NCBI GenBank assembly: GCA_012839295.1
Contig: DUNO01000055.1
Span: 1 to 64,000, forward strand
Source: Clostridiales bacterium
GTDB lineage: Bacteria > Bacillota > Clostridia > Lachnospirales > Lachnospiraceae
Direction: 5' to 3'
Length of the DNA stretch: 64,000 bases
Shown: positions 1 to 64,000 of the stretch, one piece after another
Layout of the letters: each line of letters starts with the position of its first letter
Numbering within the stretch: the first letter of the stretch is position 1
The notes under the pieces: generated by a model
The model's database searches: none
What the model saw: the letters and a program-made list of their open reading frames with translations, nothing else
What the model was told of the DNA's origin: nothing
Program-made: the position numbers and the translations under genes

Positions 1-322
1 CAACCCCAAAAACAGTTTTATAATACAAGCATGGGCAAGAACCAGCGAAAAATGGCCTTGCCCATAAGTAACTATTAAAATTTTATATCAGTTTTTTTGT
101 GTTTACACAGACTTTGAAACGGTCTCCTTTTTGATGGGAAATATCATCCTGAGGGCTTCCTTTTTGTGATTATCATATTACAAAATCGTCTTTGTCTGCC
201 TGTTTTCCATTGTGGAAAAAGGTTCTTTGGGGTAAGATAGAGGAGAGGAGTCATTAAAAAGTAACCGCTGAATTTTCTTACGATAAAACGGTATAAACAG
301 TGTTATTTGATATTGTTTTATA
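1..322. other. Intergenic stretch at the window edge
   Basis: No coding region could be supported here on either strand. The stretch holds one hairpin (31-65) and AT-rich sequence that follows the stop of the minus-strand gene at 323. The gene to the left lies outside the window. Confidence 0.6.
31..65. terminator. Terminator-like hairpin
   Basis: ATGGGCAAG (31-39) pairs with CTTGCCCAT (57-65), and a CCA/TGG pair continues inside the loop. There is no clean U-tract directly after it on the plus strand, so direction is unclear. A closely similar hairpin lies at 60798-60831. Confidence 0.45.
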
Positions 323-1450
323 CTATTCTTCGCTACTTTCATTTATAAAAGCAAGTATAATTTCATTTAACTCAATTTCATAATCTGATATTTCGTTTAA
401 TATCTTTTCATCTTCAATAATCAGTTCAAGTGAGCGAAAAATATAGAAAAATGAAATGTGGAATTTACTAGCAATTGATTGATAAAATGTAAATGGAGAA
501 AACTTATTTTGAATATCTTGACCATGTATGAATGAACTCGCAATTTTAAAATCATCATAAATATAAGATACATTGGCAAAATTACATGCATCCTTAAATG
601 TGACTCGCTTTTTACCTATTGCCGCATTTAACCAAGCATTTTCACTGCCCTCTTTATAGAGTTTGTATGTTGATTCATAATCTAGCCCACGAAGTTCCAT
701 TTTTTCTTTCATAGAAGTCTTGAGCGACTCTACAGCCACACTGCTTTCTTCAACGTTTATTTTCTTCACTACATTACAAAAGTACCAATCTGTGATTAAA
801 TCACCTGATTCATTTTCAATTAGTATTTTCAAGTATACGTAACACTCAATCAATGTTCTAGTTAGCGATATGCTCGAAAATAAATTCCCATATATGTAGC
901 TGTTGAATATCTCTATCACAAGTTCACGTATATGTTGCACCCAAGTAATGAAATATTTATTAAGAGTATCGTCTTCACAATATGCTATTTCATGTAAGTT
1001 ATAACAAGATAATTTGTTCATTAAAATACTAATATTTCTTAAATATCGTGAAACTTGAAGTTCATTTGTAAATTCTGTATTTGAGTAGTTTTCAATATAG
1101 TAGTCGCTTAACTTGCTTTTCCTACGATACGTATTATTAATTATTTTCAATTCTTCTGGAATTTCATCAATTTGAGCAGGATTTGAGATCTCATATAGGG
1201 GACAACTAATATTTGATAAAAACTGGAGTAAAAAACCAATCAAAAAATCCTTCATTAATTCAAACATATCATCATCAAACGCACCATTTGATAACCTATG
1301 ACCATCTATATCTAAATATAATGACCGTTTCTGGTTTGGACTATGCTTTTGAGCTTCAACAACTAGCTGAAAAAGATCTTGTGCAACAGCTTCAAATGGT
1401 TCATGACTCATCACACGATGATAAATTGCTAATAACTTATTTTCTTCCAT
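323..1450 (-). CDS. DUF5677-like hypothetical protein
   Basis: A 375-residue, mostly helical soluble protein with no signal peptide or clear membrane segment. The central helix with Arg198 and Glu202 (SLTRTLIECYVYL) and the later SSFIHG motif (305-310) resemble the DUF5677 family, a HEPN-like helical fold often seen in accessory regions. This assignment rests on motif resemblance only. The start is supported by AAAGGAGG seven bases upstream of the ATG. It is monocistronic, with about 140 bases to the next gene, which is on the same strand. Function is unknown; a HEPN-type RNase or a defence role would be speculation. Confidence 0.6.
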   Translation of the reverse strand: MEENKLLAIYHRVMSHEPFEAVAQDLFQLVVEAQKHSPNQKRSLYLDIDGHRLSNGAFDDDMFELMKDFLIGFLLQFLSNISCPLYEISNPAQIDEIPEELKIINNTYRRKSKLSDYYIENYSNTEFTNELQVSRYLRNISILMNKLSCYNLHEIAYCEDDTLNKYFITWVQHIRELVIEIFNSYIYGNLFSSISLTRTLIECYVYLKILIENESGDLITDWYFCNVVKKINVEESSVAVESLKTSMKEKMELRGLDYESTYKLYKEGSENAWLNAAIGKKRVTFKDACNFANVSYIYDDFKIASSFIHGQDIQNKFSPFTFYQSIASKFHISFFYIFRSLELIIEDEKILNEISDYEIELNEIILAFINESSEE

Positions 1451-1589
1451 AAATCCTCCTTTAAGCTCTTTGAGATATTTTTAATGCTCTTGTTATTATT
1501 TTTACAGGATATTCTTGAAGATTCTCTGCCGCAAACAGTTGCTATAATTATACATGGTTTTTGATTCACTGTTTAGCAGGTGCATATTA

Positions 1590-3176
1590 TCATACAAGAC
1601 TCCCTTTTTTTGCGGGTCCGTTTGAGGCGTTGTCCTGCTTGTATTCAGAGGGGGTTTTCCCCACAACTGTTTTGAATACTTTCATAAAGTATTTTTCGTT
1701 TTGAAATCCGATGCGCTCTGCAATTTCATAGATTTTTAAGGAAGGGTCCTTAAGCAGTTCCTTTGCATGCTGAATGCGTACCAGCTGCAAATATGCAACA
1801 AAGGATAAGCCGGTTTTCTTTTTAAACAGAGTACTGAAATAATTGGTATTCATATTGGCCAGATTGGCGGCGTAAACGAGGGTAATATCCTTTGCATAGT
1901 GCCGGTTCACATATTGCAGAACTTGCTCCACCGGGGATATGGTGTCATAGGGTCTGAAATTTTTTGCAATCGTTGTAATGCGTGAAACAATTGCATCGAC
2001 AAAGTCTTTGGCTGTTTGTGAAGCACTCAGAAGGAATTCAATGGTTTGCAGTTGATTCAGCTGCTTTTCATAATAACAGTATTGCTCTGCCGTATAAGCT
2101 AATACCGATAATTCTATGATTTTTGCCTGCCGGATTAAGACATCCGACGTACAGTTGGTATCAGCAAGCAAGTTGTTAAAATAATCTTTTATGATCCGTT
2201 CTATTGTTGCATAATCCTTTGTGTCCATAGCATGACGGATTGGATGCGACAGGAAGGTAGCATCTTCCACAACAGAGGGCTGCTGTTGATCGAAGACGGT
2301 CAGTACTTCCCCTAAGCTGCGTGAAACCAGGCGGGCATCAAGCAAGGACCTGCAGGTTATGCAAGCGGCCGGTATCTGATTTGTTTCCGGCGAAAACGCA
2401 AGAGCTATGGTATGTTTTGGATAATTCATATTTTTTACAGCAGCAATCCGTGTACGATAACGTTCCAGCGCAGCAGCCTCTAAAGGACTGTCCGATTCAA
2501 AGTAAAGCAGTGCAAAATGATACCGGTAGGCAGTGGTATTACATAAAAGCAGCTTCCATTCGGGTAATGCAGAAGTAAGGATAGAAGAAAGTTCTTTTGC
2601 CTGAAGCCTCTCGCCGTAGCCTGCGACAATCAATAACGGTTTATCTGGCAGGTTGCTTTTTAACATTTCAATTTTTCCGGCCAGTTCGGCTGAGGTATTT
2701 TGTCCAATCATAACATCCCACATCAGATTCTTCTCAAATTGTTCGATTTGTTCGGAATAAGCCTGTGTTTCAGAAATGCGTTTACGCTCTGCTTCCGATT
2801 TCGCATCCAGCTGTTCGGTAATCCGAAGCAAAGTGGTTCTAAGTTCATTTTTCTCAATGGGTTTTAGAAGATAATCCTTTACACCATAGCGTATTGCTTT
2901 TTTTGCATATTCGAAGTCGTTATAACCACTGATAATGATAAAAGAAAGTCCGGCTTGTTCCTGCTGAAGCATTCCTATAAACTCAAGCCCGTCCATCAAG
3001 GGCATCTTTATATCGGTGATTATAATATGCGGAAAGAAATTCTCACATAGAGCTAAAGCACTTTGACCATTTTCTGCCTCCAGAATATTCTCTATAGACA
3101 GATTCATTTCTTCAATTATTTTTACCAGTCCGCGGCGGATGGTGGAATCGTCTTCTGCAATCAATAGTCTGTACAT
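1590..3176 (-). CDS. AraC-family response regulator (YesN-like)
   Basis: A 528-residue cytoplasmic response regulator. An N-terminal receiver domain (about 1-125) carries the acidic pair D9/D10, the phospho-acceptor D55 in ITDIKMP and the conserved Lys in LLKP. A poorly conserved linker follows, and the last 100 residues form a double helix-turn-helix AraC domain ending GFQNEKYFMKVFKTVVGKTPSEYK. The start at 3176 is chosen because the domain begins MYRLLIAEDD and GAGGGGG lies just upstream; the longer frame adds 45 unrelated residues. It overlaps the end of the sensor kinase gene by 16 bases, so the two are translationally coupled. It should activate the divergent sugar-transport genes at 5185-10813. 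Confidence 0.93.
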   Translation of the reverse strand: MYRLLIAEDDSTIRRGLVKIIEEMNLSIENILEAENGQSALALCENFFPHIIITDIKMPLMDGLEFIGMLQQEQAGLSFIIISGYNDFEYAKKAIRYGVKDYLLKPIEKNELRTTLLRITEQLDAKSEAERKRISETQAYSEQIEQFEKNLMWDVMIGQNTSAELAGKIEMLKSNLPDKPLLIVAGYGERLQAKELSSILTSALPEWKLLLCNTTAYRYHFALLYFESDSPLEAAALERYRTRIAAVKNMNYPKHTIALAFSPETNQIPAACITCRSLLDARLVSRSLGEVLTVFDQQQPSVVEDATFLSHPIRHAMDTKDYATIERIIKDYFNNLLADTNCTSDVLIRQAKIIELSVLAYTAEQYCYYEKQLNQLQTIEFLLSASQTAKDFVDAIVSRITTIAKNFRPYDTISPVEQVLQYVNRHYAKDITLVYAANLANMNTNYFSTLFKKKTGLSFVAYLQLVRIQHAKELLKDPSLKIYEIAERIGFQNEKYFMKVFKTVVGKTPSEYKQDNASNGPAKKGSLV

Positions 3177-4996
3177 TGATTTTCCCCCTCTGTATTTTCC
3201 ATTATAGCAGGCAGAAAAATGTGTGTGATTACCCCGCCCGCGGGATTTTGCATGATTTGCAGGGCGCTTGCTTCCCCAAAGGTTAGAATTAACCGGCGAT
3301 TTACATTCCAAAGACCGATGCCACCCCGTGTCTTCGTGTTCTGTGGCGGCTGGTCTTTTTTTAGTTCCTCATGAAGGACGTGCAATGCCTTTTCGCTGAT
3401 GCCGGAACCGTTGTCCGACACATTAAGGACAACCCCGCCGTCGGTTTGCAAAATTGTGAGGATTATTTCCAAAAGGCCGATTCTCTTTTTGAAACCATGC
3501 TGTATGCTATTCTCTAAAATAGGCTGTAATATCAGCGGCAGGATCTGTACCTTTTTCTGTACAGACTCCGGTATATCTACACGGAATCGGACCTTATCAT
3601 TGAGAAGCATAGTTTGAATGTTCATGTAATAAGAAAGATTTCTTAGCTCAACATCCAAAAATACCGGAGCTTTTGTTGCCGAAAGAGTGTAACGCATCAA
3701 ACCTCCAAGGGAGGTAAGTCCGGTATTCAGCTTTTCTGTTTCACCGAGTTCCGCAGCCATTTTCATGGTCTCCAATGTGTTAAACAGAAAATGAGGATTG
3801 ATTTGGGACTGCAAAGCCGCCAGCTGGCTTTCCTTTTGCAGGTTTTCCGACAGGTAGACCGTATTGATCAATTCGCTGATTTTAGCCGACATAATATTAA
3901 TTTCCTGAGCAAGCTCATCTATCTCGTCTTCGCCGTACAAAGGGATACGTACATCAAAGCTGCCCTTTTGAATAGTTTTAACCGCAGCCAGCATGCGGCG
4001 AATCCTTCGCAGCAGCAATGTGGCAACAGTATAGGAAATCAATAAAACTGCAATAACAATTCCCAGTGAAACTGCGATAAAACCATTTCTTGCGGCTCTG
4101 GCCGGCGCATCAACTTCTTCCTGCGGTACGATACAGCCAAGGAGGGTATCCAGATCCTTAATCAGTAAGGCGGATAAGTAATAAGCTTTACCGTTCAAAT
4201 GAATAGTCCCTCTTACGTTCTCCTTTTCACGAATAAGCTTCCCGGCTTCCTCAGATTGAAGCCAGGAGGTCAAATCCGCTTGCATATTTCCTGTGTAAAT
4301 CAAGGTGTCATGATATGAAGTGAATAAAAAGCCGTTTTCTGCAATCGGGGTATTATTTATCCCTTCAAAAAGGTGTTTCGCATCAATAGATATTTCCAAA
4401 AGAGTAAAGTTTCCGGTACGGGAAGACAATAGTGGGTAGAACCAGGTATAGACCTGCGTGCTTTTATTTTTGGAATAAGGATAATTCCTGGCCGGATGCC
4501 ATGCCTCACTATAATAACCTCCGGAGCGGCTATTTTCAACGGCTGCCTGGTACCAGGGCTCCTTTGCGTACTGGGATGCCTGCTCCCAAAATTCATTTTC
4601 AGGAAGGTTCGTGTTTTGGGTGATAAAGCGGAATTGCTGTCCGGTCTTTTCATTTGCTTCAAACCAGGAAAGCGTAGGCATAATTTGATAGTTCATCGTT
4701 TCAATTAAATCTACCGGGTTGTAGTAGTTGCGAATAAAAAAACGGTTAATGTCGGTCTGAGTGGATAAAAGATGTGCCGACTTTTGTATGTCCTCCACTG
4801 TTTTTTCCACACCGGACCGCTCTTGCTCCATACGTTGGTAAATTGTATTTAACAATGGCTGGCCCGCAGTTGCCACCATCGTATTATACAGATAGATAAG
4901 GCCAAAGATAATAGGCAGAGAAATCGAACATAAATAGCATAGCATTAATTTGGTTTGATACCGCATCGTTCGTGACAGTTTACGAATTACATTCAT
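3161..4996 (-). CDS. Sensor histidine kinase (YesM-like)
   Basis: A 611-residue membrane sensor. It has a transmembrane helix near 13-36, an extracellular sensing region of about 265 residues (dCache-like), a second helix near 304-328, a HAMP linker, and a His_kinase domain with phospho-acceptor H402 in SQINPHFLFN. The HATPase domain shows the N-box LILQPILENSIQHG and the G-boxes SDNGSGI and GIGLWN. The start at 4996 is preferred over 5011 because GGGAGA sits at ideal spacing before it. This kinase type commonly pairs with YesN regulators beside oligosaccharide ABC transporters. The ligand is probably the sugar taken up by the divergent operon. Confidence 0.93.
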   Translation of the reverse strand: MNVIRKLSRTMRYQTKLMLCYLCSISLPIIFGLIYLYNTMVATAGQPLLNTIYQRMEQERSGVEKTVEDIQKSAHLLSTQTDINRFFIRNYYNPVDLIETMNYQIMPTLSWFEANEKTGQQFRFITQNTNLPENEFWEQASQYAKEPWYQAAVENSRSGGYYSEAWHPARNYPYSKNKSTQVYTWFYPLLSSRTGNFTLLEISIDAKHLFEGINNTPIAENGFLFTSYHDTLIYTGNMQADLTSWLQSEEAGKLIREKENVRGTIHLNGKAYYLSALLIKDLDTLLGCIVPQEEVDAPARAARNGFIAVSLGIVIAVLLISYTVATLLLRRIRRMLAAVKTIQKGSFDVRIPLYGEDEIDELAQEINIMSAKISELINTVYLSENLQKESQLAALQSQINPHFLFNTLETMKMAAELGETEKLNTGLTSLGGLMRYTLSATKAPVFLDVELRNLSYYMNIQTMLLNDKVRFRVDIPESVQKKVQILPLILQPILENSIQHGFKKRIGLLEIILTILQTDGGVVLNVSDNGSGISEKALHVLHEELKKDQPPQNTKTRGGIGLWNVNRRLILTFGEASALQIMQNPAGGVITHIFLPAIMENTEGENQCTDY

Positions 4997-5184
4997 TGTT
5001 TGGTCTCCCATAGCTGAAAAAAATATACTAAATCCAATTATTATTCACTGACCTTAGGTTGTAAAAAAGATATAATTTATACAAGAAACACAAGAACAAT
5101 TTATTGATTTTGACGGAAAGACGGTTTGTTCTCTTATTCTATCATTTTTATTTCGTGAAAACAAGTAGCTGTGAAGGAGGCATA

Positions 5185-6138
5185 ATGCAAAAAAAGACAA
5201 CAAAACAACGTGGCATCAGACAAAATTTCCGCGAGTTTGCAAGGCAGTGGCGGCTGCAGGTTATGATTATTCCGGCAATTATTTTTTTCTTTATTTTTTC
5301 TTATATTCCGATTTTCGGCCTGCTAAACGCTTTTTTAAATTATGATTTAACGGATGGGTTTTTCGGTAACAGCTGGGCGGGGCTCAAATATTTCCGTGAA
5401 TTGTTTCATGACAAGGATTTTTATCTGGCATTGCGCAACACATTCGGGATGAGTTTACTGAAATTTGCCTTTACCTTTACAATGCCCATCCTGCTGGCCC
5501 TGGTACTGAATGAGCTTCCTTTCATGAAGCTGAAGAAATTGACTCAAACAGGCAGCTATTTACCCCATTTTTTATCTTACGTAATTGTCGTGACATTGTG
5601 GATTGTATTTTTAGACAGCGGCGGACCGATCAATGACTTGCTGCTCCGATTCCATATTATCTCCAAACCGATTAATTTTTTGACTAATTCCAAATGGTTT
5701 TGGTGGATCGGAGTGATGATCGACTGCTGGCAGGAAAGCGGTTGGAATGCCATTATTTATTTGGCTGCAATCTCTGGTATCAGCCCTGAGTTATATGAAG
5801 CTGCATCCGTAGATGGTGCCGGAAGGTTAAGAAAAATGTTCAGCATAACACTAAGGTCTATAACAGGAACGATTGGTGCGCTGTTTGTGTTGAACATGGG
5901 TAATCTGCTTAGCGGCGGCCCGGTCGGTTCTAATTTTAACCAATCCTACCTGCTTGGAAATTCATTTAACCATGAAACATCCTATGTTCTGCAGACATTC
6001 GTGGTAAATACAGGGTTAAATCAGCTGAGATTTTCCTTCGCTGCTGCTGCAAATCTGATTTTGTCAGTACTTTCCGTGGTGCTGTTATTCGGTGCCAATA
6101 AAGCATCAAAAAAGACATTAGGCTCAGGAATTATGTAA
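5185..6138 (+). CDS. Sugar ABC transporter permease (LplB-like, CUT1)
   Basis: A 317-residue integral membrane protein, first of two permeases of a carbohydrate uptake transporter. Hydrophobic helices begin near residue 28, and the cytoplasmic EAA loop, which docks the ATPase, reads YEAASVDGAGRLRKMF. The ATG at 5185 follows GAAGGAGG at good spacing; an upstream in-frame start at 5104 has no such site. The gene is divergent from the sensor kinase, with about 190 bases between them that must hold both promoters. A TATAAT-like -10 is present at 5071-5076. No ATPase gene is in the locus, so a shared MsmK-type ATPase is inferred. Confidence 0.93.
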   Translation: MQKKTTKQRGIRQNFREFARQWRLQVMIIPAIIFFFIFSYIPIFGLLNAFLNYDLTDGFFGNSWAGLKYFRELFHDKDFYLALRNTFGMSLLKFAFTFTMPILLALVLNELPFMKLKKLTQTGSYLPHFLSYVIVVTLWIVFLDSGGPINDLLLRFHIISKPINFLTNSKWFWWIGVMIDCWQESGWNAIIYLAAISGISPELYEAASVDGAGRLRKMFSITLRSITGTIGALFVLNMGNLLSGGPVGSNFNQSYLLGNSFNHETSYVLQTFVVNTGLNQLRFSFAAAANLILSVLSVVLLFGANKASKKTLGSGIM

Positions 6139-6153
6139 AGGGGGAATAGGAAG

Positions 6154-7038
6154 TTGAAGATGAAAAGTAGGGAAGGCCATATCATTAACATAGTAACTGT
6201 CGGAATTTCATTAATTGTTTTAATCGTAACGTTATATCCGATCTATTATTGTCTTATTAATTCGCTCAATGAAGGCAAGGATGCCGTAAGCGGCGGCATC
6301 TATTTTTGGCCGCGTGCATTCACATTGGAGAACTATGCGATTGTATTCCGCACCAAAAACCTGCTGGGCTCTTTTGCCATGACTGTATTACGGACGGTTG
6401 TGGGAACTGTTGTTGCAATCCTGGGTACGTCCCTGACAGCGTATGCACTTTCAAACGATAAACTGATAGGACGCAAATTTTACATTGTATTTGGGCTGGT
6501 CACCTTATATTTTCCGACAAGCGTGGTGTACTCCTATCTGTTATACAGCCAGATTGATCTGCTGAATAAGTTTTTGGTTTACATCCTGCCCAATATATTT
6601 CAGTTTTATTATATTGTTTTATTTATCTCGTTTATCAAGGAACTGCCTTCTGCCTTGATCGAGTCCGCAAAAATTGACGGAGCCAGCGAATTTGTGGTTT
6701 TATTTCGAATCATTATGCCGCTTTCTCTTCCGATTATTGCCACGATAGCTTTGTTTGCCGGAGTGTGGCATTGGAACGACTGGTTTCATCCGGCTTTCTT
6801 CATCACTAATGAAAAACTGATGACACTGCCCGCAGTGCTGATGCGCACCATGTCTTTGAGCCAGGCCCAGCAAGAGCTGCAGAAGGTAATCTCGGTTACG
6901 AGTTCGGCTGCGGTTACCACACCCGAATCGCTCAGATATGCAATGCTTGTGATCGCGGTAGCGCCTATCACTATTATTTATCCATTTATCCAGAAATATT
7001 TTGTAAAAGGAATGATGATCGGTTCTGTAAAGGGCTGA
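6154..7038 (+). CDS. Sugar ABC transporter permease (LplC/YtcP-like, CUT1)
   Basis: A 294-residue permease, partner of the preceding one, 15 bases downstream in the same operon. It shows about six hydrophobic segments and the EAA loop IESAKIDGASEFVVLFRIIMP, and it ends KGMMIGSVKG as is usual for this family. The called start is a TTG; an ATG two codons on (6160) has AGGAAG at better spacing and may be the real start. With the upstream permease it forms the membrane channel for an oligosaccharide delivered by the lipoprotein at 7119-8858. Confidence 0.92.
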   Translation: MKMKSREGHIINIVTVGISLIVLIVTLYPIYYCLINSLNEGKDAVSGGIYFWPRAFTLENYAIVFRTKNLLGSFAMTVLRTVVGTVVAILGTSLTAYALSNDKLIGRKFYIVFGLVTLYFPTSVVYSYLLYSQIDLLNKFLVYILPNIFQFYYIVLFISFIKELPSALIESAKIDGASEFVVLFRIIMPLSLPIIATIALFAGVWHWNDWFHPAFFITNEKLMTLPAVLMRTMSLSQAQQELQKVISVTSSAAVTTPESLRYAMLVIAVAPITIIYPFIQKYFVKGMMIGSVKG

Positions 7039-7075
7039 GCGTGCCTAAAAGGAAAGGTACGATAGCGTTAAGTTC

Positions 7076-7096
7076 TTAAGGGCTTTATGCCCTTAA
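7076..7096 (+). promoter_or_regulatory. Intercistronic hairpin
   Basis: TTAAGGGC (7076-7083) pairs perfectly with GCCCTTAA (7089-7096), followed by an A-rich run rather than a U-tract. Lying between permease and binding-protein genes, it more likely protects mRNA ends or tunes expression than terminates transcription. Confidence 0.5.
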
Positions 7097-7118
7097 AATA
7101 AAAAAATGGAGGATTATT

Positions 7119-8858
7119 ATGAAAAGAAAAAGGTCAAGGATTTTAGCTCTGCTCTTAACGGCGGTACTGGCCATGAGTATGCTGGCCGGCTGTAAGTCAA
7201 ATTCCGGAAAAACGGAAGGCGTGGGTACAACCGACGTGGCCACAACCAATGAGGGTACATCTGATAATGGCACGACTGCCGTACCGGAGCAAACGAATAT
7301 CCAGCAGGATATTGACTGGGAACGTATCGGTTGGCATGCGGATCCGGCCGATCTCGAATGGAAGGAAGATACCTCGCCGATTAAGTTATCCTACTATGTA
7401 AACTTTTCATGGTTTGGGTTGAACTGGGATGATGATACCGCACGAAGGGTGACTGAAAAGACAGGTGTTGATTTGGAATTGACCAAGCCGGTTTCGGATG
7501 ACGGACAGAAATTGAACATGATGATTGCAGGAAACCAGTTGCCGGATATTATGACAATCGACCGTAATGACCCTGCCCTGCAAAAAATGATTGATGCCGG
7601 ACTGATTTGGGCACTGGACGATTTGATTGATCAGTACGCGCCTAAAATGCGGGACGTCCTACAAAAGGAAATTCTGCAGAACTATCGTTCTGCAGATGGT
7701 AAAACCTACCGGTTCACTACCTGGGTACAGGGCGAAGCATGGCAAAAGGCTGCGAGAGAGTTTGACCAGATCGTTGGTACAAACCAGCCGGTAGTATCTG
7801 TGCGAAAGGATTACTATGAAGAAATCGGTTCTCCGGAAATAAAAACGAAGGAAGATTTGATTGCCGCACTTGAGAAAATGCACGCCAACCACCCCGATAA
7901 GATAGCTTTTTATCCGGCTGACAATGCAGTCTCCGCCGCCACATTAGAGCGAAGTGCCGCGATGGGTAATTTAGGTGTGCAGTTTGGTATGAGTAACGAT
8001 ATGGCGGATCAAGGAGGGAAAATTCTCTGGCAGGCACGCAGTGCAGAGTTTCAGAATACAATTGCATTTTTGCATGAGCTGCAGACCAAAGGCTTGCTAA
8101 ACCAGGATCCGTTTATTGACTCGAAAGATGTAAATAACGCTAAGATCACGAGAGGGGATGTAATATCGTATACTTGGGTTATTTCGGATGGTGAAAAGGT
8201 TCCGGAAGACAATCCCGATACACAGTATATCGTTGTAGGACCCTTGGACACCTACAAGCAAAGCCGTACAGGTGCCGGTTGGCTTGCTACTGTCATCAGT
8301 AAAAACTGTACCGACCCTGCACGTGCAATCCGTTTCCTGGAATATATGTGCTCAGTGGAAGGGCATCAGGATGTATCCTGGGGGATCCAGGGAGAGGACT
8401 ATAGCGGCGATGTTGTCAAAGGGCCTCAATGGAATCTTGTTGACGGAAAGCCTACCATGCTTCCGGCGTATGTGGTAGATAAGAATGCGGACTGGAGCGG
8501 TGTAGCAGCAAAGAACGGTCTTGGTGAGTACTGGATTGCCTGCAATGAATTGCTATGGAACCTGCCTTGGTGGGATAACAGCAATGAAAAAATGGCTGCC
8601 TACAATGAAGTCTATGGACCAAAGGTGGAATTTGTTCCGGAACTCGACTTCAAAGCACCGGATCCGGCCAGTGATGAGGGTATTATCCTGCAGAAAGCAC
8701 ATGAATTACTTCAGCTTTATGTGGTAAGCATGGTTTTCTCAGATGACTGGAAAGCAGAATATGATAAGTTTATTGCCGAGGTGGATGCACTTGGTATGGG
8801 AAAAGTAGAAGCTTTTTATGATACACAATATCAGGAGAAGCTGCAAAGCATGAAATAA
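7119..8858 (+). CDS. Extracellular solute-binding lipoprotein (LplA/YtcQ-like)
   Basis: A 579-residue family-1 solute-binding protein, exported and lipid-anchored. A positively charged N-terminus and hydrophobic core lead to the lipobox LAGC with Cys25, followed by a Thr/Gly/Asn-rich linker. At nearly 580 residues it belongs to the large LplA-type binding proteins that accompany YesM/YesN systems. GGAGG lies just before the ATG. It would capture an oligosaccharide and hand it to the two permeases upstream. Hairpins flank the gene on both sides (7076-7096 and 8866-8903), consistent with separate expression control of the abundant binding protein. Confidence 0.94.
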   Translation: MKRKRSRILALLLTAVLAMSMLAGCKSNSGKTEGVGTTDVATTNEGTSDNGTTAVPEQTNIQQDIDWERIGWHADPADLEWKEDTSPIKLSYYVNFSWFGLNWDDDTARRVTEKTGVDLELTKPVSDDGQKLNMMIAGNQLPDIMTIDRNDPALQKMIDAGLIWALDDLIDQYAPKMRDVLQKEILQNYRSADGKTYRFTTWVQGEAWQKAAREFDQIVGTNQPVVSVRKDYYEEIGSPEIKTKEDLIAALEKMHANHPDKIAFYPADNAVSAATLERSAAMGNLGVQFGMSNDMADQGGKILWQARSAEFQNTIAFLHELQTKGLLNQDPFIDSKDVNNAKITRGDVISYTWVISDGEKVPEDNPDTQYIVVGPLDTYKQSRTGAGWLATVISKNCTDPARAIRFLEYMCSVEGHQDVSWGIQGEDYSGDVVKGPQWNLVDGKPTMLPAYVVDKNADWSGVAAKNGLGEYWIACNELLWNLPWWDNSNEKMAAYNEVYGPKVEFVPELDFKAPDPASDEGIILQKAHELLQLYVVSMVFSDDWKAEYDKFIAEVDALGMGKVEAFYDTQYQEKLQSMK

Positions 8859-8865
8859 CAAAACT

Positions 8866-8903
8866 GGTCGGAGGCGAAAGGAACCACCCTTCCGCTTCCG
8901 GCC
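8866..8903 (+). promoter_or_regulatory. Long intercistronic hairpin
   Basis: A 16-base left arm (8866-8881) pairs with 8888-8903, with two G-U pairs and one mismatch, around a short loop. It sits between the binding protein and the hydrolase. A short T-rich run follows only after ten bases, so partial termination or 3'-end protection is possible. Confidence 0.5.
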
Positions 8904-8929
8904 GGTATTCTATATTTTGGAGGGAAGAA

Positions 8930-10813
8930 ATGGAGCAAAAGAACAGGAGCTTAAAAGAATTGCCTTTTGTGATGGAGGGCGGTCATTTGCAGGAGAGAAG
9001 CGCGGCAGAGTATTTATTAATAAACGGTCAGCAGGCAGCAGTTCTTGACTTTGGTTTATCCCGCGTGGCAGGCATACTACAAAATGAAACAGGATTATAC
9101 AATCTATGCCTCTCCCTGGAAACCTCAAAAATTTGCTGCAATGGGAACTTGTGGATTCTGCCGCAAAACAATTATTTAGATAAAACAGTGTGCATCAGCG
9201 GAGAAGGGGAAAAAAGTGCACAGGCGGTACAGACAGGGGTAGAGATAGTCCTTGCATCCGGATGCTATACACTCACAGTTTATATTGGCTGGCCCTCTTG
9301 TGATATTTTTGGAAAGCGATTATCCCTGCAAATGAAAGATGGTGAAAAATTAGAACAGACCTATGCCCGTTTTTATTGGGATACCCTGCTTCCTTCCGTG
9401 ATTGAACAAACCGATGCTTTGGTTTTTCCAATCAGTGAAGGGTATGTGCTGAGTACGCTGGAGCCCGGTAAGTATGCGGGTACCTATCCCGACGTGGATC
9501 ATGAATTTCAATGTAAAGGCCGGATCGCTCTGCGTGGCGGCTGTGAGCTGGCAGTTGTGGAGAGAATGATGAATCTGCAGTTTCGGATGATGAGAGAGGA
9601 TCCGGCCGGGCTGTGGCGCAATCCATGTGCTGTACAGCCGAAAGGGGAACGGGAATATCATGTGCGCAGAGACAGCATGGACCGCTCTGCTAACGCTGAG
9701 ATGTTTCTGGTCACAGGGAATGTGGAAATCCTGGAGACTGCATGGCTGTATTATGCTGCTACAAAAGACAGTACCTGGCTGCATACGCACATAAAAGATC
9801 TGGAGGGAGCGGCTTCTTTGCTGGAGCATTTGACTGACCATAACGGAAAGCTATGGTCGGACGTGTTTTATGAGGATCAGGTAATAAAAGACGGTATGGA
9901 ATGCATGTCGGCCGCCCTGGCTGCCCATGCACTTGAACTGCTGGCAGAGCTGGAACAGCATTTGGGACGCAGCGAAGCGGAAACCAGATTTCGGGGTCTG
10001 GCTAATAAAATTGCACGCAGCCTAATTAAGCCGTTGCCTCATGGTTTTTGGAATGAGGAACATCTCCGGTTTGCAGATTGGATTGACCGGAACGGGAAGG
10101 TGCATGACCACATTCACCTGCTGGCCAATTGCCTTCCGGTATTGTTTGGATATGCTGCTGAGGAGCAAGCTCAAGCCGTGAAAGCTCTCATTGAGGAAAA
10201 TTTTGAAGAATTTCAACGTTTCCCCACCTTTTTATCCCCTTGCATCGCCGATTATACTCCGGATGAAATAGGCTGTGCCGGACCTTACGATTTATGTGCG
10301 GCCGGACGGTACTGGTGCTGGGATGCCGCTTACTGGGCATTTCTTGGCAGAGGAGATGTGCTGGGGCATCAGCTGATGCAGGTGGCAGCGCAGGCAAAGA
10401 CAGACGGATACCATATGGGTGAGCGCTATGATATGAACCATGTTTATTATAAGGATCATAAAAATTGGCATGGTGCGGCTTATTATTATGAGTATCCCTG
10501 CGTGTTCCTTTGGGTGTTGCTGCAGGAGTTCCTGGGGCTGCGGCAGGGAATCGATGTGGATGTTGAATTACGTCCGGCACTTGACCGCTTTGGAACTGTT
10601 ATTGCGGAAAACTACGGTATTGAGTATGAATACGGGGCGAATGAATTTGCGGTAAAAAATACTGCGTCCCGCAGCCAGACACTTCGCCTGCAGCTGCAAG
10701 CACTGTATCCAGGCAAAAAATTGTATTTAAAAGATGTAGAGCTTTCTGGGGAAAGCATTTTTCAGCTGGATGCAGGGGCAAGTCTGAACGTATCGGTAGA
10801 TACTGATTGTTAA
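8930..10813 (+). CDS. Alpha/alpha-barrel glycoside hydrolase (MGH1/trehalase-like)
   Basis: A 627-residue cytoplasmic protein with no signal peptide. The N-terminal 200 residues look like a beta-sandwich. The rest resembles six-hairpin glycosidases of the MGH1/GH37/GH63 type, with motifs such as DSMDRSANAEMFL, HDHIHLLANCLPVLFGY and the aromatic RYWCWDAAYWAFLGRGD. Catalytic acids cannot be assigned safely by eye. It is the last gene of the transport operon, 71 bases after the binding protein with GGAGGG before the ATG. It probably splits the imported oligosaccharide inside the cell. The exact CAZy family and the sugar are unknown. Confidence 0.75.
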   Translation: MEQKNRSLKELPFVMEGGHLQERSAAEYLLINGQQAAVLDFGLSRVAGILQNETGLYNLCLSLETSKICCNGNLWILPQNNYLDKTVCISGEGEKSAQAVQTGVEIVLASGCYTLTVYIGWPSCDIFGKRLSLQMKDGEKLEQTYARFYWDTLLPSVIEQTDALVFPISEGYVLSTLEPGKYAGTYPDVDHEFQCKGRIALRGGCELAVVERMMNLQFRMMREDPAGLWRNPCAVQPKGEREYHVRRDSMDRSANAEMFLVTGNVEILETAWLYYAATKDSTWLHTHIKDLEGAASLLEHLTDHNGKLWSDVFYEDQVIKDGMECMSAALAAHALELLAELEQHLGRSEAETRFRGLANKIARSLIKPLPHGFWNEEHLRFADWIDRNGKVHDHIHLLANCLPVLFGYAAEEQAQAVKALIEENFEEFQRFPTFLSPCIADYTPDEIGCAGPYDLCAAGRYWCWDAAYWAFLGRGDVLGHQLMQVAAQAKTDGYHMGERYDMNHVYYKDHKNWHGAAYYYEYPCVFLWVLLQEFLGLRQGIDVDVELRPALDRFGTVIAENYGIEYEYGANEFAVKNTASRSQTLRLQLQALYPGKKLYLKDVELSGESIFQLDAGASLNVSVDTDC

Positions 10814-11021
10814 CATAATAAGAGTTATCGTTGAAAAGTGGGGACACAGTAACCCTGATGATGTAAGAAAAAAATCCTTAAACGAGTATCTCTATCTGAA
10901 CTTTATGAAAGGGCAAAGGTGAAGGCCAGGCTCCACTGCCGCTACAGTGGTAAATTTATTGCTTGATTTTACTCCACATCTGTTAGATACTATTATCAAT
11001 CAGAATGATGGGAGGCTCACT

Positions 11022-11206
11022 ATGGAAAAGCAACAGGTAGAGGAACTCAGACAAAAATATATTCAAAATCCTCGGAAAGTATGACTGCAAAGTTCGTCAA
11101 AAATATGAGCGATTCAGACCTGCTTGATATGCATTACTTTCTAACGGAGGATGATGACCTTGATGGCGGTGAATTCGAAGAAGGCTTTTATATCGACCTT
11201 TTCTAA
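11022..11206 (+). pseudogene. Small hypothetical gene, frameshifted
   Basis: A good start (GGGAGG then ATG at 11022) opens a 20-codon frame, MEKQQVEELRQKYIQNP..., that stops at 11082-11084. A second frame beginning at the overlapping ATG at 11081 continues as MTAKFVKNMSDSDLLDMHYF... for 41 codons. The two halves read naturally as one acidic protein of about 60 residues split by small deletions near 11071-11080. The ATGA overlap could instead mean two coupled mini-genes, which is less likely. Function unknown. Confidence 0.5.
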
Positions 11207-11385
11207 TCACGGTCCACTTTTCATGCCGCTTCAAGCGGACGACCGAACGTGTGAAGTACACAGGCAAAGCCGGGAACAAAGTTTTTGGATTTATTCATTT
11301 TGTGGAACATGGTAAGGATAACACTGCGGACCGCCTGGAAAAGGCAGTTGAGGAGATTGCGGTCTTTGAGAAAAAAGGGACGTAA
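11173..11385 (+). pseudogene. C-terminal fragment of an unidentified gene
   Basis: An open stretch without a start codon. From about 11218 it encodes a protein-like tail with basic and acidic blocks (FKRTTERVKYTGKAGN..., later LEKAVEEIAVFEKKGT) and ends at a TAA. The composition looks like real coding sequence that lost its 5' part. The family was not recognised. The stretch 11386-11645 after it holds no gene that can be supported, only a 19-codon ATG frame at 11538-11597 without a ribosome site. Confidence 0.4.
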
Positions 11386-11645
11386 TTCCTCATCAACCGT
11401 AAAGACACAGTGACGGTGTGTGCAGCGAACAAGCTTAAATGACATTTTAGTGATGTTTTCCATAACAACAGCCCTTGGATGAAGTGAATATTGAATTATT
11501 TTGTAATTATCATTGAAAATTTTCTGTAGTATATTCATATGACTATTATGACGGAAAATGAAGAAAAAGAAAGCCCCTCTTATTCCTCTCATGAGTGAGG
11601 GGGTAGGGGAGTTGAAGTGTCGTTTGGAACAGGAGCAGTTATTAT

Positions 11646-11795
11646 ATGAATGACATATGGGACAATAAAATTCAGAGAAGATGGAAAAAGAAATTATATG
11701 CTGATACTAAGGGGGTACTGGCATCAACCGTCATTTTTTTATCTCCTCTAGGAAAGTGGCTCCATAAAATTAATTTTAATAGAAAATCAGATTAA
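11646..11795 (+). CDS. Short hypothetical ORF, probable remnant
   Basis: A 49-codon frame, MNDIWDNKIQRRWKKKLYAD..., highly basic. Its middle (11709-11748) matches a 41-base segment at 26887-26927 with about 83 percent identity, and both can be read as K-G-(V/I)-L-x-S-T-V-I-F. This suggests both derive from one gene family or element. No family recognised; possibly not translated. Confidence 0.3.
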   Translation: MNDIWDNKIQRRWKKKLYADTKGVLASTVIFLSPLGKWLHKINFNRKSD

Positions 11796-11818
11796 ATTAT
11801 GAAAGAAGGAAAAATATA

Positions 11819-11974
11819 GTGAATTTAAAAAATTCAATGGTCTATCATTACTGTGATCTTAATGCTTTTTTAGGTATTCTAAAAACCAGGGCACTATGGA
11901 TGTCTGATGTGAAAAAAAGTAATGATTCCACGGGATTTTCGGGTGATTATCTGGATTATGAAATGATTCTATGA
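11819..11974 (+). pseudogene. DUF2971-family protein, N-terminal fragment
   Basis: A GTG start after AGAAGGA opens a 51-codon frame with the N-terminal signature of DUF2971 proteins: YHYCDLNAFLGILKTRALWMSDVKKSND. Full-length members are roughly 250-350 residues, so at least four fifths is missing. The frame stops at a TGA within sequence that no longer resembles the family. DUF2971 genes are frequent in accessory and defence islands. Confidence 0.6.
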
Positions 11975-12036
11975 CGAGAACCAAATAGGAATTTGGAGTT
12001 TAGGTTAATTTATAAAGCACGAAGGGAGATTCAATT

Positions 12037-12369
12037 ATGCAATATGGCTCCAAGCCTGACGCCATTTACCCAAACGAAAATATTAAAAGCGTTTGCTGCA
12101 TCAAAAATATCATTACCCGCCCAAATATCTTCGTCGGAGATTACACTTACTACGATGACCCAAACGGGCCGGAGAAGTTTGAAGAACACGTTACACATCA
12201 TTATGAGTTTATTGGTGATAAACTGGTTATAGGAAAGTTTTGTGCAATAGCAAAGGGTATTGAGTTTGTAATGAATGGTGCAAATCACAGGATTCACAGT
12301 GTTACGACCTATCCCTTTAACATTATGGGAAATGGTTGGGAGAAAGCGACTCCAACGCTGGCAGCGTAA
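12037..12369 (+). pseudogene. Vat/CatB-like O-acetyltransferase, truncated
   Basis: A 110-residue N-terminal half of a hexapeptide-repeat O-acetyltransferase of the streptogramin/chloramphenicol (Vat/CatB) group. Recognisable parts are the GDYTYYDDPNGPEKFEEHV block, IGKFCAIAKGIEFVMNGANHR with the conserved Asn-His region, and the following FNIMGNGWEKATPTL. Intact members are about 205-220 residues. Here the frame meets a stop right after PTL, and no left-handed beta-helix C-terminal half follows. It is therefore almost certainly inactive. A ribosome site (AAGGGAG) precedes the ATG. Confidence 0.75.
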
Positions 12370-12478
12370 TGTGTCGTTCTGATTATTCATAAAATACGAA
12401 GGTAAACAGGAATTTGAAATGCTGTGAGGTGTAGTCAGTGAAAGGGCTGTTCAAATATTTTACGTCGAGGATGCTATC

Positions 12479-13012
12479 ATGAAAATTGAAATTGTAACAT
12501 ACAATCCGGATTGGGCAAAGAAATTTGAAGCAGAGAAAACAAATCTGCTCCATCTTTTTGGTTCCCATGCCAAAGCCGTCGAACATATCGGAAGCACGGC
12601 GATACCGGGTCAGCGGGCGAAACCGGTCATTGATATCTTTGTTGGCGTTTCGCCTTTTGAGGAACTGTCTTTTTATCAGCATGTTTTTAACCCAAGGGAG
12701 TATCGCCACACCCCCACGGATATGACAGGCAGGTATCTGTTTGCAAAATACAAAAACGGCACTTGGACGCACAACATCCACATTTTACCGTACCATGATG
12801 GGTTTTATCTGCGCAATGAATTCCTTTTGCGGGATTATTTGAAGGAGCATCCTAAATTATCTGATGAATACGGAGCAGTAAAAGAGAGGGCAGCTATGGA
12901 AAACGGCAGTACCATAGAGGCATATACCCGCGCAAAGACAGAATTTATTTAAAAGGTGATTGATGCGGCAAGGGCGGAAAAAGGCTTGCCCCTACAAAAG
13001 GTTTGGGAATAA
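12479..13012 (+). pseudogene. GrpB/UPF0157 family protein with an in-frame stop
   Basis: A GrpB-family (UPF0157, nucleotidyltransferase-fold) protein of unknown substrate. Family motifs seen are YNPDWAKKFEAEK, VEHIGSTAIPG and KPVIDI, and GTWTHNIHILPY. A TAA at 12950-12952 ends the frame at residue 157. The same frame then continues for 19 sense codons, KVIDAARAEKGLPLQKVWE, to the TAA at 13010-13012, exactly the tail expected for this family. A single CAA to TAA change explains this. The shortened protein could still fold, so loss of function is likely but not certain. Confidence 0.75.
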
Positions 13013-13081
13013 TTCAAAATGGATGAAGCGCACTGGATGCTCTAAATACGGCGTATCGACTTTTATGGAGGGCTATCAAAT

Positions 13082-13388
13082 ATGAAAATCCAGGTGATTG
13101 GAGCCGCAGGGGTCGGAAAAAGCACCCTTTGCAAATATATCAGCGAAAAAGTCGGTATTTATTGGATCGGGAGATCATGAGCAAGACACCCGTGAATTTT
13201 TAGATTGGTGCAAGACCTATCTCACAGAGGATGAGAATGCTATCTGTTCCCTTGCTTGCCACCGGCGTTTTTTAAGGGAAGCAAAATGCAAAACACTGGA
13301 GTTGAACGCAGATCAATCGGTCGATGCATTATGCCGGCTTGTTTTAAAGGAGTGCCAAGACCCCGCAGTTAAACCCGAACGCCCATAA
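13082..13388 (+). pseudogene. P-loop nucleotide kinase-like protein, frameshifted
   Basis: The ATG at 13082 opens MKIQVIGAAGVGKSTLCKYI, a Walker A loop typical of small adenylate-kinase/topology-modulation-type P-loop proteins, but the frame stops at 13178-13180. A second frame, coding from about 13170 to 13388, continues as GDHEQDTREFLDWCKTYLTEDENAICS... and looks like the C-terminal part of the same protein. The central part with the Walker B region is missing, so this is an internally deleted, frameshifted gene. Confidence 0.6.
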
Positions 13389-13517
13389 AATCACCGGCGT
13401 CGTCTGCGTGGAGGAAATCAAAGCACCGATGATGCGGGAGCCGCTGGCTGGACGCTGGACAAGCTGGTGGACGAATTGGCCAAAGGTAAGCCTGTGGAGA
13501 AGATTCTGAGGAACTGA
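13357..13517 (+). pseudogene. C-terminal fragment of an unidentified gene, frameshifted
   Basis: Overlaps the end of the previous fragment in another frame. It reads KTPQLNPNAHKITGVVCVEE, continues to about 13451, then one shift later resumes LDKLVDELAKGKPVEKILRN and stops at 13515-13517. The two halves look like one protein tail. No family was recognised. Confidence 0.4.
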
Positions 13518-13608
13518 ATTTTAATTATTTCATCAATAAAAGTAAGGCACCTTTCATTGCTAATCCAGCCGATAGGCTGGATTATAAAAATTTTAAGGAG
13601 ATCTATGC

Positions 13609-13644
13609 ATGAAGAAAAATAATGCTAAGGAGATTGTGCGCTAA
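13609..13644 (+). CDS. Possible leader peptide
   Basis: An 11-codon frame, MKKNNAKEIVR, with an ideal ribosome site (AAGGAG, spacing 8). The stop is two bases before a strong hairpin (13647-13680). This arrangement is typical of attenuation leaders, but no intact gene follows, only remnants. It may be a relic of an inducible resistance or element gene. Confidence 0.35.
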   Translation: MKKNNAKEIVR

Positions 13645-13646
13645 CC

Positions 13647-13680
13647 GGGAGGTTGCGTAGAATCGAAAACGCGACCTCCC
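13647..13680 (+). promoter_or_regulatory. Strong hairpin after the leader ORF
   Basis: GGGAGGTTGCGT (13647-13658) pairs with ACGCGACCTCCC (13669-13680) over 12 pairs including one G-U, with a 10-base loop. No U-tract follows, so it could be an attenuator stem or a ribosome-site-masking stem rather than a terminator. The left arm contains GGGAGG, itself a ribosome-site-like sequence. Confidence 0.45.
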
Positions 13681-13857
13681 AATAGAATCCTTATATTCTT
13701 GAGCTCCGATCGTGTGGCAGCGGATGATAATCCAATGAAACCCATGTCTATCGCTATGCAGCCGCTTACTTCACCACTGTTTCCAATAAAACGCATGGAA
13801 GAGATGACAAGGCTAATGGGTGGAGATGGCTTCGCAGAATAATATCCAAACAGAAGG

Positions 13858-13895
13858 ACCTCCTGATCTATCCTTACTCGGATGGGTCAGGAGGT
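13858..13895 (+). terminator. Terminator-like hairpin
   Basis: ACCTCCTGA (13858-13866) pairs perfectly with TCAGGAGGT (13887-13895), with further weak pairing inside, followed by TGTTTTGTG. It lies at the right side of the decayed island. Confidence 0.55.
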
Positions 13896-13913
13896 TGTTT
13901 TGTGTACTTTTTT

Positions 13914-14051
13914 TCATCTACATCCACCGTCACGCCGGACCTTGAATTCCACGGTGAATTTGTCCCCATAGACGGTAACTTTCTCAATCAGTCGGCGGAC
14001 GGGGGATTCGTCGTATTCCGTGACGGTGGCGGGCTGTTCTTCGCATAATAA
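13914..14051 (-). pseudogene. Serine site-specific recombinase, C-terminal remnant
   Basis: Read on the minus strand this gives EYDESPVRRLIEKVTVYGDK followed by FTVEFK, the hallmark C-terminal stretch of large serine recombinases of Tn4451/CTn-type elements. After EFK an extra base shifts the frame; the alternative frame restores SGVTVDVD. Upstream (14046-14051 on the plus strand) the similarity ends. Only about 45 of the usual 500 or more residues remain, so the gene is dead. It marks the island as remains of an integrated element. Confidence 0.65.
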
Positions 14052-14184
14052 TTTATTATGTTATATATTCCGGTTTTTCATTGTATCAATGTAGAAATTT
14101 TGTTACAATTTATTTGCTATTTAAACTTAAATAAATTAAGTTGAGTAGTACTTAACAATTTTATTAAAATGATAGGGTGAAAAT

Positions 14185-15930
14185 ATGAGATTTGATACGA
14201 AACATATTGCGAATGCATTCGCATTTAGAAATTACTCAATTAAAAAGAAGATGATTATAGCATTGATTCTTTGTGTTTTGCTACCATTTTTTGTTATAAC
14301 ATTTATTATGTCAAACATTTTGACGGCGATAGAAATGAAAGAAAATAGAAAAGAGGAAACTTATATTATTGAAGATATTTCAATGGAACTGGAAAATATA
14401 GCGAAAAGAGCGGATGAATTTGCAGAATCCAATCTGGGGAGTGGGGCTGTTAAAGATATCCTAAGGGATCGGGGCAGTATGAATGATTATCTTATTTTAT
14501 ATGACAATTTTAAAAATTTTGTTGCTCATGAAGACATAAAAGAGACAATATATCTTGTGAAAAATGGTACGATAGTTTTTCAGATCGGTGATTATTACCT
14601 TTATCCGGATGTAAACTTAAGTGTAGAAAATACATACCCGGGAAAAGGGAGTTGGTCGGGAGTGGATAAGATAAAGGTTTTTGGTAAGGGCTTTTCAAAA
14701 TCATTGGAATTCTTGTCACGTTCGTATCCGGTCTATGATTATTCAAACAATAGTTATATTGGACAGATTGTGGTGAGCTACAGTATGGAGGAGATTTGCT
14801 CAAGATCCATTGATAAATTTGCTTCAGAGGATAGGGTTAATGTCTTATATCATCCCTCAGGCAGAGTACTTGCATATAGTAATAGGAATGGCATGGAAGA
14901 AGAGAGTGATTTGTTGGACAAAATCCCACCTTCTCAATCGTTGGGATATGTAAATATCCAGTCAGATAAACAAAAAGGTACGCTGTATTATTCCAGATTA
15001 AATAGTGGTTTTACTATTGTAAGAATGATTAAAAGGCAGTGGCAGCCTGAGATTTTGATAAATTTGGTACTGACGGTTTTTGTATGTGTTTTGTTTGGAT
15101 TTGCGTGTATATTTATTTTGAATAAATATATAATTGAACCATTGAATGCGTTGTCTGATAAAATGAAACATGTAAAGCTGGGAGAATCAAAAGAGATAAA
15201 GATAAGGGTAAATCAAGACGAGATAGGAAGTATAGTCAGTGAATACGATAAGATGATGAAAACCATCAACTCTCTTATAGAACAAGTTTATATTGAAAAA
15301 ATAAACAAACAAGAAGCTGAAAAAAATGCACTTATCTCTCAGCTAAAGCCACATTTTTTGTATAATACTTTGGATAGTATAAAATGGTTGGCAATAAAGA
15401 TAAAAGCCCATGAAGTCGCAGCGCAGTTAGAAGCTCTTTCGGAAATATATAGAAATGTCCTGAATTTTGGACGGGAGATGATTGCTGTCGAAGAGGAGAA
15501 AAAGTTTTTGGAAAATTATTTTTACCTTATGAAAGAACGGGCTTCCGTTCCCATGGAGCTTATAATAGATATAGATAAGGAGCTGAAGTTTGCTTATTTA
15601 CCCAAATTAATCATACAGCCTTTGGTTGAAAATTCAATAAATCATGGACTTATCAACCAAGATAATGGCGGAACAATATATGTGGGCATCAGAAAGAAAG
15701 TTATTAATTTTGAAGAACTGATTGAGATTCGTGTTTTTGACAATGGAGTGGGAACGAATGCTTATGAATTGATGAAAACAATTAAAGATGAAAATCCAAA
15801 ATCTGCATTTGCGCTCAGAAATATTGATAGGCGTATACGTCTGAAATATGGTGAAAAAAGTAAGCTGTTAATATTCAGCAAAAAGAGTAGGGGGACACTT
15901 GTCTTAGTGAGATTAAAATATACTGGATGA
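14185..15930 (+). CDS. Sensor histidine kinase (YesM-like)
   Basis: A 581-residue membrane sensor for locus B. A hydrophobic segment near 25-48 is followed by an extracellular domain of about 240 residues, a second helix near 288-312, a HAMP region, and a His_kinase domain with H390 in SQLKPHFLYNTLDSIKW. The HATPase shows IIQPLVENSINHG and DNGVG. It is 49 bases upstream of its regulator. AT-rich codon usage is stronger here than in locus A, as for the whole of locus B. The start has GATAGGGTG upstream, a modest ribosome site. Confidence 0.93.
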   Translation: MRFDTKHIANAFAFRNYSIKKKMIIALILCVLLPFFVITFIMSNILTAIEMKENRKEETYIIEDISMELENIAKRADEFAESNLGSGAVKDILRDRGSMNDYLILYDNFKNFVAHEDIKETIYLVKNGTIVFQIGDYYLYPDVNLSVENTYPGKGSWSGVDKIKVFGKGFSKSLEFLSRSYPVYDYSNNSYIGQIVVSYSMEEICSRSIDKFASEDRVNVLYHPSGRVLAYSNRNGMEEESDLLDKIPPSQSLGYVNIQSDKQKGTLYYSRLNSGFTIVRMIKRQWQPEILINLVLTVFVCVLFGFACIFILNKYIIEPLNALSDKMKHVKLGESKEIKIRVNQDEIGSIVSEYDKMMKTINSLIEQVYIEKINKQEAEKNALISQLKPHFLYNTLDSIKWLAIKIKAHEVAAQLEALSEIYRNVLNFGREMIAVEEEKKFLENYFYLMKERASVPMELIIDIDKELKFAYLPKLIIQPLVENSINHGLINQDNGGTIYVGIRKKVINFEELIEIRVFDNGVGTNAYELMKTIKDENPKSAFALRNIDRRIRLKYGEKSKLLIFSKKSRGTLVLVRLKYTG

Positions 15931-15979
15931 TGTGTAGCAAAAAGTATAAATATCATACACAAGAATAGGAGTTGGCCGT

Positions 15980-17488
15980 ATGAAGCTGATGATAGTAGAC
16001 GATGATAGACAGATTAGAGAGGGAATAAGAGATGGTATAAATTGGAGAAGCCTGGGGGTAGATGAGGTGTTTGACTATCCGAATGGCAAAGAAGCGTATC
16101 ATTATTATCAAAATATTAAGCCGGATATCATATTGGCTGATATAAAAATGCCGCAGATGGATGGGATTGAACTTTTAAAGGCGATTAGAAAATTGGACAA
16201 AAGTGTTTGTTATGTAATCTTAAGTGCTTATTCGGAATTCTCATATGCGCAGGAGGCACTTAAACTGGGGGCAAATGGATATGAGCTAAAGCCTTTAAAA
16301 ATGCAGAATCTGGTTAGTCTGATGAAAAACCTCATTCATGATATGCAGAATAAAGCCATCAATCTAAAGTATCGGGAAGATATACAAAATAGAAGATTTC
16401 TTGACTGGATAAGAGGAGAGTCTTCTTTTGAGACTGATTCTAACTTTATGGTACAGAATTTTTTTAAAAGTATAAATATGATACCTTCTAATTATTTGAT
16501 TCTTGCAATTATTGAAAAAATTGATGATACAGGGTCGGATGATTTGTTTTGGGAAATCCTTTCTGATTATAATGTACATTTCATTAAGATAGATAAGCGC
16601 AAAGCATTAGGATTTCTATATACAGATTCTTCATATCTGCGCATGTTTGAAAACAAAGTGGTTCTTATGAAGGAGCTAAAGAGTATGCTGACTCGAATGA
16701 ATAAACATGAAATCAATAGTAATATCGGTGTTTCGGATATATTCACTTACAATAATTTGCAGGCTGGATATAAGGAGGCAAGAATGGCAATTGACTGTTC
16801 CTTTTATACAGGAAGGAACAGTATTAATTTTTTTGAAGTAATAAACACACAAAAAATAATGAGTACCGGACAAACAGTAAAAGAAGCACTTGAACAGCTT
16901 ATAAGCGATACAAGAGCTTGTGATGATATGAAAGTGAAGGAAGATATTACAGTACTGTTTGATATAATAGAGAGCAAAAAAATAAGTAAAGATGTTTTGA
17001 TAATGTTGCTGCAAAAATTTACAATTGAATTTGAAAATTATGTTGGAGAAGATCATATCGCAGAATTAATAGAGCCTGTATATTATTTAGATGAATATAA
17101 GGATAAATTAATTGGTTTTACTGAAAAAATAATATCCAATATAAAATTTAATTCCAGTAAAGAGGAGTATTCCTTATCTGTGAGAATGATGATGGATTAT
17201 CTTAAGAATACTGATATAACTGAAGTTAGTTTAGTAGATGCTGCTGAAAAAATCGGAAAGTCACCCAGCTATTTAAGCTTTCGATTTAAGGATGAGGTAG
17301 GAATGACATTCGTGGATTATATTACTGAGTATAGAATAGATGCAGCAGACAAATTGCTGATAGGGACAAGTTTGCCGGTAAGTGAGATTATGAAAAAGGT
17401 AGGCTATCATGACTATGTTTATTTTTCAAAATTATATAAGAAAAAAAGGGGTCGATCTGCAAGTGAAGTAAGAAAAAATAAAAAATAG
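15980..17488 (+). CDS. AraC-family response regulator (YesN-like)
   Basis: A 502-residue regulator. The receiver domain (1-120) has D7/D8, phospho-acceptor D54 in LADIKMPQMDG, and the KP pair. The C-terminal AraC domain (about 400-500) contains VDAAEKIGKSPSYLSFRFKD and the second helix GYHDYVYFSKLYKKKRGRSA. It is cotranscribed with the kinase and followed 88 bases later by the binding-protein gene it probably controls. Confidence 0.93.
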   Translation: MKLMIVDDDRQIREGIRDGINWRSLGVDEVFDYPNGKEAYHYYQNIKPDIILADIKMPQMDGIELLKAIRKLDKSVCYVILSAYSEFSYAQEALKLGANGYELKPLKMQNLVSLMKNLIHDMQNKAINLKYREDIQNRRFLDWIRGESSFETDSNFMVQNFFKSINMIPSNYLILAIIEKIDDTGSDDLFWEILSDYNVHFIKIDKRKALGFLYTDSSYLRMFENKVVLMKELKSMLTRMNKHEINSNIGVSDIFTYNNLQAGYKEARMAIDCSFYTGRNSINFFEVINTQKIMSTGQTVKEALEQLISDTRACDDMKVKEDITVLFDIIESKKISKDVLIMLLQKFTIEFENYVGEDHIAELIEPVYYLDEYKDKLIGFTEKIISNIKFNSSKEEYSLSVRMMMDYLKNTDITEVSLVDAAEKIGKSPSYLSFRFKDEVGMTFVDYITEYRIDAADKLLIGTSLPVSEIMKKVGYHDYVYFSKLYKKKRGRSASEVRKNKK

Positions 17489-17576
17489 ACTATAAAATAT
17501 TGAAATAAAGCTATATTTGCCTTGAAATTGCTATTGTAAAATAAAACTATCTTAAGGAGAAAAGGAGGATATAGCA

Positions 17577-18905
17577 ATGAAAAAAAGAATGAAACAGTTA
17601 GTATCTATTTTGATTGCGTCTGCTTTGATTTTTTCATTGACGGCATGTGGGAGTAAAAGTGAAAGCACAGGCGTAGCACAAGACAATGGAAACGCAAAAA
17701 CAGCAGAAGACACGAAATCGGGAGGTGGGGAGAATACAAAAAAACAAGATTTAGTTATGATCATTACCCAGGCAACAGATTTTGACAAGACATTGGAAGA
17801 GAAAATCAACGAAGAGTTTGGGGAAAAATATAATATTATTTTCAAAACATGGGAAGAGCAAAGTGTAGAACAAACAGTTAAAACGGCAGCAACGGCAGGA
17901 GAACAGATTGATTTGGTTAAATTCTGGCCAATGCAGATGGAATCATTTGTAAGCGCTAATCTTGCAACAGATTTGACAGGATATATGGATGATGAATGGA
18001 AGGATCGCTTTACAGATACAAATATACTGGAAATGGGAACTTATGATGGAAAACTATATAATATACCCTATGATAACGTATATCCGGCAATCATTGCCAA
18101 TAGCGCAATACTTGCAGAAGCCGGTGTGACGCTTCCGGAAAGCGGTGCTTGGACATGGGCAGAGTTTGAAGAAGCCTGCAGAACAATTGAAGAAAAAACA
18201 GACGCATTTGGCGCTGCTATTCAAAAAGAGCAGGCATGCTGGCTGGTAAGAAACCTTTTCCTCCAGACCTGGGGAAACGAAGAAGATATGAATGCCTTTA
18301 TTCAGGGTAAAGTATCGTTTAAAGACCCTAAGATTGTAGATGGCTTGGAAATGATTAAAAAAGATTTTGATGATGGTATGTTCTATCCTGGAGAAGGTGG
18401 TTTAGCTGTTACGCAGGATCAATTGTATGCAGCATTTTCACAAGGAAAATATGCATTTATGTTTGTTCCGTCTTCCAACGTTGTTGGTGCGCTAGATAAG
18501 ACAGGTATCACAGATTATACAATTATGGATTATCCGTCAATGGGTACTTCCGAGAATCCTCCCCTTCTTGGCGGATGTAACGGTTGGTTCATACCTAAAA
18601 ATGCAGGCAATATAGAAGGTGCAGTTGAAGTAATGAAGTTCCTACAGAGTGAAGAATTGTCAAATTACAAATTAAGTGCAGGTAAGCTTGTTGTTACAAA
18701 AGCAGGTGCTAATTCAAAAATTGACATGACTTTACTAGAGGCCCTGACAAGAAATGCTAATTCTATTCAGCCAAAAGAGATAATGGGTCTTGATGCTGAA
18801 CTTAATGAGTATATCATGAATCTTATGCCGGCTAATTATTTTAATAATGGTAAGAGTGCTTTAGATGAACTTGATGCTTTAAGAGAAGCTGCACTTAGCA
18901 GGTAG
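17577..18905 (+). CDS. Sugar ABC transporter substrate-binding lipoprotein
   Basis: A 442-residue family-1 binding protein. The signal peptide ends in the lipobox LTAC with Cys24, then a Ser/Asn/Lys-rich linker. The fold resembles maltose or multiple-sugar binding proteins, with the typical GAWTWAEFEEACRTIEEKT segment and C-terminal helices. An AGGAGG site precedes the ATG. It is the first structural gene of locus B and captures the external sugar for the permeases that follow. The ligand cannot be read from sequence, but the enzymes downstream hint at a deoxy-sugar- or pentose-containing glycan. Confidence 0.93.
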   Translation: MKKRMKQLVSILIASALIFSLTACGSKSESTGVAQDNGNAKTAEDTKSGGGENTKKQDLVMIITQATDFDKTLEEKINEEFGEKYNIIFKTWEEQSVEQTVKTAATAGEQIDLVKFWPMQMESFVSANLATDLTGYMDDEWKDRFTDTNILEMGTYDGKLYNIPYDNVYPAIIANSAILAEAGVTLPESGAWTWAEFEEACRTIEEKTDAFGAAIQKEQACWLVRNLFLQTWGNEEDMNAFIQGKVSFKDPKIVDGLEMIKKDFDDGMFYPGEGGLAVTQDQLYAAFSQGKYAFMFVPSSNVVGALDKTGITDYTIMDYPSMGTSENPPLLGGCNGWFIPKNAGNIEGAVEVMKFLQSEELSNYKLSAGKLVVTKAGANSKIDMTLLEALTRNANSIQPKEIMGLDAELNEYIMNLMPANYFNNGKSALDELDALREAALSR

Positions 18906-18918
18906 GAGAGGAAATAGT

Positions 18919-19839
18919 ATGAATATTAATATGAATACAAAAAAAACTCCATCCTCTGGTATAATTAAAAAGCAAAGACTGCTTGGAGCCGCATTTGCGG
19001 CTCCGGCAGCCTTACTTGTATTATTTGCCACCATCATACCTGTAGCTTGGAATATTGTTTTGAGCTTTTCTAACTGGAGCATAATTGGAGAGAATTCATT
19101 TGCCGGCTTGACCCATTATATGGAGGTATTTGCGAATAAAGCAGCTCTGAAGACTGTATGGCAATCAATTACAATATCTTTGGTAGCATCTGTAACAGCA
19201 ATGATTTTGGGAACCTGCCTTGCAATTATGATATATAGGGTGAGCCGATTGGAAGGAGCATTTTTTCGATTCTTATTTTATGGTCCGGGCATGTTGCCTA
19301 TGACGGTTGTTGGTTTATTATTTACCTTCGTATTGGCGACTGATGAAGGACTTGTAAATAATTTTTTGAAGCTTGTTGGGCTGGCGAATTTAACGAGTCC
19401 GTGGTTAGCAGAAAAGGGTACGGTTCTTATCGTCATAGGTTTAGTACAAGGTTGGCGTTCTTCGGGAACTATCATGATGCTTATTTATACGGCGATTTTG
19501 GGTATTCCGGAATCCCTGCGTGAGTCAGCACATTTGGACGGAGCAAGCTTTATTACGCAAGTACGGCGGATAATACTGCCTCTTATTCGCTCAACAATTC
19601 AAATGGCATTTTCTTTTATGGTTATGTGGGCTTTTAAAACCTATGATATAGTATGGTCGATGACAGGGGGAGGCCCCGGAGATTTGTCTAAAACGACGCC
19701 GATACTAATTGTAGAACAAGCATTTAAATTCAATAAGTTTGGATATGCATCGGCATTATCTCTTGTATACGCAGCCCTTATTATTTTTGTAATAATTATA
19801 ATCAGAAAAGGATTGGGAGGCGAAACTTATGAGTATTAA
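18919..19839 (+). CDS. Sugar ABC transporter permease (MalF/UgpA-like)
   Basis: A 306-residue permease with about six transmembrane helices. The EAA loop is LRESAHLDGASFITQVRRIILP, and GGPG plus TKTTP-like sequence near the end is typical of CUT1 permeases. It lies 13 bases after the binding protein and overlaps the next permease by 11 bases, so translation is coupled. Confidence 0.93.
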   Translation: MNINMNTKKTPSSGIIKKQRLLGAAFAAPAALLVLFATIIPVAWNIVLSFSNWSIIGENSFAGLTHYMEVFANKAALKTVWQSITISLVASVTAMILGTCLAIMIYRVSRLEGAFFRFLFYGPGMLPMTVVGLLFTFVLATDEGLVNNFLKLVGLANLTSPWLAEKGTVLIVIGLVQGWRSSGTIMMLIYTAILGIPESLRESAHLDGASFITQVRRIILPLIRSTIQMAFSFMVMWAFKTYDIVWSMTGGGPGDLSKTTPILIVEQAFKFNKFGYASALSLVYAALIIFVIIIIRKGLGGETYEY

Positions 19840-20686
19840 AATGAAAAGATTTTTCGCCAGAAATCCTTTGCATATTTGGGTGTTCAGACTTGTATTAGTT
19901 GTATTGGCATTGGTTTATATATGTCCGATATTGTTTGCAATAATTACTTCACTTAAGACAGAACGGGAATTTTATTCAAATATATGGGCATTACCTCAGA
20001 ATATTAGGCTGGAGAATTATATAAGTGCATTTAAAGTTGGGAAAATCGGTGAATATTTTGGAAACAGTGTAATCATAGCAATAGGAAGTATCATTCCGAT
20101 AGAAATTTGTGCGGTCTTATTAGCTTATGCGATTGCAAGGTTAAAGCTTCCAAAAACAGAGCTGATTCTTATTTTTTGTTTTGCAATCCAGCTTCTTCCG
20201 ACAGAAACAATTATCATTCCCCTCTACATTACGATGTCAAAATTAAGTATATTAAGTGTTCCATATATGCCGATGATCCTTGCCTATGCCGGATGGTCTA
20301 TTCCGGGTACAGCAATTATTATGAAGAATTATTTTGACACAGTACCATCTGAGCTTCTTGAAGCAGCGAGAATAGACGGGGCGGGTGAGGTTACTACCCT
20401 GTTTCGTGTTATGTTGCCGTTGATGAAAGGTGTTCTGGCAACTTGTATAGTAATGAACTTCACATTTGTATGGGGAGAAATGATGTGGGCAAGAACTGCT
20501 ACGATTGTAACGACAAAAGGAATTCCCCTTACAGTAGGGCTCATGAATTTCAAAAGTGACTTGGGTACGCAGTGGCCTCTTTTGTGTGCCGCTATTTGTC
20601 TGGTAATTATTCCTCTATATTTGTTGTTCTTGTTTTTACAGAAGTATTTTGTGGCTTCACTTACAGCAGGCGGGGTAAAAGGATAA
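19829..20686 (+). CDS. Sugar ABC transporter permease (MalG/UgpE-like)
   Basis: A 285-residue second permease, with EAA loop LLEAARIDGAGEVTTLFRVMLP and the characteristic C-terminus FVASLTAGGVKG. GGGAGG within the preceding gene serves as ribosome site for the ATG at 19829. As in locus A no ATPase is encoded nearby. Confidence 0.94.
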   Translation: MSIKMKRFFARNPLHIWVFRLVLVVLALVYICPILFAIITSLKTEREFYSNIWALPQNIRLENYISAFKVGKIGEYFGNSVIIAIGSIIPIEICAVLLAYAIARLKLPKTELILIFCFAIQLLPTETIIIPLYITMSKLSILSVPYMPMILAYAGWSIPGTAIIMKNYFDTVPSELLEAARIDGAGEVTTLFRVMLPLMKGVLATCIVMNFTFVWGEMMWARTATIVTTKGIPLTVGLMNFKSDLGTQWPLLCAAICLVIIPLYLLFLFLQKYFVASLTAGGVKG

Positions 20687-20700
20687 GAAAGGCGAAGGCA

Positions 20701-23700
20701 ATGTTATATAAGAAAAAAGGCAAAGAACTTACGAAAGAAATGTTTAAGAACCCTCCTAAAGAATACAGGGGAGCTCCTTTTTGGGCATGGAATACTACGG
20801 TTACCGAAGAGATAATAGAACGCACACTGAAAGATTTAATGAATATGGGGATGGGAGGGGCTCATCTTCATTCCCGCACAGGTATGAACATTCCATATCT
20901 TTCAGATGAATTTTTTAGACTTGTTCAAAAAAGTCTGGATATAATAAAAAAAGAAGACATGCTTTTATGGCTGTATGATGAGGACCGCTGGCCGTCTGGA
21001 TATGGCGGCGGCATGGTTACAAAAAATCATTCGTATAGAAGCAGGTTTCTTGTGTTTTCACCTGTCGACATAACGGGGAAAAATTTTGACAGTGTATTTC
21101 GTTCCAGCGCAAGACCGTATAGAAGTCTGGAGCGAACCTTACTCCGCTGCTTTGAGATAAAGATATCTGCGGATGGATGGCTTTGTGATTATGCTGTAAC
21201 AAGTAAAGAAAAAGAGGTAAGAGAAGGGTACCACAAATGGTATGCATATATGGAAGTGTCAGCTGATAATCCTTGGTTCAATAAACAAGCATATGTGGAT
21301 ACGCTCAATATGGAAGCGGTGAATGAGTTTATAAAAGTATCTTATCAAAAGTATTACGACAATGTTGGTGATGAATTTGGCAAGACAATCCCTGCTATAT
21401 TTACGGATGAGCCTCAGTTTTGCCATAAACAAAGAATGGGCAATGCCAATGGGATGGAAACATCTATTATTCCTTATACGGAAGGACTGGAAGAATTTTT
21501 TATTTCAAATTACAGTACCAGCCTATTGGATTATCTCCCTGAGCTTTTTTGGGAAAAAGGGGAAGGCGAAGTCTCACTTATAAGATATCAGTATCATGAT
21601 GCAGTGTGTGAATTATTTACACAATCGTATTCTGTTAATATAGGGAAGTGGTGTAAAGAGCATGGTATTATGCTTACAGGGCATATGATGGAGGAACCAA
21701 CGCTGATGACCCAAACAGCCGCGCTTGGTGAAGCGATGCGTTCCTATCAGGCTTTTGACATACCAGGAATTGATATGCTTTGTGACAGACGGGAGCTAAC
21801 AACAGCAAAACAAGCTCAAAGTGCAGCGCATCAATTTGGGAAAGAAGGCGTCCTAAGTGAAATATATGGTGTGACAAACTGGGATTTTGATTTCAGGGGG
21901 CATAAGCTTCAAGGCGATTGGCAAGCCGCACTTGGTGTTACAGTGCGTGTCCATCATTTGAATTGGTGCAGTATGAAGGGGGAAGCGAAAAGAGATTATC
22001 CGGCGGCAATAGGATGCCAGTCCCCTTGGTATATGGAGTATCCGTTTGTGGAAGAGCATTTTGCCAGAGTGAACACAGCCCTTACAAGAGGCTGTGCCAA
22101 TGTCCGGATCGGAGTTATACATCCGATAGAATCCTATTGGTTGTATTGGGGAACGGAAGAAAAGACGGCTAAGATACGGGAAGAATTGGAGAATGGATTT
22201 TTAAATATAACAAATTGGCTTCTTTTTGGGTTGATGGATTTTGATTATATTTGTGAATCGCTTTTGCCGGATCAGCAGACTGATATTACTGATTACTCAA
22301 ATGGATTTAAAGTTGGAGCGATGAAGTATGATGTTGTTATAGTCCCCAACTGCATCACTCTCAGGGAAAGTACGGCTGATAGACTTGAGGCTTTTGCAAA
22401 GAGCGGTGGTACGGTTATTATAACAGGGGAAAAGCCTCAGTTTTTTGGTGCACAAAAATCGGAGAGAGTTGATGCATTTGTTAATATATGTAAATATATT
22501 CCGTTTACCAAAAATCAGATTCTTAATGCCCTGTCAAAGTATAGAAGTGTAGATGTTGTGTCAGATCAGGGCATTCGAACGAATAATATAATATATCAGC
22601 ATAGGGAGGAGGAGAAGAATGAATGGCTGTTTTTTGCGCATGTATACCCGATGGACAATCCGGATATACCAGTTCTGGAGAAAAATACGATATGTATAAA
22701 GGGTATTTATGAGGTCATCGAATATAATACCCTTACTGGAGAAACAGCCAACTTGCCGGCGACTTATCAAAATGGTATGACATTAGTAAATAAGGATTTG
22801 TATGGGCATGACAGCCTACTGCTTAAGCTTATAACGATAGAGGATGCAGGGAAGACCTTTGAAGGTGTAAGTCAGACAGGGATTTTAGACAAACGAAGGC
22901 TTGCTGAATGTAAGACAATATTCGAGCCATGCAAAACATACGAATATTCGCTTTCAGAACCGAATGTTTTAGTATTGGATTTGGCGAAGTACAGATTGGA
23001 TAGTGAACCGTGGTCTGATCATTATGAAGAAATTTTACGCATCGACAATATTATGAGAGAGAAGCTTTCATATCCACTAAGAATGGAGGCATTGGCTCAG
23101 CCTTGGACAGACACGGCAATCAATTCATATGAGCATACTCTTTCTTTAAGGTTTGACATACGAAGCGAAATTGATATAAGGGATTTACTGCTTGCAATGG
23201 AAGAACCTGAATCGGTTGAGCTGATGCTGAATAGTGAATGTATTTCAAATGAGGCGATAGGCTATTATACAGACAGGGATATAAAGACGGTCATGATTCC
23301 TGAGATTAAGAAAGGTATCAATGAATTAGTCATTCATATACCATTTCACAGAAAATGTAATATAGAAGCCTGCTACTTGCTAGGTAGTTTCGGTGTCTAC
23401 ATGGAATCCGGCATATATGTAATTGCGGATAAGCCTAAGAGGCTGTCATTTAATAATCTTGTGCAGCAAGGATTCCCTTTCTATGGAGGCAATGTGACGT
23501 ATCAAATCAGTACGGAGGTGGAGAGGGGGAGTTATATAATCGAAATCAGCAGGTTCAGGGCACCGGTTATAGTGATTAGCATTGACGGGAAAAAATGTAT
23601 GCCTGTTGCTTATGCTCCCTATAGAACTGATTTAGGCTATTTGACAGATGGAAAACATAGTATTGAGATAACTGTTTTTGGCAGCAGAATTAATACGTTT

Positions 23701-23853
23701 GGGCAGCTTCATAACTGTAATGATATGGAGCCCTGGTATGGTCCGAATTCATGGAGAACGGTAGGAACAGCCTGGTCTTATGAATATGAGCTCAGAAAAA
23801 CAGGTATATTAAAAACACCTTTGATATACAGACAGGAGGAAATAGATGGATAG
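20701..23853 (+). CDS. GH106-like glycoside hydrolase
   Basis: A 1050-residue cytoplasmic enzyme without a signal peptide. The N-terminus EYRGAPFWAWNTTVTEE, then MGMGGAHLHSRTGMNIPYLS and LWLYDEDRWPSGYGGG, match the GH106/GH106-like family, whose characterised members include alpha-L-rhamnosidases. A beta-sandwich-like C-terminal region follows. The start at 20701 is 14 bases after the permease and removes 43 non-family residues from the longer frame. It overlaps the next gene by 8 bases. It probably acts on the imported oligosaccharide inside the cell. The exact linkage is uncertain because GH106-like relatives are poorly characterised. Confidence 0.8.
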   Translation: MLYKKKGKELTKEMFKNPPKEYRGAPFWAWNTTVTEEIIERTLKDLMNMGMGGAHLHSRTGMNIPYLSDEFFRLVQKSLDIIKKEDMLLWLYDEDRWPSGYGGGMVTKNHSYRSRFLVFSPVDITGKNFDSVFRSSARPYRSLERTLLRCFEIKISADGWLCDYAVTSKEKEVREGYHKWYAYMEVSADNPWFNKQAYVDTLNMEAVNEFIKVSYQKYYDNVGDEFGKTIPAIFTDEPQFCHKQRMGNANGMETSIIPYTEGLEEFFISNYSTSLLDYLPELFWEKGEGEVSLIRYQYHDAVCELFTQSYSVNIGKWCKEHGIMLTGHMMEEPTLMTQTAALGEAMRSYQAFDIPGIDMLCDRRELTTAKQAQSAAHQFGKEGVLSEIYGVTNWDFDFRGHKLQGDWQAALGVTVRVHHLNWCSMKGEAKRDYPAAIGCQSPWYMEYPFVEEHFARVNTALTRGCANVRIGVIHPIESYWLYWGTEEKTAKIREELENGFLNITNWLLFGLMDFDYICESLLPDQQTDITDYSNGFKVGAMKYDVVIVPNCITLRESTADRLEAFAKSGGTVIITGEKPQFFGAQKSERVDAFVNICKYIPFTKNQILNALSKYRSVDVVSDQGIRTNNIIYQHREEEKNEWLFFAHVYPMDNPDIPVLEKNTICIKGIYEVIEYNTLTGETANLPATYQNGMTLVNKDLYGHDSLLLKLITIEDAGKTFEGVSQTGILDKRRLAECKTIFEPCKTYEYSLSEPNVLVLDLAKYRLDSEPWSDHYEEILRIDNIMREKLSYPLRMEALAQPWTDTAINSYEHTLSLRFDIRSEIDIRDLLLAMEEPESVELMLNSECISNEAIGYYTDRDIKTVMIPEIKKGINELVIHIPFHRKCNIEACYLLGSFGVYMESGIYVIADKPKRLSFNNLVQQGFPFYGGNVTYQISTEVERGSYIIEISRFRAPVIVISIDGKKCMPVAYAPYRTDLGYLTDGKHSIEITVFGSRINTFGQLHNCNDMEPWYGPNSWRTVGTAWSYEYELRKTGILKTPLIYRQEEIDG

Positions 23854-25246
23854 GCTGATAAGAGATAAAGTTGCAATTGTCACAATTGGCGATACAAGGG
23901 TTAGCTTTTATAATCAGAGAAAGCATATTGTTGATGCGGAAAAAGATAAGATTATGGAATTATTTTCTGATGACTTTGAATTGTATATGCCTGAACCAGT
24001 CTTTTCAACAAAAGGTGGGAAAGATATTGCCAATACAATCAAAGAAAAGCGGATAGGTGCTGTTATCATTCATCTTCCAATATGGGGAACTCCGGCACTT
24101 GCCGCAGAAATCGCGTATTCAGTTGACTTGCCGGTATTGATTTTGGGGAATTTGAGGTCTGACAGTTCAAGTCTTGTAACCCTATTGGCAGTTGCCGGGA
24201 TGCTTGAACAAGAAGGGAAAAAGTGTATAAGAGTTTCTGGTGATATAGTAAGTGCTGACATAAAAAAACAAGTGGATGATTTTATAAAGGCTGCTAATTT
24301 GGTAGAACGTGTAAGACAGAGTTATTTTGGACTTATAGGAGGGAGAAGTATAGGAATAGGTACAACGGTATTTGACCCATCCCAGTGGCAGAAAGTATTT
24401 GGTATATCTATGGATCACAAGGATCAATATGAGATAGTGTACCGGGCAGAAAATATCGATGAGAAAAGGATAAACCAACATCTCGAATGGATAAAAAATG
24501 GAGCAAAGATAGAGTATGAAGGCCGCTTTGATTCTGAATCACTTATCAGGCAGATTAGAAGTTATCTTGCGTTAAAAGATATTGTTTCTGAGTCGGGATT
24601 TGATTTTCTAGGACTAAAGTGTCAGACAGAAATGAGCGATCATTATGCGTTGCAATGCGTAGCGGTAGCACTTTTAAATAATGATGTAGATGCGGAGGGA
24701 AAAAAGACCGTTATTCCAACGTCTTGTGAGTGTGATGCGGATGGAGCCTTGACAATGAGAATTTTATCACTTCTCGCAGGGGAAAGTCCTTCGAATCTGG
24801 TAGATATTAAGTTTTTTGAAAAGACCAAAAAAGAGTTTATCCTTGCAAATTGTGGCAGCATGGCACCTTATTTTTCGAAGGATGAAAGGTCTGAGAATCA
24901 ATGGGACAATACGATACTCATGCAGCATTCATTTGGAGAAGCAGGAGGGGCGTCGCTTCAGATGATTGCAAAGGAAGGCAATGTAACAATAGCAAGATTG
25001 TTTAGAAAAAATGGCAAATACATTATGGGCTTTTTTGAAGGGGTTTTGGAAATGAGACCCATAGAGGAACTTAGAAAAACGGCTTGGTGCTATCCACATG
25101 AATTTGTTAGGGCTGACATTGATTATGATAAGTTCTACCAGACGATGAATTCAAATCATTTACATACCGTTTATGGAAATTATAATAATATTTTAAAAAA
25201 TTATTGTGAGATGATAGGAATTGATTATATTTGCTATAATGTTTAA
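23846..25246 (+). CDS. L-fucose/L-arabinose isomerase-family protein
   Basis: A 466-residue protein with the layout of the fucose/arabinose isomerase superfamily: an N-terminal Rossmann-like half (AVIIHLPIWGTPALAAEIA) and a C-terminal half with the stretch TSCECDADGALTMRILSLLAG followed by metal-site-like acidic residues. True members interconvert aldoses and ketoses with Mn2+. The metal ligands cannot be confirmed by eye, and many family members in such operons are uncharacterised. It overlaps the preceding gene by 8 bases. With the hydrolases it would turn the released sugar into a ketose, but no kinase or aldolase is present in the window. Confidence 0.75.
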   Translation: MDRLIRDKVAIVTIGDTRVSFYNQRKHIVDAEKDKIMELFSDDFELYMPEPVFSTKGGKDIANTIKEKRIGAVIIHLPIWGTPALAAEIAYSVDLPVLILGNLRSDSSSLVTLLAVAGMLEQEGKKCIRVSGDIVSADIKKQVDDFIKAANLVERVRQSYFGLIGGRSIGIGTTVFDPSQWQKVFGISMDHKDQYEIVYRAENIDEKRINQHLEWIKNGAKIEYEGRFDSESLIRQIRSYLALKDIVSESGFDFLGLKCQTEMSDHYALQCVAVALLNNDVDAEGKKTVIPTSCECDADGALTMRILSLLAGESPSNLVDIKFFEKTKKEFILANCGSMAPYFSKDERSENQWDNTILMQHSFGEAGGASLQMIAKEGNVTIARLFRKNGKYIMGFFEGVLEMRPIEELRKTAWCYPHEFVRADIDYDKFYQTMNSNHLHTVYGNYNNILKNYCEMIGIDYICYNV

Positions 25247-25254
25247 GGAGATGA

Positions 25255-26163
25255 ATGAATGTGAGACTGGAAGAGATTAATATACGAGATCCCTTTGTGC
25301 TTGTTGAAAATGGAAGCTATTATCAGGAGCATGTTTCCAATAAGCTATACTTTATGTACGGAACGCGAGGTGCGACGTGCTGGACAAAAGCGACGGGATT
25401 TGATTGCTATGTAAGCAGTGATATGAAAGAATGGGACGGGCCTTTTGAAGTTTTCCATAAACCTGAAGAATTTTGGGCAGATAAGAACTGTTGGGCCCCA
25501 GAAGTGTATAAATATAAGGAAGAATTTTATATGTTTGCTACATTTAAAGATAGCAAAACCCATGGAGGAACTGCTATTTTGAAATCTGATTCACCCCTTG
25601 GACCTTTTAAAATGCACAGTGATAAACAGATAACTCCTAACGATTGGGAATGTCTCGATGGTACCTTTTATCTAAGTAATGACGGGATACCTTATATGGT
25701 ATTTGTACATGAATGGGTTCAGATAACTGATGGGGAAATTTGTGCCGTCAGGCTAAGTGATGACTTGAAAAGTGCTGTAGATGAACCGAAAGTTCTGTTT
25801 AGGGCTTCAGAAGCAGGGAGCTGGATAAAACCCTACACAAATGAGAAATATCCTCAGAAGAATTATGTTGCGGATGGACCGTTCCTATACAGGACTAATG
25901 GCGGTAAGCTTATGATATTGTGGTCAAGCTTTGGAGAAGAGGGGTACACAGAAGCAATAGCTTTTTCCGACAACGGTGAAATTGATGGCAAATGGATACA
26001 TCAGCAAGAACTTTTGTTTAAAAAAGATGGTGGACATGGGATGGTGTTTCAAGCATTGGACGGCGAGAGGTATCTTACATTACATATACCGAATGTTCAT
26101 TTAGAAGAGCATCCTATGTTCTACAGACTTAAAGAAATAAATGATACTTTATGTCTGACCTGA
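25255..26163 (+). CDS. GH43-like glycoside hydrolase
   Basis: A 302-residue five-bladed beta-propeller-type enzyme of family GH43 without a signal peptide. The catalytic-base Asp is in NIRDPFVLVENGSYY, WAPEVYKYKEEFYMFATF follows, and LDGTFYLSNDGIPYMVF fits the pKa-modulating Asp region. Family members are arabinofuranosidases, xylosidases and related enzymes. The start is unsettled: the ATG at 25255 is 4 bases from AAGGAG, the GTG at 25261 is 10 bases away. It is the last gene of locus B, followed by a terminator at 26351. Confidence 0.85.
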   Translation: MNVRLEEINIRDPFVLVENGSYYQEHVSNKLYFMYGTRGATCWTKATGFDCYVSSDMKEWDGPFEVFHKPEEFWADKNCWAPEVYKYKEEFYMFATFKDSKTHGGTAILKSDSPLGPFKMHSDKQITPNDWECLDGTFYLSNDGIPYMVFVHEWVQITDGEICAVRLSDDLKSAVDEPKVLFRASEAGSWIKPYTNEKYPQKNYVADGPFLYRTNGGKLMILWSSFGEEGYTEAIAFSDNGEIDGKWIHQQELLFKKDGGHGMVFQALDGERYLTLHIPNVHLEEHPMFYRLKEINDTLCLT

Positions 26164-26350
26164 TAAAAAATTTGGATTACCGTTATCTATATGAAGATGG
26201 AAAATTATTTTAAATCTTTTTACTTAAGGAAATTAAATTGGAGTATTTGGATTGAACTATATTTTTATTATATGGTTTACGTGTTTGTATACTATTACGA
26301 ATCTATCTTGAAGAGGGCGGAATAAGTAGAAAACAATAATTAATTATATC

Positions 26351-26382
26351 ATGCATTCATTTTTATAAATGGATGCATTTTT
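26351..26382 (+). terminator. Rho-independent terminator of locus B
   Basis: ATGCATTCATTT (26351-26362) pairs with AAATGGATGCAT (26367-26378), followed by a T run. It lies about 190 bases after the GH43 stop with no gene between. Confidence 0.75.
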
Positions 26383-26616
26383 CTGTTGAAATATGTGAAA
26401 ATTCTTTGTATTTAAATATATCCTGGTATATAATGTAAATGAAGCTTGCTTTTATTTTGAAAGATTGAAGAGTTACAAAGTTGAAATATTGAGTTGGATG
26501 CAGATACAATTCAGTATATGCTACAGAATAATGTGAAATTGGAACATGAGATTATAAGTTTAGAACTGATGCAGTAATCTGAGTTTGGTTTTATATCGTA
26601 AACCATATAAATAATT

Positions 26617-26847
26617 GTGCAAGACATAACTGAAAATTGTGTATCATTACTGGTACATAGGATAAAAAAGGACAATCATACTGCTATGGTCGAAGTTGTG
26701 AATATTAAATATTTCTTTGAAGAGAATGTTCCGTTGCCTGTGAATAAGACGAAACGCATTATTCAAAAATGCATGGATGAAGAACTGGATTTGCCACAGC
26801 AGGTATTGATGGAGGATAATGCGAATGAATCAAAAGAAATTGAGTAA
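26617..26847 (+). CDS. Hypothetical small ORF, probable remnant
   Basis: A GTG-started, 76-codon acidic frame without a good ribosome site, ending EDNANESKEIE. The composition looks coding, but no family was recognised. The region before it (26383-26616) contains a 28-codon open piece near 26491-26577 (ELDADTIQYMLQNNVKLEHE) that may be another part of the same broken gene. No other gene can be supported in 26383-27080 apart from the short frame at 26825. Confidence 0.35.
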   Translation: MQDITENCVSLLVHRIKKDNHTAMVEVVNIKYFFEENVPLPVNKTKRIIQKCMDEELDLPQQVLMEDNANESKEIE

Positions 26848-26932
26848 AAAACATATAAAATATTTTTGCAGGGATTATCCACCGACAAGGGGATATTAGA
26901 TTCAACGGTCATCTTTTTTATCTCCTCACGTT
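26825..26932 (+). pseudogene. Short frameshifted remnant with a repeated motif
   Basis: An ATG at 26825 opens MNQKKLSKKHIKYFCRDYPP, stopping at 26897-26899. One base shift later the sequence reads KGILDSTVIFFISSR and stops at 26930-26932. The segment 26887-26927 closely matches 11709-11748 in the other fragment-rich patch. Unidentified; probably a relic of an element or gene family present at both places. Confidence 0.35.
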
Positions 26933-27080
26933 GAGACGGTTGTGTTACTGGAGCGAGAAGGGCAGTAAATCAACGGTTGATAGGAGTAAGATATTATTTC
27001 CTGTTATCATGGCTGGGCAAGGAACATAAACGTTTTGGAAATACTGAATTTTGCATAATGGATGACCAGGGGGTAAAATT

Positions 27081-28700
27081 ATGTTCAATATAAAGACTTA
27101 TGATTATTCCGAAAAGGATTTTGATAATTGGAATTTAGACTGTGATTACCATTGTATCTATATATTAGAAAATGGGAAAGATGCCTATGTGGGGGAAACC
27201 AATAACCCAACTCGTAGGGGTCATGAACATGATAGTGATAGACTAAAGAATAAAAATAAGAAGTATGGTTTTACTAAAATGCATATCATTTCAGGGCAGT
27301 TATCAGAAGAAACGCCTGCAAAACATTATGAAAATTTACTGATAAAATTGATGAAAGTAGATGGAAAGTATAATGTTGTAAATCGGAATGAAGGAGAAAG
27401 ACCACATTATTATCGAAAAAATGAATTTGAATTGTATTTTGATAAACTTTGGATACAGCTTGAGAAAAAAGGCCTTGTAAATACAAAATCCTTTGAAATG
27501 ATAATAAACTCGAATCTTTACAAATATTCACCGTATTCTGTATTAACAGAAAGACAACATTATGCGCTGACCAGTATCGTTCATACTATAGAATCTGGTG
27601 AAACACAGCCTCATAGAGATGATTTTAAATCACGACCAATTTTAGTAAGTGGAGATGCTGGAACAGGAAAAACAGTAGTGGCCACAGCATTATTTTATTA
27701 TTTAAGAAACAGTACTATGCACAAAGACAAAAAGATTGCGTTGGTGTATGCAAATCCGTCCACTCGCAGTGATATACAAGATGTTTTTGAGAGCATTTCC
27801 GGATTAAGTAAAAATGATATTATCAGTCCTGTAGGTTTGGCAAAACAACATTATGATATCATTATTTGTGACGAGGCTCATCGATTAAGGCAAGGAAAAA
27901 ATCTTGGTATGTATTTTACTCATTTTAAACGTGTTAATGAGCAGTTAGGATTCGACAACACGCATGATGAATTGGATTGGATTCTCGAAAAGTCGGATTG
28001 TCAAATCCTGTTTTATGATGAAAAACAAATTACAAGTCCACTAGATATTCCCCAATCATCTTTTAATAAGCGCTTATATGAAAGAAAAAGAGGAATACGT
28101 CCAATATTGCTTGAAGAACAGATGCGAATAAGAGCAGGTGGCGAATATGTGCCATACATCTATGATATATTGTATCAAAGAACAACGACTATAAAATTAT
28201 TTGAAGGTTACGATTTTAGGCTTTTTGATTCATTTGCAGATATGGCAAATTTGATAGAGGAAAAGGAAAATTGTTATGGATTATCCAGACTTTGTACTGG
28301 GTATGCATGGAAATGGAAAGGCAAGAAAGATAAGACATTAATTGATATTAATATTGATGGAGTAAATATTAAATGGAATAGTCAAACAGGTGGCTGGTTA
28401 AGCAACCCTGCAACAAAGAAAGAAATGGGTAGCATTTATACATTGCCTGGACTTGATTTAAACTATGCAGGAATAGTTATTGGGCCAGACCTCTTTTTTG
28501 ATCCAATTGATAACAAAATAAAAATAGATAAGGATAATTTTTTTGATAAAAAAGTCAAGGATGGGGTGACAGACGATGAATTAAGAAATTATATTTTGAA
28601 TACATATGCAGTATTCTTTACCCGTGGAATCAGAGGGACTTATGTTTATGTTTGTGACAAAAATTTAACAGAATATCTTAAAAGATATATTCCAATGTAA
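27081..28700 (+). CDS. GIY-YIG nuclease fused to DUF2075 helicase/ATPase
   Basis: A 539-residue soluble protein. Residues 24-95 form a GIY-YIG nuclease domain: CIYIL (25-29), YVGETNN (36-42), Arg45/Arg46 and the likely catalytic Glu84 in HYENLLIKL. From about 150 it is a DUF2075 superfamily-1-type ATPase, with Walker A GDAGTGKT (191-198), Walker B IIICDEAHR (Asp264/Glu265), and C-terminal motifs TLPGLDLNYAGIVIG and NTYAVFFTRGIRGTYVYVCD typical of the second RecA lobe. Such fusions probably use ATP-driven movement on nucleic acid to place a cut; a role against phage or plasmid is inferred from domain type and from the surrounding island, not shown. GGGGGTAAA is a weak ribosome site. It is the only intact gene between 26.2 and 29.6 kb. 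Confidence 0.85.
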   Translation: MFNIKTYDYSEKDFDNWNLDCDYHCIYILENGKDAYVGETNNPTRRGHEHDSDRLKNKNKKYGFTKMHIISGQLSEETPAKHYENLLIKLMKVDGKYNVVNRNEGERPHYYRKNEFELYFDKLWIQLEKKGLVNTKSFEMIINSNLYKYSPYSVLTERQHYALTSIVHTIESGETQPHRDDFKSRPILVSGDAGTGKTVVATALFYYLRNSTMHKDKKIALVYANPSTRSDIQDVFESISGLSKNDIISPVGLAKQHYDIIICDEAHRLRQGKNLGMYFTHFKRVNEQLGFDNTHDELDWILEKSDCQILFYDEKQITSPLDIPQSSFNKRLYERKRGIRPILLEEQMRIRAGGEYVPYIYDILYQRTTTIKLFEGYDFRLFDSFADMANLIEEKENCYGLSRLCTGYAWKWKGKKDKTLIDINIDGVNIKWNSQTGGWLSNPATKKEMGSIYTLPGLDLNYAGIVIGPDLFFDPIDNKIKIDKDNFFDKKVKDGVTDDELRNYILNTYAVFFTRGIRGTYVYVCDKNLTEYLKRYIPM

Positions 28701-28726
28701 GGTGTAGAGATAGTTTTAAGCTATAA

Positions 28727-28879
28727 ATTGATGCCAAGGGGGTACCAGATGCCGTGGCAATCAGAATTACAGTAACAACACATACACCTGAAGGAGTAAT
28801 TGGTTCAACTATTTTTATAGAAAATTTAGATGTAGAAAATTTAATAGCAAAATATTGGTATAAAGTAAATGGAGGATAA
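28727..28879 (+). pseudogene. C-terminal fragment of an unidentified gene
   Basis: A 50-codon open stretch after a stop, without a usable start, reading VPDAVAIRITVTTHTPEGVI and ending VNGG. It has the regular pattern of a beta-rich coding tail. The family is not recognised. It follows the helicase gene by 26 bases. A 35-codon GTG frame at 28888 follows but cannot be supported. Confidence 0.35.
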
Positions 28880-29147
28880 GAGATAAAGTGTATATTCATG
28901 TAATGTTACGAACAAAGGGGAAGAATCTAAATAAAAAAATTAAAATGAAAATTTCTGAGAAAGGTTTTGGACAAGTCCTCCCTCTAAGGCGATAGTAGGC
29001 TTTGGCGTCATCTTTATTGTCTTTTCAAGGCATATAGAAGTGGTTGCCAAGATTTGCTGAAAATGAGCATCTAAAGGATCAAAATGAATTATTTTGTTGC
29101 ACCGGTTTTTGAGATGTGTTAATGTTTTAGTAAAGCACGATATAAAT

Positions 29148-29186
29148 ACCACCAGGAGGCAAGAGGCTTTTGGTGGTGTTTTTTTA
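29148..29186 (+). terminator. Rho-independent terminator
   Basis: ACCACCA (29148-29154) pairs with TGGTGGT (29171-29177), with extra GCC/GGC-type pairing inside, followed by GTTTTTTT. It may end transcription from the helicase gene or a lost gene. Confidence 0.7.
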
Positions 29187-29214
29187 TAAAACAAACAAAG
29201 AAAGAGGTTTTGTA

Positions 29215-29353
29215 ATGTCTGCAAAAGAAATATTTGGAGCGTATACCTGATAATTTTTTTGGTTCGGCTATTACCGTTCGTATAGAGATGGTAGAGAGTA
29301 CAAAGTTGAATGCAAAGCAGTTTGAATTAATTAAAAAATATTTGGAGAAATAG
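29215..29353 (+). pseudogene. Small hypothetical gene, frameshifted
   Basis: An ATG at 29215 opens MSAKEI and soon stops. One frame over, from 29231, the sequence continues YLERIPDNFFGSAITVRIEM to the TAG at 29351-29353, ending LIKKYLEK. The halves look like one 45-residue protein broken by a one-base shift. The following 300 bases to the next gene hold no supported feature. Confidence 0.35.
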
Positions 29354-29655
29354 ATAGAAAGACGTGCTTTTTATGAAGTATGGACAGAGTTATTGAATGA
29401 TTATTAAAAGAATTATGATAAGTATAATATTCCATATAGTATATTATATACAAGGAAACTATTAATTTATGGGTCAAAGGATTTAATATTGGCAAAATAA
29501 CTGAAAAAGTATAAGAAATCTAGAGCCAGCCAAAAAAGTACTTACAAAATGATGCAGGAGCATATAAAAAACAAACACGAACAACAAACAATCAACAAAT
29601 ACGAACCACTGAGATTTACCAATAAAACATCATAGTACATAGGAGATAAAAAGAA

Positions 29656-30648
29656 ATGAAGAACAAAATTAAAGTAGGAATCATCGGCTACGGCAACCTC
29701 GGAAAAAGCGTAGAGCTCGGCATCCGTCAAAACAAAGACATGCAACTTGCAGGCATCTTTACAAGACGTGACCCCTCAACCTTAAAAATCATCACAGAAG
29801 GTGTACAAGCCTACCACATCGACCAAGCGAAGGACATGACCGATAAAATCGATGTAATGGTCCTCTGCGGAGGAAGCATGTCCGACCTCCCAGAACAGGG
29901 TCCCTATTTCGCCAGCCTGTTTAACACTGTTGACGGCTACGATACCCATGCGAAAATACCCGAATATTTCAATAAAGTCAATAAAAATGCACTAGAAGCC
30001 GGCAAGGTTTGCATAATTTCCAGCGGATGGGATCCAGGGATGTTCTCCATAAACCGGTTATATGCAGATGCAATTTTACCTGAGGGCAAAACCTATACCT
30101 TCTGGGGAACCGGCATCAGCCAGGGACATTCCGACGCAATCAGAAGGGTTAAAGGCGTTAGAGATGGAAAGCAATACACAATTCCTGTGGAGGGCGCTAT
30201 CGAAGCGGTAAAAAGAGGCGAAATGCCGGAACTTACAGCAAGAGAGAAACACAAAAGGGTGTGCTACGTAGTTGCAGAAGAGGGTGCCGATAAGGAGCAA
30301 ATCAAACAAGATATTATTACAATGCCAAATTATTTTGCTGATTATGACACAGAGGTCTATTTTGTCACTGCGGAAGAGCTGGAAAAAAACCATGGCGGCC
30401 TACCTCACGGCGGATTAGTGATTCGTTATGGAAAAACCGGAGCGCATGAAGAAAACCGCCATACCATTGAGTACAAGCTGGAATTGGATTCCAATCCGGA
30501 TTTCACGGCAAATGTGCTGCTGGCTTTTGTTAGGGCAGCATATCGATTAAGTAGGGAGGGTGTTTCAGGCGCAAAAACAGTAGTGGATATTGCACCTGCT
30601 TATCTCTCCGATCAATCTGCTGAAGAGCTCAGAAAATCCTTTATATAG
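29656..30648 (+). CDS. ddh: meso-diaminopimelate D-dehydrogenase
   Basis: A 330-residue NADPH-dependent enzyme that reductively aminates tetrahydrodipicolinate directly to meso-diaminopimelate, a one-step route to lysine and cell-wall precursor. The Rossmann motif GIIGYGNLGKSVE is at residues 8-20, SSGWDPGMFS is the family's substrate-binding block, and GTGISQGHSDAIRRVKGV follows. Length fits the family (about 320-330). AGGAG precedes the ATG. It stands alone after an island of fragments; codon use is richer in C at third positions than the flanking DNA, which would fit acquisition by transfer. Its 3' end directly abuts the remnant of an aldo/keto reductase. Confidence 0.93.
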   Translation: MKNKIKVGIIGYGNLGKSVELGIRQNKDMQLAGIFTRRDPSTLKIITEGVQAYHIDQAKDMTDKIDVMVLCGGSMSDLPEQGPYFASLFNTVDGYDTHAKIPEYFNKVNKNALEAGKVCIISSGWDPGMFSINRLYADAILPEGKTYTFWGTGISQGHSDAIRRVKGVRDGKQYTIPVEGAIEAVKRGEMPELTAREKHKRVCYVVAEEGADKEQIKQDIITMPNYFADYDTEVYFVTAEELEKNHGGLPHGGLVIRYGKTGAHEENRHTIEYKLELDSNPDFTANVLLAFVRAAYRLSREGVSGAKTVVDIAPAYLSDQSAEELRKSFI

Positions 30649-30823
30649 GGCGAAGCTGATTTATAATGACCTGCCAAGTGCAAAAAGCCGCTATAGCTTT
30701 GAAACCAGGGTAAACGGTAAAGCCTCGGATTGCATTGCCTGCGGAAACTGCGAGCATGTCTGTCCCCGGCATATTAGTATTATTGAAAATTTAAAAACCA
30801 TGGCTGAGGAGCTAGAAAAATAA
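30644..30823 (+). pseudogene. Aldo/keto reductase, 4Fe-4S C-terminal remnant
   Basis: The frame encodes YNDLPSAKSRYSFETRVNGK followed by ASDCIACGNCEHVCPRHI and a final helix, which is the C-terminal ferredoxin-like extension of the clostridial aldo/keto reductase family. Three Cys of a CxxCxxxCP cluster motif and the one before it are visible. The catalytic barrel of about 300 residues is absent. There is no ribosome site or sensible start, and the 5' end lies within the end of ddh, so ddh appears to have replaced or interrupted the rest of the gene. Confidence 0.65.
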
Positions 30824-30986
30824 GATACTGTTTGAAAGTTGTTTATGGAAAAATCGATAAATCCAAGGCTCTGTGAATAAAAGTATGGAAACTCAAGAAA
30901 AATAGGTTGAAATATAATCTGGTTTGGTATATTATGGTTAAATATGTATTAAATAATACAAAAACCTATATATGAGGTGGTAAATT

Positions 30987-32528
30987 ATGTCGGCTAAGTT
31001 TGTTCCATTCCTACCATTGGTAAAATTCAACAAATGTTACAAGCTATTCTGTTTTCTATGCATTATCTCATTATTATCTCCAAGTTCCCTTGCCTCCGTA
31101 AATGCGGCAACGAAATTTGTTGGAATCGATATCGAACAAAAAGTAGTAATCGCAAAAACAGGGGATAAAATCGGGCTAAACCCCTCAGGCTATTATTATG
31201 AGAAGTTATTTGGAGACGAAGCTACACAGTGCTTTGAAGACATCAGTAATGTCAAATGGACATCCAGTAATAAGAAGATTGCAACAATTAATTCAAAAGG
31301 AGTATTAACAGCAAAAGCGCCGGGCAAGTGCACTGTTACTGCGACCTGGAAGGATAAAAAAGCACAGTGCAAGGTGCGCATTTATACGGAAAAAGAATTA
31401 TACGATCATGTCTTATTTGCTGATATAGCCCATGAGAATATATTTATGGCGTTAACTTCGGATTATTTCAAGAACTATGATTTACTATATGATTCTGAGA
31501 CCTTTGAAGAAGTTGCTGATAAGAAAGTCCAAGCCGCAAAAAAAGCAAAAGAAATCATTAATAGCGTAGTCACTAAGGATATGTCAGACTACGAAAAAAC
31601 AATGGCGATCGCTGAGTGGATTATCAATAACATCCAAGTAATACATAATTATAAAAGCAAATTTACAAAAGGGAGCTTAAGAGAATATGAAAAAGCCTTT
31701 TATTACCTTGATCCTCTTCTATATGGGAAGTCAAATGAACGGGGGATAGGGACATTATTTGAACTCCTCTTAAATATCTGCGGCATAAGATCTGAACTTG
31801 TGATTAATGGCGGCACCTTTAACACGGATCAGGGGGAAGAGATTAATCTTATATTTAGCAATGTAGTCAAATTAGATGGAGAATACTATTATTTTGATAT
31901 TATGCAAATATCCGCCGACAAGCAGGAGCTCCAGGATGAAAATAAAAAAGCTTACTCCTTTTACGATTTTTTAATCCCTGATAACAACATGGTAAAGCAG
32001 TTTGTTCACATTACCACTTCCAAAGAAAAAGAGGATTGGATTAAATATGGTTCCAACCCAAGAGTTACGAATTATGATTTCAACGGCACCTATTATGTAC
32101 CCCTTGGCTTTACTCCTAAAAAAGCCTCGAAATACAGTTATTATTTTTATGATTTTTATAATGAAGCCATACGCTTTGTAACGATGAAAGAAGATCAGAC
32201 CAATAAAAATATCGGATACAAGCCAAGTATCCCGGTATTACCGTTTTATCCTGATTCTACCGCTGCCAAATATAAAAATATCTTGAGTCAGGAGGCAGCC
32301 TTCAACAGTAAAGTAGTACAAGCTGCAAATGCTGCTGATGCACTTTATCAGGCAAAACTAAAGGGTGAACCAATTAATTATGCGGAAGTTTCTGAATTGG
32401 TTTCCGGTGTCACCGCTGTTGAAACAGAATTTGCCTCAATCCAAAGTTCGTTTGCAAATAGAAATCTAATTAGCTTCATAAAGAATAAAATTGCTGATAC
32501 GAAAACCTTATTAACGAAATTACAATAA
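30987..32528 (+). CDS. Secreted Big_2-domain protein with degenerate transglutaminase fold
   Basis: A 513-residue exported protein. A signal peptide ends near residue 40 (ASVNA). A bacterial Ig-like Big_2 domain (about 45-130) contains VKWTSSNKKIATINSKGVLT and GKCTVTATW. The middle (about 180-320) aligns in pattern with transglutaminase-like domains, but the usual Cys and His positions read GIGTLFELL and EEINLIFSNV, so only the Asp-type FDIM remains. It is likely non-catalytic. A helical C-terminal region follows. A TTGAAA/TATTAT promoter at spacing 17 is visible about 60 bases upstream. The next gene, 32 bases on, encodes an apparently active relative. Confidence 0.75.
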   Translation: MSAKFVPFLPLVKFNKCYKLFCFLCIISLLSPSSLASVNAATKFVGIDIEQKVVIAKTGDKIGLNPSGYYYEKLFGDEATQCFEDISNVKWTSSNKKIATINSKGVLTAKAPGKCTVTATWKDKKAQCKVRIYTEKELYDHVLFADIAHENIFMALTSDYFKNYDLLYDSETFEEVADKKVQAAKKAKEIINSVVTKDMSDYEKTMAIAEWIINNIQVIHNYKSKFTKGSLREYEKAFYYLDPLLYGKSNERGIGTLFELLLNICGIRSELVINGGTFNTDQGEEINLIFSNVVKLDGEYYYFDIMQISADKQELQDENKKAYSFYDFLIPDNNMVKQFVHITTSKEKEDWIKYGSNPRVTNYDFNGTYYVPLGFTPKKASKYSYYFYDFYNEAIRFVTMKEDQTNKNIGYKPSIPVLPFYPDSTAAKYKNILSQEAAFNSKVVQAANAADALYQAKLKGEPINYAEVSELVSGVTAVETEFASIQSSFANRNLISFIKNKIADTKTLLTKLQ

Positions 32529-32560
32529 TAAATTATAAATAACGAACCGAGGTCAAGATC

Positions 32561-33685
32561 ATGAAAATCAAAAAAATAATCATATGCTTGCTTATTGTGA
32601 TATTTGGCATAGGAAATGTGCAAATTCCCAATGCAGAAGCTGCTTCTAAAATAAAAAGTACAAGCGTGACAGTAGATTCCTATGATAAATATTGGACTCA
32701 ATTCTATTCCCTAATCGGAAAGGGGTATAATGATATCACACTTACTATTAAGGGAGATGCTGCGCTAAAAATTAAGAACGAGCTGGATGGAGACATGGAC
32801 TATCCATTTACACCTGACAGCAGCTATGTAAAGAAATATATGGATAAATCAAATTGGAAGATACCCTATCTGGTTGATTTCTTCTCTTATAAGGTATTCT
32901 ATAAGTTTGATCCCAATGAACAGGATTATATAGAAGATGAAATCTACTATGAAGATGAGGTCAAATTTGATAATGGCTATTACTCCATTACTAATCTGGG
33001 TAAGGATATGTATACGGAATGGAACGGTCAATATTTTCTGGATTATAAATACGAATACATGTGGGATGTTGATTTCTACGGCGCAGAAGAAGAGAAGTAT
33101 ATGTGGAGCGAGGAAAAGCAGGAATTATGTGTTACACTTGAACTGGAGTATAAAGGTGAATTTGATAATTATACTTTTGATCACGACAATATGTTAAAAA
33201 CCTTTGACAAAGTAAAGAGTTTGATAAAGTCATGGAAAATGGATAGCATGACTGACTATCAGAGAATCAGTAAGCTTAATCAATATATCTGTGACCATGT
33301 AACTTATAGTTCATTTCCAGATCAAAACCCGGGCAGCGGAGCAAACGCATTACTATTTGGTGAGGCAGTATGCCAGGGATATGCTGAATTAATGGATATT
33401 TTCCTCAAAACCATGGGATATGAAACGGTACTTGTTACTGCATATGCTGAAGATTTTGATTTTACCAACGATGGACATGCTTGGAACATTATTAAAATTA
33501 ACAAGAAATGGTATGCGGTTGATACCACCTGGAATGATTCCTCAAAAGATCGTACAAAATATTTATTAGTATCACAAAAGGAAATGAAGGATCACAATGG
33601 ATGGGCATTAGGCAACTATAAAGATTATGTTCTCAGTAAAACGAGATTATCAAAGAACAGTAAATCAAAGTTAAAGTTAAAATAA
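32561..33685 (+). CDS. Secreted transglutaminase-like protein
   Basis: A 374-residue exported protein with a signal peptide ending near NAEAA (27-31). After an acidic, aromatic-rich N-terminal region, the transglutaminase-like domain (about 225-350) carries the full triad: Cys in EAVCQGYAELMD, His in DGHAWNIIKI and Asp in YAVDTTWND. Such domains act as cysteine proteases, peptidoglycan-related enzymes or protein cross-linkers. The target here is unknown. It lies 32 bases after the apparently inactive relative, so the two may be cotranscribed and act together at the cell surface. The ribosome site is weak (GAGG at some distance). Confidence 0.85.
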   Translation: MKIKKIIICLLIVIFGIGNVQIPNAEAASKIKSTSVTVDSYDKYWTQFYSLIGKGYNDITLTIKGDAALKIKNELDGDMDYPFTPDSSYVKKYMDKSNWKIPYLVDFFSYKVFYKFDPNEQDYIEDEIYYEDEVKFDNGYYSITNLGKDMYTEWNGQYFLDYKYEYMWDVDFYGAEEEKYMWSEEKQELCVTLELEYKGEFDNYTFDHDNMLKTFDKVKSLIKSWKMDSMTDYQRISKLNQYICDHVTYSSFPDQNPGSGANALLFGEAVCQGYAELMDIFLKTMGYETVLVTAYAEDFDFTNDGHAWNIIKINKKWYAVDTTWNDSSKDRTKYLLVSQKEMKDHNGWALGNYKDYVLSKTRLSKNSKSKLKLK

Positions 33686-33788
33686 AATATAATGACATCT
33701 ATGAATCAGGCTGTTTGAGTAGCAATTTGCAGATAATTATCTTCCGATTAATTACCTGGAAATGCGATTTATAGGAGGGAAACGTATC

Positions 33789-34313
33789 ATGGCAGAGATG
33801 AAAAAAATTATTTATAAGGAAGCCGGAGAGCGTCTAATGGTAGGAATGTATCGTGAAACATCATTTTTTGAGGCTGGAGATGTATGGAAGGACTTCTTCA
33901 AAAGTAACGCTATTGAGAAATTAGACATGTTGTCAGATGTAAAATGTTGCGAAGATATTGACTCAAATGCTGGTATTGGTATGATATACAATTTTAAAGA
34001 TATGAATAACTTTGAATTTATTATCGGAGATTTTGTACATGTCGGTACACAAATACCAGATGGATTGTTTGCAAAACATGTTCCTGCCGGTTTGACTGCA
34101 CATATTCAGATAGAAGGAGCTAATGTTGCGGAAATACTTGATTCAGCATACTTACTAATCACAGAGGCAATCGAAAAAACTGGCAAAAAAATTGACCACG
34201 ATAATTTTTACTGGTGTGAAGTATATACAAACGAACGCTATTGTGAGCCTTTAAATCGGGGCGAAAAGGTAATTATAGATTATGTACTGCCTATTAAAAC
34301 AAATGGCAACTAA
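33789..34313 (+). CDS. GyrI-like small-molecule-binding protein
   Basis: A 174-residue stand-alone effector-binding domain of the GyrI/AraC-C-terminal type, with no DNA-binding domain. Typical parts are the central GIGMIYNFKDMNNFEFIIGD region and the final YWCEVYTNERYCEP with the conserved acidic ligand-site residue. The start at 33789 has GGAGGG nine bases before it. Relatives bind hydrophobic or cationic compounds, and some hydrolyse them. It is monocistronic, followed by a terminator at 34462. Confidence 0.8.
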   Translation: MAEMKKIIYKEAGERLMVGMYRETSFFEAGDVWKDFFKSNAIEKLDMLSDVKCCEDIDSNAGIGMIYNFKDMNNFEFIIGDFVHVGTQIPDGLFAKHVPAGLTAHIQIEGANVAEILDSAYLLITEAIEKTGKKIDHDNFYWCEVYTNERYCEPLNRGEKVIIDYVLPIKTNGN

Positions 34314-34461
34314 ATATCGCACACGCACAATACTGAATTTACAAGTTTGCAGATGACCAACCGTAAAGCTATTGCATGAAAAAACGGTGCATTTCTTCAA
34401 TATCCTGGATTTCCAGAAGATCATATACTATGGGATCCTATGATTAAAAGGACATGTCGAT

Positions 34462-34503
34462 AATAGCCAGCCTTCAATAATAACAGAAGGTCGGCTATTT
34501 TTA
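34462..34503 (+). terminator. Rho-independent terminator
   Basis: AATAGCCAGCCTTC (34462-34475) pairs with GAAGGTCGGCTATT (34486-34499) with a two-base internal mismatch, followed by a T run. It lies after the GyrI-like gene; the 150 bases between hold only short unidentifiable frames. Confidence 0.75.
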
Positions 34504-34578
34504 TAGACACTTATTTACGTGACAGTTTCCGTATCTTTCAGCTGAAAATCATGTTTAAGCCGTACTTTATTCAAATAT

Positions 34579-34962
34579 TCACCTCATTCTAAATACTTTC
34601 CCTTTTGGGACAAAAGGCAGATTTACGCCCTGGGGCACCAAAAATGCATGTTCCCTGCCATGAAGAACCACTTTATCGCAATAACCGTCTGTAATAATCA
34701 AAAGCGGCGCTTCCTTCGGAAAATCCTCAGCTTTTTCGAGCAAATCAATGCCCGGTTGGAGCACCGTTCCGCCGCGGCCTTTTACCTTCACGGTTCCGGC
34801 TATGTCTTCCGGCCTCATATAACCCACATCATAAGCCTCAGCATTGCAGAATACCACACGCGCCGCCGGGACATCCCGGGTTGCGCTGTAACTGGCAATG
34901 GCACCCAGTGCCGTTGCCACGCATGGCCTGCCGTTTACAAATAAACAGGTTCTCCATAATAC
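34579..34962 (-). pseudogene. VWA-domain protein, C-terminal remnant
   Basis: About 127 open codons after a stop. They read VNGRPCVATALGAIASYS, then VVFCNAEAYDVGY, GRGGTVLQPGIDLLE and PLLIITDGYCD, the later part of a VWA-like (DUF2201-type) domain. The expected N-terminal metal-binding DxSGS strand and the upstream half of these roughly 400-residue proteins are missing. The only starts are a GTG inside the domain, without a ribosome site. Probably a 5'-deleted gene. Confidence 0.6.
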
Positions 34963-34970
34963 TTAAATAC

Positions 34971-35354
34971 TTAACCAAAAAAGCCAATACAAAAAGGATG
35001 CCCCACCGGGTCAATAAAAACCGTATAATTCCGGGAATATTGTACGGAAGCCAAAGTAGCGCCACAAGCTAAAGCATGGCTTTTAACAGCCTCTTTCTCA
35101 CTTGGGGATGCGGTGAAATCTAAGTGGGTCATTTGTTGCTGATTTCCCTTCTCATTTGGCCAAACTGGTGGAATGTAGTCTTCTATCTCTTGAAACAGCA
35201 GGCAGATGTGTTCATCAGGAGAAATGACAGCAAGCCATTCTTCATCAAACCGCTGTTTATTCCATCCCAATAATGCAGCATAGAAATTTGCTAACTCCTC
35301 TTGATTTGGACAATCCAGTGTAACTGACGAAAAATTAATGATAGGCCTAGACAT
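34971..35354 (-). CDS. VOC (glyoxalase/dioxygenase-fold) family protein
   Basis: A 127-residue protein with two beta-alpha-beta-beta-beta modules. The first begins INFSSVTLDCPNQEELANFYAALLGW and the second ends YTVFIDPVGHPFCIGFF. The motif HLDF in the second module matches the group close to glyoxalase-like domain 6 proteins. GGAGGAGC lies before the ATG. Its substrate is unknown; members include resistance and dioxygenase proteins. It abuts the truncated VWA gene by 8 bases. Confidence 0.85.
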   Translation of the reverse strand: MSRPIINFSSVTLDCPNQEELANFYAALLGWNKQRFDEEWLAVISPDEHICLLFQEIEDYIPPVWPNEKGNQQQMTHLDFTASPSEKEAVKSHALACGATLASVQYSRNYTVFIDPVGHPFCIGFFG

Positions 35355-35504
35355 AAAAGCTCCTCCTTAGGTTTTAATTTAACTGCCAATTATATCCTAT
35401 CACATAAACGGATTTGCTGTCATTAAAATTTTCTTTCAAAGGACAAATTTCAAAGGACAAATTCTACACTGCTGCGATAATATTCTGGTAGCAAGCCGAC
35501 CCCT

Positions 35505-35975
35505 TTAAATGTGCTTCAGAACACTCTTCACAGCTTCCCTTATTTCCTGATAACTGGTACATCTGCAGATGTTGGACTGAAGCCACTTTTCCATCTCATA
35601 CTCATCTGCATTAGGCTTCCTCTCAGCAAGGGCATGGCAAACCATTAGAAAGCCGGAGGTACAATATCCGCATTGAAAAGCATTATATTGGACAAAGGCT
35701 TCCTGTATGGGAGTGTGTCCTCCAAGCCCTTCCACGGTTAAGATTTTATGCCCCACGGCCTCGACAGCTAAAACCAGACAGGCTTTAGCAGGCAATCCGT
35801 CCATTAATATAGTACAGGTGCCGCAATCGCCGTTTTTGCATCCCGGCTTGGCACCTGTCAGGCCGAATTGTTCTCTTAGCACATCCAACAGGACATCAGA
35901 CGGACGGACGGTTGCCTTTCTTATCTCATTATTCACATCCAGCTCAATCACACAATCGCCTTCATAATACTTCAT
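35505..35975 (-). CDS. Molybdenum hydroxylase [2Fe-2S] subunit
   Basis: A 156-residue small subunit of a xanthine-dehydrogenase-family enzyme. It holds two 2Fe-2S clusters: the plant-ferredoxin-type site with GCKNGDCGTC and a later Cys in AKAC, and the C-terminal site with QCGYCTSG and CRCTSY. It passes electrons from the molybdenum site to the FAD subunit. It overlaps the FAD subunit gene by 14 bases and is the last gene of the trio. Confidence 0.93.
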   Translation of the reverse strand: MKYYEGDCVIELDVNNEIRKATVRPSDVLLDVLREQFGLTGAKPGCKNGDCGTCTILMDGLPAKACLVLAVEAVGHKILTVEGLGGHTPIQEAFVQYNAFQCGYCTSGFLMVCHALAERKPNADEYEMEKWLQSNICRCTSYQEIREAVKSVLKHI

Positions 35976-36801
35976 TATTCCGCCTTTCTAAAATAGCCTT
36001 GATAATATTATCAAATACAAAAAGTCTGTATTCCCCGGTACCCTGATAATCTGTGACTGGCGGTTCCGGCAAAAGCCCATGGGTCTTTTCAAGCCTTTCC
36101 TCTGCTGACAGCTGTGAATCATTTAAAATTTTTTCTATTTCCACGCTTCGGAAGGGAAAAGAACAAAGGCCGGAAAAAGCGAAGCGCAAATAATTCCCAT
36201 AGGAAATGCTGCAAACGGTTACCAGTGGATAATCTATTTTTTCTATGGCAGTCTTTTTCACATGGGTAAAAGGCAAAGACAGCATTTCTTTTTTGATTTT
36301 AACCTGATAAATGAACTCGCCGTCCCTTAATTTAATCCTTTGGTCAAAAGCATTTTTAAACTGCAGCCTCCGGAAACCCCGGGGGCCGTAAAGAATTATC
36401 TTTGCATCGGTGAGCAGTAAAGGCAAAACAGTCTCTTTATAAATAATTGTACCGCTGATGTTCCCTCCCAGAGTGATGCGGCATTGGTTGGTATGGTCTG
36501 CGATCCGCGACCCCGTCGTGCCCAGAAGAGGGAACAAGCCGGATTCTTCGATGGTATTTAAAGAAACAGCCCCTCCGATTACTAAATAGTCCTCCTCCAG
36601 CTCTAATTTATTGCATTCCTTTATTCCTTTTAAGTCAATGACAGCATCAGGAGCATTACTTCCTGCCCTTGCCATTGTTATGATCTCGCTTCCGCCGTTA
36701 TAGTAAAATACCTTCTTATCCTCTTTGCTTAAGGCTCTATATGCCTTTACTGCCTCCCGCCTGTTCCCGGGCTTACAGTATACGAAATCATTTGCTATCA
36801 T
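35962..36801 (-). CDS. Molybdenum hydroxylase FAD-binding subunit
   Basis: A 279-residue middle subunit with the PCMH-type FAD fold: YYNGGSEIITMARAG near the N-terminus, DLKGIKECNKLELEEDYLVIGGAVSL, and GNISGTI where the FAD loop lies. The C-terminal CO-dehydrogenase-flavoprotein domain follows. It overlaps the large subunit by 14 bases and the small subunit by 14 bases, so the three are translated together and form one complex. Confidence 0.9.
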   Translation of the reverse strand: MIANDFVYCKPGNRREAVKAYRALSKEDKKVFYYNGGSEIITMARAGSNAPDAVIDLKGIKECNKLELEEDYLVIGGAVSLNTIEESGLFPLLGTTGSRIADHTNQCRITLGGNISGTIIYKETVLPLLLTDAKIILYGPRGFRRLQFKNAFDQRIKLRDGEFIYQVKIKKEMLSLPFTHVKKTAIEKIDYPLVTVCSISYGNYLRFAFSGLCSFPFRSVEIEKILNDSQLSAEERLEKTHGLLPEPPVTDYQGTGEYRLFVFDNIIKAILERRNNEVL

Positions 36802-39124
36802 GGATACCCTCCTTTGCCCTCCATAAATGCTCCGGTGTCAGGGGCAGCTCCTGGATGGGGATACCGGAAGCAGCAGCCAGCGCATTTCCAAGTGCGGCAG
36901 GAATCCCTATGATTCCATGTTCGGAAATACTCCGCGAACCAAAAGGGGAATCTGTCTGGGGCGTTTCTACAAATTCTACCTGATACAGGGGCTCCTCCCC
37001 TATATGCAGAAGCTTATAGGTTCGTAGATTAGGGGTATTCAATCTTCCTTCTTTGTTATATTCATAGACCTCCCTGCTGGACATACTGAGCCCCATGGAC
37101 ATTCCCCCATAGATGATCTCTTTCATGCCATTGGGATTTATAACCTTTCCCACGTCCATTACAGTTGCTGCCTTTATTATCTTATAGGTGTAATCCGACT
37201 GGTTAAATTCTATTTCCACTGCCTGTGCGCCCACTGTCCAGGCGGGGCCTGTCCTGCCTTTCCCTGTGTTAGGCTCCAGCTTAGACAGGCCTTTTAACAG
37301 GAAGCTGCCCTTTGCAATGACCGGTTCTCCAATGGAAGTCCCATTCTGGGTCTGGTAGCCTGAGACAATATCTTTAAATTCTATATACTGGTCCGGCTGC
37401 TCCTTTTTAAAAACCTTACTGTCTGCAACTTCAATTTCTTCCGGGGCGCAGGAATATATCTGGGCTCCCATGGTTTTTAATTGCTCCAGCACATCGTTTG
37501 CCGCTTTCATCACTGCGTTGCCTGCCATGTAATTGGTCATGCTGGCAACAGTTTTGTAATGCTCCGGATTCAATCGTGTATTAACGGCAAGGCTTATATG
37601 AATGTCCTTGATATCCATTTTCAGCCTGTCGGCAATCATCTGGGCCAGGTTGGTCTGGCCACCGCTTCCTATTTCAACTACACCCGTATTTAAGTTTAAG
37701 CTTCCGTCTGAATTAAAGGTGATGATGGAACCGGAAACGGCATTGGTGGGAGGAGTGGCAGATTTCCAGAGGCATGCAATCCCTGTTGCCAACACCCTAT
37801 TATTATCAATTCTTTTTACGCGCCTTCCGTCCCAATGAAGCAGGGTCTTTAATTTTTCCAGGCAAAGCTCCGGGTTTCCGGTATTGCTATAGGTGCTGAC
37901 CACCTGATTGGGTGTTAGATCCCCCGGCCGGATCGCATTTGTTTTTCTAAAATCCACTGGATCCATGCCGCATTTTTCGGCCAGATCCTCCATCGCCCTC
38001 TCTACACAGAAGGTATAGCATAAATGTCCGAAGCCTCTGTAAGAGGTGGAATAAGTATGGTTGGTATAGATGCAATAGGAATCACAGGATAAATTGGGTA
38101 TGTTATAGGGACCCGTACAATCAACAGCGATAGCTTTTGACATATAGGGGCTGATATCCGAATACGCTCCTGTATCCAGGTAAAAGGTGAAAGTGGCAGC
38201 AGTTATGGTTCCATCTGATTTTGCGCCTATTTTAATAGCAGCCTCCAGCCCTAAGCGGCAGGGCGCCGTTGCCATATCTTCTTCTCTTGAGACCGTAAGG
38301 CGGACCGGGGCACCATTTACCTTTACACATGCCATATAGGCCAGGAACTCCAGTGTTACGGGAGCCTTCCCGCCAAAGGCGCCTCCTACAAAGGGTACAT
38401 TTACTTCAATATTTCCGGCAGGTATCTGAAAGCAGGAGGATAGCTGCTTTACGACCGTGTAGGGAGCCTGGGAAGAGGTCTCGATTTTTATTTTTCCGTC
38501 TACTGATATTTCCGCCCTGACTGCCCTGACCTCCATTGCCAGGTGGTCAGAAGGCGGCAGTTTATAATTTCTTTCAATTACAGCATAGCTTTCTGAAAAG
38601 CCCTCTTCTATATTTCCCTTCCGTATCTGGAATTTGGAAGCAATATTGCTGTACTCAACAGGCTGGACATCCTTCTGTATCCTTTTATATTCCCCCAGGT
38701 CGGGGTGGAGTAGGGGGGCGTCTTTTTTCAGCGCTTCCCCAGTAGAGAAGACAGCTTTTAACGGCTCATATTCCACTTCAATCATTCTGACTGCTTTCAG
38801 TGCAATGGCTTCCGTAGCAGCTACCACAACAGCAACCGGTTCCCCTGCATACCTTACCACGTCTTTTGCAATCGGAGGCCTGTCTTCCAACAAGGCTCCG
38901 CTTAAAACCGGAAAATCGTTTCCTGTAATGATTGCCCTTACTCCCTTTAGCTGGCTGGCTTTGGAACAATCAATAGATTTTATCCTCGCATGAGGATGAG
39001 GAGAGGTCAAAATTCTTGCATGCAAATACCCTGTAACAGGCTTATCATCCGTGTACTTTGCATTTCCCGAAACTTTATCCCAGGCTTCCTTCCGGTGAAT
39101 ATTTTCGCCAATGGTTGTGCTCAT
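36788..39124 (-). CDS. Molybdenum hydroxylase large (molybdopterin) subunit
   Basis: A 778-residue catalytic subunit that hydroxylates a purine- or aldehyde-like substrate at a molybdopterin site. It has the N-terminal aldehyde-oxidase hammerhead (DKVSGNAKYTDD), PFVGGAFGGK for cofactor binding, YRGFGHL, TGVVEIGSGGQTNLAQ, and the active-site Glu in SISEHGIIGIP near the C-terminus. The start at 39124 follows GGAGG; 38 extra upstream residues in the longer frame are not family sequence. It is divergent from the PerR-like regulator across about 180 bases. No XdhC/MobA-type maturation gene is nearby. The substrate is not determinable. Confidence 0.92.
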   Translation of the reverse strand: MSTTIGENIHRKEAWDKVSGNAKYTDDKPVTGYLHARILTSPHPHARIKSIDCSKASQLKGVRAIITGNDFPVLSGALLEDRPPIAKDVVRYAGEPVAVVVAATEAIALKAVRMIEVEYEPLKAVFSTGEALKKDAPLLHPDLGEYKRIQKDVQPVEYSNIASKFQIRKGNIEEGFSESYAVIERNYKLPPSDHLAMEVRAVRAEISVDGKIKIETSSQAPYTVVKQLSSCFQIPAGNIEVNVPFVGGAFGGKAPVTLEFLAYMACVKVNGAPVRLTVSREEDMATAPCRLGLEAAIKIGAKSDGTITAATFTFYLDTGAYSDISPYMSKAIAVDCTGPYNIPNLSCDSYCIYTNHTYSTSYRGFGHLCYTFCVERAMEDLAEKCGMDPVDFRKTNAIRPGDLTPNQVVSTYSNTGNPELCLEKLKTLLHWDGRRVKRIDNNRVLATGIACLWKSATPPTNAVSGSIITFNSDGSLNLNTGVVEIGSGGQTNLAQMIADRLKMDIKDIHISLAVNTRLNPEHYKTVASMTNYMAGNAVMKAANDVLEQLKTMGAQIYSCAPEEIEVADSKVFKKEQPDQYIEFKDIVSGYQTQNGTSIGEPVIAKGSFLLKGLSKLEPNTGKGRTGPAWTVGAQAVEIEFNQSDYTYKIIKAATVMDVGKVINPNGMKEIIYGGMSMGLSMSSREVYEYNKEGRLNTPNLRTYKLLHIGEEPLYQVEFVETPQTDSPFGSRSISEHGIIGIPAALGNALAAASGIPIQELPLTPEHLWRAKEGIHDSK

Positions 39125-39267
39125 TTTCGAACCTCCTAAAACTATCTCAACTGTATTATGGTTTACTCGGCAGAAAATATACCATTTGTATAATATTAGG
39201 GCATAAATTACCAGTCCACTATTGCATTTTAAATTCAATCCATTATAATAGTGTTGTAATTACTATT

Positions 39268-39282
39268 TTGTAATAATTACAA
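39268..39282. promoter_or_regulatory. Per/Fur-type operator
   Basis: TTGTAATAATTACAA is a perfect 7-1-7 inverted repeat close to the Per-box consensus TTATAATNATTATAA. It lies 27 bases before the start of the Fur-family gene, in the region shared with the divergent hydroxylase operon. A half-site TTGTAAT occurs at 39254. It suggests autoregulation by the PerR-like protein. Confidence 0.75.
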
Positions 39283-39308
39283 TTTGGGAGAATATAGGTG
39301 GTTGAATC

Positions 39309-39731
39309 ATGAAGACTTCATTTGAAGCCTTAAAGCAACAATTAAAAATGAAAAATATAAGTTTATCACATCAACGGGTTAAGGTTCTGGAATATCTTGC
39401 CCGGAACCGTTGCCATCCAACGGCAGACCAGATTTTTACCGAACTTCAAAAGGATTTGCCTACGCTATCAAAGACAACAGTTTATAACACGCTGAAAATT
39501 TTAACCGAAGCAGGTGTTGTCAGGGCAATTTCAATCGAGGATAACGAAATCAGGTATGATATTGAAATTGAGGATCACGGGCATTTTAAATGTGAGGTCT
39601 GTGGGACCATCTATAATTTTTGTATCGATATCGACTCTTCGGCATTGCATGATTTAAACAATTTCAAAATTACGGATAAAAATGTATATTTTAAAGGCGT
39701 CTGCCCAAGATGTCTTACAAATATAAATTAA
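39309..39731 (+). CDS. Fur-family regulator, PerR-like
   Basis: A 140-residue metal-dependent repressor. A winged helix (LSHQRVKVLEYLARNRCHPTADQIF, then LSKTTVYNTLKILTEAGVV) is followed by a dimerisation domain with the zinc site CEVCG and CPRC. The regulatory-metal residues near HGHFKCEVC fit PerR or Fur. The Per box upstream and the rubredoxin/rubrerythrin genes that follow after 24 bases favour a peroxide sensor. TTGGGAGAATATAGGTGG precedes the ATG. Confidence 0.88.
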   Translation: MKTSFEALKQQLKMKNISLSHQRVKVLEYLARNRCHPTADQIFTELQKDLPTLSKTTVYNTLKILTEAGVVRAISIEDNEIRYDIEIEDHGHFKCEVCGTIYNFCIDIDSSALHDLNNFKITDKNVYFKGVCPRCLTNIN

Positions 39732-39755
39732 AAACGAATGAAGGAGGTATATGTT

Positions 39756-40427
39756 ATGGGGGCATACAAATGTTCCATCTGTGGCTATATCTATGACGAG
39801 GCAAAGGGAATTCCGGAAGCCGGTATTGCACCAGGCACAAGGTGGGAAGACCTGCCGGAGGACTGGGCCTGTCCCCTCTGTGGGGCTGCAAAAGCAGACT
39901 TTGAAAAACAGGGAGAGCCCGCCGATGCTGCTGTTGTGAAAAAACCGGATCCGGCAGTTGGGGAATCCCCGGATATGCAGGAGCTGTCCGCATTGGAGAT
40001 CAGCGCCCTTTGTTCAAATCTTGCCCGAGGCTGTGAAAAACAGTATAAGTCGGAGGAAGCGACCCGCTTCAGGGAGCTGGCAAGCTATTTTAAAGGTTCG
40101 GCAGCTCCTGCCATGTCTCCGGATTTTGGCCAGCTGCTGGAGCTGATCGAAAGAGATCTGGAAGAAGGCTTTATAACTGCCAATGCGGTGGCTTCGGAGG
40201 CAAAAGACCGGGGAGCCCTCCGGGCGTTGGTATGGAGTGAAAAGGTTACGCGTATTTTAAAGTCCCTTTTGGTCAGGTATCAGAAAGAGGGAGATGCGAT
40301 GCTTGAAAATACCGGTGTTTATGTCTGTACAATATGCGGTTTTGTCTACATAGGAGACAGCCTGCCGGAGATCTGCCCTGTTTGTAAGGTTCCAAATTGG
40401 AAATTTGAAAAGGTCGAAGGGAGGTAA
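39756..40427 (+). CDS. Rubredoxin with C-terminal rubredoxin-like zinc ribbon
   Basis: A 223-residue protein. It starts with a classical rubredoxin ([15 protein letters not shown] and [14 protein letters not shown]). A middle helical region of about 100 residues follows ([22 protein letters not shown]...), which resembles a rubrerythrin four-helix bundle without an obvious full set of iron ligands. It ends with a second FeCys4 ribbon, [10 protein letters not shown] and [14 protein letters not shown]. It probably serves as electron carrier for peroxide or oxygen reduction. The ATG at 39756 has AAGGAGG at spacing 8; 24 bases separate it from the regulator. Confidence 0.85.
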
Positions 40428-40432
40428 TGAGA

Positions 40433-41410
40433 ATGTCTACAAAATATGCAGTAAGAAATATACGCCTGTGTACAAAGGATTGCTTGTGCCTCTATGTCTG
40501 TCCCACTGGAGCAACGGATACTGAGAACAGCATCATTGATGTTACAAAGTGTATCGGTTGCGGGGACTGTGCGGAGGCCTGTCCTTCCGGCGCGATCTCC
40601 ATGGTGCCAAAGGAGTATCCGCCGCAGCAGGAAAAGACCGGGCCGGTCATTAGTGTGATGAAAGCACTTCTGCGCAGCAAGTCGCAGCAGGAGAATATCG
40701 CAGCCGGTTTGCCCGGCAGGCTGGCTGCCGCCATTGAGAAATCCAACCACATCATGGCAGAAGATATTATCCGTGAAGCCGGATATATGCTGCCCCAAAG
40801 TCAGAATGCGGCGGAGTTTTTACAATCTCTTTTCGATCAGGAGCAGCCCGAGGATTTTCCGGGAGAGGCTTTAGAGAAGCTTTTAGAAGATTTTAACCAT
40901 AAGGAGGACAAGAGCATGAGTGAGAACAAAACCTTTGATAATTTGATGGAGGCCTTCGCCGGAGAGGCTCAGGCCAACAGAAAGTACCTGGCATATGCCA
41001 AGAAAGCCGAAAAGGATGGAAACCTGAATGCGGCCAAGCTGTTCAGGGCTGCATCCGACGCCGAGACCCTTCATGCCTTAAAGCATTTTGAAGTTGCAGG
41101 AAAAATCGGCTCAACAGTTGATAACCTGAAGGATGCCGTTGCGGGGGAAACCCATGAATACAAGGATATGTACCCTGATTTTGTGAAGGAAGCCGAAGCG
41201 GCAGGAAATAAAGCGGCTCTTATGTCCTTCACCTTTGCCATGAAAGCGGAAGAGGTTCATGCCAGACTTTATCAGGAGGCCTTAGAGAACCTCGGACAGA
41301 CGGAGGAAGTCTTCTATTATCTCTGTCCTGTCTGTGGGAATATCGAGAAAGTCCGTCCGGATAAATGCAGCATCTGCGGAGTTCCGGGGGATAAATTTAT
41401 TAAATATTAA
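40433..41410 (+). CDS. 4Fe-4S ferredoxin-rubrerythrin fusion
   Basis: A 325-residue protein. The N-terminal 65 residues are a ferredoxin domain (CTKDCLCLYVCPTGA and CIGCGDCAEACPSGA). After a linker to about residue 160, a complete rubrerythrin follows: EAFAGEAQANRKYL, DAETLHALKHF, AGETHEYKDMYP, KAEEVHARLY for the di-iron site and YLCPVCGNIE/CSICGVPG for the rubredoxin ribbon. It should reduce hydrogen peroxide in the cytoplasm. A strong internal ribosome site (AAGGAGG, 40901-40907) precedes an in-frame ATG at 40916 that matches the normal rubrerythrin start, so a separate 164-residue rubrerythrin may also be made. The start at 40433 is preferred over 40427 by spacing to GGGAGG. Confidence 0.9.
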   Translation: MSTKYAVRNIRLCTKDCLCLYVCPTGATDTENSIIDVTKCIGCGDCAEACPSGAISMVPKEYPPQQEKTGPVISVMKALLRSKSQQENIAAGLPGRLAAAIEKSNHIMAEDIIREAGYMLPQSQNAAEFLQSLFDQEQPEDFPGEALEKLLEDFNHKEDKSMSENKTFDNLMEAFAGEAQANRKYLAYAKKAEKDGNLNAAKLFRAASDAETLHALKHFEVAGKIGSTVDNLKDAVAGETHEYKDMYPDFVKEAEAAGNKAALMSFTFAMKAEEVHARLYQEALENLGQTEEVFYYLCPVCGNIEKVRPDKCSICGVPGDKFIKY

Positions 41411-41418
41411 TTTTGTGA

Positions 41419-41454
41419 CAAGGCACCCTGGATTGTTTAGGGTGCCTTGTTTTT
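41419..41454 (+). terminator. Rho-independent terminator
   Basis: CAAGGCACCCT (41419-41429) pairs perfectly with AGGGTGCCTTG (41439-41449), followed by TTTTT. It ends the PerR-rubredoxin-rubrerythrin operon. Confidence 0.9.
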
Positions 41455-41529
41455 AGATATATCCGTTTTATAAAATAGGCATTTTGTACTATTTTAGCAG
41501 CCCGTAATAGGCTGTAAAGTACTATATAA

Positions 41530-41793
41530 ATAGCCAAAGACCTAATAAATGAAATATGCAGTCAGCTTCCAGGGCTTGATTTAAATCGGGAGGATTGGTG
41601 GGTTTCCTGGAGATACTTACCGGCAGGATCCGTAGATGCGGAGGATGCATGTCCTGATTTTAAAAATTTTGCAGATAAATATGCGGCAGAATTTAACGCT
41701 TATACTAGTTTGTTTGATGAGGCCTATTTCTGTGAGTTTGTTGATGGCTGCATGCTCCAGATTAATAATATGCTTAACCTGCTGCGCCAGTAG
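41530..41793 (+). pseudogene. Unidentified C-terminal gene fragment
   Basis: An 87-codon open stretch with convincing coding composition but no start codon: LDLNREDWWVSWRYLPAGSV, later NAYTSLFDEAYFCEFVDGCM and ending LNLLRQ. It looks like the end of a soluble helical protein whose 5' part has been lost. It lies 42 bases before the response regulator gene. No family recognised. Confidence 0.4.
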
Positions 41794-41835
41794 CACCACC
41801 AAAAGCAATATCCATATGAAATAAAAGGAGCTGTT

Positions 41836-42492
41836 ATGGGACACATTCTTATAGTAGATGACGAAAAATCCATTAGTGATTTAATTGTAATGAACCTAAC
41901 CATGGTAGGCCATACAAGTGAACAGGCCTTTGACGGCAGGGAAGCCCTGGAGAAATTGCGGGCGGGCCATTTTGATCTGTGTCTATTAGATATCATGCTT
42001 CCGGGAAAGGACGGCTTCGAATTAATAGATGATTTTAAAAAGGCCAATGTCCCCGTTATTTATCTGTCAGCAAAAAGCTCTTTGACGGACAGGGTGAAGG
42101 GGCTGAACCTGGGAGCTGAGGACTATATTATTAAGCCCTTTGAAACCCTGGAGCTAATAGCAAGAATTGATGTAGTCCTGAGAAGGGAAGGAAAAAATAA
42201 AAATATATTCACCCACAACAAGGTTACAGTTGACTTAAACAAGCATCTGGTCCTAAAGGATAACCAGGTGGTTGATTTAACCTCCCAGGAGTACTTACTC
42301 CTGGAAGCCTTGATCCTGAACCAGAACCTTGCCCTCACCAGGGAACAGCTGTTAAGCATTGCCTGGGGTTATGATTACAGCGGGGAAACCAGAACCGTTG
42401 ATATGCATATCCAACGGCTCCGCAAGAAATTAGAGTGGGAGGATATCATTAAAACTGTATTTAAATTCGGTTACAGACTGGAGGTACATTGA
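41836..42492 (+). CDS. OmpR/PhoB-family response regulator
   Basis: A 218-residue regulator. The receiver has acidic pair VDDEK, phospho-acceptor Asp in CLLDIMLPGKDG, and the Lys in IIKPFE. The winged-helix domain includes LTSQEYLLLEALILNQN and the recognition region TVDMHIQRLRKKL. AAAGGAG precedes the ATG. It overlaps the kinase gene. Its likely target is the lipoprotein at 44064, which has 11-base-spaced direct repeats upstream. Confidence 0.94.
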   Translation: MGHILIVDDEKSISDLIVMNLTMVGHTSEQAFDGREALEKLRAGHFDLCLLDIMLPGKDGFELIDDFKKANVPVIYLSAKSSLTDRVKGLNLGAEDYIIKPFETLELIARIDVVLRREGKNKNIFTHNKVTVDLNKHLVLKDNQVVDLTSQEYLLLEALILNQNLALTREQLLSIAWGYDYSGETRTVDMHIQRLRKKLEWEDIIKTVFKFGYRLEVH

Positions 42493-43874
42493 AGGTGAAA
42501 TTGTGGATTAAGATTTTTCTGAGCATTTTAATTTTATCCTTATCAGCTCTTACGGTCAGTACCGCTTATATCATTAACCAGAACCATATAACCAGCATTA
42601 ACAGGGAGCAGGAAAGGTCTTTGGGAGAGCTTGAGCTGATACGGATTTCACTTAGCAATAGTCTGGACTTTTCAGGGTCGTCAACGGATACCCTTACGGT
42701 TATCATGGACAGGTATGGGGAATATTACAGCAATAGGGGCATTTCCTTAGGCTTATATACGGGTGGGGAGTATGTCTATAATAATATTTCCTCCTTGGAT
42801 CCGGACACCTATAAAGCCCTGCTGTCCGTGAAGGAGAAGGAAAAAATAGCGCAGATAATCCGTTCGGATTCCCAGGACTATATCCTGATATCGGATTTGA
42901 TTGCCGATAATGCCGTACTTTTGTATGCCAGGGACATTAGCGAAATATATGAATCCAGAAGTAATAGCATCAGGCTCTATTGCATCCTGCTTATCCTTCT
43001 TACCGGTTTCCTCGGTGTCTTTTCCTATCTGTACGCCAAATGGATTACCCGCCCCCTGAATGCCCTGCACAGGGGAGCGATGGACATTTCCTCCGGTAAT
43101 TATGATATTTACCTGTCGGAAAAGGATAAGGAATTCAGGGATGTAGCCGGTGCCTTTAATCAAATGGCAAAGGCTGTAAAGGACAGGACACAGGAATTAG
43201 AGGAAAGGGCAAAGGAGCTGCAGGTTTTTATAGATGATTTATCCCATGAAATGAATACGCCACTAACCTCGATCCAGGGATATTCCCAATTCCTATTAAA
43301 TGCCAATGCTTCGGAGGAACAGAAAAGAACCGCCGCCCAGTATATCCATTCCGAATCCAGGAGGATAAAGGATATGTATTCGAAATTAATGGTGCTTAGC
43401 TTTGCAAGGGAACATAATATCGAGCGCAAGATGTACCGGTGTGAAGAATTAGTAGAGGAGGTCCGTAAAACCTTTCATCATCAGATGCTGGAGCAGAATA
43501 TAAATTTCACGAAGGAAATATCTGCTGATTATCTTAAGGTAGATAAAACTCTTTTTCATATGCTGTTAAGCAACCTGGTTAAAAATAGCCTGCAGGCCAT
43601 GGAGACGGGAGGAAGCATTCATATCAGTATTTATAGCCAGCATGGTTTATCTAAGATAATGGTAAAGGATACCGGTATGGGCATACCGGCGGACAAGCTG
43701 GAGCAGGTAACAAGGCCTTTTTATAGAATTGATAAATCCAGATCAAGACAAACGGGAGGAGCCGGTCTTGGATTATCCATATGCAGCAAAATCGTAGCAT
43801 TACATGAGGGCAATATGGAGATCCACTCCGTACAGGGTGAAGGTACGTCAATTACCATTACACTTCCGGATTAG
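42489..43874 (+). CDS. HAMP-domain sensor histidine kinase
   Basis: A 461-residue membrane kinase. Helices near 5-28 and 158-180 flank an extracellular domain of about 130 residues; then HAMP, HisKA with the His in DDLSHEMNTPLTSIQGY, and HATPase with LLSNLVKNSLQAM, DTGMGIP and GGAGLGLSIC. The start is uncertain: the TTG at 42489 overlaps the regulator stop, but the GTG at 42495 is better spaced from GGAGG (42480-42484). It pairs with the preceding regulator. Confidence 0.93.
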   Translation: MKVKLWIKIFLSILILSLSALTVSTAYIINQNHITSINREQERSLGELELIRISLSNSLDFSGSSTDTLTVIMDRYGEYYSNRGISLGLYTGGEYVYNNISSLDPDTYKALLSVKEKEKIAQIIRSDSQDYILISDLIADNAVLLYARDISEIYESRSNSIRLYCILLILLTGFLGVFSYLYAKWITRPLNALHRGAMDISSGNYDIYLSEKDKEFRDVAGAFNQMAKAVKDRTQELEERAKELQVFIDDLSHEMNTPLTSIQGYSQFLLNANASEEQKRTAAQYIHSESRRIKDMYSKLMVLSFAREHNIERKMYRCEELVEEVRKTFHHQMLEQNINFTKEISADYLKVDKTLFHMLLSNLVKNSLQAMETGGSIHISIYSQHGLSKIMVKDTGMGIPADKLEQVTRPFYRIDKSRSRQTGGAGLGLSICSKIVALHEGNMEIHSVQGEGTSITITLPD

Positions 43875-43961
43875 TGTACCGTCCCACTCATAATTAGACG
43901 AACAGCACTGCCCAAGGATGAATGAGGCAGCACGCCGGGCAATTATTTTGATCACTACAAT

Positions 43962-43980
43962 TTACAACTCTGTTACAACT
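43962..43980 (+). promoter_or_regulatory. Direct repeats, likely response-regulator site
   Basis: TTACAACT occurs at 43962-43969 and again at 43973-43980, an 11-base period as is usual for OmpR/PhoP-family binding boxes. The site lies about 85 bases upstream of the lipoprotein and 90 bases after the two-component genes. Confidence 0.55.
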
Positions 43981-44017
43981 TCATTGTGAATCTGATAACT
44001 TCTGCCGCTATACTGTA

Positions 44018-44041
44018 TTTAACAGGAGCAAGCCTGTTAAA
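44018..44041 (+). promoter_or_regulatory. Perfect inverted repeat before the lipoprotein gene
   Basis: TTTAACAGG (44018-44026) and CCTGTTAAA (44033-44041) form a nine-pair stem with a six-base loop, ending just before the ribosome site. It could be an operator or a 5'-end mRNA stem. Confidence 0.5.
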
Positions 44042-44063
44042 TTAATAGAAAGAAGGGATTACT

Positions 44064-44792
44064 ATGAGAAAAAAAATATGGATGATATCTGTGATTGCTG
44101 TCATTGGTTTTACCGGCTGTTCGAAAGCTGAGATTGAAAGGAATCCGGTTGCCATAGCAGATGCTGCTTCTCTGGAGGATAATATTGGGACAGAGGTCTC
44201 TAAGGATGGGCTGGCAGATGAAGAAATAACGAAAGCGCCTGAGGCCATAGAAACAGATAAAGAAGCAAAAGCAGAGACAAAAGAGGAAGAGGCCGGCAAT
44301 TCAGGTACAGCAGAAAAGCCGATACCTGTAACTATTGAAATCGAAGGGATGAAAGAGACAGTGTATGGGTTATGGCATGCAGGCGACGGCTACAAGATTA
44401 TGTATGATGTTGACAGATTCGAATATTCTAAGAAAGACGGAAGCGATACCTTTGTAGCAGAAAATCCGGATCCTGCAATTTATCCATATGTATATCTAAG
44501 CATCAACCGGCTTGAAAATAAAAGTACTTCTGACTATGTAAAAGAGCTGTCAGATACACTTTCTAAAAGTGGCTTAAAATCAGAGACAACAACGGATGCT
44601 TCAATTGGTAAGTATAAAGGAACTATAATAACAGCCCGTGCCGGTTCAGAATGGAATTCCATCATCCGCAATTACTACATTATAGAAAATGGCACAGCTG
44701 TATATATCTTGGAAGCCCAGTACTTTTTAGATGCAGCAGAGGGCTATGGTGCAAGAATCCATGCAATGCTAAATACCTTTGAAATGAAGTAG
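44064..44792 (+). CDS. Hypothetical lipoprotein
   Basis: A 242-residue exported lipoprotein. A short signal peptide ends in the lipobox FTGCSK (Cys19), then an Ala/Glu/Lys-rich, negatively charged linker of about 70 residues. The compact C-terminal domain (about 90-240) contains GYKIMYDVDRFEYSKKDGSD and IIRNYYIIENGTAVYILEAQ, resembling small outer-surface domains of unknown function. AGAAGGG precedes the ATG. It lies after a two-component system and has operator-like repeats upstream, so it is probably a target of that system. A terminator follows. Confidence 0.75.
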   Translation: MRKKIWMISVIAVIGFTGCSKAEIERNPVAIADAASLEDNIGTEVSKDGLADEEITKAPEAIETDKEAKAETKEEEAGNSGTAEKPIPVTIEIEGMKETVYGLWHAGDGYKIMYDVDRFEYSKKDGSDTFVAENPDPAIYPYVYLSINRLENKSTSDYVKELSDTLSKSGLKSETTTDASIGKYKGTIITARAGSEWNSIIRNYYIIENGTAVYILEAQYFLDAAEGYGARIHAMLNTFEMK

Positions 44793-44820
44793 TAACTACC
44801 CCATATTGAGAATTTATTTA

Positions 44821-44854
44821 ATCAGTGGAATCCTGACATTCAGGATCCACTGAT
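44821..44854 (+). terminator. Terminator-like hairpin
   Basis: ATCAGTGGAATCCTG (44821-44835) pairs with CAGGATCCACTGAT (44841-44854) with one bulged base, followed by TATTG. The T-tract is poor, so termination may be weak. Confidence 0.6.
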
Positions 44855-44916
44855 TATTGCTATACTAATTTGCAGAAAAAGTTGAACGATTTTATTGATA
44901 AAACCGAATGATCCAA

Positions 44917-44945
44917 TTGAAAAAATCGAACAAAGGTGGTATGAT
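44917..44945 (+). promoter_or_regulatory. Sigma-A-type promoter of the toxin-antitoxin pair
   Basis: TTGAAA (44917-44922) and TATGAT (44940-44945) are separated by 17 bases and sit 29 bases before the antitoxin start. The palindromic ATAATTAT at the -10 end may be part of the antitoxin operator. Confidence 0.6.
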
Positions 44946-44974
44946 AATTATACAATATAGAGAAGGGTGATAAT

Positions 44975-45190
44975 ATGTCAATCACAGCTACTGAATTAAA
45001 AAATAATTTAGGTAAGTATTTAATATTAGCAGCAACGGAAGATATTTATATTACAAGGAATGGGAAAACAATTGCTAAACTTACAAACCCTTATCAGAAT
45101 AGGGTAGATACAGCAAAATCGTTGTTTGGTATATTGCCCGAAGAGGTTACAAAAGAAGAAGCAAAGGAAGAGAGGCTTGGGAGACAGTGA
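44975..45190 (+). CDS. Phd/YefM-family antitoxin
   Basis: A 71-residue protein. The N-terminal Phd/YefM fold (TATELKNNLGKYLILAATED, then ITRNGKTIAKL) binds DNA. The C-terminal part (SLFGILPEEVTKEEAKEERL) wraps the toxin. AGAAGGG precedes the ATG. The stop codon overlaps the start of the PIN toxin (GTGA), a normal layout that keeps antitoxin translation ahead of the toxin. Confidence 0.88.
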   Translation: MSITATELKNNLGKYLILAATEDIYITRNGKTIAKLTNPYQNRVDTAKSLFGILPEEVTKEEAKEERLGRQ

Positions 45191-45609
45191 AAATTCTACT
45201 TGATACAAATGTGATCCTGGATGCAGTTGCTGCCAGGAAGCCCTGGAATGCTGAAGCAGAGCAGGTGTTTTTTCTGGCAGCAAACAATATGGTAGAAGCC
45301 TTTATTACTGCCAGTTCGGCAACGGATCTTTATTACCTGATCCGCAAACATCTGCATAGCCATGAAGAAGCAAAGAAAGTGATGGCAAAATTGTATGACT
45401 TATTTGGAATACTGGATGTAACCCAAGAGGACTGTACAAATGCTTTACATTCAGATATGAAAGATTATGAAGATGCGGTTGCTGCCCAAAGCGCATTCCG
45501 GAAAGGGATGGAATATATTGTAACAAGAAATATGAGTGATTATAGACAATCAGCGGTGGAGGCGGTTGACCCTGAGGCGTTACTTAATATGATACAGAGC
45601 TTAGTGTAA
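45187..45609 (+). CDS. PIN-domain toxin (VapC-like ribonuclease)
   Basis: A 140-residue PIN-domain ribonuclease that would cut RNA and stop growth when free of its antitoxin. The first catalytic Asp is in LLDTNVILDAV (Asp6). Further acidic residues are in the DYEDAVAAQSA and TRNMSDY motifs, as in PIN_3-type VapC proteins. The GTG start overlaps the antitoxin stop by four bases. Length is normal for the family, and the gene seems intact. Confidence 0.87.
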   Translation: MKILLDTNVILDAVAARKPWNAEAEQVFFLAANNMVEAFITASSATDLYYLIRKHLHSHEEAKKVMAKLYDLFGILDVTQEDCTNALHSDMKDYEDAVAAQSAFRKGMEYIVTRNMSDYRQSAVEAVDPEALLNMIQSLV

Positions 45610-46175
45610 TAAATTTTCATGTAATAACTATCTATCTCATAACAATTCTACTTATTTTACCTAACACCGCACAAATTTTCGTGATGTACTTATAGGACAT
45701 TCTTTTTGCAGCATCCTCGGAATAAGAACCAGCAGTTCTCCTAGGTTGGCAGTAGAGCTGCTGGTTCTTACATTTTTTTCATATGCCACAATCTTAATTT
45801 TCCACGAAAGCACCAAGTTAAGGAATGCAATAACGGTTGCCGGGTAAATACGGCCAGATATCCGGTGCAGGAAGCCACCACCTTCAACGATTTTCCGTTT
45901 CTGCGGTTTACAAAATATGTATAACAGGAGTAAACGGTAGTTTTTATTTAAAAAGATGAGATATCATGAGATAATTCTGGTTATTAGAAGAATAAAGAGC
46001 CAGAATACTCACAGGAGCAGGATAGAAAATGATAAAGAAACGTAATATAATGATTCCGGATGCTTAATAAGTGCCAGAAGCCATTAAGCGTCTATTTCCT
46101 ATAGCGTAACCATACAAAGCATAATTCCAGGAAGAAAGGGCACTATCGATTAAAATGTTTTAAGAGGGAGTATCT
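45610..46175. other. Intergenic stretch without a supported gene
   Basis: It contains the hairpin at 45724-45769. A protein-like 22-codon tail around 45871-45936 has no start and no recognisable family. The last 100 bases should hold the promoter of the kinase gene, but no convincing -35/-10 pair was picked out. Confidence 0.5.
45724..45769 (+). terminator. Terminator-like hairpin
   Basis: AAGAACCAGCAG (45724-45735) pairs perfectly with CTGCTGGTTCTT (45758-45769), followed by ACATTTTTTT. The loop of 22 bases is longer than usual. It probably ends transcription from the toxin-antitoxin genes. Confidence 0.7.
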
Positions 46176-47696
46176 ATGAAAACAGCTTTAGTGATTGATG
46201 ATGTGAAAGGTAACAGGATCTTCATGTCAAAATGTTTGGAGGAAGAGGGCTATAAGGTGATTTCCGTCAGCAATGGTATGGATGCATTGGCCAATATCAA
46301 AGAATACACTTTTGATGTTATTTTCCTGGATATGAAGCTTCCCGGTATGAGCGGTATGAATATTATGAGGTGGCTGAAGGAAAATCAGGTACAGACGCCG
46401 GTGGCTGTAGTAACTGCCCATGGGACAGTGAATAATGCAATTGAGTCCTTGAATTATGGTGTTATCGCATATATCAGAAAGCCTCTTTCTGTTGAACGGT
46501 TTAAAAGGCACATCCTGGAAATTAATGAGAAGCTGGAGAATGGGGTTAGAACCGTCTCCATGGAGCGGCCGCTGGAGAACCCGGCTGACAGTGCATATGA
46601 ATATGCCCCTGCAATAAAGCTTACTGACGACAGGATATTGGAGCAGTCCAAGCAGATATTAAAGAACCGGATGCTGAGGGACTTATTTGATATCATTCCG
46701 AATACAGTTTTAATATTGAATAAAGAGAGACAGATACTTTACTCCAATTCCTATTTTCTTGAGCTGATCGGGATAAACCAGGATAAACCCATGGGGCTGC
46801 GCCCTGGCGAGGTATTAAACTGTGTCCACGCCTATGAAAATACAAACGGCTGCGGAACCACCGAATGCTGCAGCGTCTGCGGCGCGGTTCAGGCCATTAT
46901 CCAGGCACAGACTACGAACAGTAAGATACAAAAAGAATGCCTTATGAAGTATAAATCTGGAGAAAATGAACTGAGCAGGGAGCTGCTGATCGTAGTAAAC
47001 CCGGCCGACTATATCCTGGAGGGTGCAACTATCTTTATCGCAAAGGATATCAGTAACGAGAAATTGAGAAAAAATATGGAGAGATTATTTTTCCATGACC
47101 TGTTAAATACCTCCGGCTCTATTAAGGGTTTAGCTGAATATGCGGAAAAAATCGACCAGATGGATGAAATACAAAAATATATGGGATACATCAATGATTC
47201 CACAGATTATATGATAGATGAAATAAATTTCCAGAAAATGCTGCTGTCTGCGGAGAATAATGAGTTGAACCTTATCATTTCGAGGTTCTCCTTAAACGAA
47301 ATCATATATTCCATCATAAGATATTATAGTGATACGGAATTTATCTTTAACAGCTACGAGGATGTAAAGATAGTCAGTGACCGTGTTCTTGTTTACCGGG
47401 TTGTAATGAATATGATTAAGAATGCGGTGGAGGCTGACAGAAGGGTAATAACGATTGACCTGGATGCGGGGCAGGATTATATAGAGCTGTCTGTCCATAA
47501 CCATGGATTTATGCCGAAGGAGATACAGCTGCAGTTATTTAAAAAATTTTTTTCCACGAAAGGGAGCGGACGCGGAATTGGTACCTATAGCATGAAATTA
47601 ATCGGGGAAAGTTTTTTAAAGGGAGAGGTATGGTGTGAGAGCAGCCCTGATTCAGGTACCAGGTTTACATTCCGGATACCGCGTGTTTTGAACTAG
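46176..47696 (+). CDS. Receiver-PAS-histidine kinase hybrid
   Basis: A 506-residue soluble signalling protein. The N-terminal receiver (1-119) has IDD, phospho-acceptor D52 in FLDMKLPGMSG and Lys in IRKPLS. The PAS domain (about 168-285) has an unusual Cys cluster: Cys216, then GCGTTECCSVCG with Cys226, 231, 232 and 235, which could bind metal or sense redox state. The kinase core has H307 in RLFFHDLLNTSG and HATPase motifs MNMIKNAVEA and KGSGRGIGTYSM. There is no membrane segment. Receiver-first order suggests it is a second-step kinase fed by another protein. It leads a block of three signalling genes. Confidence 0.88.
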   Translation: MKTALVIDDVKGNRIFMSKCLEEEGYKVISVSNGMDALANIKEYTFDVIFLDMKLPGMSGMNIMRWLKENQVQTPVAVVTAHGTVNNAIESLNYGVIAYIRKPLSVERFKRHILEINEKLENGVRTVSMERPLENPADSAYEYAPAIKLTDDRILEQSKQILKNRMLRDLFDIIPNTVLILNKERQILYSNSYFLELIGINQDKPMGLRPGEVLNCVHAYENTNGCGTTECCSVCGAVQAIIQAQTTNSKIQKECLMKYKSGENELSRELLIVVNPADYILEGATIFIAKDISNEKLRKNMERLFFHDLLNTSGSIKGLAEYAEKIDQMDEIQKYMGYINDSTDYMIDEINFQKMLLSAENNELNLIISRFSLNEIIYSIIRYYSDTEFIFNSYEDVKIVSDRVLVYRVVMNMIKNAVEADRRVITIDLDAGQDYIELSVHNHGFMPKEIQLQLFKKFFSTKGSGRGIGTYSMKLIGESFLKGEVWCESSPDSGTRFTFRIPRVLN

Positions 47697-47726
47697 CTAT
47701 AGAATTTGCAGGAACGGGGAGACCAG

Positions 47727-48443
47727 ATGGATTTGAGGTTAAAAAAATTACGGAAGGTTATGAACTTATTATATATTATTATAGCCCTTATTACTGGTAC
47801 CTGCTATTTCCTCATCATTGAACCTAAGCTTTATAGGGGACGCCACCGTATTATCTTAATGTCCTTTGCAGGGCTGCTTCCCGGCTCCCTGCTTCTATTG
47901 GCATGGATTCATTCCTGCCTTATCAAGGGTGTGGCCAGGCAGATGAGGGCAGTGGAAGAGGAAAGGACCATGTATAGGGACTGTGCTTTAAAGGATGCGC
48001 TTACGGGGGCATATTCAAGGCTGTATTATGAAATGAAAGACGGTCAGGGACGGCATGCCTTTCTGGCGGATATGTATGAGCCCTTGACCGTCATCCTGAT
48101 TGATATTGATGGCTTCAAATATATTAATGATTCCTATGGACATCTGGAGGGGGATAAGGTGTTACAGCATATTGTCCATGCTATCCAGGAGAATATTACG
48201 GAAAATGACCGGTTAATCCGTTATGGAGGGGATGAATTCCTGCTGGTCTTAAGCAGCTGTGACGAGAGGAAATCAGACCTGCTGATGACAAAGGTTGACC
48301 AATCTATAAATGATAATACGGTTAAAACGCCCATAGGCCTTTCCTATGGTATTTACAGGCTGGACCTTGGGGAGAACCTGGAGGCAGCAGTAGGTAAGGC
48401 GGATAAAATAATGTATACAAAAAAGAGGCTAAAGAAGAAATAA
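47727..48443 (+). CDS. Membrane-bound GGDEF protein (diguanylate cyclase)
   Basis: A 238-residue protein with two N-terminal transmembrane helices (about 8-30 and 42-65) and a GGDEF domain with DIDGFKYINDSYGHLEGDKV and the intact active site RYGGDEF. It should make c-di-GMP from two GTP. No RxxD-type inhibitory site is obvious before GGDEF. The start at 47727 (MDLRLKK) is preferred over the TTG at 47706 because GGGGAG lies just before it. It follows the hybrid kinase by 30 bases. Confidence 0.88.
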   Translation: MDLRLKKLRKVMNLLYIIIALITGTCYFLIIEPKLYRGRHRIILMSFAGLLPGSLLLLAWIHSCLIKGVARQMRAVEEERTMYRDCALKDALTGAYSRLYYEMKDGQGRHAFLADMYEPLTVILIDIDGFKYINDSYGHLEGDKVLQHIVHAIQENITENDRLIRYGGDEFLLVLSSCDERKSDLLMTKVDQSINDNTVKTPIGLSYGIYRLDLGENLEAAVGKADKIMYTKKRLKKK

Positions 48444-48582
48444 AAAATAAATAAAAATAGAAATGAAATAAAAATTAAAAACAAAAGAGAAAAAATGCCG
48501 GATGTTTACAAAACACAGAACAATATTACCCACAGCTTGAAGTTTATGTCATTAATGCACAACATCCCAAGGAAAGGAGTAG

Positions 48583-49794
48583 ATGGACATGTACATAGCC
48601 AGACAGGCTATATTTAACAGTTCATTGAAGGTATATGGGTATGAGCTGTTGTTTCGCGGAGAAATACAATCCGCCGGATATGACGGAGTATCCTCAGTTC
48701 AGGCTTCAGCGTCTGTATTGGGAGGTTTGTTTGAGAGCGGCATTAACCAGATTGTAGATAATAAGGTAGCATTTATAAACTTTGACAATGAACTGCTTCA
48801 ATCGGATGTGGTCGAATTGATTGATCCGCAGAGATTAATTGTGGAGGTTTTGGAAAATGTCCCTGTTGACGGAAATTTAATACAAAGGATTATCAGTTTA
48901 AGGGAAAAGGGCTATAAAATCGCACTTGACGATCTGGAGGAGAGCAGCAGTACATACCAGCTCATACCCTATGCGGATATCATCAAATATGATATTATTA
49001 TAACTCCCCTCGATCAGATAGAGGCGGATGTAAAAAGGATGCTTATCCAAAGAAAGATTTTATTGGCAGAGAAAATAGAAACGGAGGAGGAGTTTAAAAA
49101 AGCGAAGGATATGGGCTTTCATTTATTTCAGGGCTTCTTTTTCAGCAAACCCTGCCTTATAACGGAGTCCTCATCCCATACAACCGTTAAATCCCAATAT
49201 ACAAGAATAATAGCAGAGCTTAGGAAGGAGGAGCCTTCCTTTGAGGTGCTCGCTGAAATTATTGAAAAGGATGCCACACTGGCTTACAGGCTGGTCAGGC
49301 TGTCCAGCACAAGGTCAGGAAAAGAACGGATCTATTCCATCAGGCATGCCCTGACCTACATGGGGCTTAAGGAAATAGAGCGGTGGATTAATGTATTGAT
49401 GCTGCGGGACCTGAACAATTCCAAGCCGGATGAGCTGATGAGGGTTTCCCTGATAAGAGCAAAATTTGCTGAGCTGACAGCGTTGCACAGTAAATTAAGG
49501 GTCTTGAAATATGAGGCCTTTATCATGGGGTTATTTTCAACCATTGATGCCATGATAAACCGGTCTATGGAAGAGGCTTTAAAGAATGTAGCATTACCGG
49601 AGGTGATAACAGAGGCTCTGGTGAAGGGCAAGGGTGCGCTGTATCCGGTCTACAGGCTGGTCATCGCATACGAAAAAGGGGACTGGGCAGAGACGGAGAA
49701 GCTTACCGGAATGCTAAAGCTTAAGGAAAATTTGGTTTCTAATGACTATCTGCAGGCGATAAAATGGGCTAAGGAAATGATGGATACCTTTTAA
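48583..49794 (+). CDS. EAL-HDOD signalling protein (YuxH-like)
   Basis: A 403-residue cytoplasmic protein. The N-terminal EAL-like domain (1-200) keeps YGYELLFRG for the EAL signature, VEVLEN, LDDLEESSS and AEKIETEEEF, ending in the QGFFFSKP stretch. Some metal-site residues are altered, so c-di-GMP hydrolysis is doubtful. The HDOD domain follows (about 200-400, RLVRLSSTRSGKERIYSIRHALTYMG). Members act as c-di-GMP effectors or regulators of motility. GGAAAGGAG precedes the ATG. It is downstream of the cyclase by 139 bases. Confidence 0.9.
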   Translation: MDMYIARQAIFNSSLKVYGYELLFRGEIQSAGYDGVSSVQASASVLGGLFESGINQIVDNKVAFINFDNELLQSDVVELIDPQRLIVEVLENVPVDGNLIQRIISLREKGYKIALDDLEESSSTYQLIPYADIIKYDIIITPLDQIEADVKRMLIQRKILLAEKIETEEEFKKAKDMGFHLFQGFFFSKPCLITESSSHTTVKSQYTRIIAELRKEEPSFEVLAEIIEKDATLAYRLVRLSSTRSGKERIYSIRHALTYMGLKEIERWINVLMLRDLNNSKPDELMRVSLIRAKFAELTALHSKLRVLKYEAFIMGLFSTIDAMINRSMEEALKNVALPEVITEALVKGKGALYPVYRLVIAYEKGDWAETEKLTGMLKLKENLVSNDYLQAIKWAKEMMDTF

Positions 49795-49931
49795 CAATGA
49801 AGCAAGGGACATGAGGGCTGGACAGCTTTCGTGTCCTTTCTTAATAGAATATAGAAAAATCCAAACTTAAAATAGAATGGGGAATACTTATAACCTGCTT
49901 GGAAACAATAATCCTTGGAGGTGTTTAAATT

Positions 49932-50705
49932 ATGGTATCACGTAAATCGGTCATAACTTTCGGTATAGTCGCAATCCCTATTGGGATGTATACAACCACA
50001 CAGGATAATGACATCCATTTCAACCAGCTGCATAAGGAGGATAATAGCCGCATCCGCTACAAGAAGACCTGCGCCCACTGCGGCAAGGAGATTAATGCAG
50101 GGGACATTGTAAAGGGCTTCGAGTATGATAAGGACAAATATGTGGTCGTTACGGAGGAAGAGATTGAAAAGATAAAGACAGAAAAAGAAAAATCCATACA
50201 AATATTACATTTTGCGCAGTTGAACCAGATTTCCCCGGTCTACTACGAGAAGACCTATCAGGCCACCCCCGAGGCAGGAGGGGAAAAGGCCTTTGAGCTG
50301 TTGCGCTCCGCACTGATGGCCGAGCAGAAGATAGCCATAGGCAAAACGGTCATGGGAACAAAGGATACGCTGATGGCAATCATCCCACGGGAGGAAGGCA
50401 TCCTCATTTCTACGATGTTCTATGCGGAGGACATCAAGGAATTCCAGAAGCAGTATACGAAGCCGGAGGTATCGGAGCAGGAGCTGAATATGGCAAAAAC
50501 GCTGATCAATTCCATGGATACGCCCTTTGATCCCTCGAAATATAAGGATGAATACCAGACGAGGCTCCGTGAGCTCATCGAGACGAAGATATCCGGCAAA
50601 GAGGTTGTGGCTACGGAGCCTGAGAATGAGGGCAAGGTCATTGACCTTATGGAAGCTCTGAAAGCCAGCGTAGAAAAAGCAAAAAGAGATAAGGAAACGG
50701 CGTGA
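49932..50705 (+). CDS. ku: Ku protein of bacterial NHEJ
   Basis: A 257-residue homodimeric DNA-end-binding protein. The beta-barrel core has SVITFGIVAIPIGMYT at the N-terminus, a zinc-like CAHCGKEI, KGFEYDKDKYVVV and the conserved KTYQATPEAGGEKAFELLRSA. The C-terminal tail is Lys-rich, as used to recruit LigD. TTGGAGG precedes the ATG. It overlaps the ligase gene by one base, so both are made together. NHEJ is common in spore formers that must repair breaks without a sister chromosome. Confidence 0.95.
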   Translation: MVSRKSVITFGIVAIPIGMYTTTQDNDIHFNQLHKEDNSRIRYKKTCAHCGKEINAGDIVKGFEYDKDKYVVVTEEEIEKIKTEKEKSIQILHFAQLNQISPVYYEKTYQATPEAGGEKAFELLRSALMAEQKIAIGKTVMGTKDTLMAIIPREEGILISTMFYAEDIKEFQKQYTKPEVSEQELNMAKTLINSMDTPFDPSKYKDEYQTRLRELIETKISGKEVVATEPENEGKVIDLMEALKASVEKAKRDKETA

Positions 50706-53155
50706 TGGCAGGAAGCTTAAATGAATATAACGGGAAAAGAAATTTTGAAAGGACACTGGAGCCTGAGGGCAACAGGGCAGATTCTGAAGAAGGGCTTAAG
50801 TTTGTGGTCCAGCACCATAGGGCCAGCAGGAACCATTACGATTTGCGGCTGGAATGGGATGGAGTTCTTTTGAGCTGGGCGGTGCCCAAGGGACCCTCCT
50901 ATGATACCCATGATAAGAGGCTCGCAGTGCAGGTGGAGGACCACCCACTGGAATACAGGAATTTTGAAGGGACAATCCCCAAAGGGGAATACGGCGGCGG
51001 AGTGGTCATGCTCTGGGATGAAGGATTTTGGGAGCCTTATGGAAATGTGGAGGAAGGGCTTCGCAAGGGGGAATTGAAGTTTCTCCTGAAGGGAAGACGG
51101 CTTAAGGGAAAATGGGCCATGGTCCGGTGGAATGCAAAATCCGGTGAAAAGAAGGAAAACTGGCTGCTGCTAAAGGAAAAGGATGAGTATGTCCAGGGGA
51201 ACGACGGGATATCGGAATTTACCACCAGCATCAGGACCGGGCGCACTATGGCAGAAATCGAAGCGGGAGAAGGAGAAAAGATTACAAGGAATCCCTTTAC
51301 CAGTGCCGAGGTGCAGCTGGCCAAATTAGTTAATGAGGTTCCTGAGGATGAGGATTGGCTTTATGAGCTAAAATATGACGGTTACCGGATTCTGGCATAT
51401 GTGGAAGGGAGCACTGTCCGGCTGGTGACCAGGAATGGAAATGATTATAGGAAACGGTTTCAGGATATAGTATCATCCCTGCTTGACTGGGCCGACGGGA
51501 GGGCGATGGTCCTGGACGGCGAAATGGTGATTACGGACGCTGCGGGCAGGACGGATTTTCAGGCGCTGCAAAATCATATGAAAAATCCGGGAACCGGGAA
51601 TCTGACCTATATTGTCTTTGACCTCCTTGCCCTGGACGGAATCGACCTTAGGGAACGTACCTTGGTTGAAAGGAAGGAAATGCTTGAGGCCTTGATGAAG
51701 GATGCCCCCAAAAACCTTTACTATAGCCGGTATGTCAGGGGAAACGGAAAGGAAAGCCTTGCGGCAGCCTGTGGATCAAGCCTGGAAGGGATTATCGGGA
51801 AAAGGGCGGATTCCGTCTACAGCGGAACCAGGGACGGCGACTGGATCAAGCTTAAATGTGCGAAAAGGCAGGAATTCGTCATCGGGGGATATACGCTCTC
51901 CGACAAAAAAACAAGCGGTGTAAGCTCACTCCTCCTTGGCATCTATGAAGCAGGGGAGTTAGTCTATGCAGGACGTGCCGGTACCGGCATGAGCGAGGCT
52001 GACAGGAGTGACCTTGAGGAAAGGTTTAAGGACATAAGGCGGCCGGAGCCACCTTTTAAGCTTGCGCCGGAGCCCAGGGCGAAGGAAATGGTTACATGGC
52101 TTGAGCCCCTGTTGGTGGCAGAGGTCAAATTTGCCGAATGGACGAAGGAGAACCTGCTAAGGCAGGCAAGCTTTCAGGGCCTGCGGGAGGACAAGGATCC
52201 AAAGGATATAAAAAGGGAAAAGGCGGAGGAAGTACAGCCCCAGGCATCTGCGGAAGGAGTGGAAGAAAAAGTGGAGAAAGCAGTGGAAGCAAATAAAAAC
52301 AGCATTATTATCGGAGGCATAAAAATCACCAACCCGGACAAGGTAATGTTTGATGAGCCGGCAATCACAAAAGCAGACGTTGTCCGGTATTATGAAACGG
52401 TTTCGGAGCGCATGCTGCCCTATGTAAGCAACAGGGTAATCAGCATTGTGCGCTGCCCTAAGGGAATATCGCAAACCTGCTTTTATAAGAAGCATCCCGG
52501 ACCGGATAACAAAGGAATCGTTACAATACCTATTACAAACAGTGACGGGGAGACGGAAGAATACTTCTATATTGAGGATGTATCCGGGCTCATATCCGAG
52601 GTACAGATGGGGACACTGGAATTCCATACCTGGGGAAGCCGTGTTGAACAGCTTGAGAAGCCTGACATCATGGTATTTGATCTGGATCCGGATGAAGGGA
52701 TGGAGCTAAGCCGGGTGCGCCAGGGTGTATTGGATATCAAAGGCATTCTCGCCGAGCTTTCATTGGATTCCTATCTGAAAACCAGCGGCGGTAAAGGGTA
52801 CCATATAGTAGTCCCACTAAAGCCGGTGGCGGAATGGGATACCTTCCACGACTTTGCGAAGCGTGTCGCGGAGGTTATGGAGCAGAAGTGGCCGGACCGT
52901 TACACCAGCAACGTCAGGAAGGCTAAGCGTAAGGGAAGGATTTTCATCGACTGGATCAGGAACGGCAGGGGAGCCACGAGCATTGCCCCCTACTCCATCA
53001 GGGCAAGAAGCGGTGCAAAGGTATCCATGCCCATCACCTGGGAGGAGCTTGACACAGTCGCTCCCGACGGTATCAATATGGCGGAGGCCATCATAAGGAT
53101 CAGCGGCAATGACCCCTGGAAGGATTTTTTCCAGAACGGTCAGATGCTTAAATAA
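50705..53155 (+). CDS. ligD: ATP-dependent DNA ligase LigD (PE-ligase-polymerase)
   Basis: An 816-residue three-domain NHEJ enzyme. The N-terminal 3'-phosphoesterase (about 25-150) has HHRASRNHYDLRLEW, and HPLEYRNFEGTIPKGEYGGG. The ligase (about 200-490) has its AMP-binding Lys223 in ELKYDGYRILA, then DGEMV, EGIIGKRAD and DWIKLK. After an acidic, Lys-rich linker, the primase-polymerase (about 535-816) holds the metal-binding DLDPDEG and SGGKGYHIVVPL. Order PE-Lig-Pol differs from the mycobacterial Pol-PE-Lig. The ATG at 50705 overlaps the Ku stop. Confidence 0.95.
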   Translation: MAGSLNEYNGKRNFERTLEPEGNRADSEEGLKFVVQHHRASRNHYDLRLEWDGVLLSWAVPKGPSYDTHDKRLAVQVEDHPLEYRNFEGTIPKGEYGGGVVMLWDEGFWEPYGNVEEGLRKGELKFLLKGRRLKGKWAMVRWNAKSGEKKENWLLLKEKDEYVQGNDGISEFTTSIRTGRTMAEIEAGEGEKITRNPFTSAEVQLAKLVNEVPEDEDWLYELKYDGYRILAYVEGSTVRLVTRNGNDYRKRFQDIVSSLLDWADGRAMVLDGEMVITDAAGRTDFQALQNHMKNPGTGNLTYIVFDLLALDGIDLRERTLVERKEMLEALMKDAPKNLYYSRYVRGNGKESLAAACGSSLEGIIGKRADSVYSGTRDGDWIKLKCAKRQEFVIGGYTLSDKKTSGVSSLLLGIYEAGELVYAGRAGTGMSEADRSDLEERFKDIRRPEPPFKLAPEPRAKEMVTWLEPLLVAEVKFAEWTKENLLRQASFQGLREDKDPKDIKREKAEEVQPQASAEGVEEKVEKAVEANKNSIIIGGIKITNPDKVMFDEPAITKADVVRYYETVSERMLPYVSNRVISIVRCPKGISQTCFYKKHPGPDNKGIVTIPITNSDGETEEYFYIEDVSGLISEVQMGTLEFHTWGSRVEQLEKPDIMVFDLDPDEGMELSRVRQGVLDIKGILAELSLDSYLKTSGGKGYHIVVPLKPVAEWDTFHDFAKRVAEVMEQKWPDRYTSNVRKAKRKGRIFIDWIRNGRGATSIAPYSIRARSGAKVSMPITWEELDTVAPDGINMAEAIIRISGNDPWKDFFQNGQMLK

Positions 53156-53247
53156 TAAGACGGGCAAAAAGACACAATTATATATTCAATATATACAAAT
53201 AAAAGCGTGATATATTCTAATAATTGCATCAAATGCACAAGAATATA

Positions 53248-53276
53248 TTGACAAATTGTGAATTTTATGATAATAT
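53248..53276 (+). promoter_or_regulatory. Sigma-A promoter of glgCD
   Basis: A consensus TTGACA (53248-53253), 17-base spacer and TAATAT (53271-53276). Transcription would begin near 53284, about 213 bases before the glgC ATG. Confidence 0.75.
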
Positions 53277-53350
53277 TCAACCATAAGAATTAATTCTAAT
53301 CCACTTGTAATCAAAAATTCATTCTGATTGAGGTTTAAAAACAGGGTGTG

Positions 53351-53442
53351 CATTGCGGTGGATTTTTTTGTCCTCAAAAAGGGGGTTTTGTGCCGGCCGG
53401 CATCCCAAAAAGCATAGCATCCGGTTTATTGTGCCCGCAATG
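53351..53442 (+). promoter_or_regulatory. Structured RNA leader candidate
   Basis: CATTGCGG (53351-53358) can pair perfectly with CCGCAATG (53435-53442), closing a domain of 76 bases. Inside lies the perfect 12-base palindrome TGCCGGCCGGCA (53391-53402). The stem ends 54 bases before the glgC start. It does not match a riboswitch class that could be recognised by eye. Confidence 0.45.
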
Positions 53443-53496
53443 AGCATGGTTGTTATAGAATCCAAGCACATATCTCAAAAGGAAGGAAGTTAAAGC

Positions 53497-54645
53497 ATGA
53501 AGACAGAAATAGTAGCAATGATTCTTGCCGGCGGACAGGGAACCCGGTTAGGGAAGCTGACTCGTGAAACAGCCAAACCAGCAGTACCCTTTGGGGGTAG
53601 ATACCGTATTATTGACTTTACGTTGAGCAATTGTACAAACTCCGGTATCTACAACGTAGGTGTAGTAACCCAATACCAGCCCCTGGAGCTGAATGAGCAC
53701 ATCGGAAATGGGGCAGCCTGGGGGTTGGATCGCCGTAATTCGGGAGTTAAGATCCTGCAGCCTTATTCCAGCGCGGACGGTGAGAAATGGTTCCGCGGGA
53801 CAGCCAATGCGATTTACCAGAACCTGGCCTATATTGACTCCCAAAACCCGGAATATGTATTAATTTTATCAGGGGACCATATCTATAAGATGGACTATAT
53901 GGAGATGCTTGAATTCCACAAGGAGCGCAATCCCGCATTAACCGTGGCAGTTATTCCGGTTCCCATTGAGGAGGCATCCCGCTTCGGTATTATGAATACG
54001 GATTCCACTATGAGGGTAATCGAATTTGAAGAGAAGCCGAAGGAACCGAAAAATAACCTTGCATCCATGGGAATCTACATATTCAACTGGCCCATACTCC
54101 GGCGTTACCTGGTCGAGGATCAGGCGAAGGCCCGCCAGCTGGAGGACTTCGGAAAGCATGTCATTCCTTCCTTCTTGAAAAATGGGGAAAATATTTTCGC
54201 CTACTCCTTTGATAATTACTGGAAGGATGTCGGTACCATTGAAAGCTTGTGGGAAGCGAATATGGATTTCATTAACCCCAGGCATGAGCTTAATATCCGC
54301 GACCAGTCCTGGAGGATTTATACAAAAACCATTGCGCTGCCGCCCCAGTTCATTACCCGGAAGGCGAAGGTAAAATACTCCATGCTTGTGGATGGATGCT
54401 ATATTGCCGGGGAAGTCTATCACTCCATTCTTTCTAAGGATGTAAAGGTAGGAGAAGGAAGCAAGGTCACCAATTCCATCGTGATGGCAGGTGCGACCAT
54501 TGGAAAAAATGTTGAGGTTGCCTATGCAATTATCGGGGAAAATGCCCATATCGCGGACAATGCGCAGGTGATTGGAACTCCGGATTCTATTGAAGTAGTT
54601 GGTTATTCTGAGGTGATTGGAGGATTAAAAGATGAAGAGGCATAA
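53497..54645 (+). CDS. glgC: Glucose-1-phosphate adenylyltransferase
   Basis: A 382-residue enzyme making ADP-glucose from glucose-1-phosphate and ATP, the committed step of glycogen synthesis. The nucleotidyltransferase motif [14 protein letters not shown], the [16 protein letters not shown] block, GDHIYKMDY and the substrate Lys region [10 protein letters not shown] are all present. The C-terminal left-handed beta-helix has repeats such as [28 protein letters not shown] precedes the ATG. It overlaps glgD by 14 bases. Confidence 0.96.
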
Positions 54646-55783
54646 GCTTTGCGCAATATTAAACCTAAGTAAAAATTTTGAGGAATTAAAACCACTTAAT
54701 AAAAATCGGCCGGTAGCGGCACTGCCCTTTGGATGCCGTTACTGTATCATAGATTTTATGTTATCCAGCATCAGCCATGCAGGAATTGATTCCGTAGCCC
54801 TCTTCATCGAAAAGAGCGGCCGGTCTATTTATGACCATATCCGTAGTGCGCGGGAATGGGATATGGATTCTGCTATTACGGGAGGCACCTTTACCTTTTC
54901 GCAGCAGCGCTGGAAGCACCGCCATTTCATGGAGAACAACCATGGACAGGACTACTATGGGGATCACCGCCTATTTATGAAAAAATCAAGGGCAGGGTAT
55001 GTTGTGGTTATGAGCGGGGAATATGTATTGAACCTGGATATTGATGCGGTGGTACAGCATCACTTTACGACTCCGGCGGATATAACCGTTGTTTACCAGA
55101 ATGTCCCGGCGGAGCAGTTTGGTAAGAAGGCTCATTTGAAGTTCCTGGAAATAGATGAAAAGGGCGTGGCGACTAATTTAAAGGAGGCGGCGCCGGAAGA
55201 TAAAAAGCTGGCCATGAATACGGAGATCTACATACTCAAAATAGATACCCTGAATGAAATTATGGACCGTGCCAATGCAGACGGCGTATATGCGGATGTG
55301 GGAGAGGTTTTGACGGCCTATTTGCCTATGTACCATGTCAATGCATTTGAATACACCGGATATCTGGCGGGAATTGATTCTGTTGATGCCTATTATGACC
55401 GCAACATGGAGATGCTGGAGGAAGCCCATTTTAATTCATTGTTCCATAGCAGCAAGCCTGTAATCACCCGTAGCAAAAACGGTGCCCCGACCTTCTATGC
55501 GGAGGAAAGTGAGGTAAGGGAAGCCCAGTGTGCAACAGGCTGTGAGATCTACGGCAAGGTATACCATTCCCTTTTGTTCCGTGATGTGGTGGTGGAACAG
55601 GATGCAGCCGTTGAAAATTCCATCATTTTCGCAGGCGGCAAAATCGGCCGGGGAGCAAAGCTGGACTATGTTATTTTAGATAAGGCTGTAACAGTGGATG
55701 AGGGCGTAGAGCTATGCGGAACAAGGGACGCAATTCTTGTAGTGCCGAAGAACACCCATGTTACCAAAGAGTGGAGACCATGA
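54632..55783 (+). CDS. glgD: Glucose-1-phosphate adenylyltransferase subunit GlgD
   Basis: A 383-residue homologue of GlgC that is regulatory. The N-terminal loop has lost the GGxGTRL signature ([16 protein letters not shown]) but the [18 protein letters not shown] block, the central domain and the C-terminal beta-helix remain. It forms a hetero-oligomer with GlgC and raises its activity in Firmicutes. The 14-base overlap secures balanced synthesis. No glgA, glgB or glgP is in the window. Confidence 0.94.
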
Positions 55784-55869
55784 GGGACAATAAAATAGGA
55801 CTTATAATATAAAAAAGATAGTACTCATAAAAATAATATGCTATAATAATATCATTAAAAGCAAAGGGC

Positions 55870-56172
55870 GTGTTTCATTTGAGCGATAATGAATTATTAT
55901 TGGCATTATCTGATATGCAGGATAAGAAATTGAGCGCAGGATTAGAGCCGATAAAAAAAGATATCCATGAGTTAAAAAATGAGGTGCAGAAAATAAATAT
56001 TATTTTAGAAAATGAAATCAGGCCGGATATAAAACTTTTAGCAGAGAACTATCTTCCGTCTGCGGTTCGTTATGAAAAAAATAATACAGAGCATGAGGCT
56101 ATCAAAAATGATGTTGGGCTTTTAAAGCAGATAGTTACCGAACATAGTGAGAAGCTACAGAAAATTTCATAG
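55870..56172 (+). CDS. Small coiled-coil hypothetical protein
   Basis: About 100 residues, almost all helical, with heptad-like pattern (LEPIKKDIHELKNEVQKINI) and no membrane segment. The first 20 residues (LSDNELLLALSDMQDKKLSA) resemble the start of small clostridial proteins of unknown function seen in many copies. The start is uncertain: GTG at 55870 is too close to AAAGGG, while TTG at 55879 is about ten bases from it. It is monocistronic with a terminator at 56241. Confidence 0.6.
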   Translation: MFHLSDNELLLALSDMQDKKLSAGLEPIKKDIHELKNEVQKINIILENEIRPDIKLLAENYLPSAVRYEKNNTEHEAIKNDVGLLKQIVTEHSEKLQKIS

Positions 56173-56240
56173 GTCTATCTGGATTATGGTTAGATAAATG
56201 GTTAATGATTCTCTATATATGGATTGAAAGATTGTGGTTG

Positions 56241-56276
56241 ACAACTGGGAAACAGCAAATTTCCCAGTTGTTTCTA
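56241..56276 (+). terminator. Rho-independent terminator
   Basis: ACAACTGGGAAA (56241-56252) pairs perfectly with TTTCCCAGTTGT (56260-56271), followed by TTCTAT. It ends the small coiled-coil gene and lies tail-to-tail with the TetR gene. Confidence 0.8.
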
Positions 56277-56311
56277 TGTCTGGAGATTTGAGGGATTGTT
56301 CCGCTCCAAAC

Positions 56312-56908
56312 TTATTTACCTGGTGCAATACCCTTAATCAGCAATTCTGTCCATTGTGCTGTATAGGGGAGGATCTTTTGGTAAATATGCGGGCTGGAGA
56401 TACCTTCAACCAAGGCTTGGAAATAAAGCAAAAGAAATTCATCCGAATATTTCAAATCAACCTTGCCTTCCTTACGCCCGCGATGAAATAGATCCAACAA
56501 TGTGACATAGCTTTCCATAGAATATTGCTGGATCAACGAAGATAATCCCGCATCATCCTTTCTGGTGCAAAAATCCATCAAAGCGAAATAGAATTGTTTG
56601 TTCACCTTATCCAAGTAATGGATTTTGTTCTGGCTTATGGCGATAAGGGTTTCTTCGAAAGGTTTATTTTCAGACATGATTTCCTGGGCTGATTCTCGTA
56701 TTTCGTCCAAAAAATATTTAAAAACCTCACGGAGAAGATTGTCTTTATTCCCAAAATATTTAAAAATTGATGTTTTACCCACATTGGCATGCCGCGCAAT
56801 TTCATCCATGGTCAGGTTTTCTATACCGGCATCCTTACTGATCAAATTAAAGGTTGCTTCTAAAACCTGGGTTCTTTTCTCCTGCGTCCGTTTTTCATAA
56901 CCGTTCAT
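56312..56908 (-). CDS. TetR-family transcriptional regulator
   Basis: A 198-residue repressor. The N-terminal helix-turn-helix (about 10-55) contains LTMDEIARHANVGKTSIFKYFGNKDNLL; the larger C-terminal helical domain binds an unknown ligand and dimerises. AGGAG precedes the ATG. It is divergent from the ABC exporter across 330 bases that contain a strong promoter and a palindrome suitable as its operator (57088-57107), so it most likely represses the exporter until a substrate is present. Confidence 0.92.
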   Translation of the reverse strand: MNGYEKRTQEKRTQVLEATFNLISKDAGIENLTMDEIARHANVGKTSIFKYFGNKDNLLREVFKYFLDEIRESAQEIMSENKPFEETLIAISQNKIHYLDKVNKQFYFALMDFCTRKDDAGLSSLIQQYSMESYVTLLDLFHRGRKEGKVDLKYSDEFLLLYFQALVEGISSPHIYQKILPYTAQWTELLIKGIAPGK

Positions 56909-57043
56909 TTATAACTCCTGCTTTCTATCTATTATAATTAAAATGTCTATCAAGAATTTAGTCCATATCTTTTGTTTCCTATATTATATAATAATAATTC
57001 TGAATTATCAAATGAATATTAGTTTAAAATTTGTATTTTTTAA

Positions 57044-57072
57044 TTGACTACGCCAATAAAAAGTTATATAAT
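57044..57072 (+). promoter_or_regulatory. Sigma-A promoter of the ABC exporter
   Basis: TTGACT (57044-57049), 17-base spacer and a perfect TATAAT (57067-57072). The expected start of transcription is near 57080, just before the palindrome at 57088. Confidence 0.8.
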
Positions 57073-57087
57073 CGGACGTATAAATGA

Positions 57088-57107
57088 ACTTTGGTTTAAA
57101 ACAAAGT
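57088..57107. promoter_or_regulatory. Probable TetR-family operator
   Basis: ACTTTGGTTTAAAACAAAGT is a 20-base palindrome with a single mismatched pair, located about +9 to +28 of the exporter promoter. Size and place fit a roadblock operator for the divergent TetR regulator. A related TTTAAA core at 57023 could be a second weaker site. Confidence 0.65.
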
Positions 57108-57238
57108 ATAAAAAGTGATAAAATGAACTATTTATCCTTGGATAATTCGGATTATCGTCTGTGATTTTAAACTTTGCCTTAAACTGGAAAGCACGTTATA
57201 AAACTATTTCAAACTATTTTAGAAGGAGTTTTAGCGTA

Positions 57239-58120
57239 ATGGAAGAGATGATAAGGGTAAAAGGGCTACAGAAGAAGTTTGGTAAATTTAAGGCGTTGCA
57301 TGATGTGACCTTCACGGTAAATGCCGGTGAGGTTGTTGGCTTTATTGGGCCAAATGGCGCGGGGAAGTCAACAACGATCCGTACTTTACTGGGAATTATT
57401 GACCGTGATGGTGGTGAGGCAAAAATCTTTGGGAAGGATGTCTGGAAGGACAGCCTTGAGATCCATAAGCGGATTTCCTATGTTCCCGGGGACGTGGCTC
57501 TTTGGGGTGGATTAACAGGCGGTGAAATTATTGATCTATTTATCAAGCTGCACGGTGGGGGAGACAGGGAAAAGCGTGATTATCTGATCAAGCGTTTTGA
57601 ATTGGATCCTAAGAAAAAATCTAAGAGCTATTCCAAGGGAAACCGTCAGAAGGTCGGCTTAATTGCAGCGTTGTCAGTTGACTCTGACCTGTATATTTTC
57701 GATGAACCGACTTCCGGCCTTGATCCCTTGATGGAAGCTGTTTTCCAGGATGAGGTTGAAAAAATCAAGCAGGCAGGGAAGGCGATCCTACTGTCCTCCC
57801 ATATCCTGAGTGAGGTTGAACGTTTAGCAGATAAGGTGGTCATCATCCGTCAGGGAAAGGTTGTTGAGACTGGAACGCTGGATGAGCTGCGCCACTTAAC
57901 CCGTTCCACAGTTACTTTGGTGACAGAGGGAAGCGTGGCAGGGATGGCGTCAGTAAACGGTGTCCATGATTTCAAACAAATAGGCAACCAGGCCATATTC
58001 TCTGCGGATAATAAATATATCAATGATATTTTATCCGAGGCGGTAAAATTAGATGTTAAAAAGTTTGAAGCTGTACCGCCGACACTTGAAGACTTGTTCA
58101 TGCGTCATTATGAAGTCTAA
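57239..58120 (+). CDS. ABC exporter ATPase subunit
   Basis: A 293-residue ATP-binding protein. Walker A is GPNGAGKST, the signature is YSKGNRQKVGL (a variant of LSGGQ), Walker B is LYIFDEPTSGLDPLM, and the switch His is in LLSSHILSEV. The C-terminal 70 residues resemble those of drug or polyketide-type exporters. The ATG at 57239 follows AGAAGGAG; the longer frame from 57161 is not conserved. It pairs with the permease 23 bases downstream. Confidence 0.93.
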   Translation: MEEMIRVKGLQKKFGKFKALHDVTFTVNAGEVVGFIGPNGAGKSTTIRTLLGIIDRDGGEAKIFGKDVWKDSLEIHKRISYVPGDVALWGGLTGGEIIDLFIKLHGGGDREKRDYLIKRFELDPKKKSKSYSKGNRQKVGLIAALSVDSDLYIFDEPTSGLDPLMEAVFQDEVEKIKQAGKAILLSSHILSEVERLADKVVIIRQGKVVETGTLDELRHLTRSTVTLVTEGSVAGMASVNGVHDFKQIGNQAIFSADNKYINDILSEAVKLDVKKFEAVPPTLEDLFMRHYEV

Positions 58121-58143
58121 GGGCGGGAACGGAGGAAAATATT

Positions 58144-59757
58144 ATGAAGGAAAAATTTGCGCGCTGGAGTACATTGTTTTTGCAGTACCTAAAGCGTGAC
58201 TGGAAAAAAATTATTATCTGGATTTTAGGCCTGGGACTATTTTCAGGAGGCTTTGTTCCGGCTTTTGAAGAAATTGGAAAGGGGCAGGGCTTACTGGGGA
58301 TGTATGAAACCATGCAAAATCCTGCCATGATTTCAATGATCGGTCCCACGCCGGTGGATACGGCAGCTGATTATACCCTGGGAGCAATGTATGCAAACGA
58401 AATGCTGCTATTCTGTGGTTTATTTGCGATGATTATTGCAGCTTTGCATGTTGTGGGGCATACCCGCAGGGAAGAAGAGCATGGGCTCACTGAGCTGGTG
58501 CGGTCCTTTCGGGTAGGGCGCCAGGCCAATTCTTTTGCTGTAGCCGTTGAAGCAGTACTTATTAATATTGTATTAGCACTTTCCATCAGCGGAATTATGG
58601 TCTCCTTTGGCGCGGATACGATTTCTGCCGAAGGCTCCTTCCTGTTCGGGGCATCCGTCGGGATGGCAGGTATCCTGGGGGCGGTGGTTGCGCTGGTCAT
58701 GTCACAGATTATGCCAACATCCTCCGCAGCAACCGGTTCAACCCTTGGGATTGTGGGTCTGCTTTATATTGTCCGTGCCGGTACGGATGTGTCAAATGTG
58801 GATTTATCAATGATTAATCCCATGGGCTGGACTTACCTGACCTATCCATTTACCGAGAACAATTGGGCACCCTTAGGCTTTGCTGTGGTTTTTTGCTGTG
58901 TGGCAGTGATGATTGCCTTTGCCCTTGAGGGTGGACGTGATATGGGAGCCGGTTACTTACCTGAACGGGAGGGGAGGGGTACAGCGAAAAAATCATTGCT
59001 GTCTGTACCCGGTCTGTTTATCCGGATTAACAGGGGCGTAATGCTCAGCTGGTTAATTGCCTTCGCAATTCTGGGAGCCGCCTATGGTTCGATCTACGGA
59101 GACATGCAGACCTTCCTTGGAAGCAATGAAATGATGAGCCAAATGTTTACGCTGTCCGGCGTATCAATGGAAGAATCCTTTACCGGAACTATTATGATGG
59201 TAATGATGGGATTGGTGTCCATTTTACCAATCGTCATTGTGAATAAGCTTTCCGCGGAAGAAGCGAGGGGGCATTTAAGCCAGCTGTATTCTACAAAGAT
59301 GACCCGAACCCAGCTTTACTGGACAACTGTCATTCTGGCAGCCGTTACTGGGGTAGTGGGGACTTTGTTGGCAGCCGGGGGTCTTGGCGGTACGGCGATT
59401 TCTGCAATGGGTGACAGCTCAGTCATGGATATGGGGGATTTTATCGCGGCAGGCTATAACTTTCTGCCATCTGTGCTGTTTTTTACCGGACTTGCAGCTC
59501 TGGCTTTAGGTCTTGCCCCCAGACTGGGAAAGGTTACTTATGTGTACCTCGGATATTCTTTTGTATTAAATTATTTTGGCGGAATTTTAGATTTGCCGGA
59601 GTGGTTTTCTAAAACAGCCGTCCAAAGCTGGATTCCACGGATGCCGGTGGATGAGTTTGACGGAGCTGCCTTTGCTATTATGACAGTGATTAGCATCGCA
59701 TTGATGATATTGGGGTATCTGGGCTATCTCAAGCGGGATATGATGGAAGGGGCCTGA
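58144..59757 (+). CDS. ABC exporter permease, two fused halves
   Basis: A 537-residue integral membrane protein with about twelve helices in two similar halves, as in polyketide-antibiotic-type ABC-2 exporter permeases. The first half holds RREEEHGLTELVRSFRVGRQANS and the second SAEEARGHLSQLYSTKMTRTQLY, the same cytoplasmic motif repeated. Together with the ATPase it likely pumps out a hydrophobic compound. Control by the divergent TetR protein is inferred from the promoter region. Confidence 0.88.
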   Translation: MKEKFARWSTLFLQYLKRDWKKIIIWILGLGLFSGGFVPAFEEIGKGQGLLGMYETMQNPAMISMIGPTPVDTAADYTLGAMYANEMLLFCGLFAMIIAALHVVGHTRREEEHGLTELVRSFRVGRQANSFAVAVEAVLINIVLALSISGIMVSFGADTISAEGSFLFGASVGMAGILGAVVALVMSQIMPTSSAATGSTLGIVGLLYIVRAGTDVSNVDLSMINPMGWTYLTYPFTENNWAPLGFAVVFCCVAVMIAFALEGGRDMGAGYLPEREGRGTAKKSLLSVPGLFIRINRGVMLSWLIAFAILGAAYGSIYGDMQTFLGSNEMMSQMFTLSGVSMEESFTGTIMMVMMGLVSILPIVIVNKLSAEEARGHLSQLYSTKMTRTQLYWTTVILAAVTGVVGTLLAAGGLGGTAISAMGDSSVMDMGDFIAAGYNFLPSVLFFTGLAALALGLAPRLGKVTYVYLGYSFVLNYFGGILDLPEWFSKTAVQSWIPRMPVDEFDGAAFAIMTVISIALMILGYLGYLKRDMMEGA

Positions 59758-59765
59758 GAGCTGGT

Positions 59766-60284
59766 TTAATCATAAAGTACGCCGGATTTTGATACCTCCG
59801 GTATGGTGCAGCGGGTGGTATCAAAGCAGCATGGTCTTCTGTCACCCTTCTGCAGCTTGGAGCATGCCACATCAATCCTTTTTTGGCGGGTTGCCGGATT
59901 TTTAGTGGAGCGTATCCACCGAAGCCATTCCCACCGTGCTTTTACGGTAAGGGAATTCCATTGGTTGATAAGGTCTGCTTGGACGATCCGGTCCATAATA
60001 TCCTCAGGAACCTCCGGCTCCGCCCATTCGCCGGCTGGCTCCATGGTTAGGGATGCGGTCTGGCCCACAGTTAAGCCCGCTTCTTCACTTAGCAGGTCAT
60101 TTACTTCGAACCAATGGCTTCCCTTGCCGTCCGGTTCCAAGGGGGCTTTAAAGGCAACGCCGTTTATTGTACCCTGAACCATGACCATACCACGGGAGGG
60201 CAGCTTTTCACTGGCACTGGGAGGGATCCGAAGGATGTTCCGTGATTCGATTTTTGATAATGCGGCTTCGAAAATAATATCCAT
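59766..60284 (-). CDS. DUF1905/YdeI-like protein
   Basis: A 172-residue soluble protein. The N-terminal half (1-90) resembles the beta-barrel DUF1905 domain (FEAALSKIE, ILRIPPSASEKLPSRGMVMV, GVAFKAPLEPDGKGSHWFEV). The C-terminal half contains the bacteriocin-protection/OmdA-like block INQWNSLTVKARWEWLRWIRSTKNPATRQKRID, typical of YdeI proteins. The role is not established. AAGGGAG precedes the ATG at 60284. It ends nine bases from the convergent exporter permease gene, without a visible terminator between them. Confidence 0.8.
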   Translation of the reverse strand: MDIIFEAALSKIESRNILRIPPSASEKLPSRGMVMVQGTINGVAFKAPLEPDGKGSHWFEVNDLLSEEAGLTVGQTASLTMEPAGEWAEPEVPEDIMDRIVQADLINQWNSLTVKARWEWLRWIRSTKNPATRQKRIDVACSKLQKGDRRPCCFDTTRCTIPEVSKSGVLYD

Positions 60285-60446
60285 ATGTTTAACTCCCTTT
60301 GTAACAGAGTAGTAGTGATTTACATCCCTCTCCAAGGATATGGCATTTATTGTTTATATCATACCCAAAACTATACCAAATGTATAGCATCGGCATCAAA
60401 AATATTGCACATGGCGGGCTATAAGAATCAGGCCAAGGAGGAAATG

Positions 60447-60785
60447 ATGGAGCATTCAAGCCTATATCAGAGAATCTATGAAATTGTGGCAGATATTCCG
60501 GAGGGGCGGGTGGCTACTTACGGGCAGATCGCCTGGATGGTCGGAATACCCAACGCACCCCGTGTGGTTGGCTATGCCATGAGCAAGGCTCCGGAAGGGG
60601 CAAACCTTCCCTGTCACAGGGTGGTTAATAAATCAGGCAAAATGGCACCTTATTATGCCTTTGGAGGGGAGGGCTTCCAGCGCTCCCTGCTTGAGCAGGA
60701 GGGAATTATTTTCAAGGAGAATGGCTGCATTGATATGGAAAAATGCCAATGGAGGATGTATGCCTCAGAAGAGGAGGTAGAGTAA
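60447..60785 (+). CDS. MGMT-family DNA alkyltransferase-like protein
   Basis: A 112-residue protein consisting only of the DNA-binding alkyltransferase domain: IYEIVADIPEGRVATYGQIAW, then NAPRVVGYAM and the active-site motif LPCHRVV. Alkyltransferase-like proteins of this size normally carry Trp or Ala in place of the Cys, whereas here Cys is kept, so repair of O6-alkylguanine is possible. AAGGAGG precedes two tandem ATG codons (60444 and 60447); the second is better spaced. A hairpin follows at 60798. Confidence 0.88.
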   Translation: MEHSSLYQRIYEIVADIPEGRVATYGQIAWMVGIPNAPRVVGYAMSKAPEGANLPCHRVVNKSGKMAPYYAFGGEGFQRSLLEQEGIIFKENGCIDMEKCQWRMYASEEEVE

Positions 60786-60797
60786 GCCTGGCAAAAG

Positions 60798-60831
60798 ATG
60801 GGCAAGACCATTGTAAAGTGGTCCTGCCCAT
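60798..60831 (+). terminator. Terminator-like hairpin
   Basis: ATGGGCAAGACCA (60798-60810) pairs with TGGTCCTGCCCAT (60819-60831) with one mismatch, followed by TCTTAAAC. It ends the alkyltransferase gene and resembles the hairpin at 31-65. Confidence 0.65.
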
Positions 60832-60838
60832 TCTTAAA

Positions 60839-60913
60839 CTTATTTTAAAGATGTTTATTTTAGGGATGTTTATTTTAAAAATATTTACTTTAAAGATATT
60901 TATTTTAAGGATA
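60839..60913. repeat. Tandem 15-base repeat, five copies
   Basis: Five head-to-tail copies of a 15-base unit close to TTTATTTTAAAGATG fill 60839-60913, with one to three changes per copy. The right end reaches into the last codons of the minus-strand anti-sigma gene. The unit is a multiple of three, so both strands stay open through it. Confidence 0.85.
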
Positions 60914-62303
60914 TTTCGACCAAGAAGGCACCCTCATCTATAAGATTATTAAAAGACAACTCTTTTTCGAGGATACTGCCATCCTTCATTTTGATTTCTA
61001 ACTTTGCAACCATTGATTCAATCTCTTTCTCTAATATATCATAAAGAAGCTGATGGAAGGCATCTTCATCCTGGTTCATGGGATTTTTCAGGTATGCCTC
61101 ATCATATCCGTAATCACTGGCAAGGGCATCCACATTAATGGAGTAATGGTAATCGATCCCTTCCTGTTCATCATAAGCTACCGTATATTTATTTCCATAG
61201 AACTTCCTTAGGGCCGGATCAGCAGCCTTTGGCCAATAGCAGAACTGCCCCTTGTTTAAGCTATAGGTAAGAGATTCAACATTGTCGCCCTCCACTGCAA
61301 AATGGTAGCTAAAGGTTGTACCCGAGGAGCTGTCGTCGGACCACCATCCGTTATACCATCCATTCAGGTCATCGTTTTTTATGCTGATTTGAATCCCGTT
61401 CTTCTCATCCGTATAAAGCGTTTCCCGCGGTATTGGGTCAGCAGCTTCCCCTGTTGCCCCATCCGCCGCCTTATCCGGCTGCGTATTTTCAGCTGACGTC
61501 CCCTCTGCCGGTTTATTCCATTCCTCCTCAAAGCGGCTGATATAGGCCGCTGCTTTTTCGGCGTCAGCCTTTGAAGGATCTAACTCTATAGGAAAGAGGA
61601 TATTAGTACCTGGATAAGCAGGATTAACAGTAATCAATCCGGTTGCTTCATCATACTGATAGGCATCCACACTGTAAAAGGACGTATCGGAGACGATCAG
61701 GTACAATTGCTTATTAGAAAACATTTCAATGCTGTCACATTCTATGATACGGTAAAGAACCCCATCAACGAGACTTGAGACATAGCCTCCGTGCATTGAG
61801 GCAATATTATACTTCCAGGGCTGCAGCCCCTGGATCAGCGGGGACACAAATAGGTTGTCCGTATATTGTATCTCGGTCCCATCCGTTCTTTCAATGGCAA
61901 CTGCAACATAGGTTCTTTCCGGATTGAGCTCATGGGCAGAGCCTATTCTTTCGCTCAAGGCTGCCCCGTTCACATAGCCCAGATAGGTGGCCTTATAAGC
62001 ACCGTCAGTAATAGTCTGGTATACCCCTTCCCCGGTCTTTTCAAAGGCATCCCCTAATTTATCATCTCCGGCCTCAAAAGCAGCTTCCTTAGGGGACAGT
62101 AATCTTCCTGCTGCATAGATTGAAGTGGGTATGAGAAGGGCGCATATGATCGCACATGCCACTGCAAGCCTGCCCCTGTTTCTCCATCCCCTGGGCTGTT
62201 TCTCCTGCATTTTTGCTAAAACCCTGTGGTTTAATTCAGCGGGGGGAGTTTCAGCGGGGGAAAGGCTTGATTTTAAAATTTCATCGATATCCTTATATTC
62301 CAT
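60900..62303 (-). CDS. Anti-sigma factor (DUF4179-like)
   Basis: A 467-residue membrane protein. A cytoplasmic N-terminal region (1-45, LKSSLSPAETPPAELNHRVLAKMQ) binds the sigma factor; one transmembrane helix follows (about 46-66); a large external part starts with a DUF4179-like domain and continues into a Ser/Thr/Asp-rich segment and a second beta-rich domain. It overlaps the sigma factor gene by 11 bases. Its last codons lie within a tandem repeat, so the C-terminus (VEISLK) may vary between strains. Confidence 0.85.
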   Translation of the reverse strand: MEYKDIDEILKSSLSPAETPPAELNHRVLAKMQEKQPRGWRNRGRLAVACAIICALLIPTSIYAAGRLLSPKEAAFEAGDDKLGDAFEKTGEGVYQTITDGAYKATYLGYVNGAALSERIGSAHELNPERTYVAVAIERTDGTEIQYTDNLFVSPLIQGLQPWKYNIASMHGGYVSSLVDGVLYRIIECDSIEMFSNKQLYLIVSDTSFYSVDAYQYDEATGLITVNPAYPGTNILFPIELDPSKADAEKAAAYISRFEEEWNKPAEGTSAENTQPDKAADGATGEAADPIPRETLYTDEKNGIQISIKNDDLNGWYNGWWSDDSSSGTTFSYHFAVEGDNVESLTYSLNKGQFCYWPKAADPALRKFYGNKYTVAYDEQEGIDYHYSINVDALASDYGYDEAYLKNPMNQDEDAFHQLLYDILEKEIESMVAKLEIKMKDGSILEKELSFNNLIDEGAFLVEISLK

Positions 62304-62820
62304 AATCCTGCACCTCCAATAATTCTTTCACTAATTTCCTTCCTTTGTGAAGTCTGCTTTTTACGGTTCCTTTCGGAATATGTAATGCTCTTCCGATGTC
62401 CTCCACGGACATTTCAGCCGTATAATACAGGTAAAGGACAAGCTGCAGCTTGTCAGGCAGCCCTTTTACCACCCTGCGGACCAGATGGCGCCTTTCCTTC
62501 CGTAGGGCCTCTTCTTCCGGCTGCAAATGGGATCCCTCCCCGCCCTGCATCAATTCCCCGTCAAGCTCCTCCCATTTCACAATGTTTTGCCTGACGGCAT
62601 ATTTTTTTCGATGGTTTTGCCATAGCCTGACTGAAATGCCCATTAAAAAGCTTTTTGGATTGCCACTGCTGTCAAGCCTGTGGCATAGCTCGACAGCCTT
62701 TAAGAGGGTATCCTGATATAAATCGTCTGCTTCCGGCCTGTTACCGGTGAGGTTGCAGCAAAAGCTATAAACCTCCTTTCCATAATCAATGATTAACTGA
62801 TTTAATTCATCCTTTGACAT
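62293..62820 (-). CDS. ECF-type RNA polymerase sigma factor
   Basis: A 175-residue sigma-70-family factor with regions 2 and 4 only. Region 2 includes NRPEADDLYQDTLLKAVELC, and region 4 has EMSVEDIGRALHIPKGTVKSRLHKGRKLV as helix-turn-helix. GGGAGG precedes the ATG. It is translated together with the anti-sigma factor downstream, which should hold it at the membrane until an external signal arrives. Confidence 0.93.
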   Translation of the reverse strand: MSKDELNQLIIDYGKEVYSFCCNLTGNRPEADDLYQDTLLKAVELCHRLDSSGNPKSFLMGISVRLWQNHRKKYAVRQNIVKWEELDGELMQGGEGSHLQPEEEALRKERRHLVRRVVKGLPDKLQLVLYLYYTAEMSVEDIGRALHIPKGTVKSRLHKGRKLVKELLEVQDYGI

Positions 62821-62922
62821 GCTTGCTGTCCTCCCTTTTGTATTATCAGTTTTTCCTTCCCCTCACTATTTATTGTAACGAAAATGGATTTGGTTCATTT
62901 TTTTTTCGAAATTATACAAAAG

Positions 62923-62949
62923 CCCGGGAGCTAATCTTTAGCTCCCGGG
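62923..62949 (-). terminator. Rho-independent terminator of the GH2 gene
   Basis: CCCGGGAGCTA (62923-62933) pairs perfectly with TAGCTCCCGGG (62939-62949). Read on the minus strand the stem is followed by CTTTTGTAT, so it ends the glycosidase transcript just before the sigma-factor promoter region. Confidence 0.8.
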
Positions 62950-63022
62950 GGGATTGGAGTTCCGTAGGAACTTTTAAGTTTTTTAAGGCCTTTTAAAAGA
63001 GGTCAAGGTATGCAGGCTTTTG

Positions 63023-64000
63023 TTATCCCATAGTTTCTTGCCGGCTGCAAACAGCGTCATAAGCTTCATAAATAGCCTGGCTTACCCGCTGCAGCTTCTC
63101 CTTGTTTACCTTACAGAGCTTTCTGTCATAGGTATATAGCCCATTTACCTCGTCCTCCACATCACTCAGCTGGGTATAAATGCTGCCGCACAAGCCGTTC
63201 TCAAGGCTGGGCAGCACCATTGTTTCGTAAACCTCCGCAATTTTATCCGTCAGTGCCCCCTCATCCTTAAAGAATCCATACCCATGCTGGTAATGCAGGC
63301 TGTAGGAGTGCTCCGGCAATACATAGGAGTAGCCGCCGAATTCAGACAGGACCAGGGGCTTATCCGAAACCGGAAGGAGGAATGCCTTAAAATAAATATG
63401 CCTGCTGTCCACATCGCTCCTCTTGCCTGTGAACCAGCCGGAGGTTGTGTCGATAATGCGGGTGCTGTCCATCCCCTTTAGTACGCCATACATCCTGTCG
63501 CTGTCAAATTGCCCCCAGCCTTCGTTAAAGATCGTATAGTAGATAATACAGGGATGGTTGTACAGCTGGGACACCGTTTCCTGCATATGTTTTTCAAAGA
63601 TGGCTTTCCGTCTTTTACCCACCATGTGTCTTTTATTGCCGAAGTGGGTAAAGCCCAGAGTGGGAAGTGCCGTATCCCGGAGGAAGGAGTACCTTCCGCT
63701 GTTGACCATGTCCTGCAGGACCAGCATACCCAATTTATCACAGAGGTAGTAGAAGCATTCCGGCTCTGTCTTGATATGTTTCCTGAGGGTGTTAAAGCCC
63801 AGCTCCTTCATGGTGAGGATATCAAATTCATAGCCCTTTTCAGAGGCCGGCAGATAAATACCGTCACTATAATATCCCTGGTCCAGTATTCCGTGGAGGA
63901 AGATGGGCTTCCCGTTTAAGCAGATTCTCTGCTTTTCATCCACCAGCCGGATATCCACTGTCCGGAGGGCAAAGTAGGATTCCACCTGATCCGTATGGGT
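63023..64000 (-). CDS. GH2-family glycosidase, C-terminal part (runs off window)
   Basis: At least 326 residues of a family-2 glycosidase (beta-galactosidase or beta-glucuronidase type). The frame is open to the window edge, with residues THTDQVESYFALRTVDI before the apparent GTG start at 63985, so the true start lies outside. The catalytic barrel shows ICLNGKPIFLHGILDQGYY, FNTLRKHIKTEP, the acid/base Glu in IFNEGWGQFD, and the nucleophile Glu in LVLSEFGGYSY. No signal can be judged. It probably works on plant or host glycans. Confidence 0.92.
   Translation of the reverse strand, partial: THTDQVESYFALRTVDIRLVDEKQRICLNGKPIFLHGILDQGYYSDGIYLPASEKGYEFDILTMKELGFNTLRKHIKTEPECFYYLCDKLGMLVLQDMVNSGRYSFLRDTALPTLGFTHFGNKRHMVGKRRKAIFEKHMQETVSQLYNHPCIIYYTIFNEGWGQFDSDRMYGVLKGMDSTRIIDTTSGWFTGKRSDVDSRHIYFKAFLLPVSDKPLVLSEFGGYSYVLPEHSYSLHYQHGYGFFKDEGALTDKIAEVYETMVLPSLENGLCGSIYTQLSDVEDEVNGLYTYDRKLCKVNKEKLQRVSQAIYEAYDAVCSRQETMG

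Follow-up and report, generated by a model that had tools for sequence, protein, structure and literature searches.

A GIY-YIG nuclease domain is listed for two tested defence proteins, PD-T4-3 and PD-lambda-1 (Vassallo et al. 2022, PMC9519451; table in PMC10952713). The gene reported here, located in a 64-kb stretch of DNA (64,000 nucleotides, the window), shares such a nuclease with them, as far as their descriptions allow a comparison, but those descriptions mention no SLFN-g3 helicase for either. The PADLOC models gave no full-length match to the window protein; seven families matched at E <= 1, all partially, and the best were Nhi and AbiO (mainly through the helicase part) and PDC-S14 (through the nuclease part). 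Nhi and AbiO are motor ATPase defence proteins like the one proposed here (E 2.2e-10 and 3.5e-10, within amino acids 117–396); however, the matches span 213 of 470 model positions for Nhi (136–348) and 238 of 468 for AbiO, in both cases without the GIY-YIG part, and the PDC-S14 match spans only positions 64–158 of 301, in the nuclease part, at 25 bits, so that neither Nhi nor PDC-S14 is matched at full length. NCBIfam holds no full-length model for the protein either. PDC-S41 and other SLFN-g3 (DUF2075) proteins have the helicase family PF09848 in common with it, and at one locus of a relative (L056; loci of relatives are given by L numbers) a PDC-S41 gene follows the GIY-YIG homologue with a MazG gene in between; that PDC-S41 protein, however, has no GIY-YIG match, and the match of the window protein to PDC-S41 is limited to amino acids 451–525, with an E value of only 0.0013. 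The helicase part also resembles human SLFN11 and SLFN14 (Foldseek ranks 2 and 5, E 9.5e-11 and 3.4e-10), but the TM value is only 0.37, and Pfam at E 0.1 finds in the window protein no Schlafen core (AlbA_2-type) domain, a GIY-YIG domain being present instead. The link to the Schlafen family is that of the motor alone, and the Schlafen-family RNases linked to defence are a different protein type.

MazG, the usual partner of the gene in its relatives, is named by DefensePredictor (2026, PMC13092281) among nucleotide-modifying domains predicted for defence, experimentally unvalidated as the source puts it; the likeness is to MazG in predicted defence systems, whereas the window gene itself is without MazG. 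A full-text literature search (most subscription papers and bioRxiv being outside its scope) found neither the GIY-YIG/SLFN-g3 fusion nor its association with MazG described, and gave no DUF2075 paper with GIY-YIG or "defense", no joint mention of Schlafen and GIY-YIG, and no paper joining nucleotide pyrophosphohydrolase, defense island and helicase. Papers in which GIY-YIG and MazG are mentioned together deal, by their titles and the start of their abstracts, with phages or phage satellites. Within the literature searched, the fusion and its MazG pairing seem to be undescribed, which is an indication rather than a proof.

Domain architecture and active-site residues

The gene is an open reading frame of 539 amino acids with an ATG start at exactly 27081–28700 on the plus strand of the window; a sequence that looks by eye like a ribosome-binding site, AGGGGG (27068–27073, plus strand), lies 7 bases 5' of the ATG. 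Pfam hmmscan places a GIY-YIG domain (PF01541) at amino acids 23–98 (27147–27374, plus strand; E 9.3e-7, 29.5 bits against a curated cut-off of 22.6) and an SLFN-g3_helicase domain (PF09848), which we take to be the family formerly named DUF2075, at amino acids 187–526 (27639–28658, plus strand; E 3.1e-58, 198 bits against a cut-off of 24). The latter covers model positions 4–354 of 354, i.e., the domain is matched in full length.

Two tyrosines, an arginine, a glutamate and an asparagine form the catalytic set of GIY-YIG nucleases, and the whole set is present in the window protein in an alignment of 45 sequences (the window protein and hand-chosen homologues from 44 of the 80 fetched loci, the split gene of L112 being left out). 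The GIY motif reads CIY (25–27), the YIG motif reads YVG (36–38), and the nuclease set is completed by R46, H50, E84 and, just beyond the Pfam domain, N101. Y36, G38, R46, H50, E84 and N101 are invariant in 45 of 45 sequences, and Y27 is kept in at least 90% of them. The same invariance holds for G191, G194, G196, K197 and T198 of the Walker A motif, read from the sequence as GDAGTGKT (amino acids 191–198; 27651–27674, plus strand), and for D264 and E265 of the Walker B or motif II, DEAH (amino acids 264–267; 27870–27881, plus strand). The original prediction of an intact GIY-YIG/DUF2075 fusion, with a nuclease signature of YVG, Arg45/46 and Glu84 and with both Walker motifs, is thus borne out by a single frame with both Pfam domains above cut-off and by the alignment, which places the arginine at R46, not R45.

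The AlphaFold model of the whole protein (pLDDT 86.6, pTM 0.81) has its best PDB fold matches by Foldseek in RecD (8b1t_D), SLFN11 (7zel_A), SLFN14 and Dna2, followed by nsp13 and Upf1, i.e., SF1 helicases. When the N-terminal 140 amino acids were modelled alone (pLDDT 84), UvrC GIY-YIG domains took the first four places, and six of the first seven, among the fold matches, the best being 1ycz with a probability of 0.84 and a TM to target of 0.65, though at an E value of 0.29. By sequence, the best PDB match of the window protein reached an E value of only 0.13.

A MazG-like partner and the clade that lacks it

At least 152 relatives were confirmed in named genomes, and the best 80 loci were fetched, so that the locus counts given here describe the closest relatives. 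A MazG-like frame (PF12643) lies within 150 bp of the homologue in 68 of these 80 loci, the distances being taken between stop-to-stop frames, not start codons; of the 68 frames, 40 lie upstream of the homologue, 28 lie downstream of it, and 66 share its strand. One of the remaining 12 loci has a MazG-like frame 1.1 kb off, and 11 have none. The PF12643 family is itself rare, with any match in only three of 14 well-known control genomes, and it is absent from all 20 control regions, which were drawn from the genomes of a 40-locus set. In that 40-locus set, which overlaps the 80-locus set in genomes and whose counts are not summed with it, clustering of the neighbouring ORFs shows a protein of 105–132 amino acids adjoining most homologues; the one scanned is MazG-like (PF12643, E 1.4e-24), and MazG is present in 35 of 40 loci, i.e., in 32 by clustering and in L051, L052 and L054 by six-frame HMM search. 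The gene is usually one half of a two-gene module with a MazG-like gene. Among the seven plasmid relatives viewed, MazG was seen in only two.

MazG is also found near DUF2075 proteins with a different N-terminus, in nine of 13 loci with open frames of at least 570 amino acids (counted by hand, within 1.5 kb of flank), so the pairing may follow the motor more than the GIY-YIG domain. These 13 non-GIY DUF2075 proteins, with a longer N-terminus, are those of L014–L019, L022–L025, L027, L029 and L031. This N-terminus looks PD-(D/E)XK-like by eye, and in the four such proteins scanned Pfam gives only weak matches below cut-off.

Neither the window gene nor any other locus of its clade has an adjacent MazG-like PF12643 gene. 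In a tree of 85 proteins, built with a quick method, the window gene is one of the eight members of a clade (SH-aLRT 100), all without MazG; the split L112 was left out of this tree, and L061 was entered as its C-terminal piece only, which makes its placement unsure according to a warning of the tool. L112, a ninth relative whose two pieces are 71–74% identical to the window protein, is also without MazG. Within the 80-locus set MazG occurs in none of the six clade loci versus 68 of the 74 others (Fisher p 3e-6, a value to be read as indicative because the compared sequences are related). A six-frame HMM search of the 64-kb window at E 10 gave nothing MazG-like, and the genome itself has no PF12643 match, so that by PF12643 no MazG is supplied in trans. 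MazG-less copies elsewhere in the tree are L036, L043, L062, L113, L121, L123, L162 and L179, some of them on contigs that end close to the gene, e.g., 692 bases after L113. The MazG-less label needs 8 changes on the tree versus 14.8 in shuffles, indicating that MazG absence arose more than once. The absence of MazG in the window clade, repeated elsewhere in the tree, is a firm result.

The intact members of the clade are 52–77% identical to one another, from which we take the MazG-less clade to be old, and eleven residues mark it in the 45-sequence alignment. A conserved partner of another kind was looked for and not found; the nine loci share, by eye, only signalling, ABC-type and short proteins.

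It is possible, though somewhat doubtful, that these genes make up a previously unreported immune module of two genes, present in Bacillota and Actinomycetota and also outside these phyla. In it a GIY-YIG/SLFN-g3 helicase would be joined by a MazG-like NTP pyrophosphohydrolase, and nucleotide hydrolysis would arm, gate or complement the nuclease-motor, with the window gene representing an old clade without MazG. Among the loci seen, most family members have MazG and one clade never has it, which offers a natural experiment on the contribution of MazG. If the module is real, a comparison of the two branches would reveal the role of MazG in prokaryotic immunity, and a GIY-YIG version would be added to a helicase family common to bacteria and the human antiviral Schlafens.

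Distribution, defence-gene neighbours and probable role

The gene is accessory in its lineage. Among the other 33 genomes of the genus, only one contains a relative, which is split and distant. Many of the 34 genus genomes are incomplete; two of the 14 good ones (the own genome included) match. With the own genome included in each count, 34 of 150 family genomes match at E 0.001, many through the helicase part alone, 24 of 393 order genomes have a near-full-length match at E <= 1.7e-156 (one of them, G691, with an internal stop), and three of 398 genomes of a phylum sample match at that level. The best 80 of the at least 152 loci come mostly from Bacillota and Actinomycetota, with MAGs labelled Patescibacteria, Falkowbacteria and Bacteroidota. 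Matches occur in 38 plasmid records, of which 10 cover 80% or more of the query, with identities under 60% throughout and about 30% for the best, and in four phage records, one of which (MT836409.1, 32% identity) has an adjoining MazG-like ORF. In this record (L105, positions 6466–8674), a contig from human faeces filed as phage, the MazG-like frame overlaps the GIY-YIG/DUF2075 homologue. No DNA match to the window gene was found in an E. coli collection, and neither a pattern scan of viral contigs nor a single-protein scan of a genome-contig collection gave a confirmed relative. Judged from these sequence comparisons, the gene is best explained as an accessory, horizontally moving one.

The most similar intact homologue, that of L107 (65% identity to the window protein), lies directly behind an HsdR gene (REase_I, 519 bits), with a gap of 2 or 29 bp depending on which start codon is taken; the HsdR gene is preceded by genes that look HsdM- and HsdS-like by eye. 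On the opposite strand, at a distance of about 6 kb, there is a phage-type integrase gene. At L043 the homologue is 15 bp behind an AIPR/MzaE gene, and at L062 it is 12 bp behind a cytosine methylase gene, which itself follows a gene for a 691-aa protein, taken to be the one MzaE match of PADLOC among 120 neighbours. L043 and L062 can be described as GIY-YIG/SLFN-g3 genes attached to Mza-like gene sets without MazG.

Counted over the 80 loci and 20 controls, an HNH-domain gene occurs in 19 versus none (p 0.011), a PLD-SF2-DUF3427 gene (PADLOC mREase_IV) in 18 versus one (p 0.11, not significant alone), and a NUDIX gene (PADLOC PDC-S07) in 17 versus one. One control, L206, which itself contains type IV restriction and NUDIX genes, was kept in all counts; it begins about 7 kb, and its restriction gene lies about 19 kb, from a second DUF2075 gene of the genome, so it is not a clean control. 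When 120 neighbours were compared with 120 control genes by PADLOC, 72 versus 40 families were matched at E <= 1e-20, a weak measure which is not a per-gene count. The HNH protein is conserved, about 370–400 amino acids long (e.g., L049, 11383–12543) and weakly matches the Cas9 HNH region. The L049 cassette (10731–16975) consists of MazG, a 104-aa protein, HNH, a DUF6508 protein, PLD-SF2-DUF3427 and NUDIX. The 104-aa protein has no Pfam match and looks HisE/MazG-like by eye, i.e., there are two or three nucleotide hydrolases within one restriction island.

Of the 10 plasmid records that cover 80% or more of the query, seven were viewed, and near the homologues there are a DUF3578 gene weakly matching mREase_IV (H5), type I methylase and specificity genes (H6), NUDIX, DEAD-helicase, MazG and PDC-M26A genes (H8), an mREase_II gene (H9), type III CRISPR genes (H12), adenine-methylase and HNH genes (H13), and E1-E2, JAB and nucleotidyltransferase genes (H14, where the match starts at amino acid 99 and the GIY-YIG part is unconfirmed). 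Within the window clade, a certain defence locus exists only at L107; PADLOC candidate families lie near L108 and L109, and no defence genes were recognised by eye beside L035, L110, L111 or the window gene. Across the family, the homologues do not sit mostly in conserved housekeeping contexts; in the window clade the picture is mixed, with no conserved neighbour recurring, by eye, beyond the signalling, ABC-type and short proteins named above and with L107 certainly in a restriction locus.

Read from these sequences, defence against mobile DNA appears to us the best reading of the gene, and on balance a probable one. A defence role was already part of the original prediction, and it gains from the patchiness and from the context of the relatives (type I restriction-modification, Mza, type IV restriction, type III CRISPR and E1-E2-type genes), but not from the gene's own neighbours, which by eye look metabolic. 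The prediction of a single-gene type of defence holds for the window clade, which is without MazG, but not for the family, in which MazG is within 150 bp at 68 of 80 loci. We infer DNA as the substrate and an action against phages or plasmids in the following order: the SF1 motor (SLFN-g3/DUF2075) would first engage invading DNA that is exposed or contains single-stranded DNA, and would then spend ATP on moving along this DNA or opening it; in this way the DNA would be passed to the N-terminal GIY-YIG domain for nicking or cutting. In the paired branch the MazG-like NTP pyrophosphohydrolase has as its probable target the (d)NTP pool or a nucleotide signal. It could serve as a further effector, starving replication, or it could gate the nuclease; the window clade would work without MazG, which, provided that the gene is functional, would not be needed there.

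Alternatively, the protein could be an accessory nuclease-helicase of DNA repair or replication restart serving the host, with a UvrC-like nuclease, a RecD/Dda-like motor and MazG as a house-cleaner of damaged nucleotides. The nuclease fold is indeed closest to UvrC and the motor closest to RecD, and the MazG superfamily is tied to nucleotide house-cleaning (Moroz et al., in 2005, reportedly made this link in the title of a paper); however, the patchy distribution, the relatives on plasmids, the restriction genes near homologues and the want of a conserved housekeeping neighbour in the window clade make a repair role unlikely. The matches to SLFN11 and SLFN14 structures and the membership of the helicase in the Schlafen group 3 family would fit an effector which, once the motor senses infection, cuts RNA (e.g., tRNA) and leads to abortive infection. 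By Pfam, however, there is no Schlafen RNase core, and GIY-YIG enzymes of known function are, to our knowledge, DNA nucleases, so we hold this explanation to be quite improbable.

The position of some copies relative to tRNA genes bears on a further alternative, i.e., a selfish mobility gene whose GIY-YIG domain is a homing-type nuclease that spreads it. Homing endonucleases often carry GIY-YIG domains, solo copies sit at unrelated sites, and four MazG-less copies (L108, L109, L110 and L113) each start about 75–260 bp past the end of a tRNA gene that shares their strand (ARAGORN), whereas at the 68 MazG-paired loci there is no tRNA gene within 350 bp upstream, the nearest being at L166, about 470 bp away (Fisher p 3e-4, post hoc). 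Against homing stand the tRNA-proximal copies themselves, which have no att-like or tRNA-derived repeat after the genes, and the fusion to a motor ATPase and the pairing with MazG, which it leaves unexplained; we regard it as very improbable. No tRNA gene is present at the window gene or at L035, L036, L043, L061 and L062, the MazG-less loci of the 40-locus set; the position beside tRNA genes is taken here as a pattern only. One further ARAGORN call, an odd tRNA, falls within the L159 homologue.

Setting of the gene in the window

We retain defence against mobile DNA as the preferred reading and turn to the patch in which the window gene lies. Everything around the gene had been described as decayed, and this stands for 26611–26844 (plus strand), the 3' remnant of an unrelated gene (the C-terminus, 62% identity over 47 amino acids, E 3.8e-14, to a relative whose protein is 376 amino acids long), but not for the other fragments, which have no recognisable origin. 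A short open fragment follows the gene at 28727–28876 (plus strand), with no relative at E 0.01 among 149 other genomes of the family; this fragment, the remnant, 29216–29350 and 29501–29632 have no Pfam match. A terminator-like stem-loop with a T run is located at 29144–29181 (plus strand), 444 bases past the gene end, by consensus match only (3 found versus 1.2 expected). Between 20 and 36 kb of the window Rfam gave no hit at the gathering threshold, and no convincing repeats were found near the gene.

Codon positions 1, 2 and 3 of the gene differ by 0.269, 0.186 and 0.531 from L107, and position 2 is the least and position 3 the most different against each of L107, L108, L111 and L035, which indicates purifying selection on the protein. 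This pattern along the compared lineages, together with the age of the MazG-less clade (52–77% identity) and the catalytic residues kept by its aligned members, makes it least probable of all that the gene is a relic, intact through recent acquisition only and with no present function in the host, in spite of its place among fragments, the split relatives L061, L074 and L112 and the missing MazG.

The flanks of the AT-rich stretch are, by eye, a GH43-like gene and a diaminopimelate-dehydrogenase-like gene, and the genes around the window gene resemble, also by eye, genes of sugar catabolism and amino acids. The closest relatives of the downstream flank gene are at most 77% identical, too distant to define an exact empty site. 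The GC content of the patch is 0.30–0.36, with 0.38–0.42 in the upstream genes and 0.42–0.44 in the gene just downstream; it drops again to 0.34–0.37 at about 31–34.5 kb, so that low GC is not peculiar to the patch. At 30987–33685 the window encodes two secreted proteins which, by eye from their translations, have a Big2/transglutaminase-type look.
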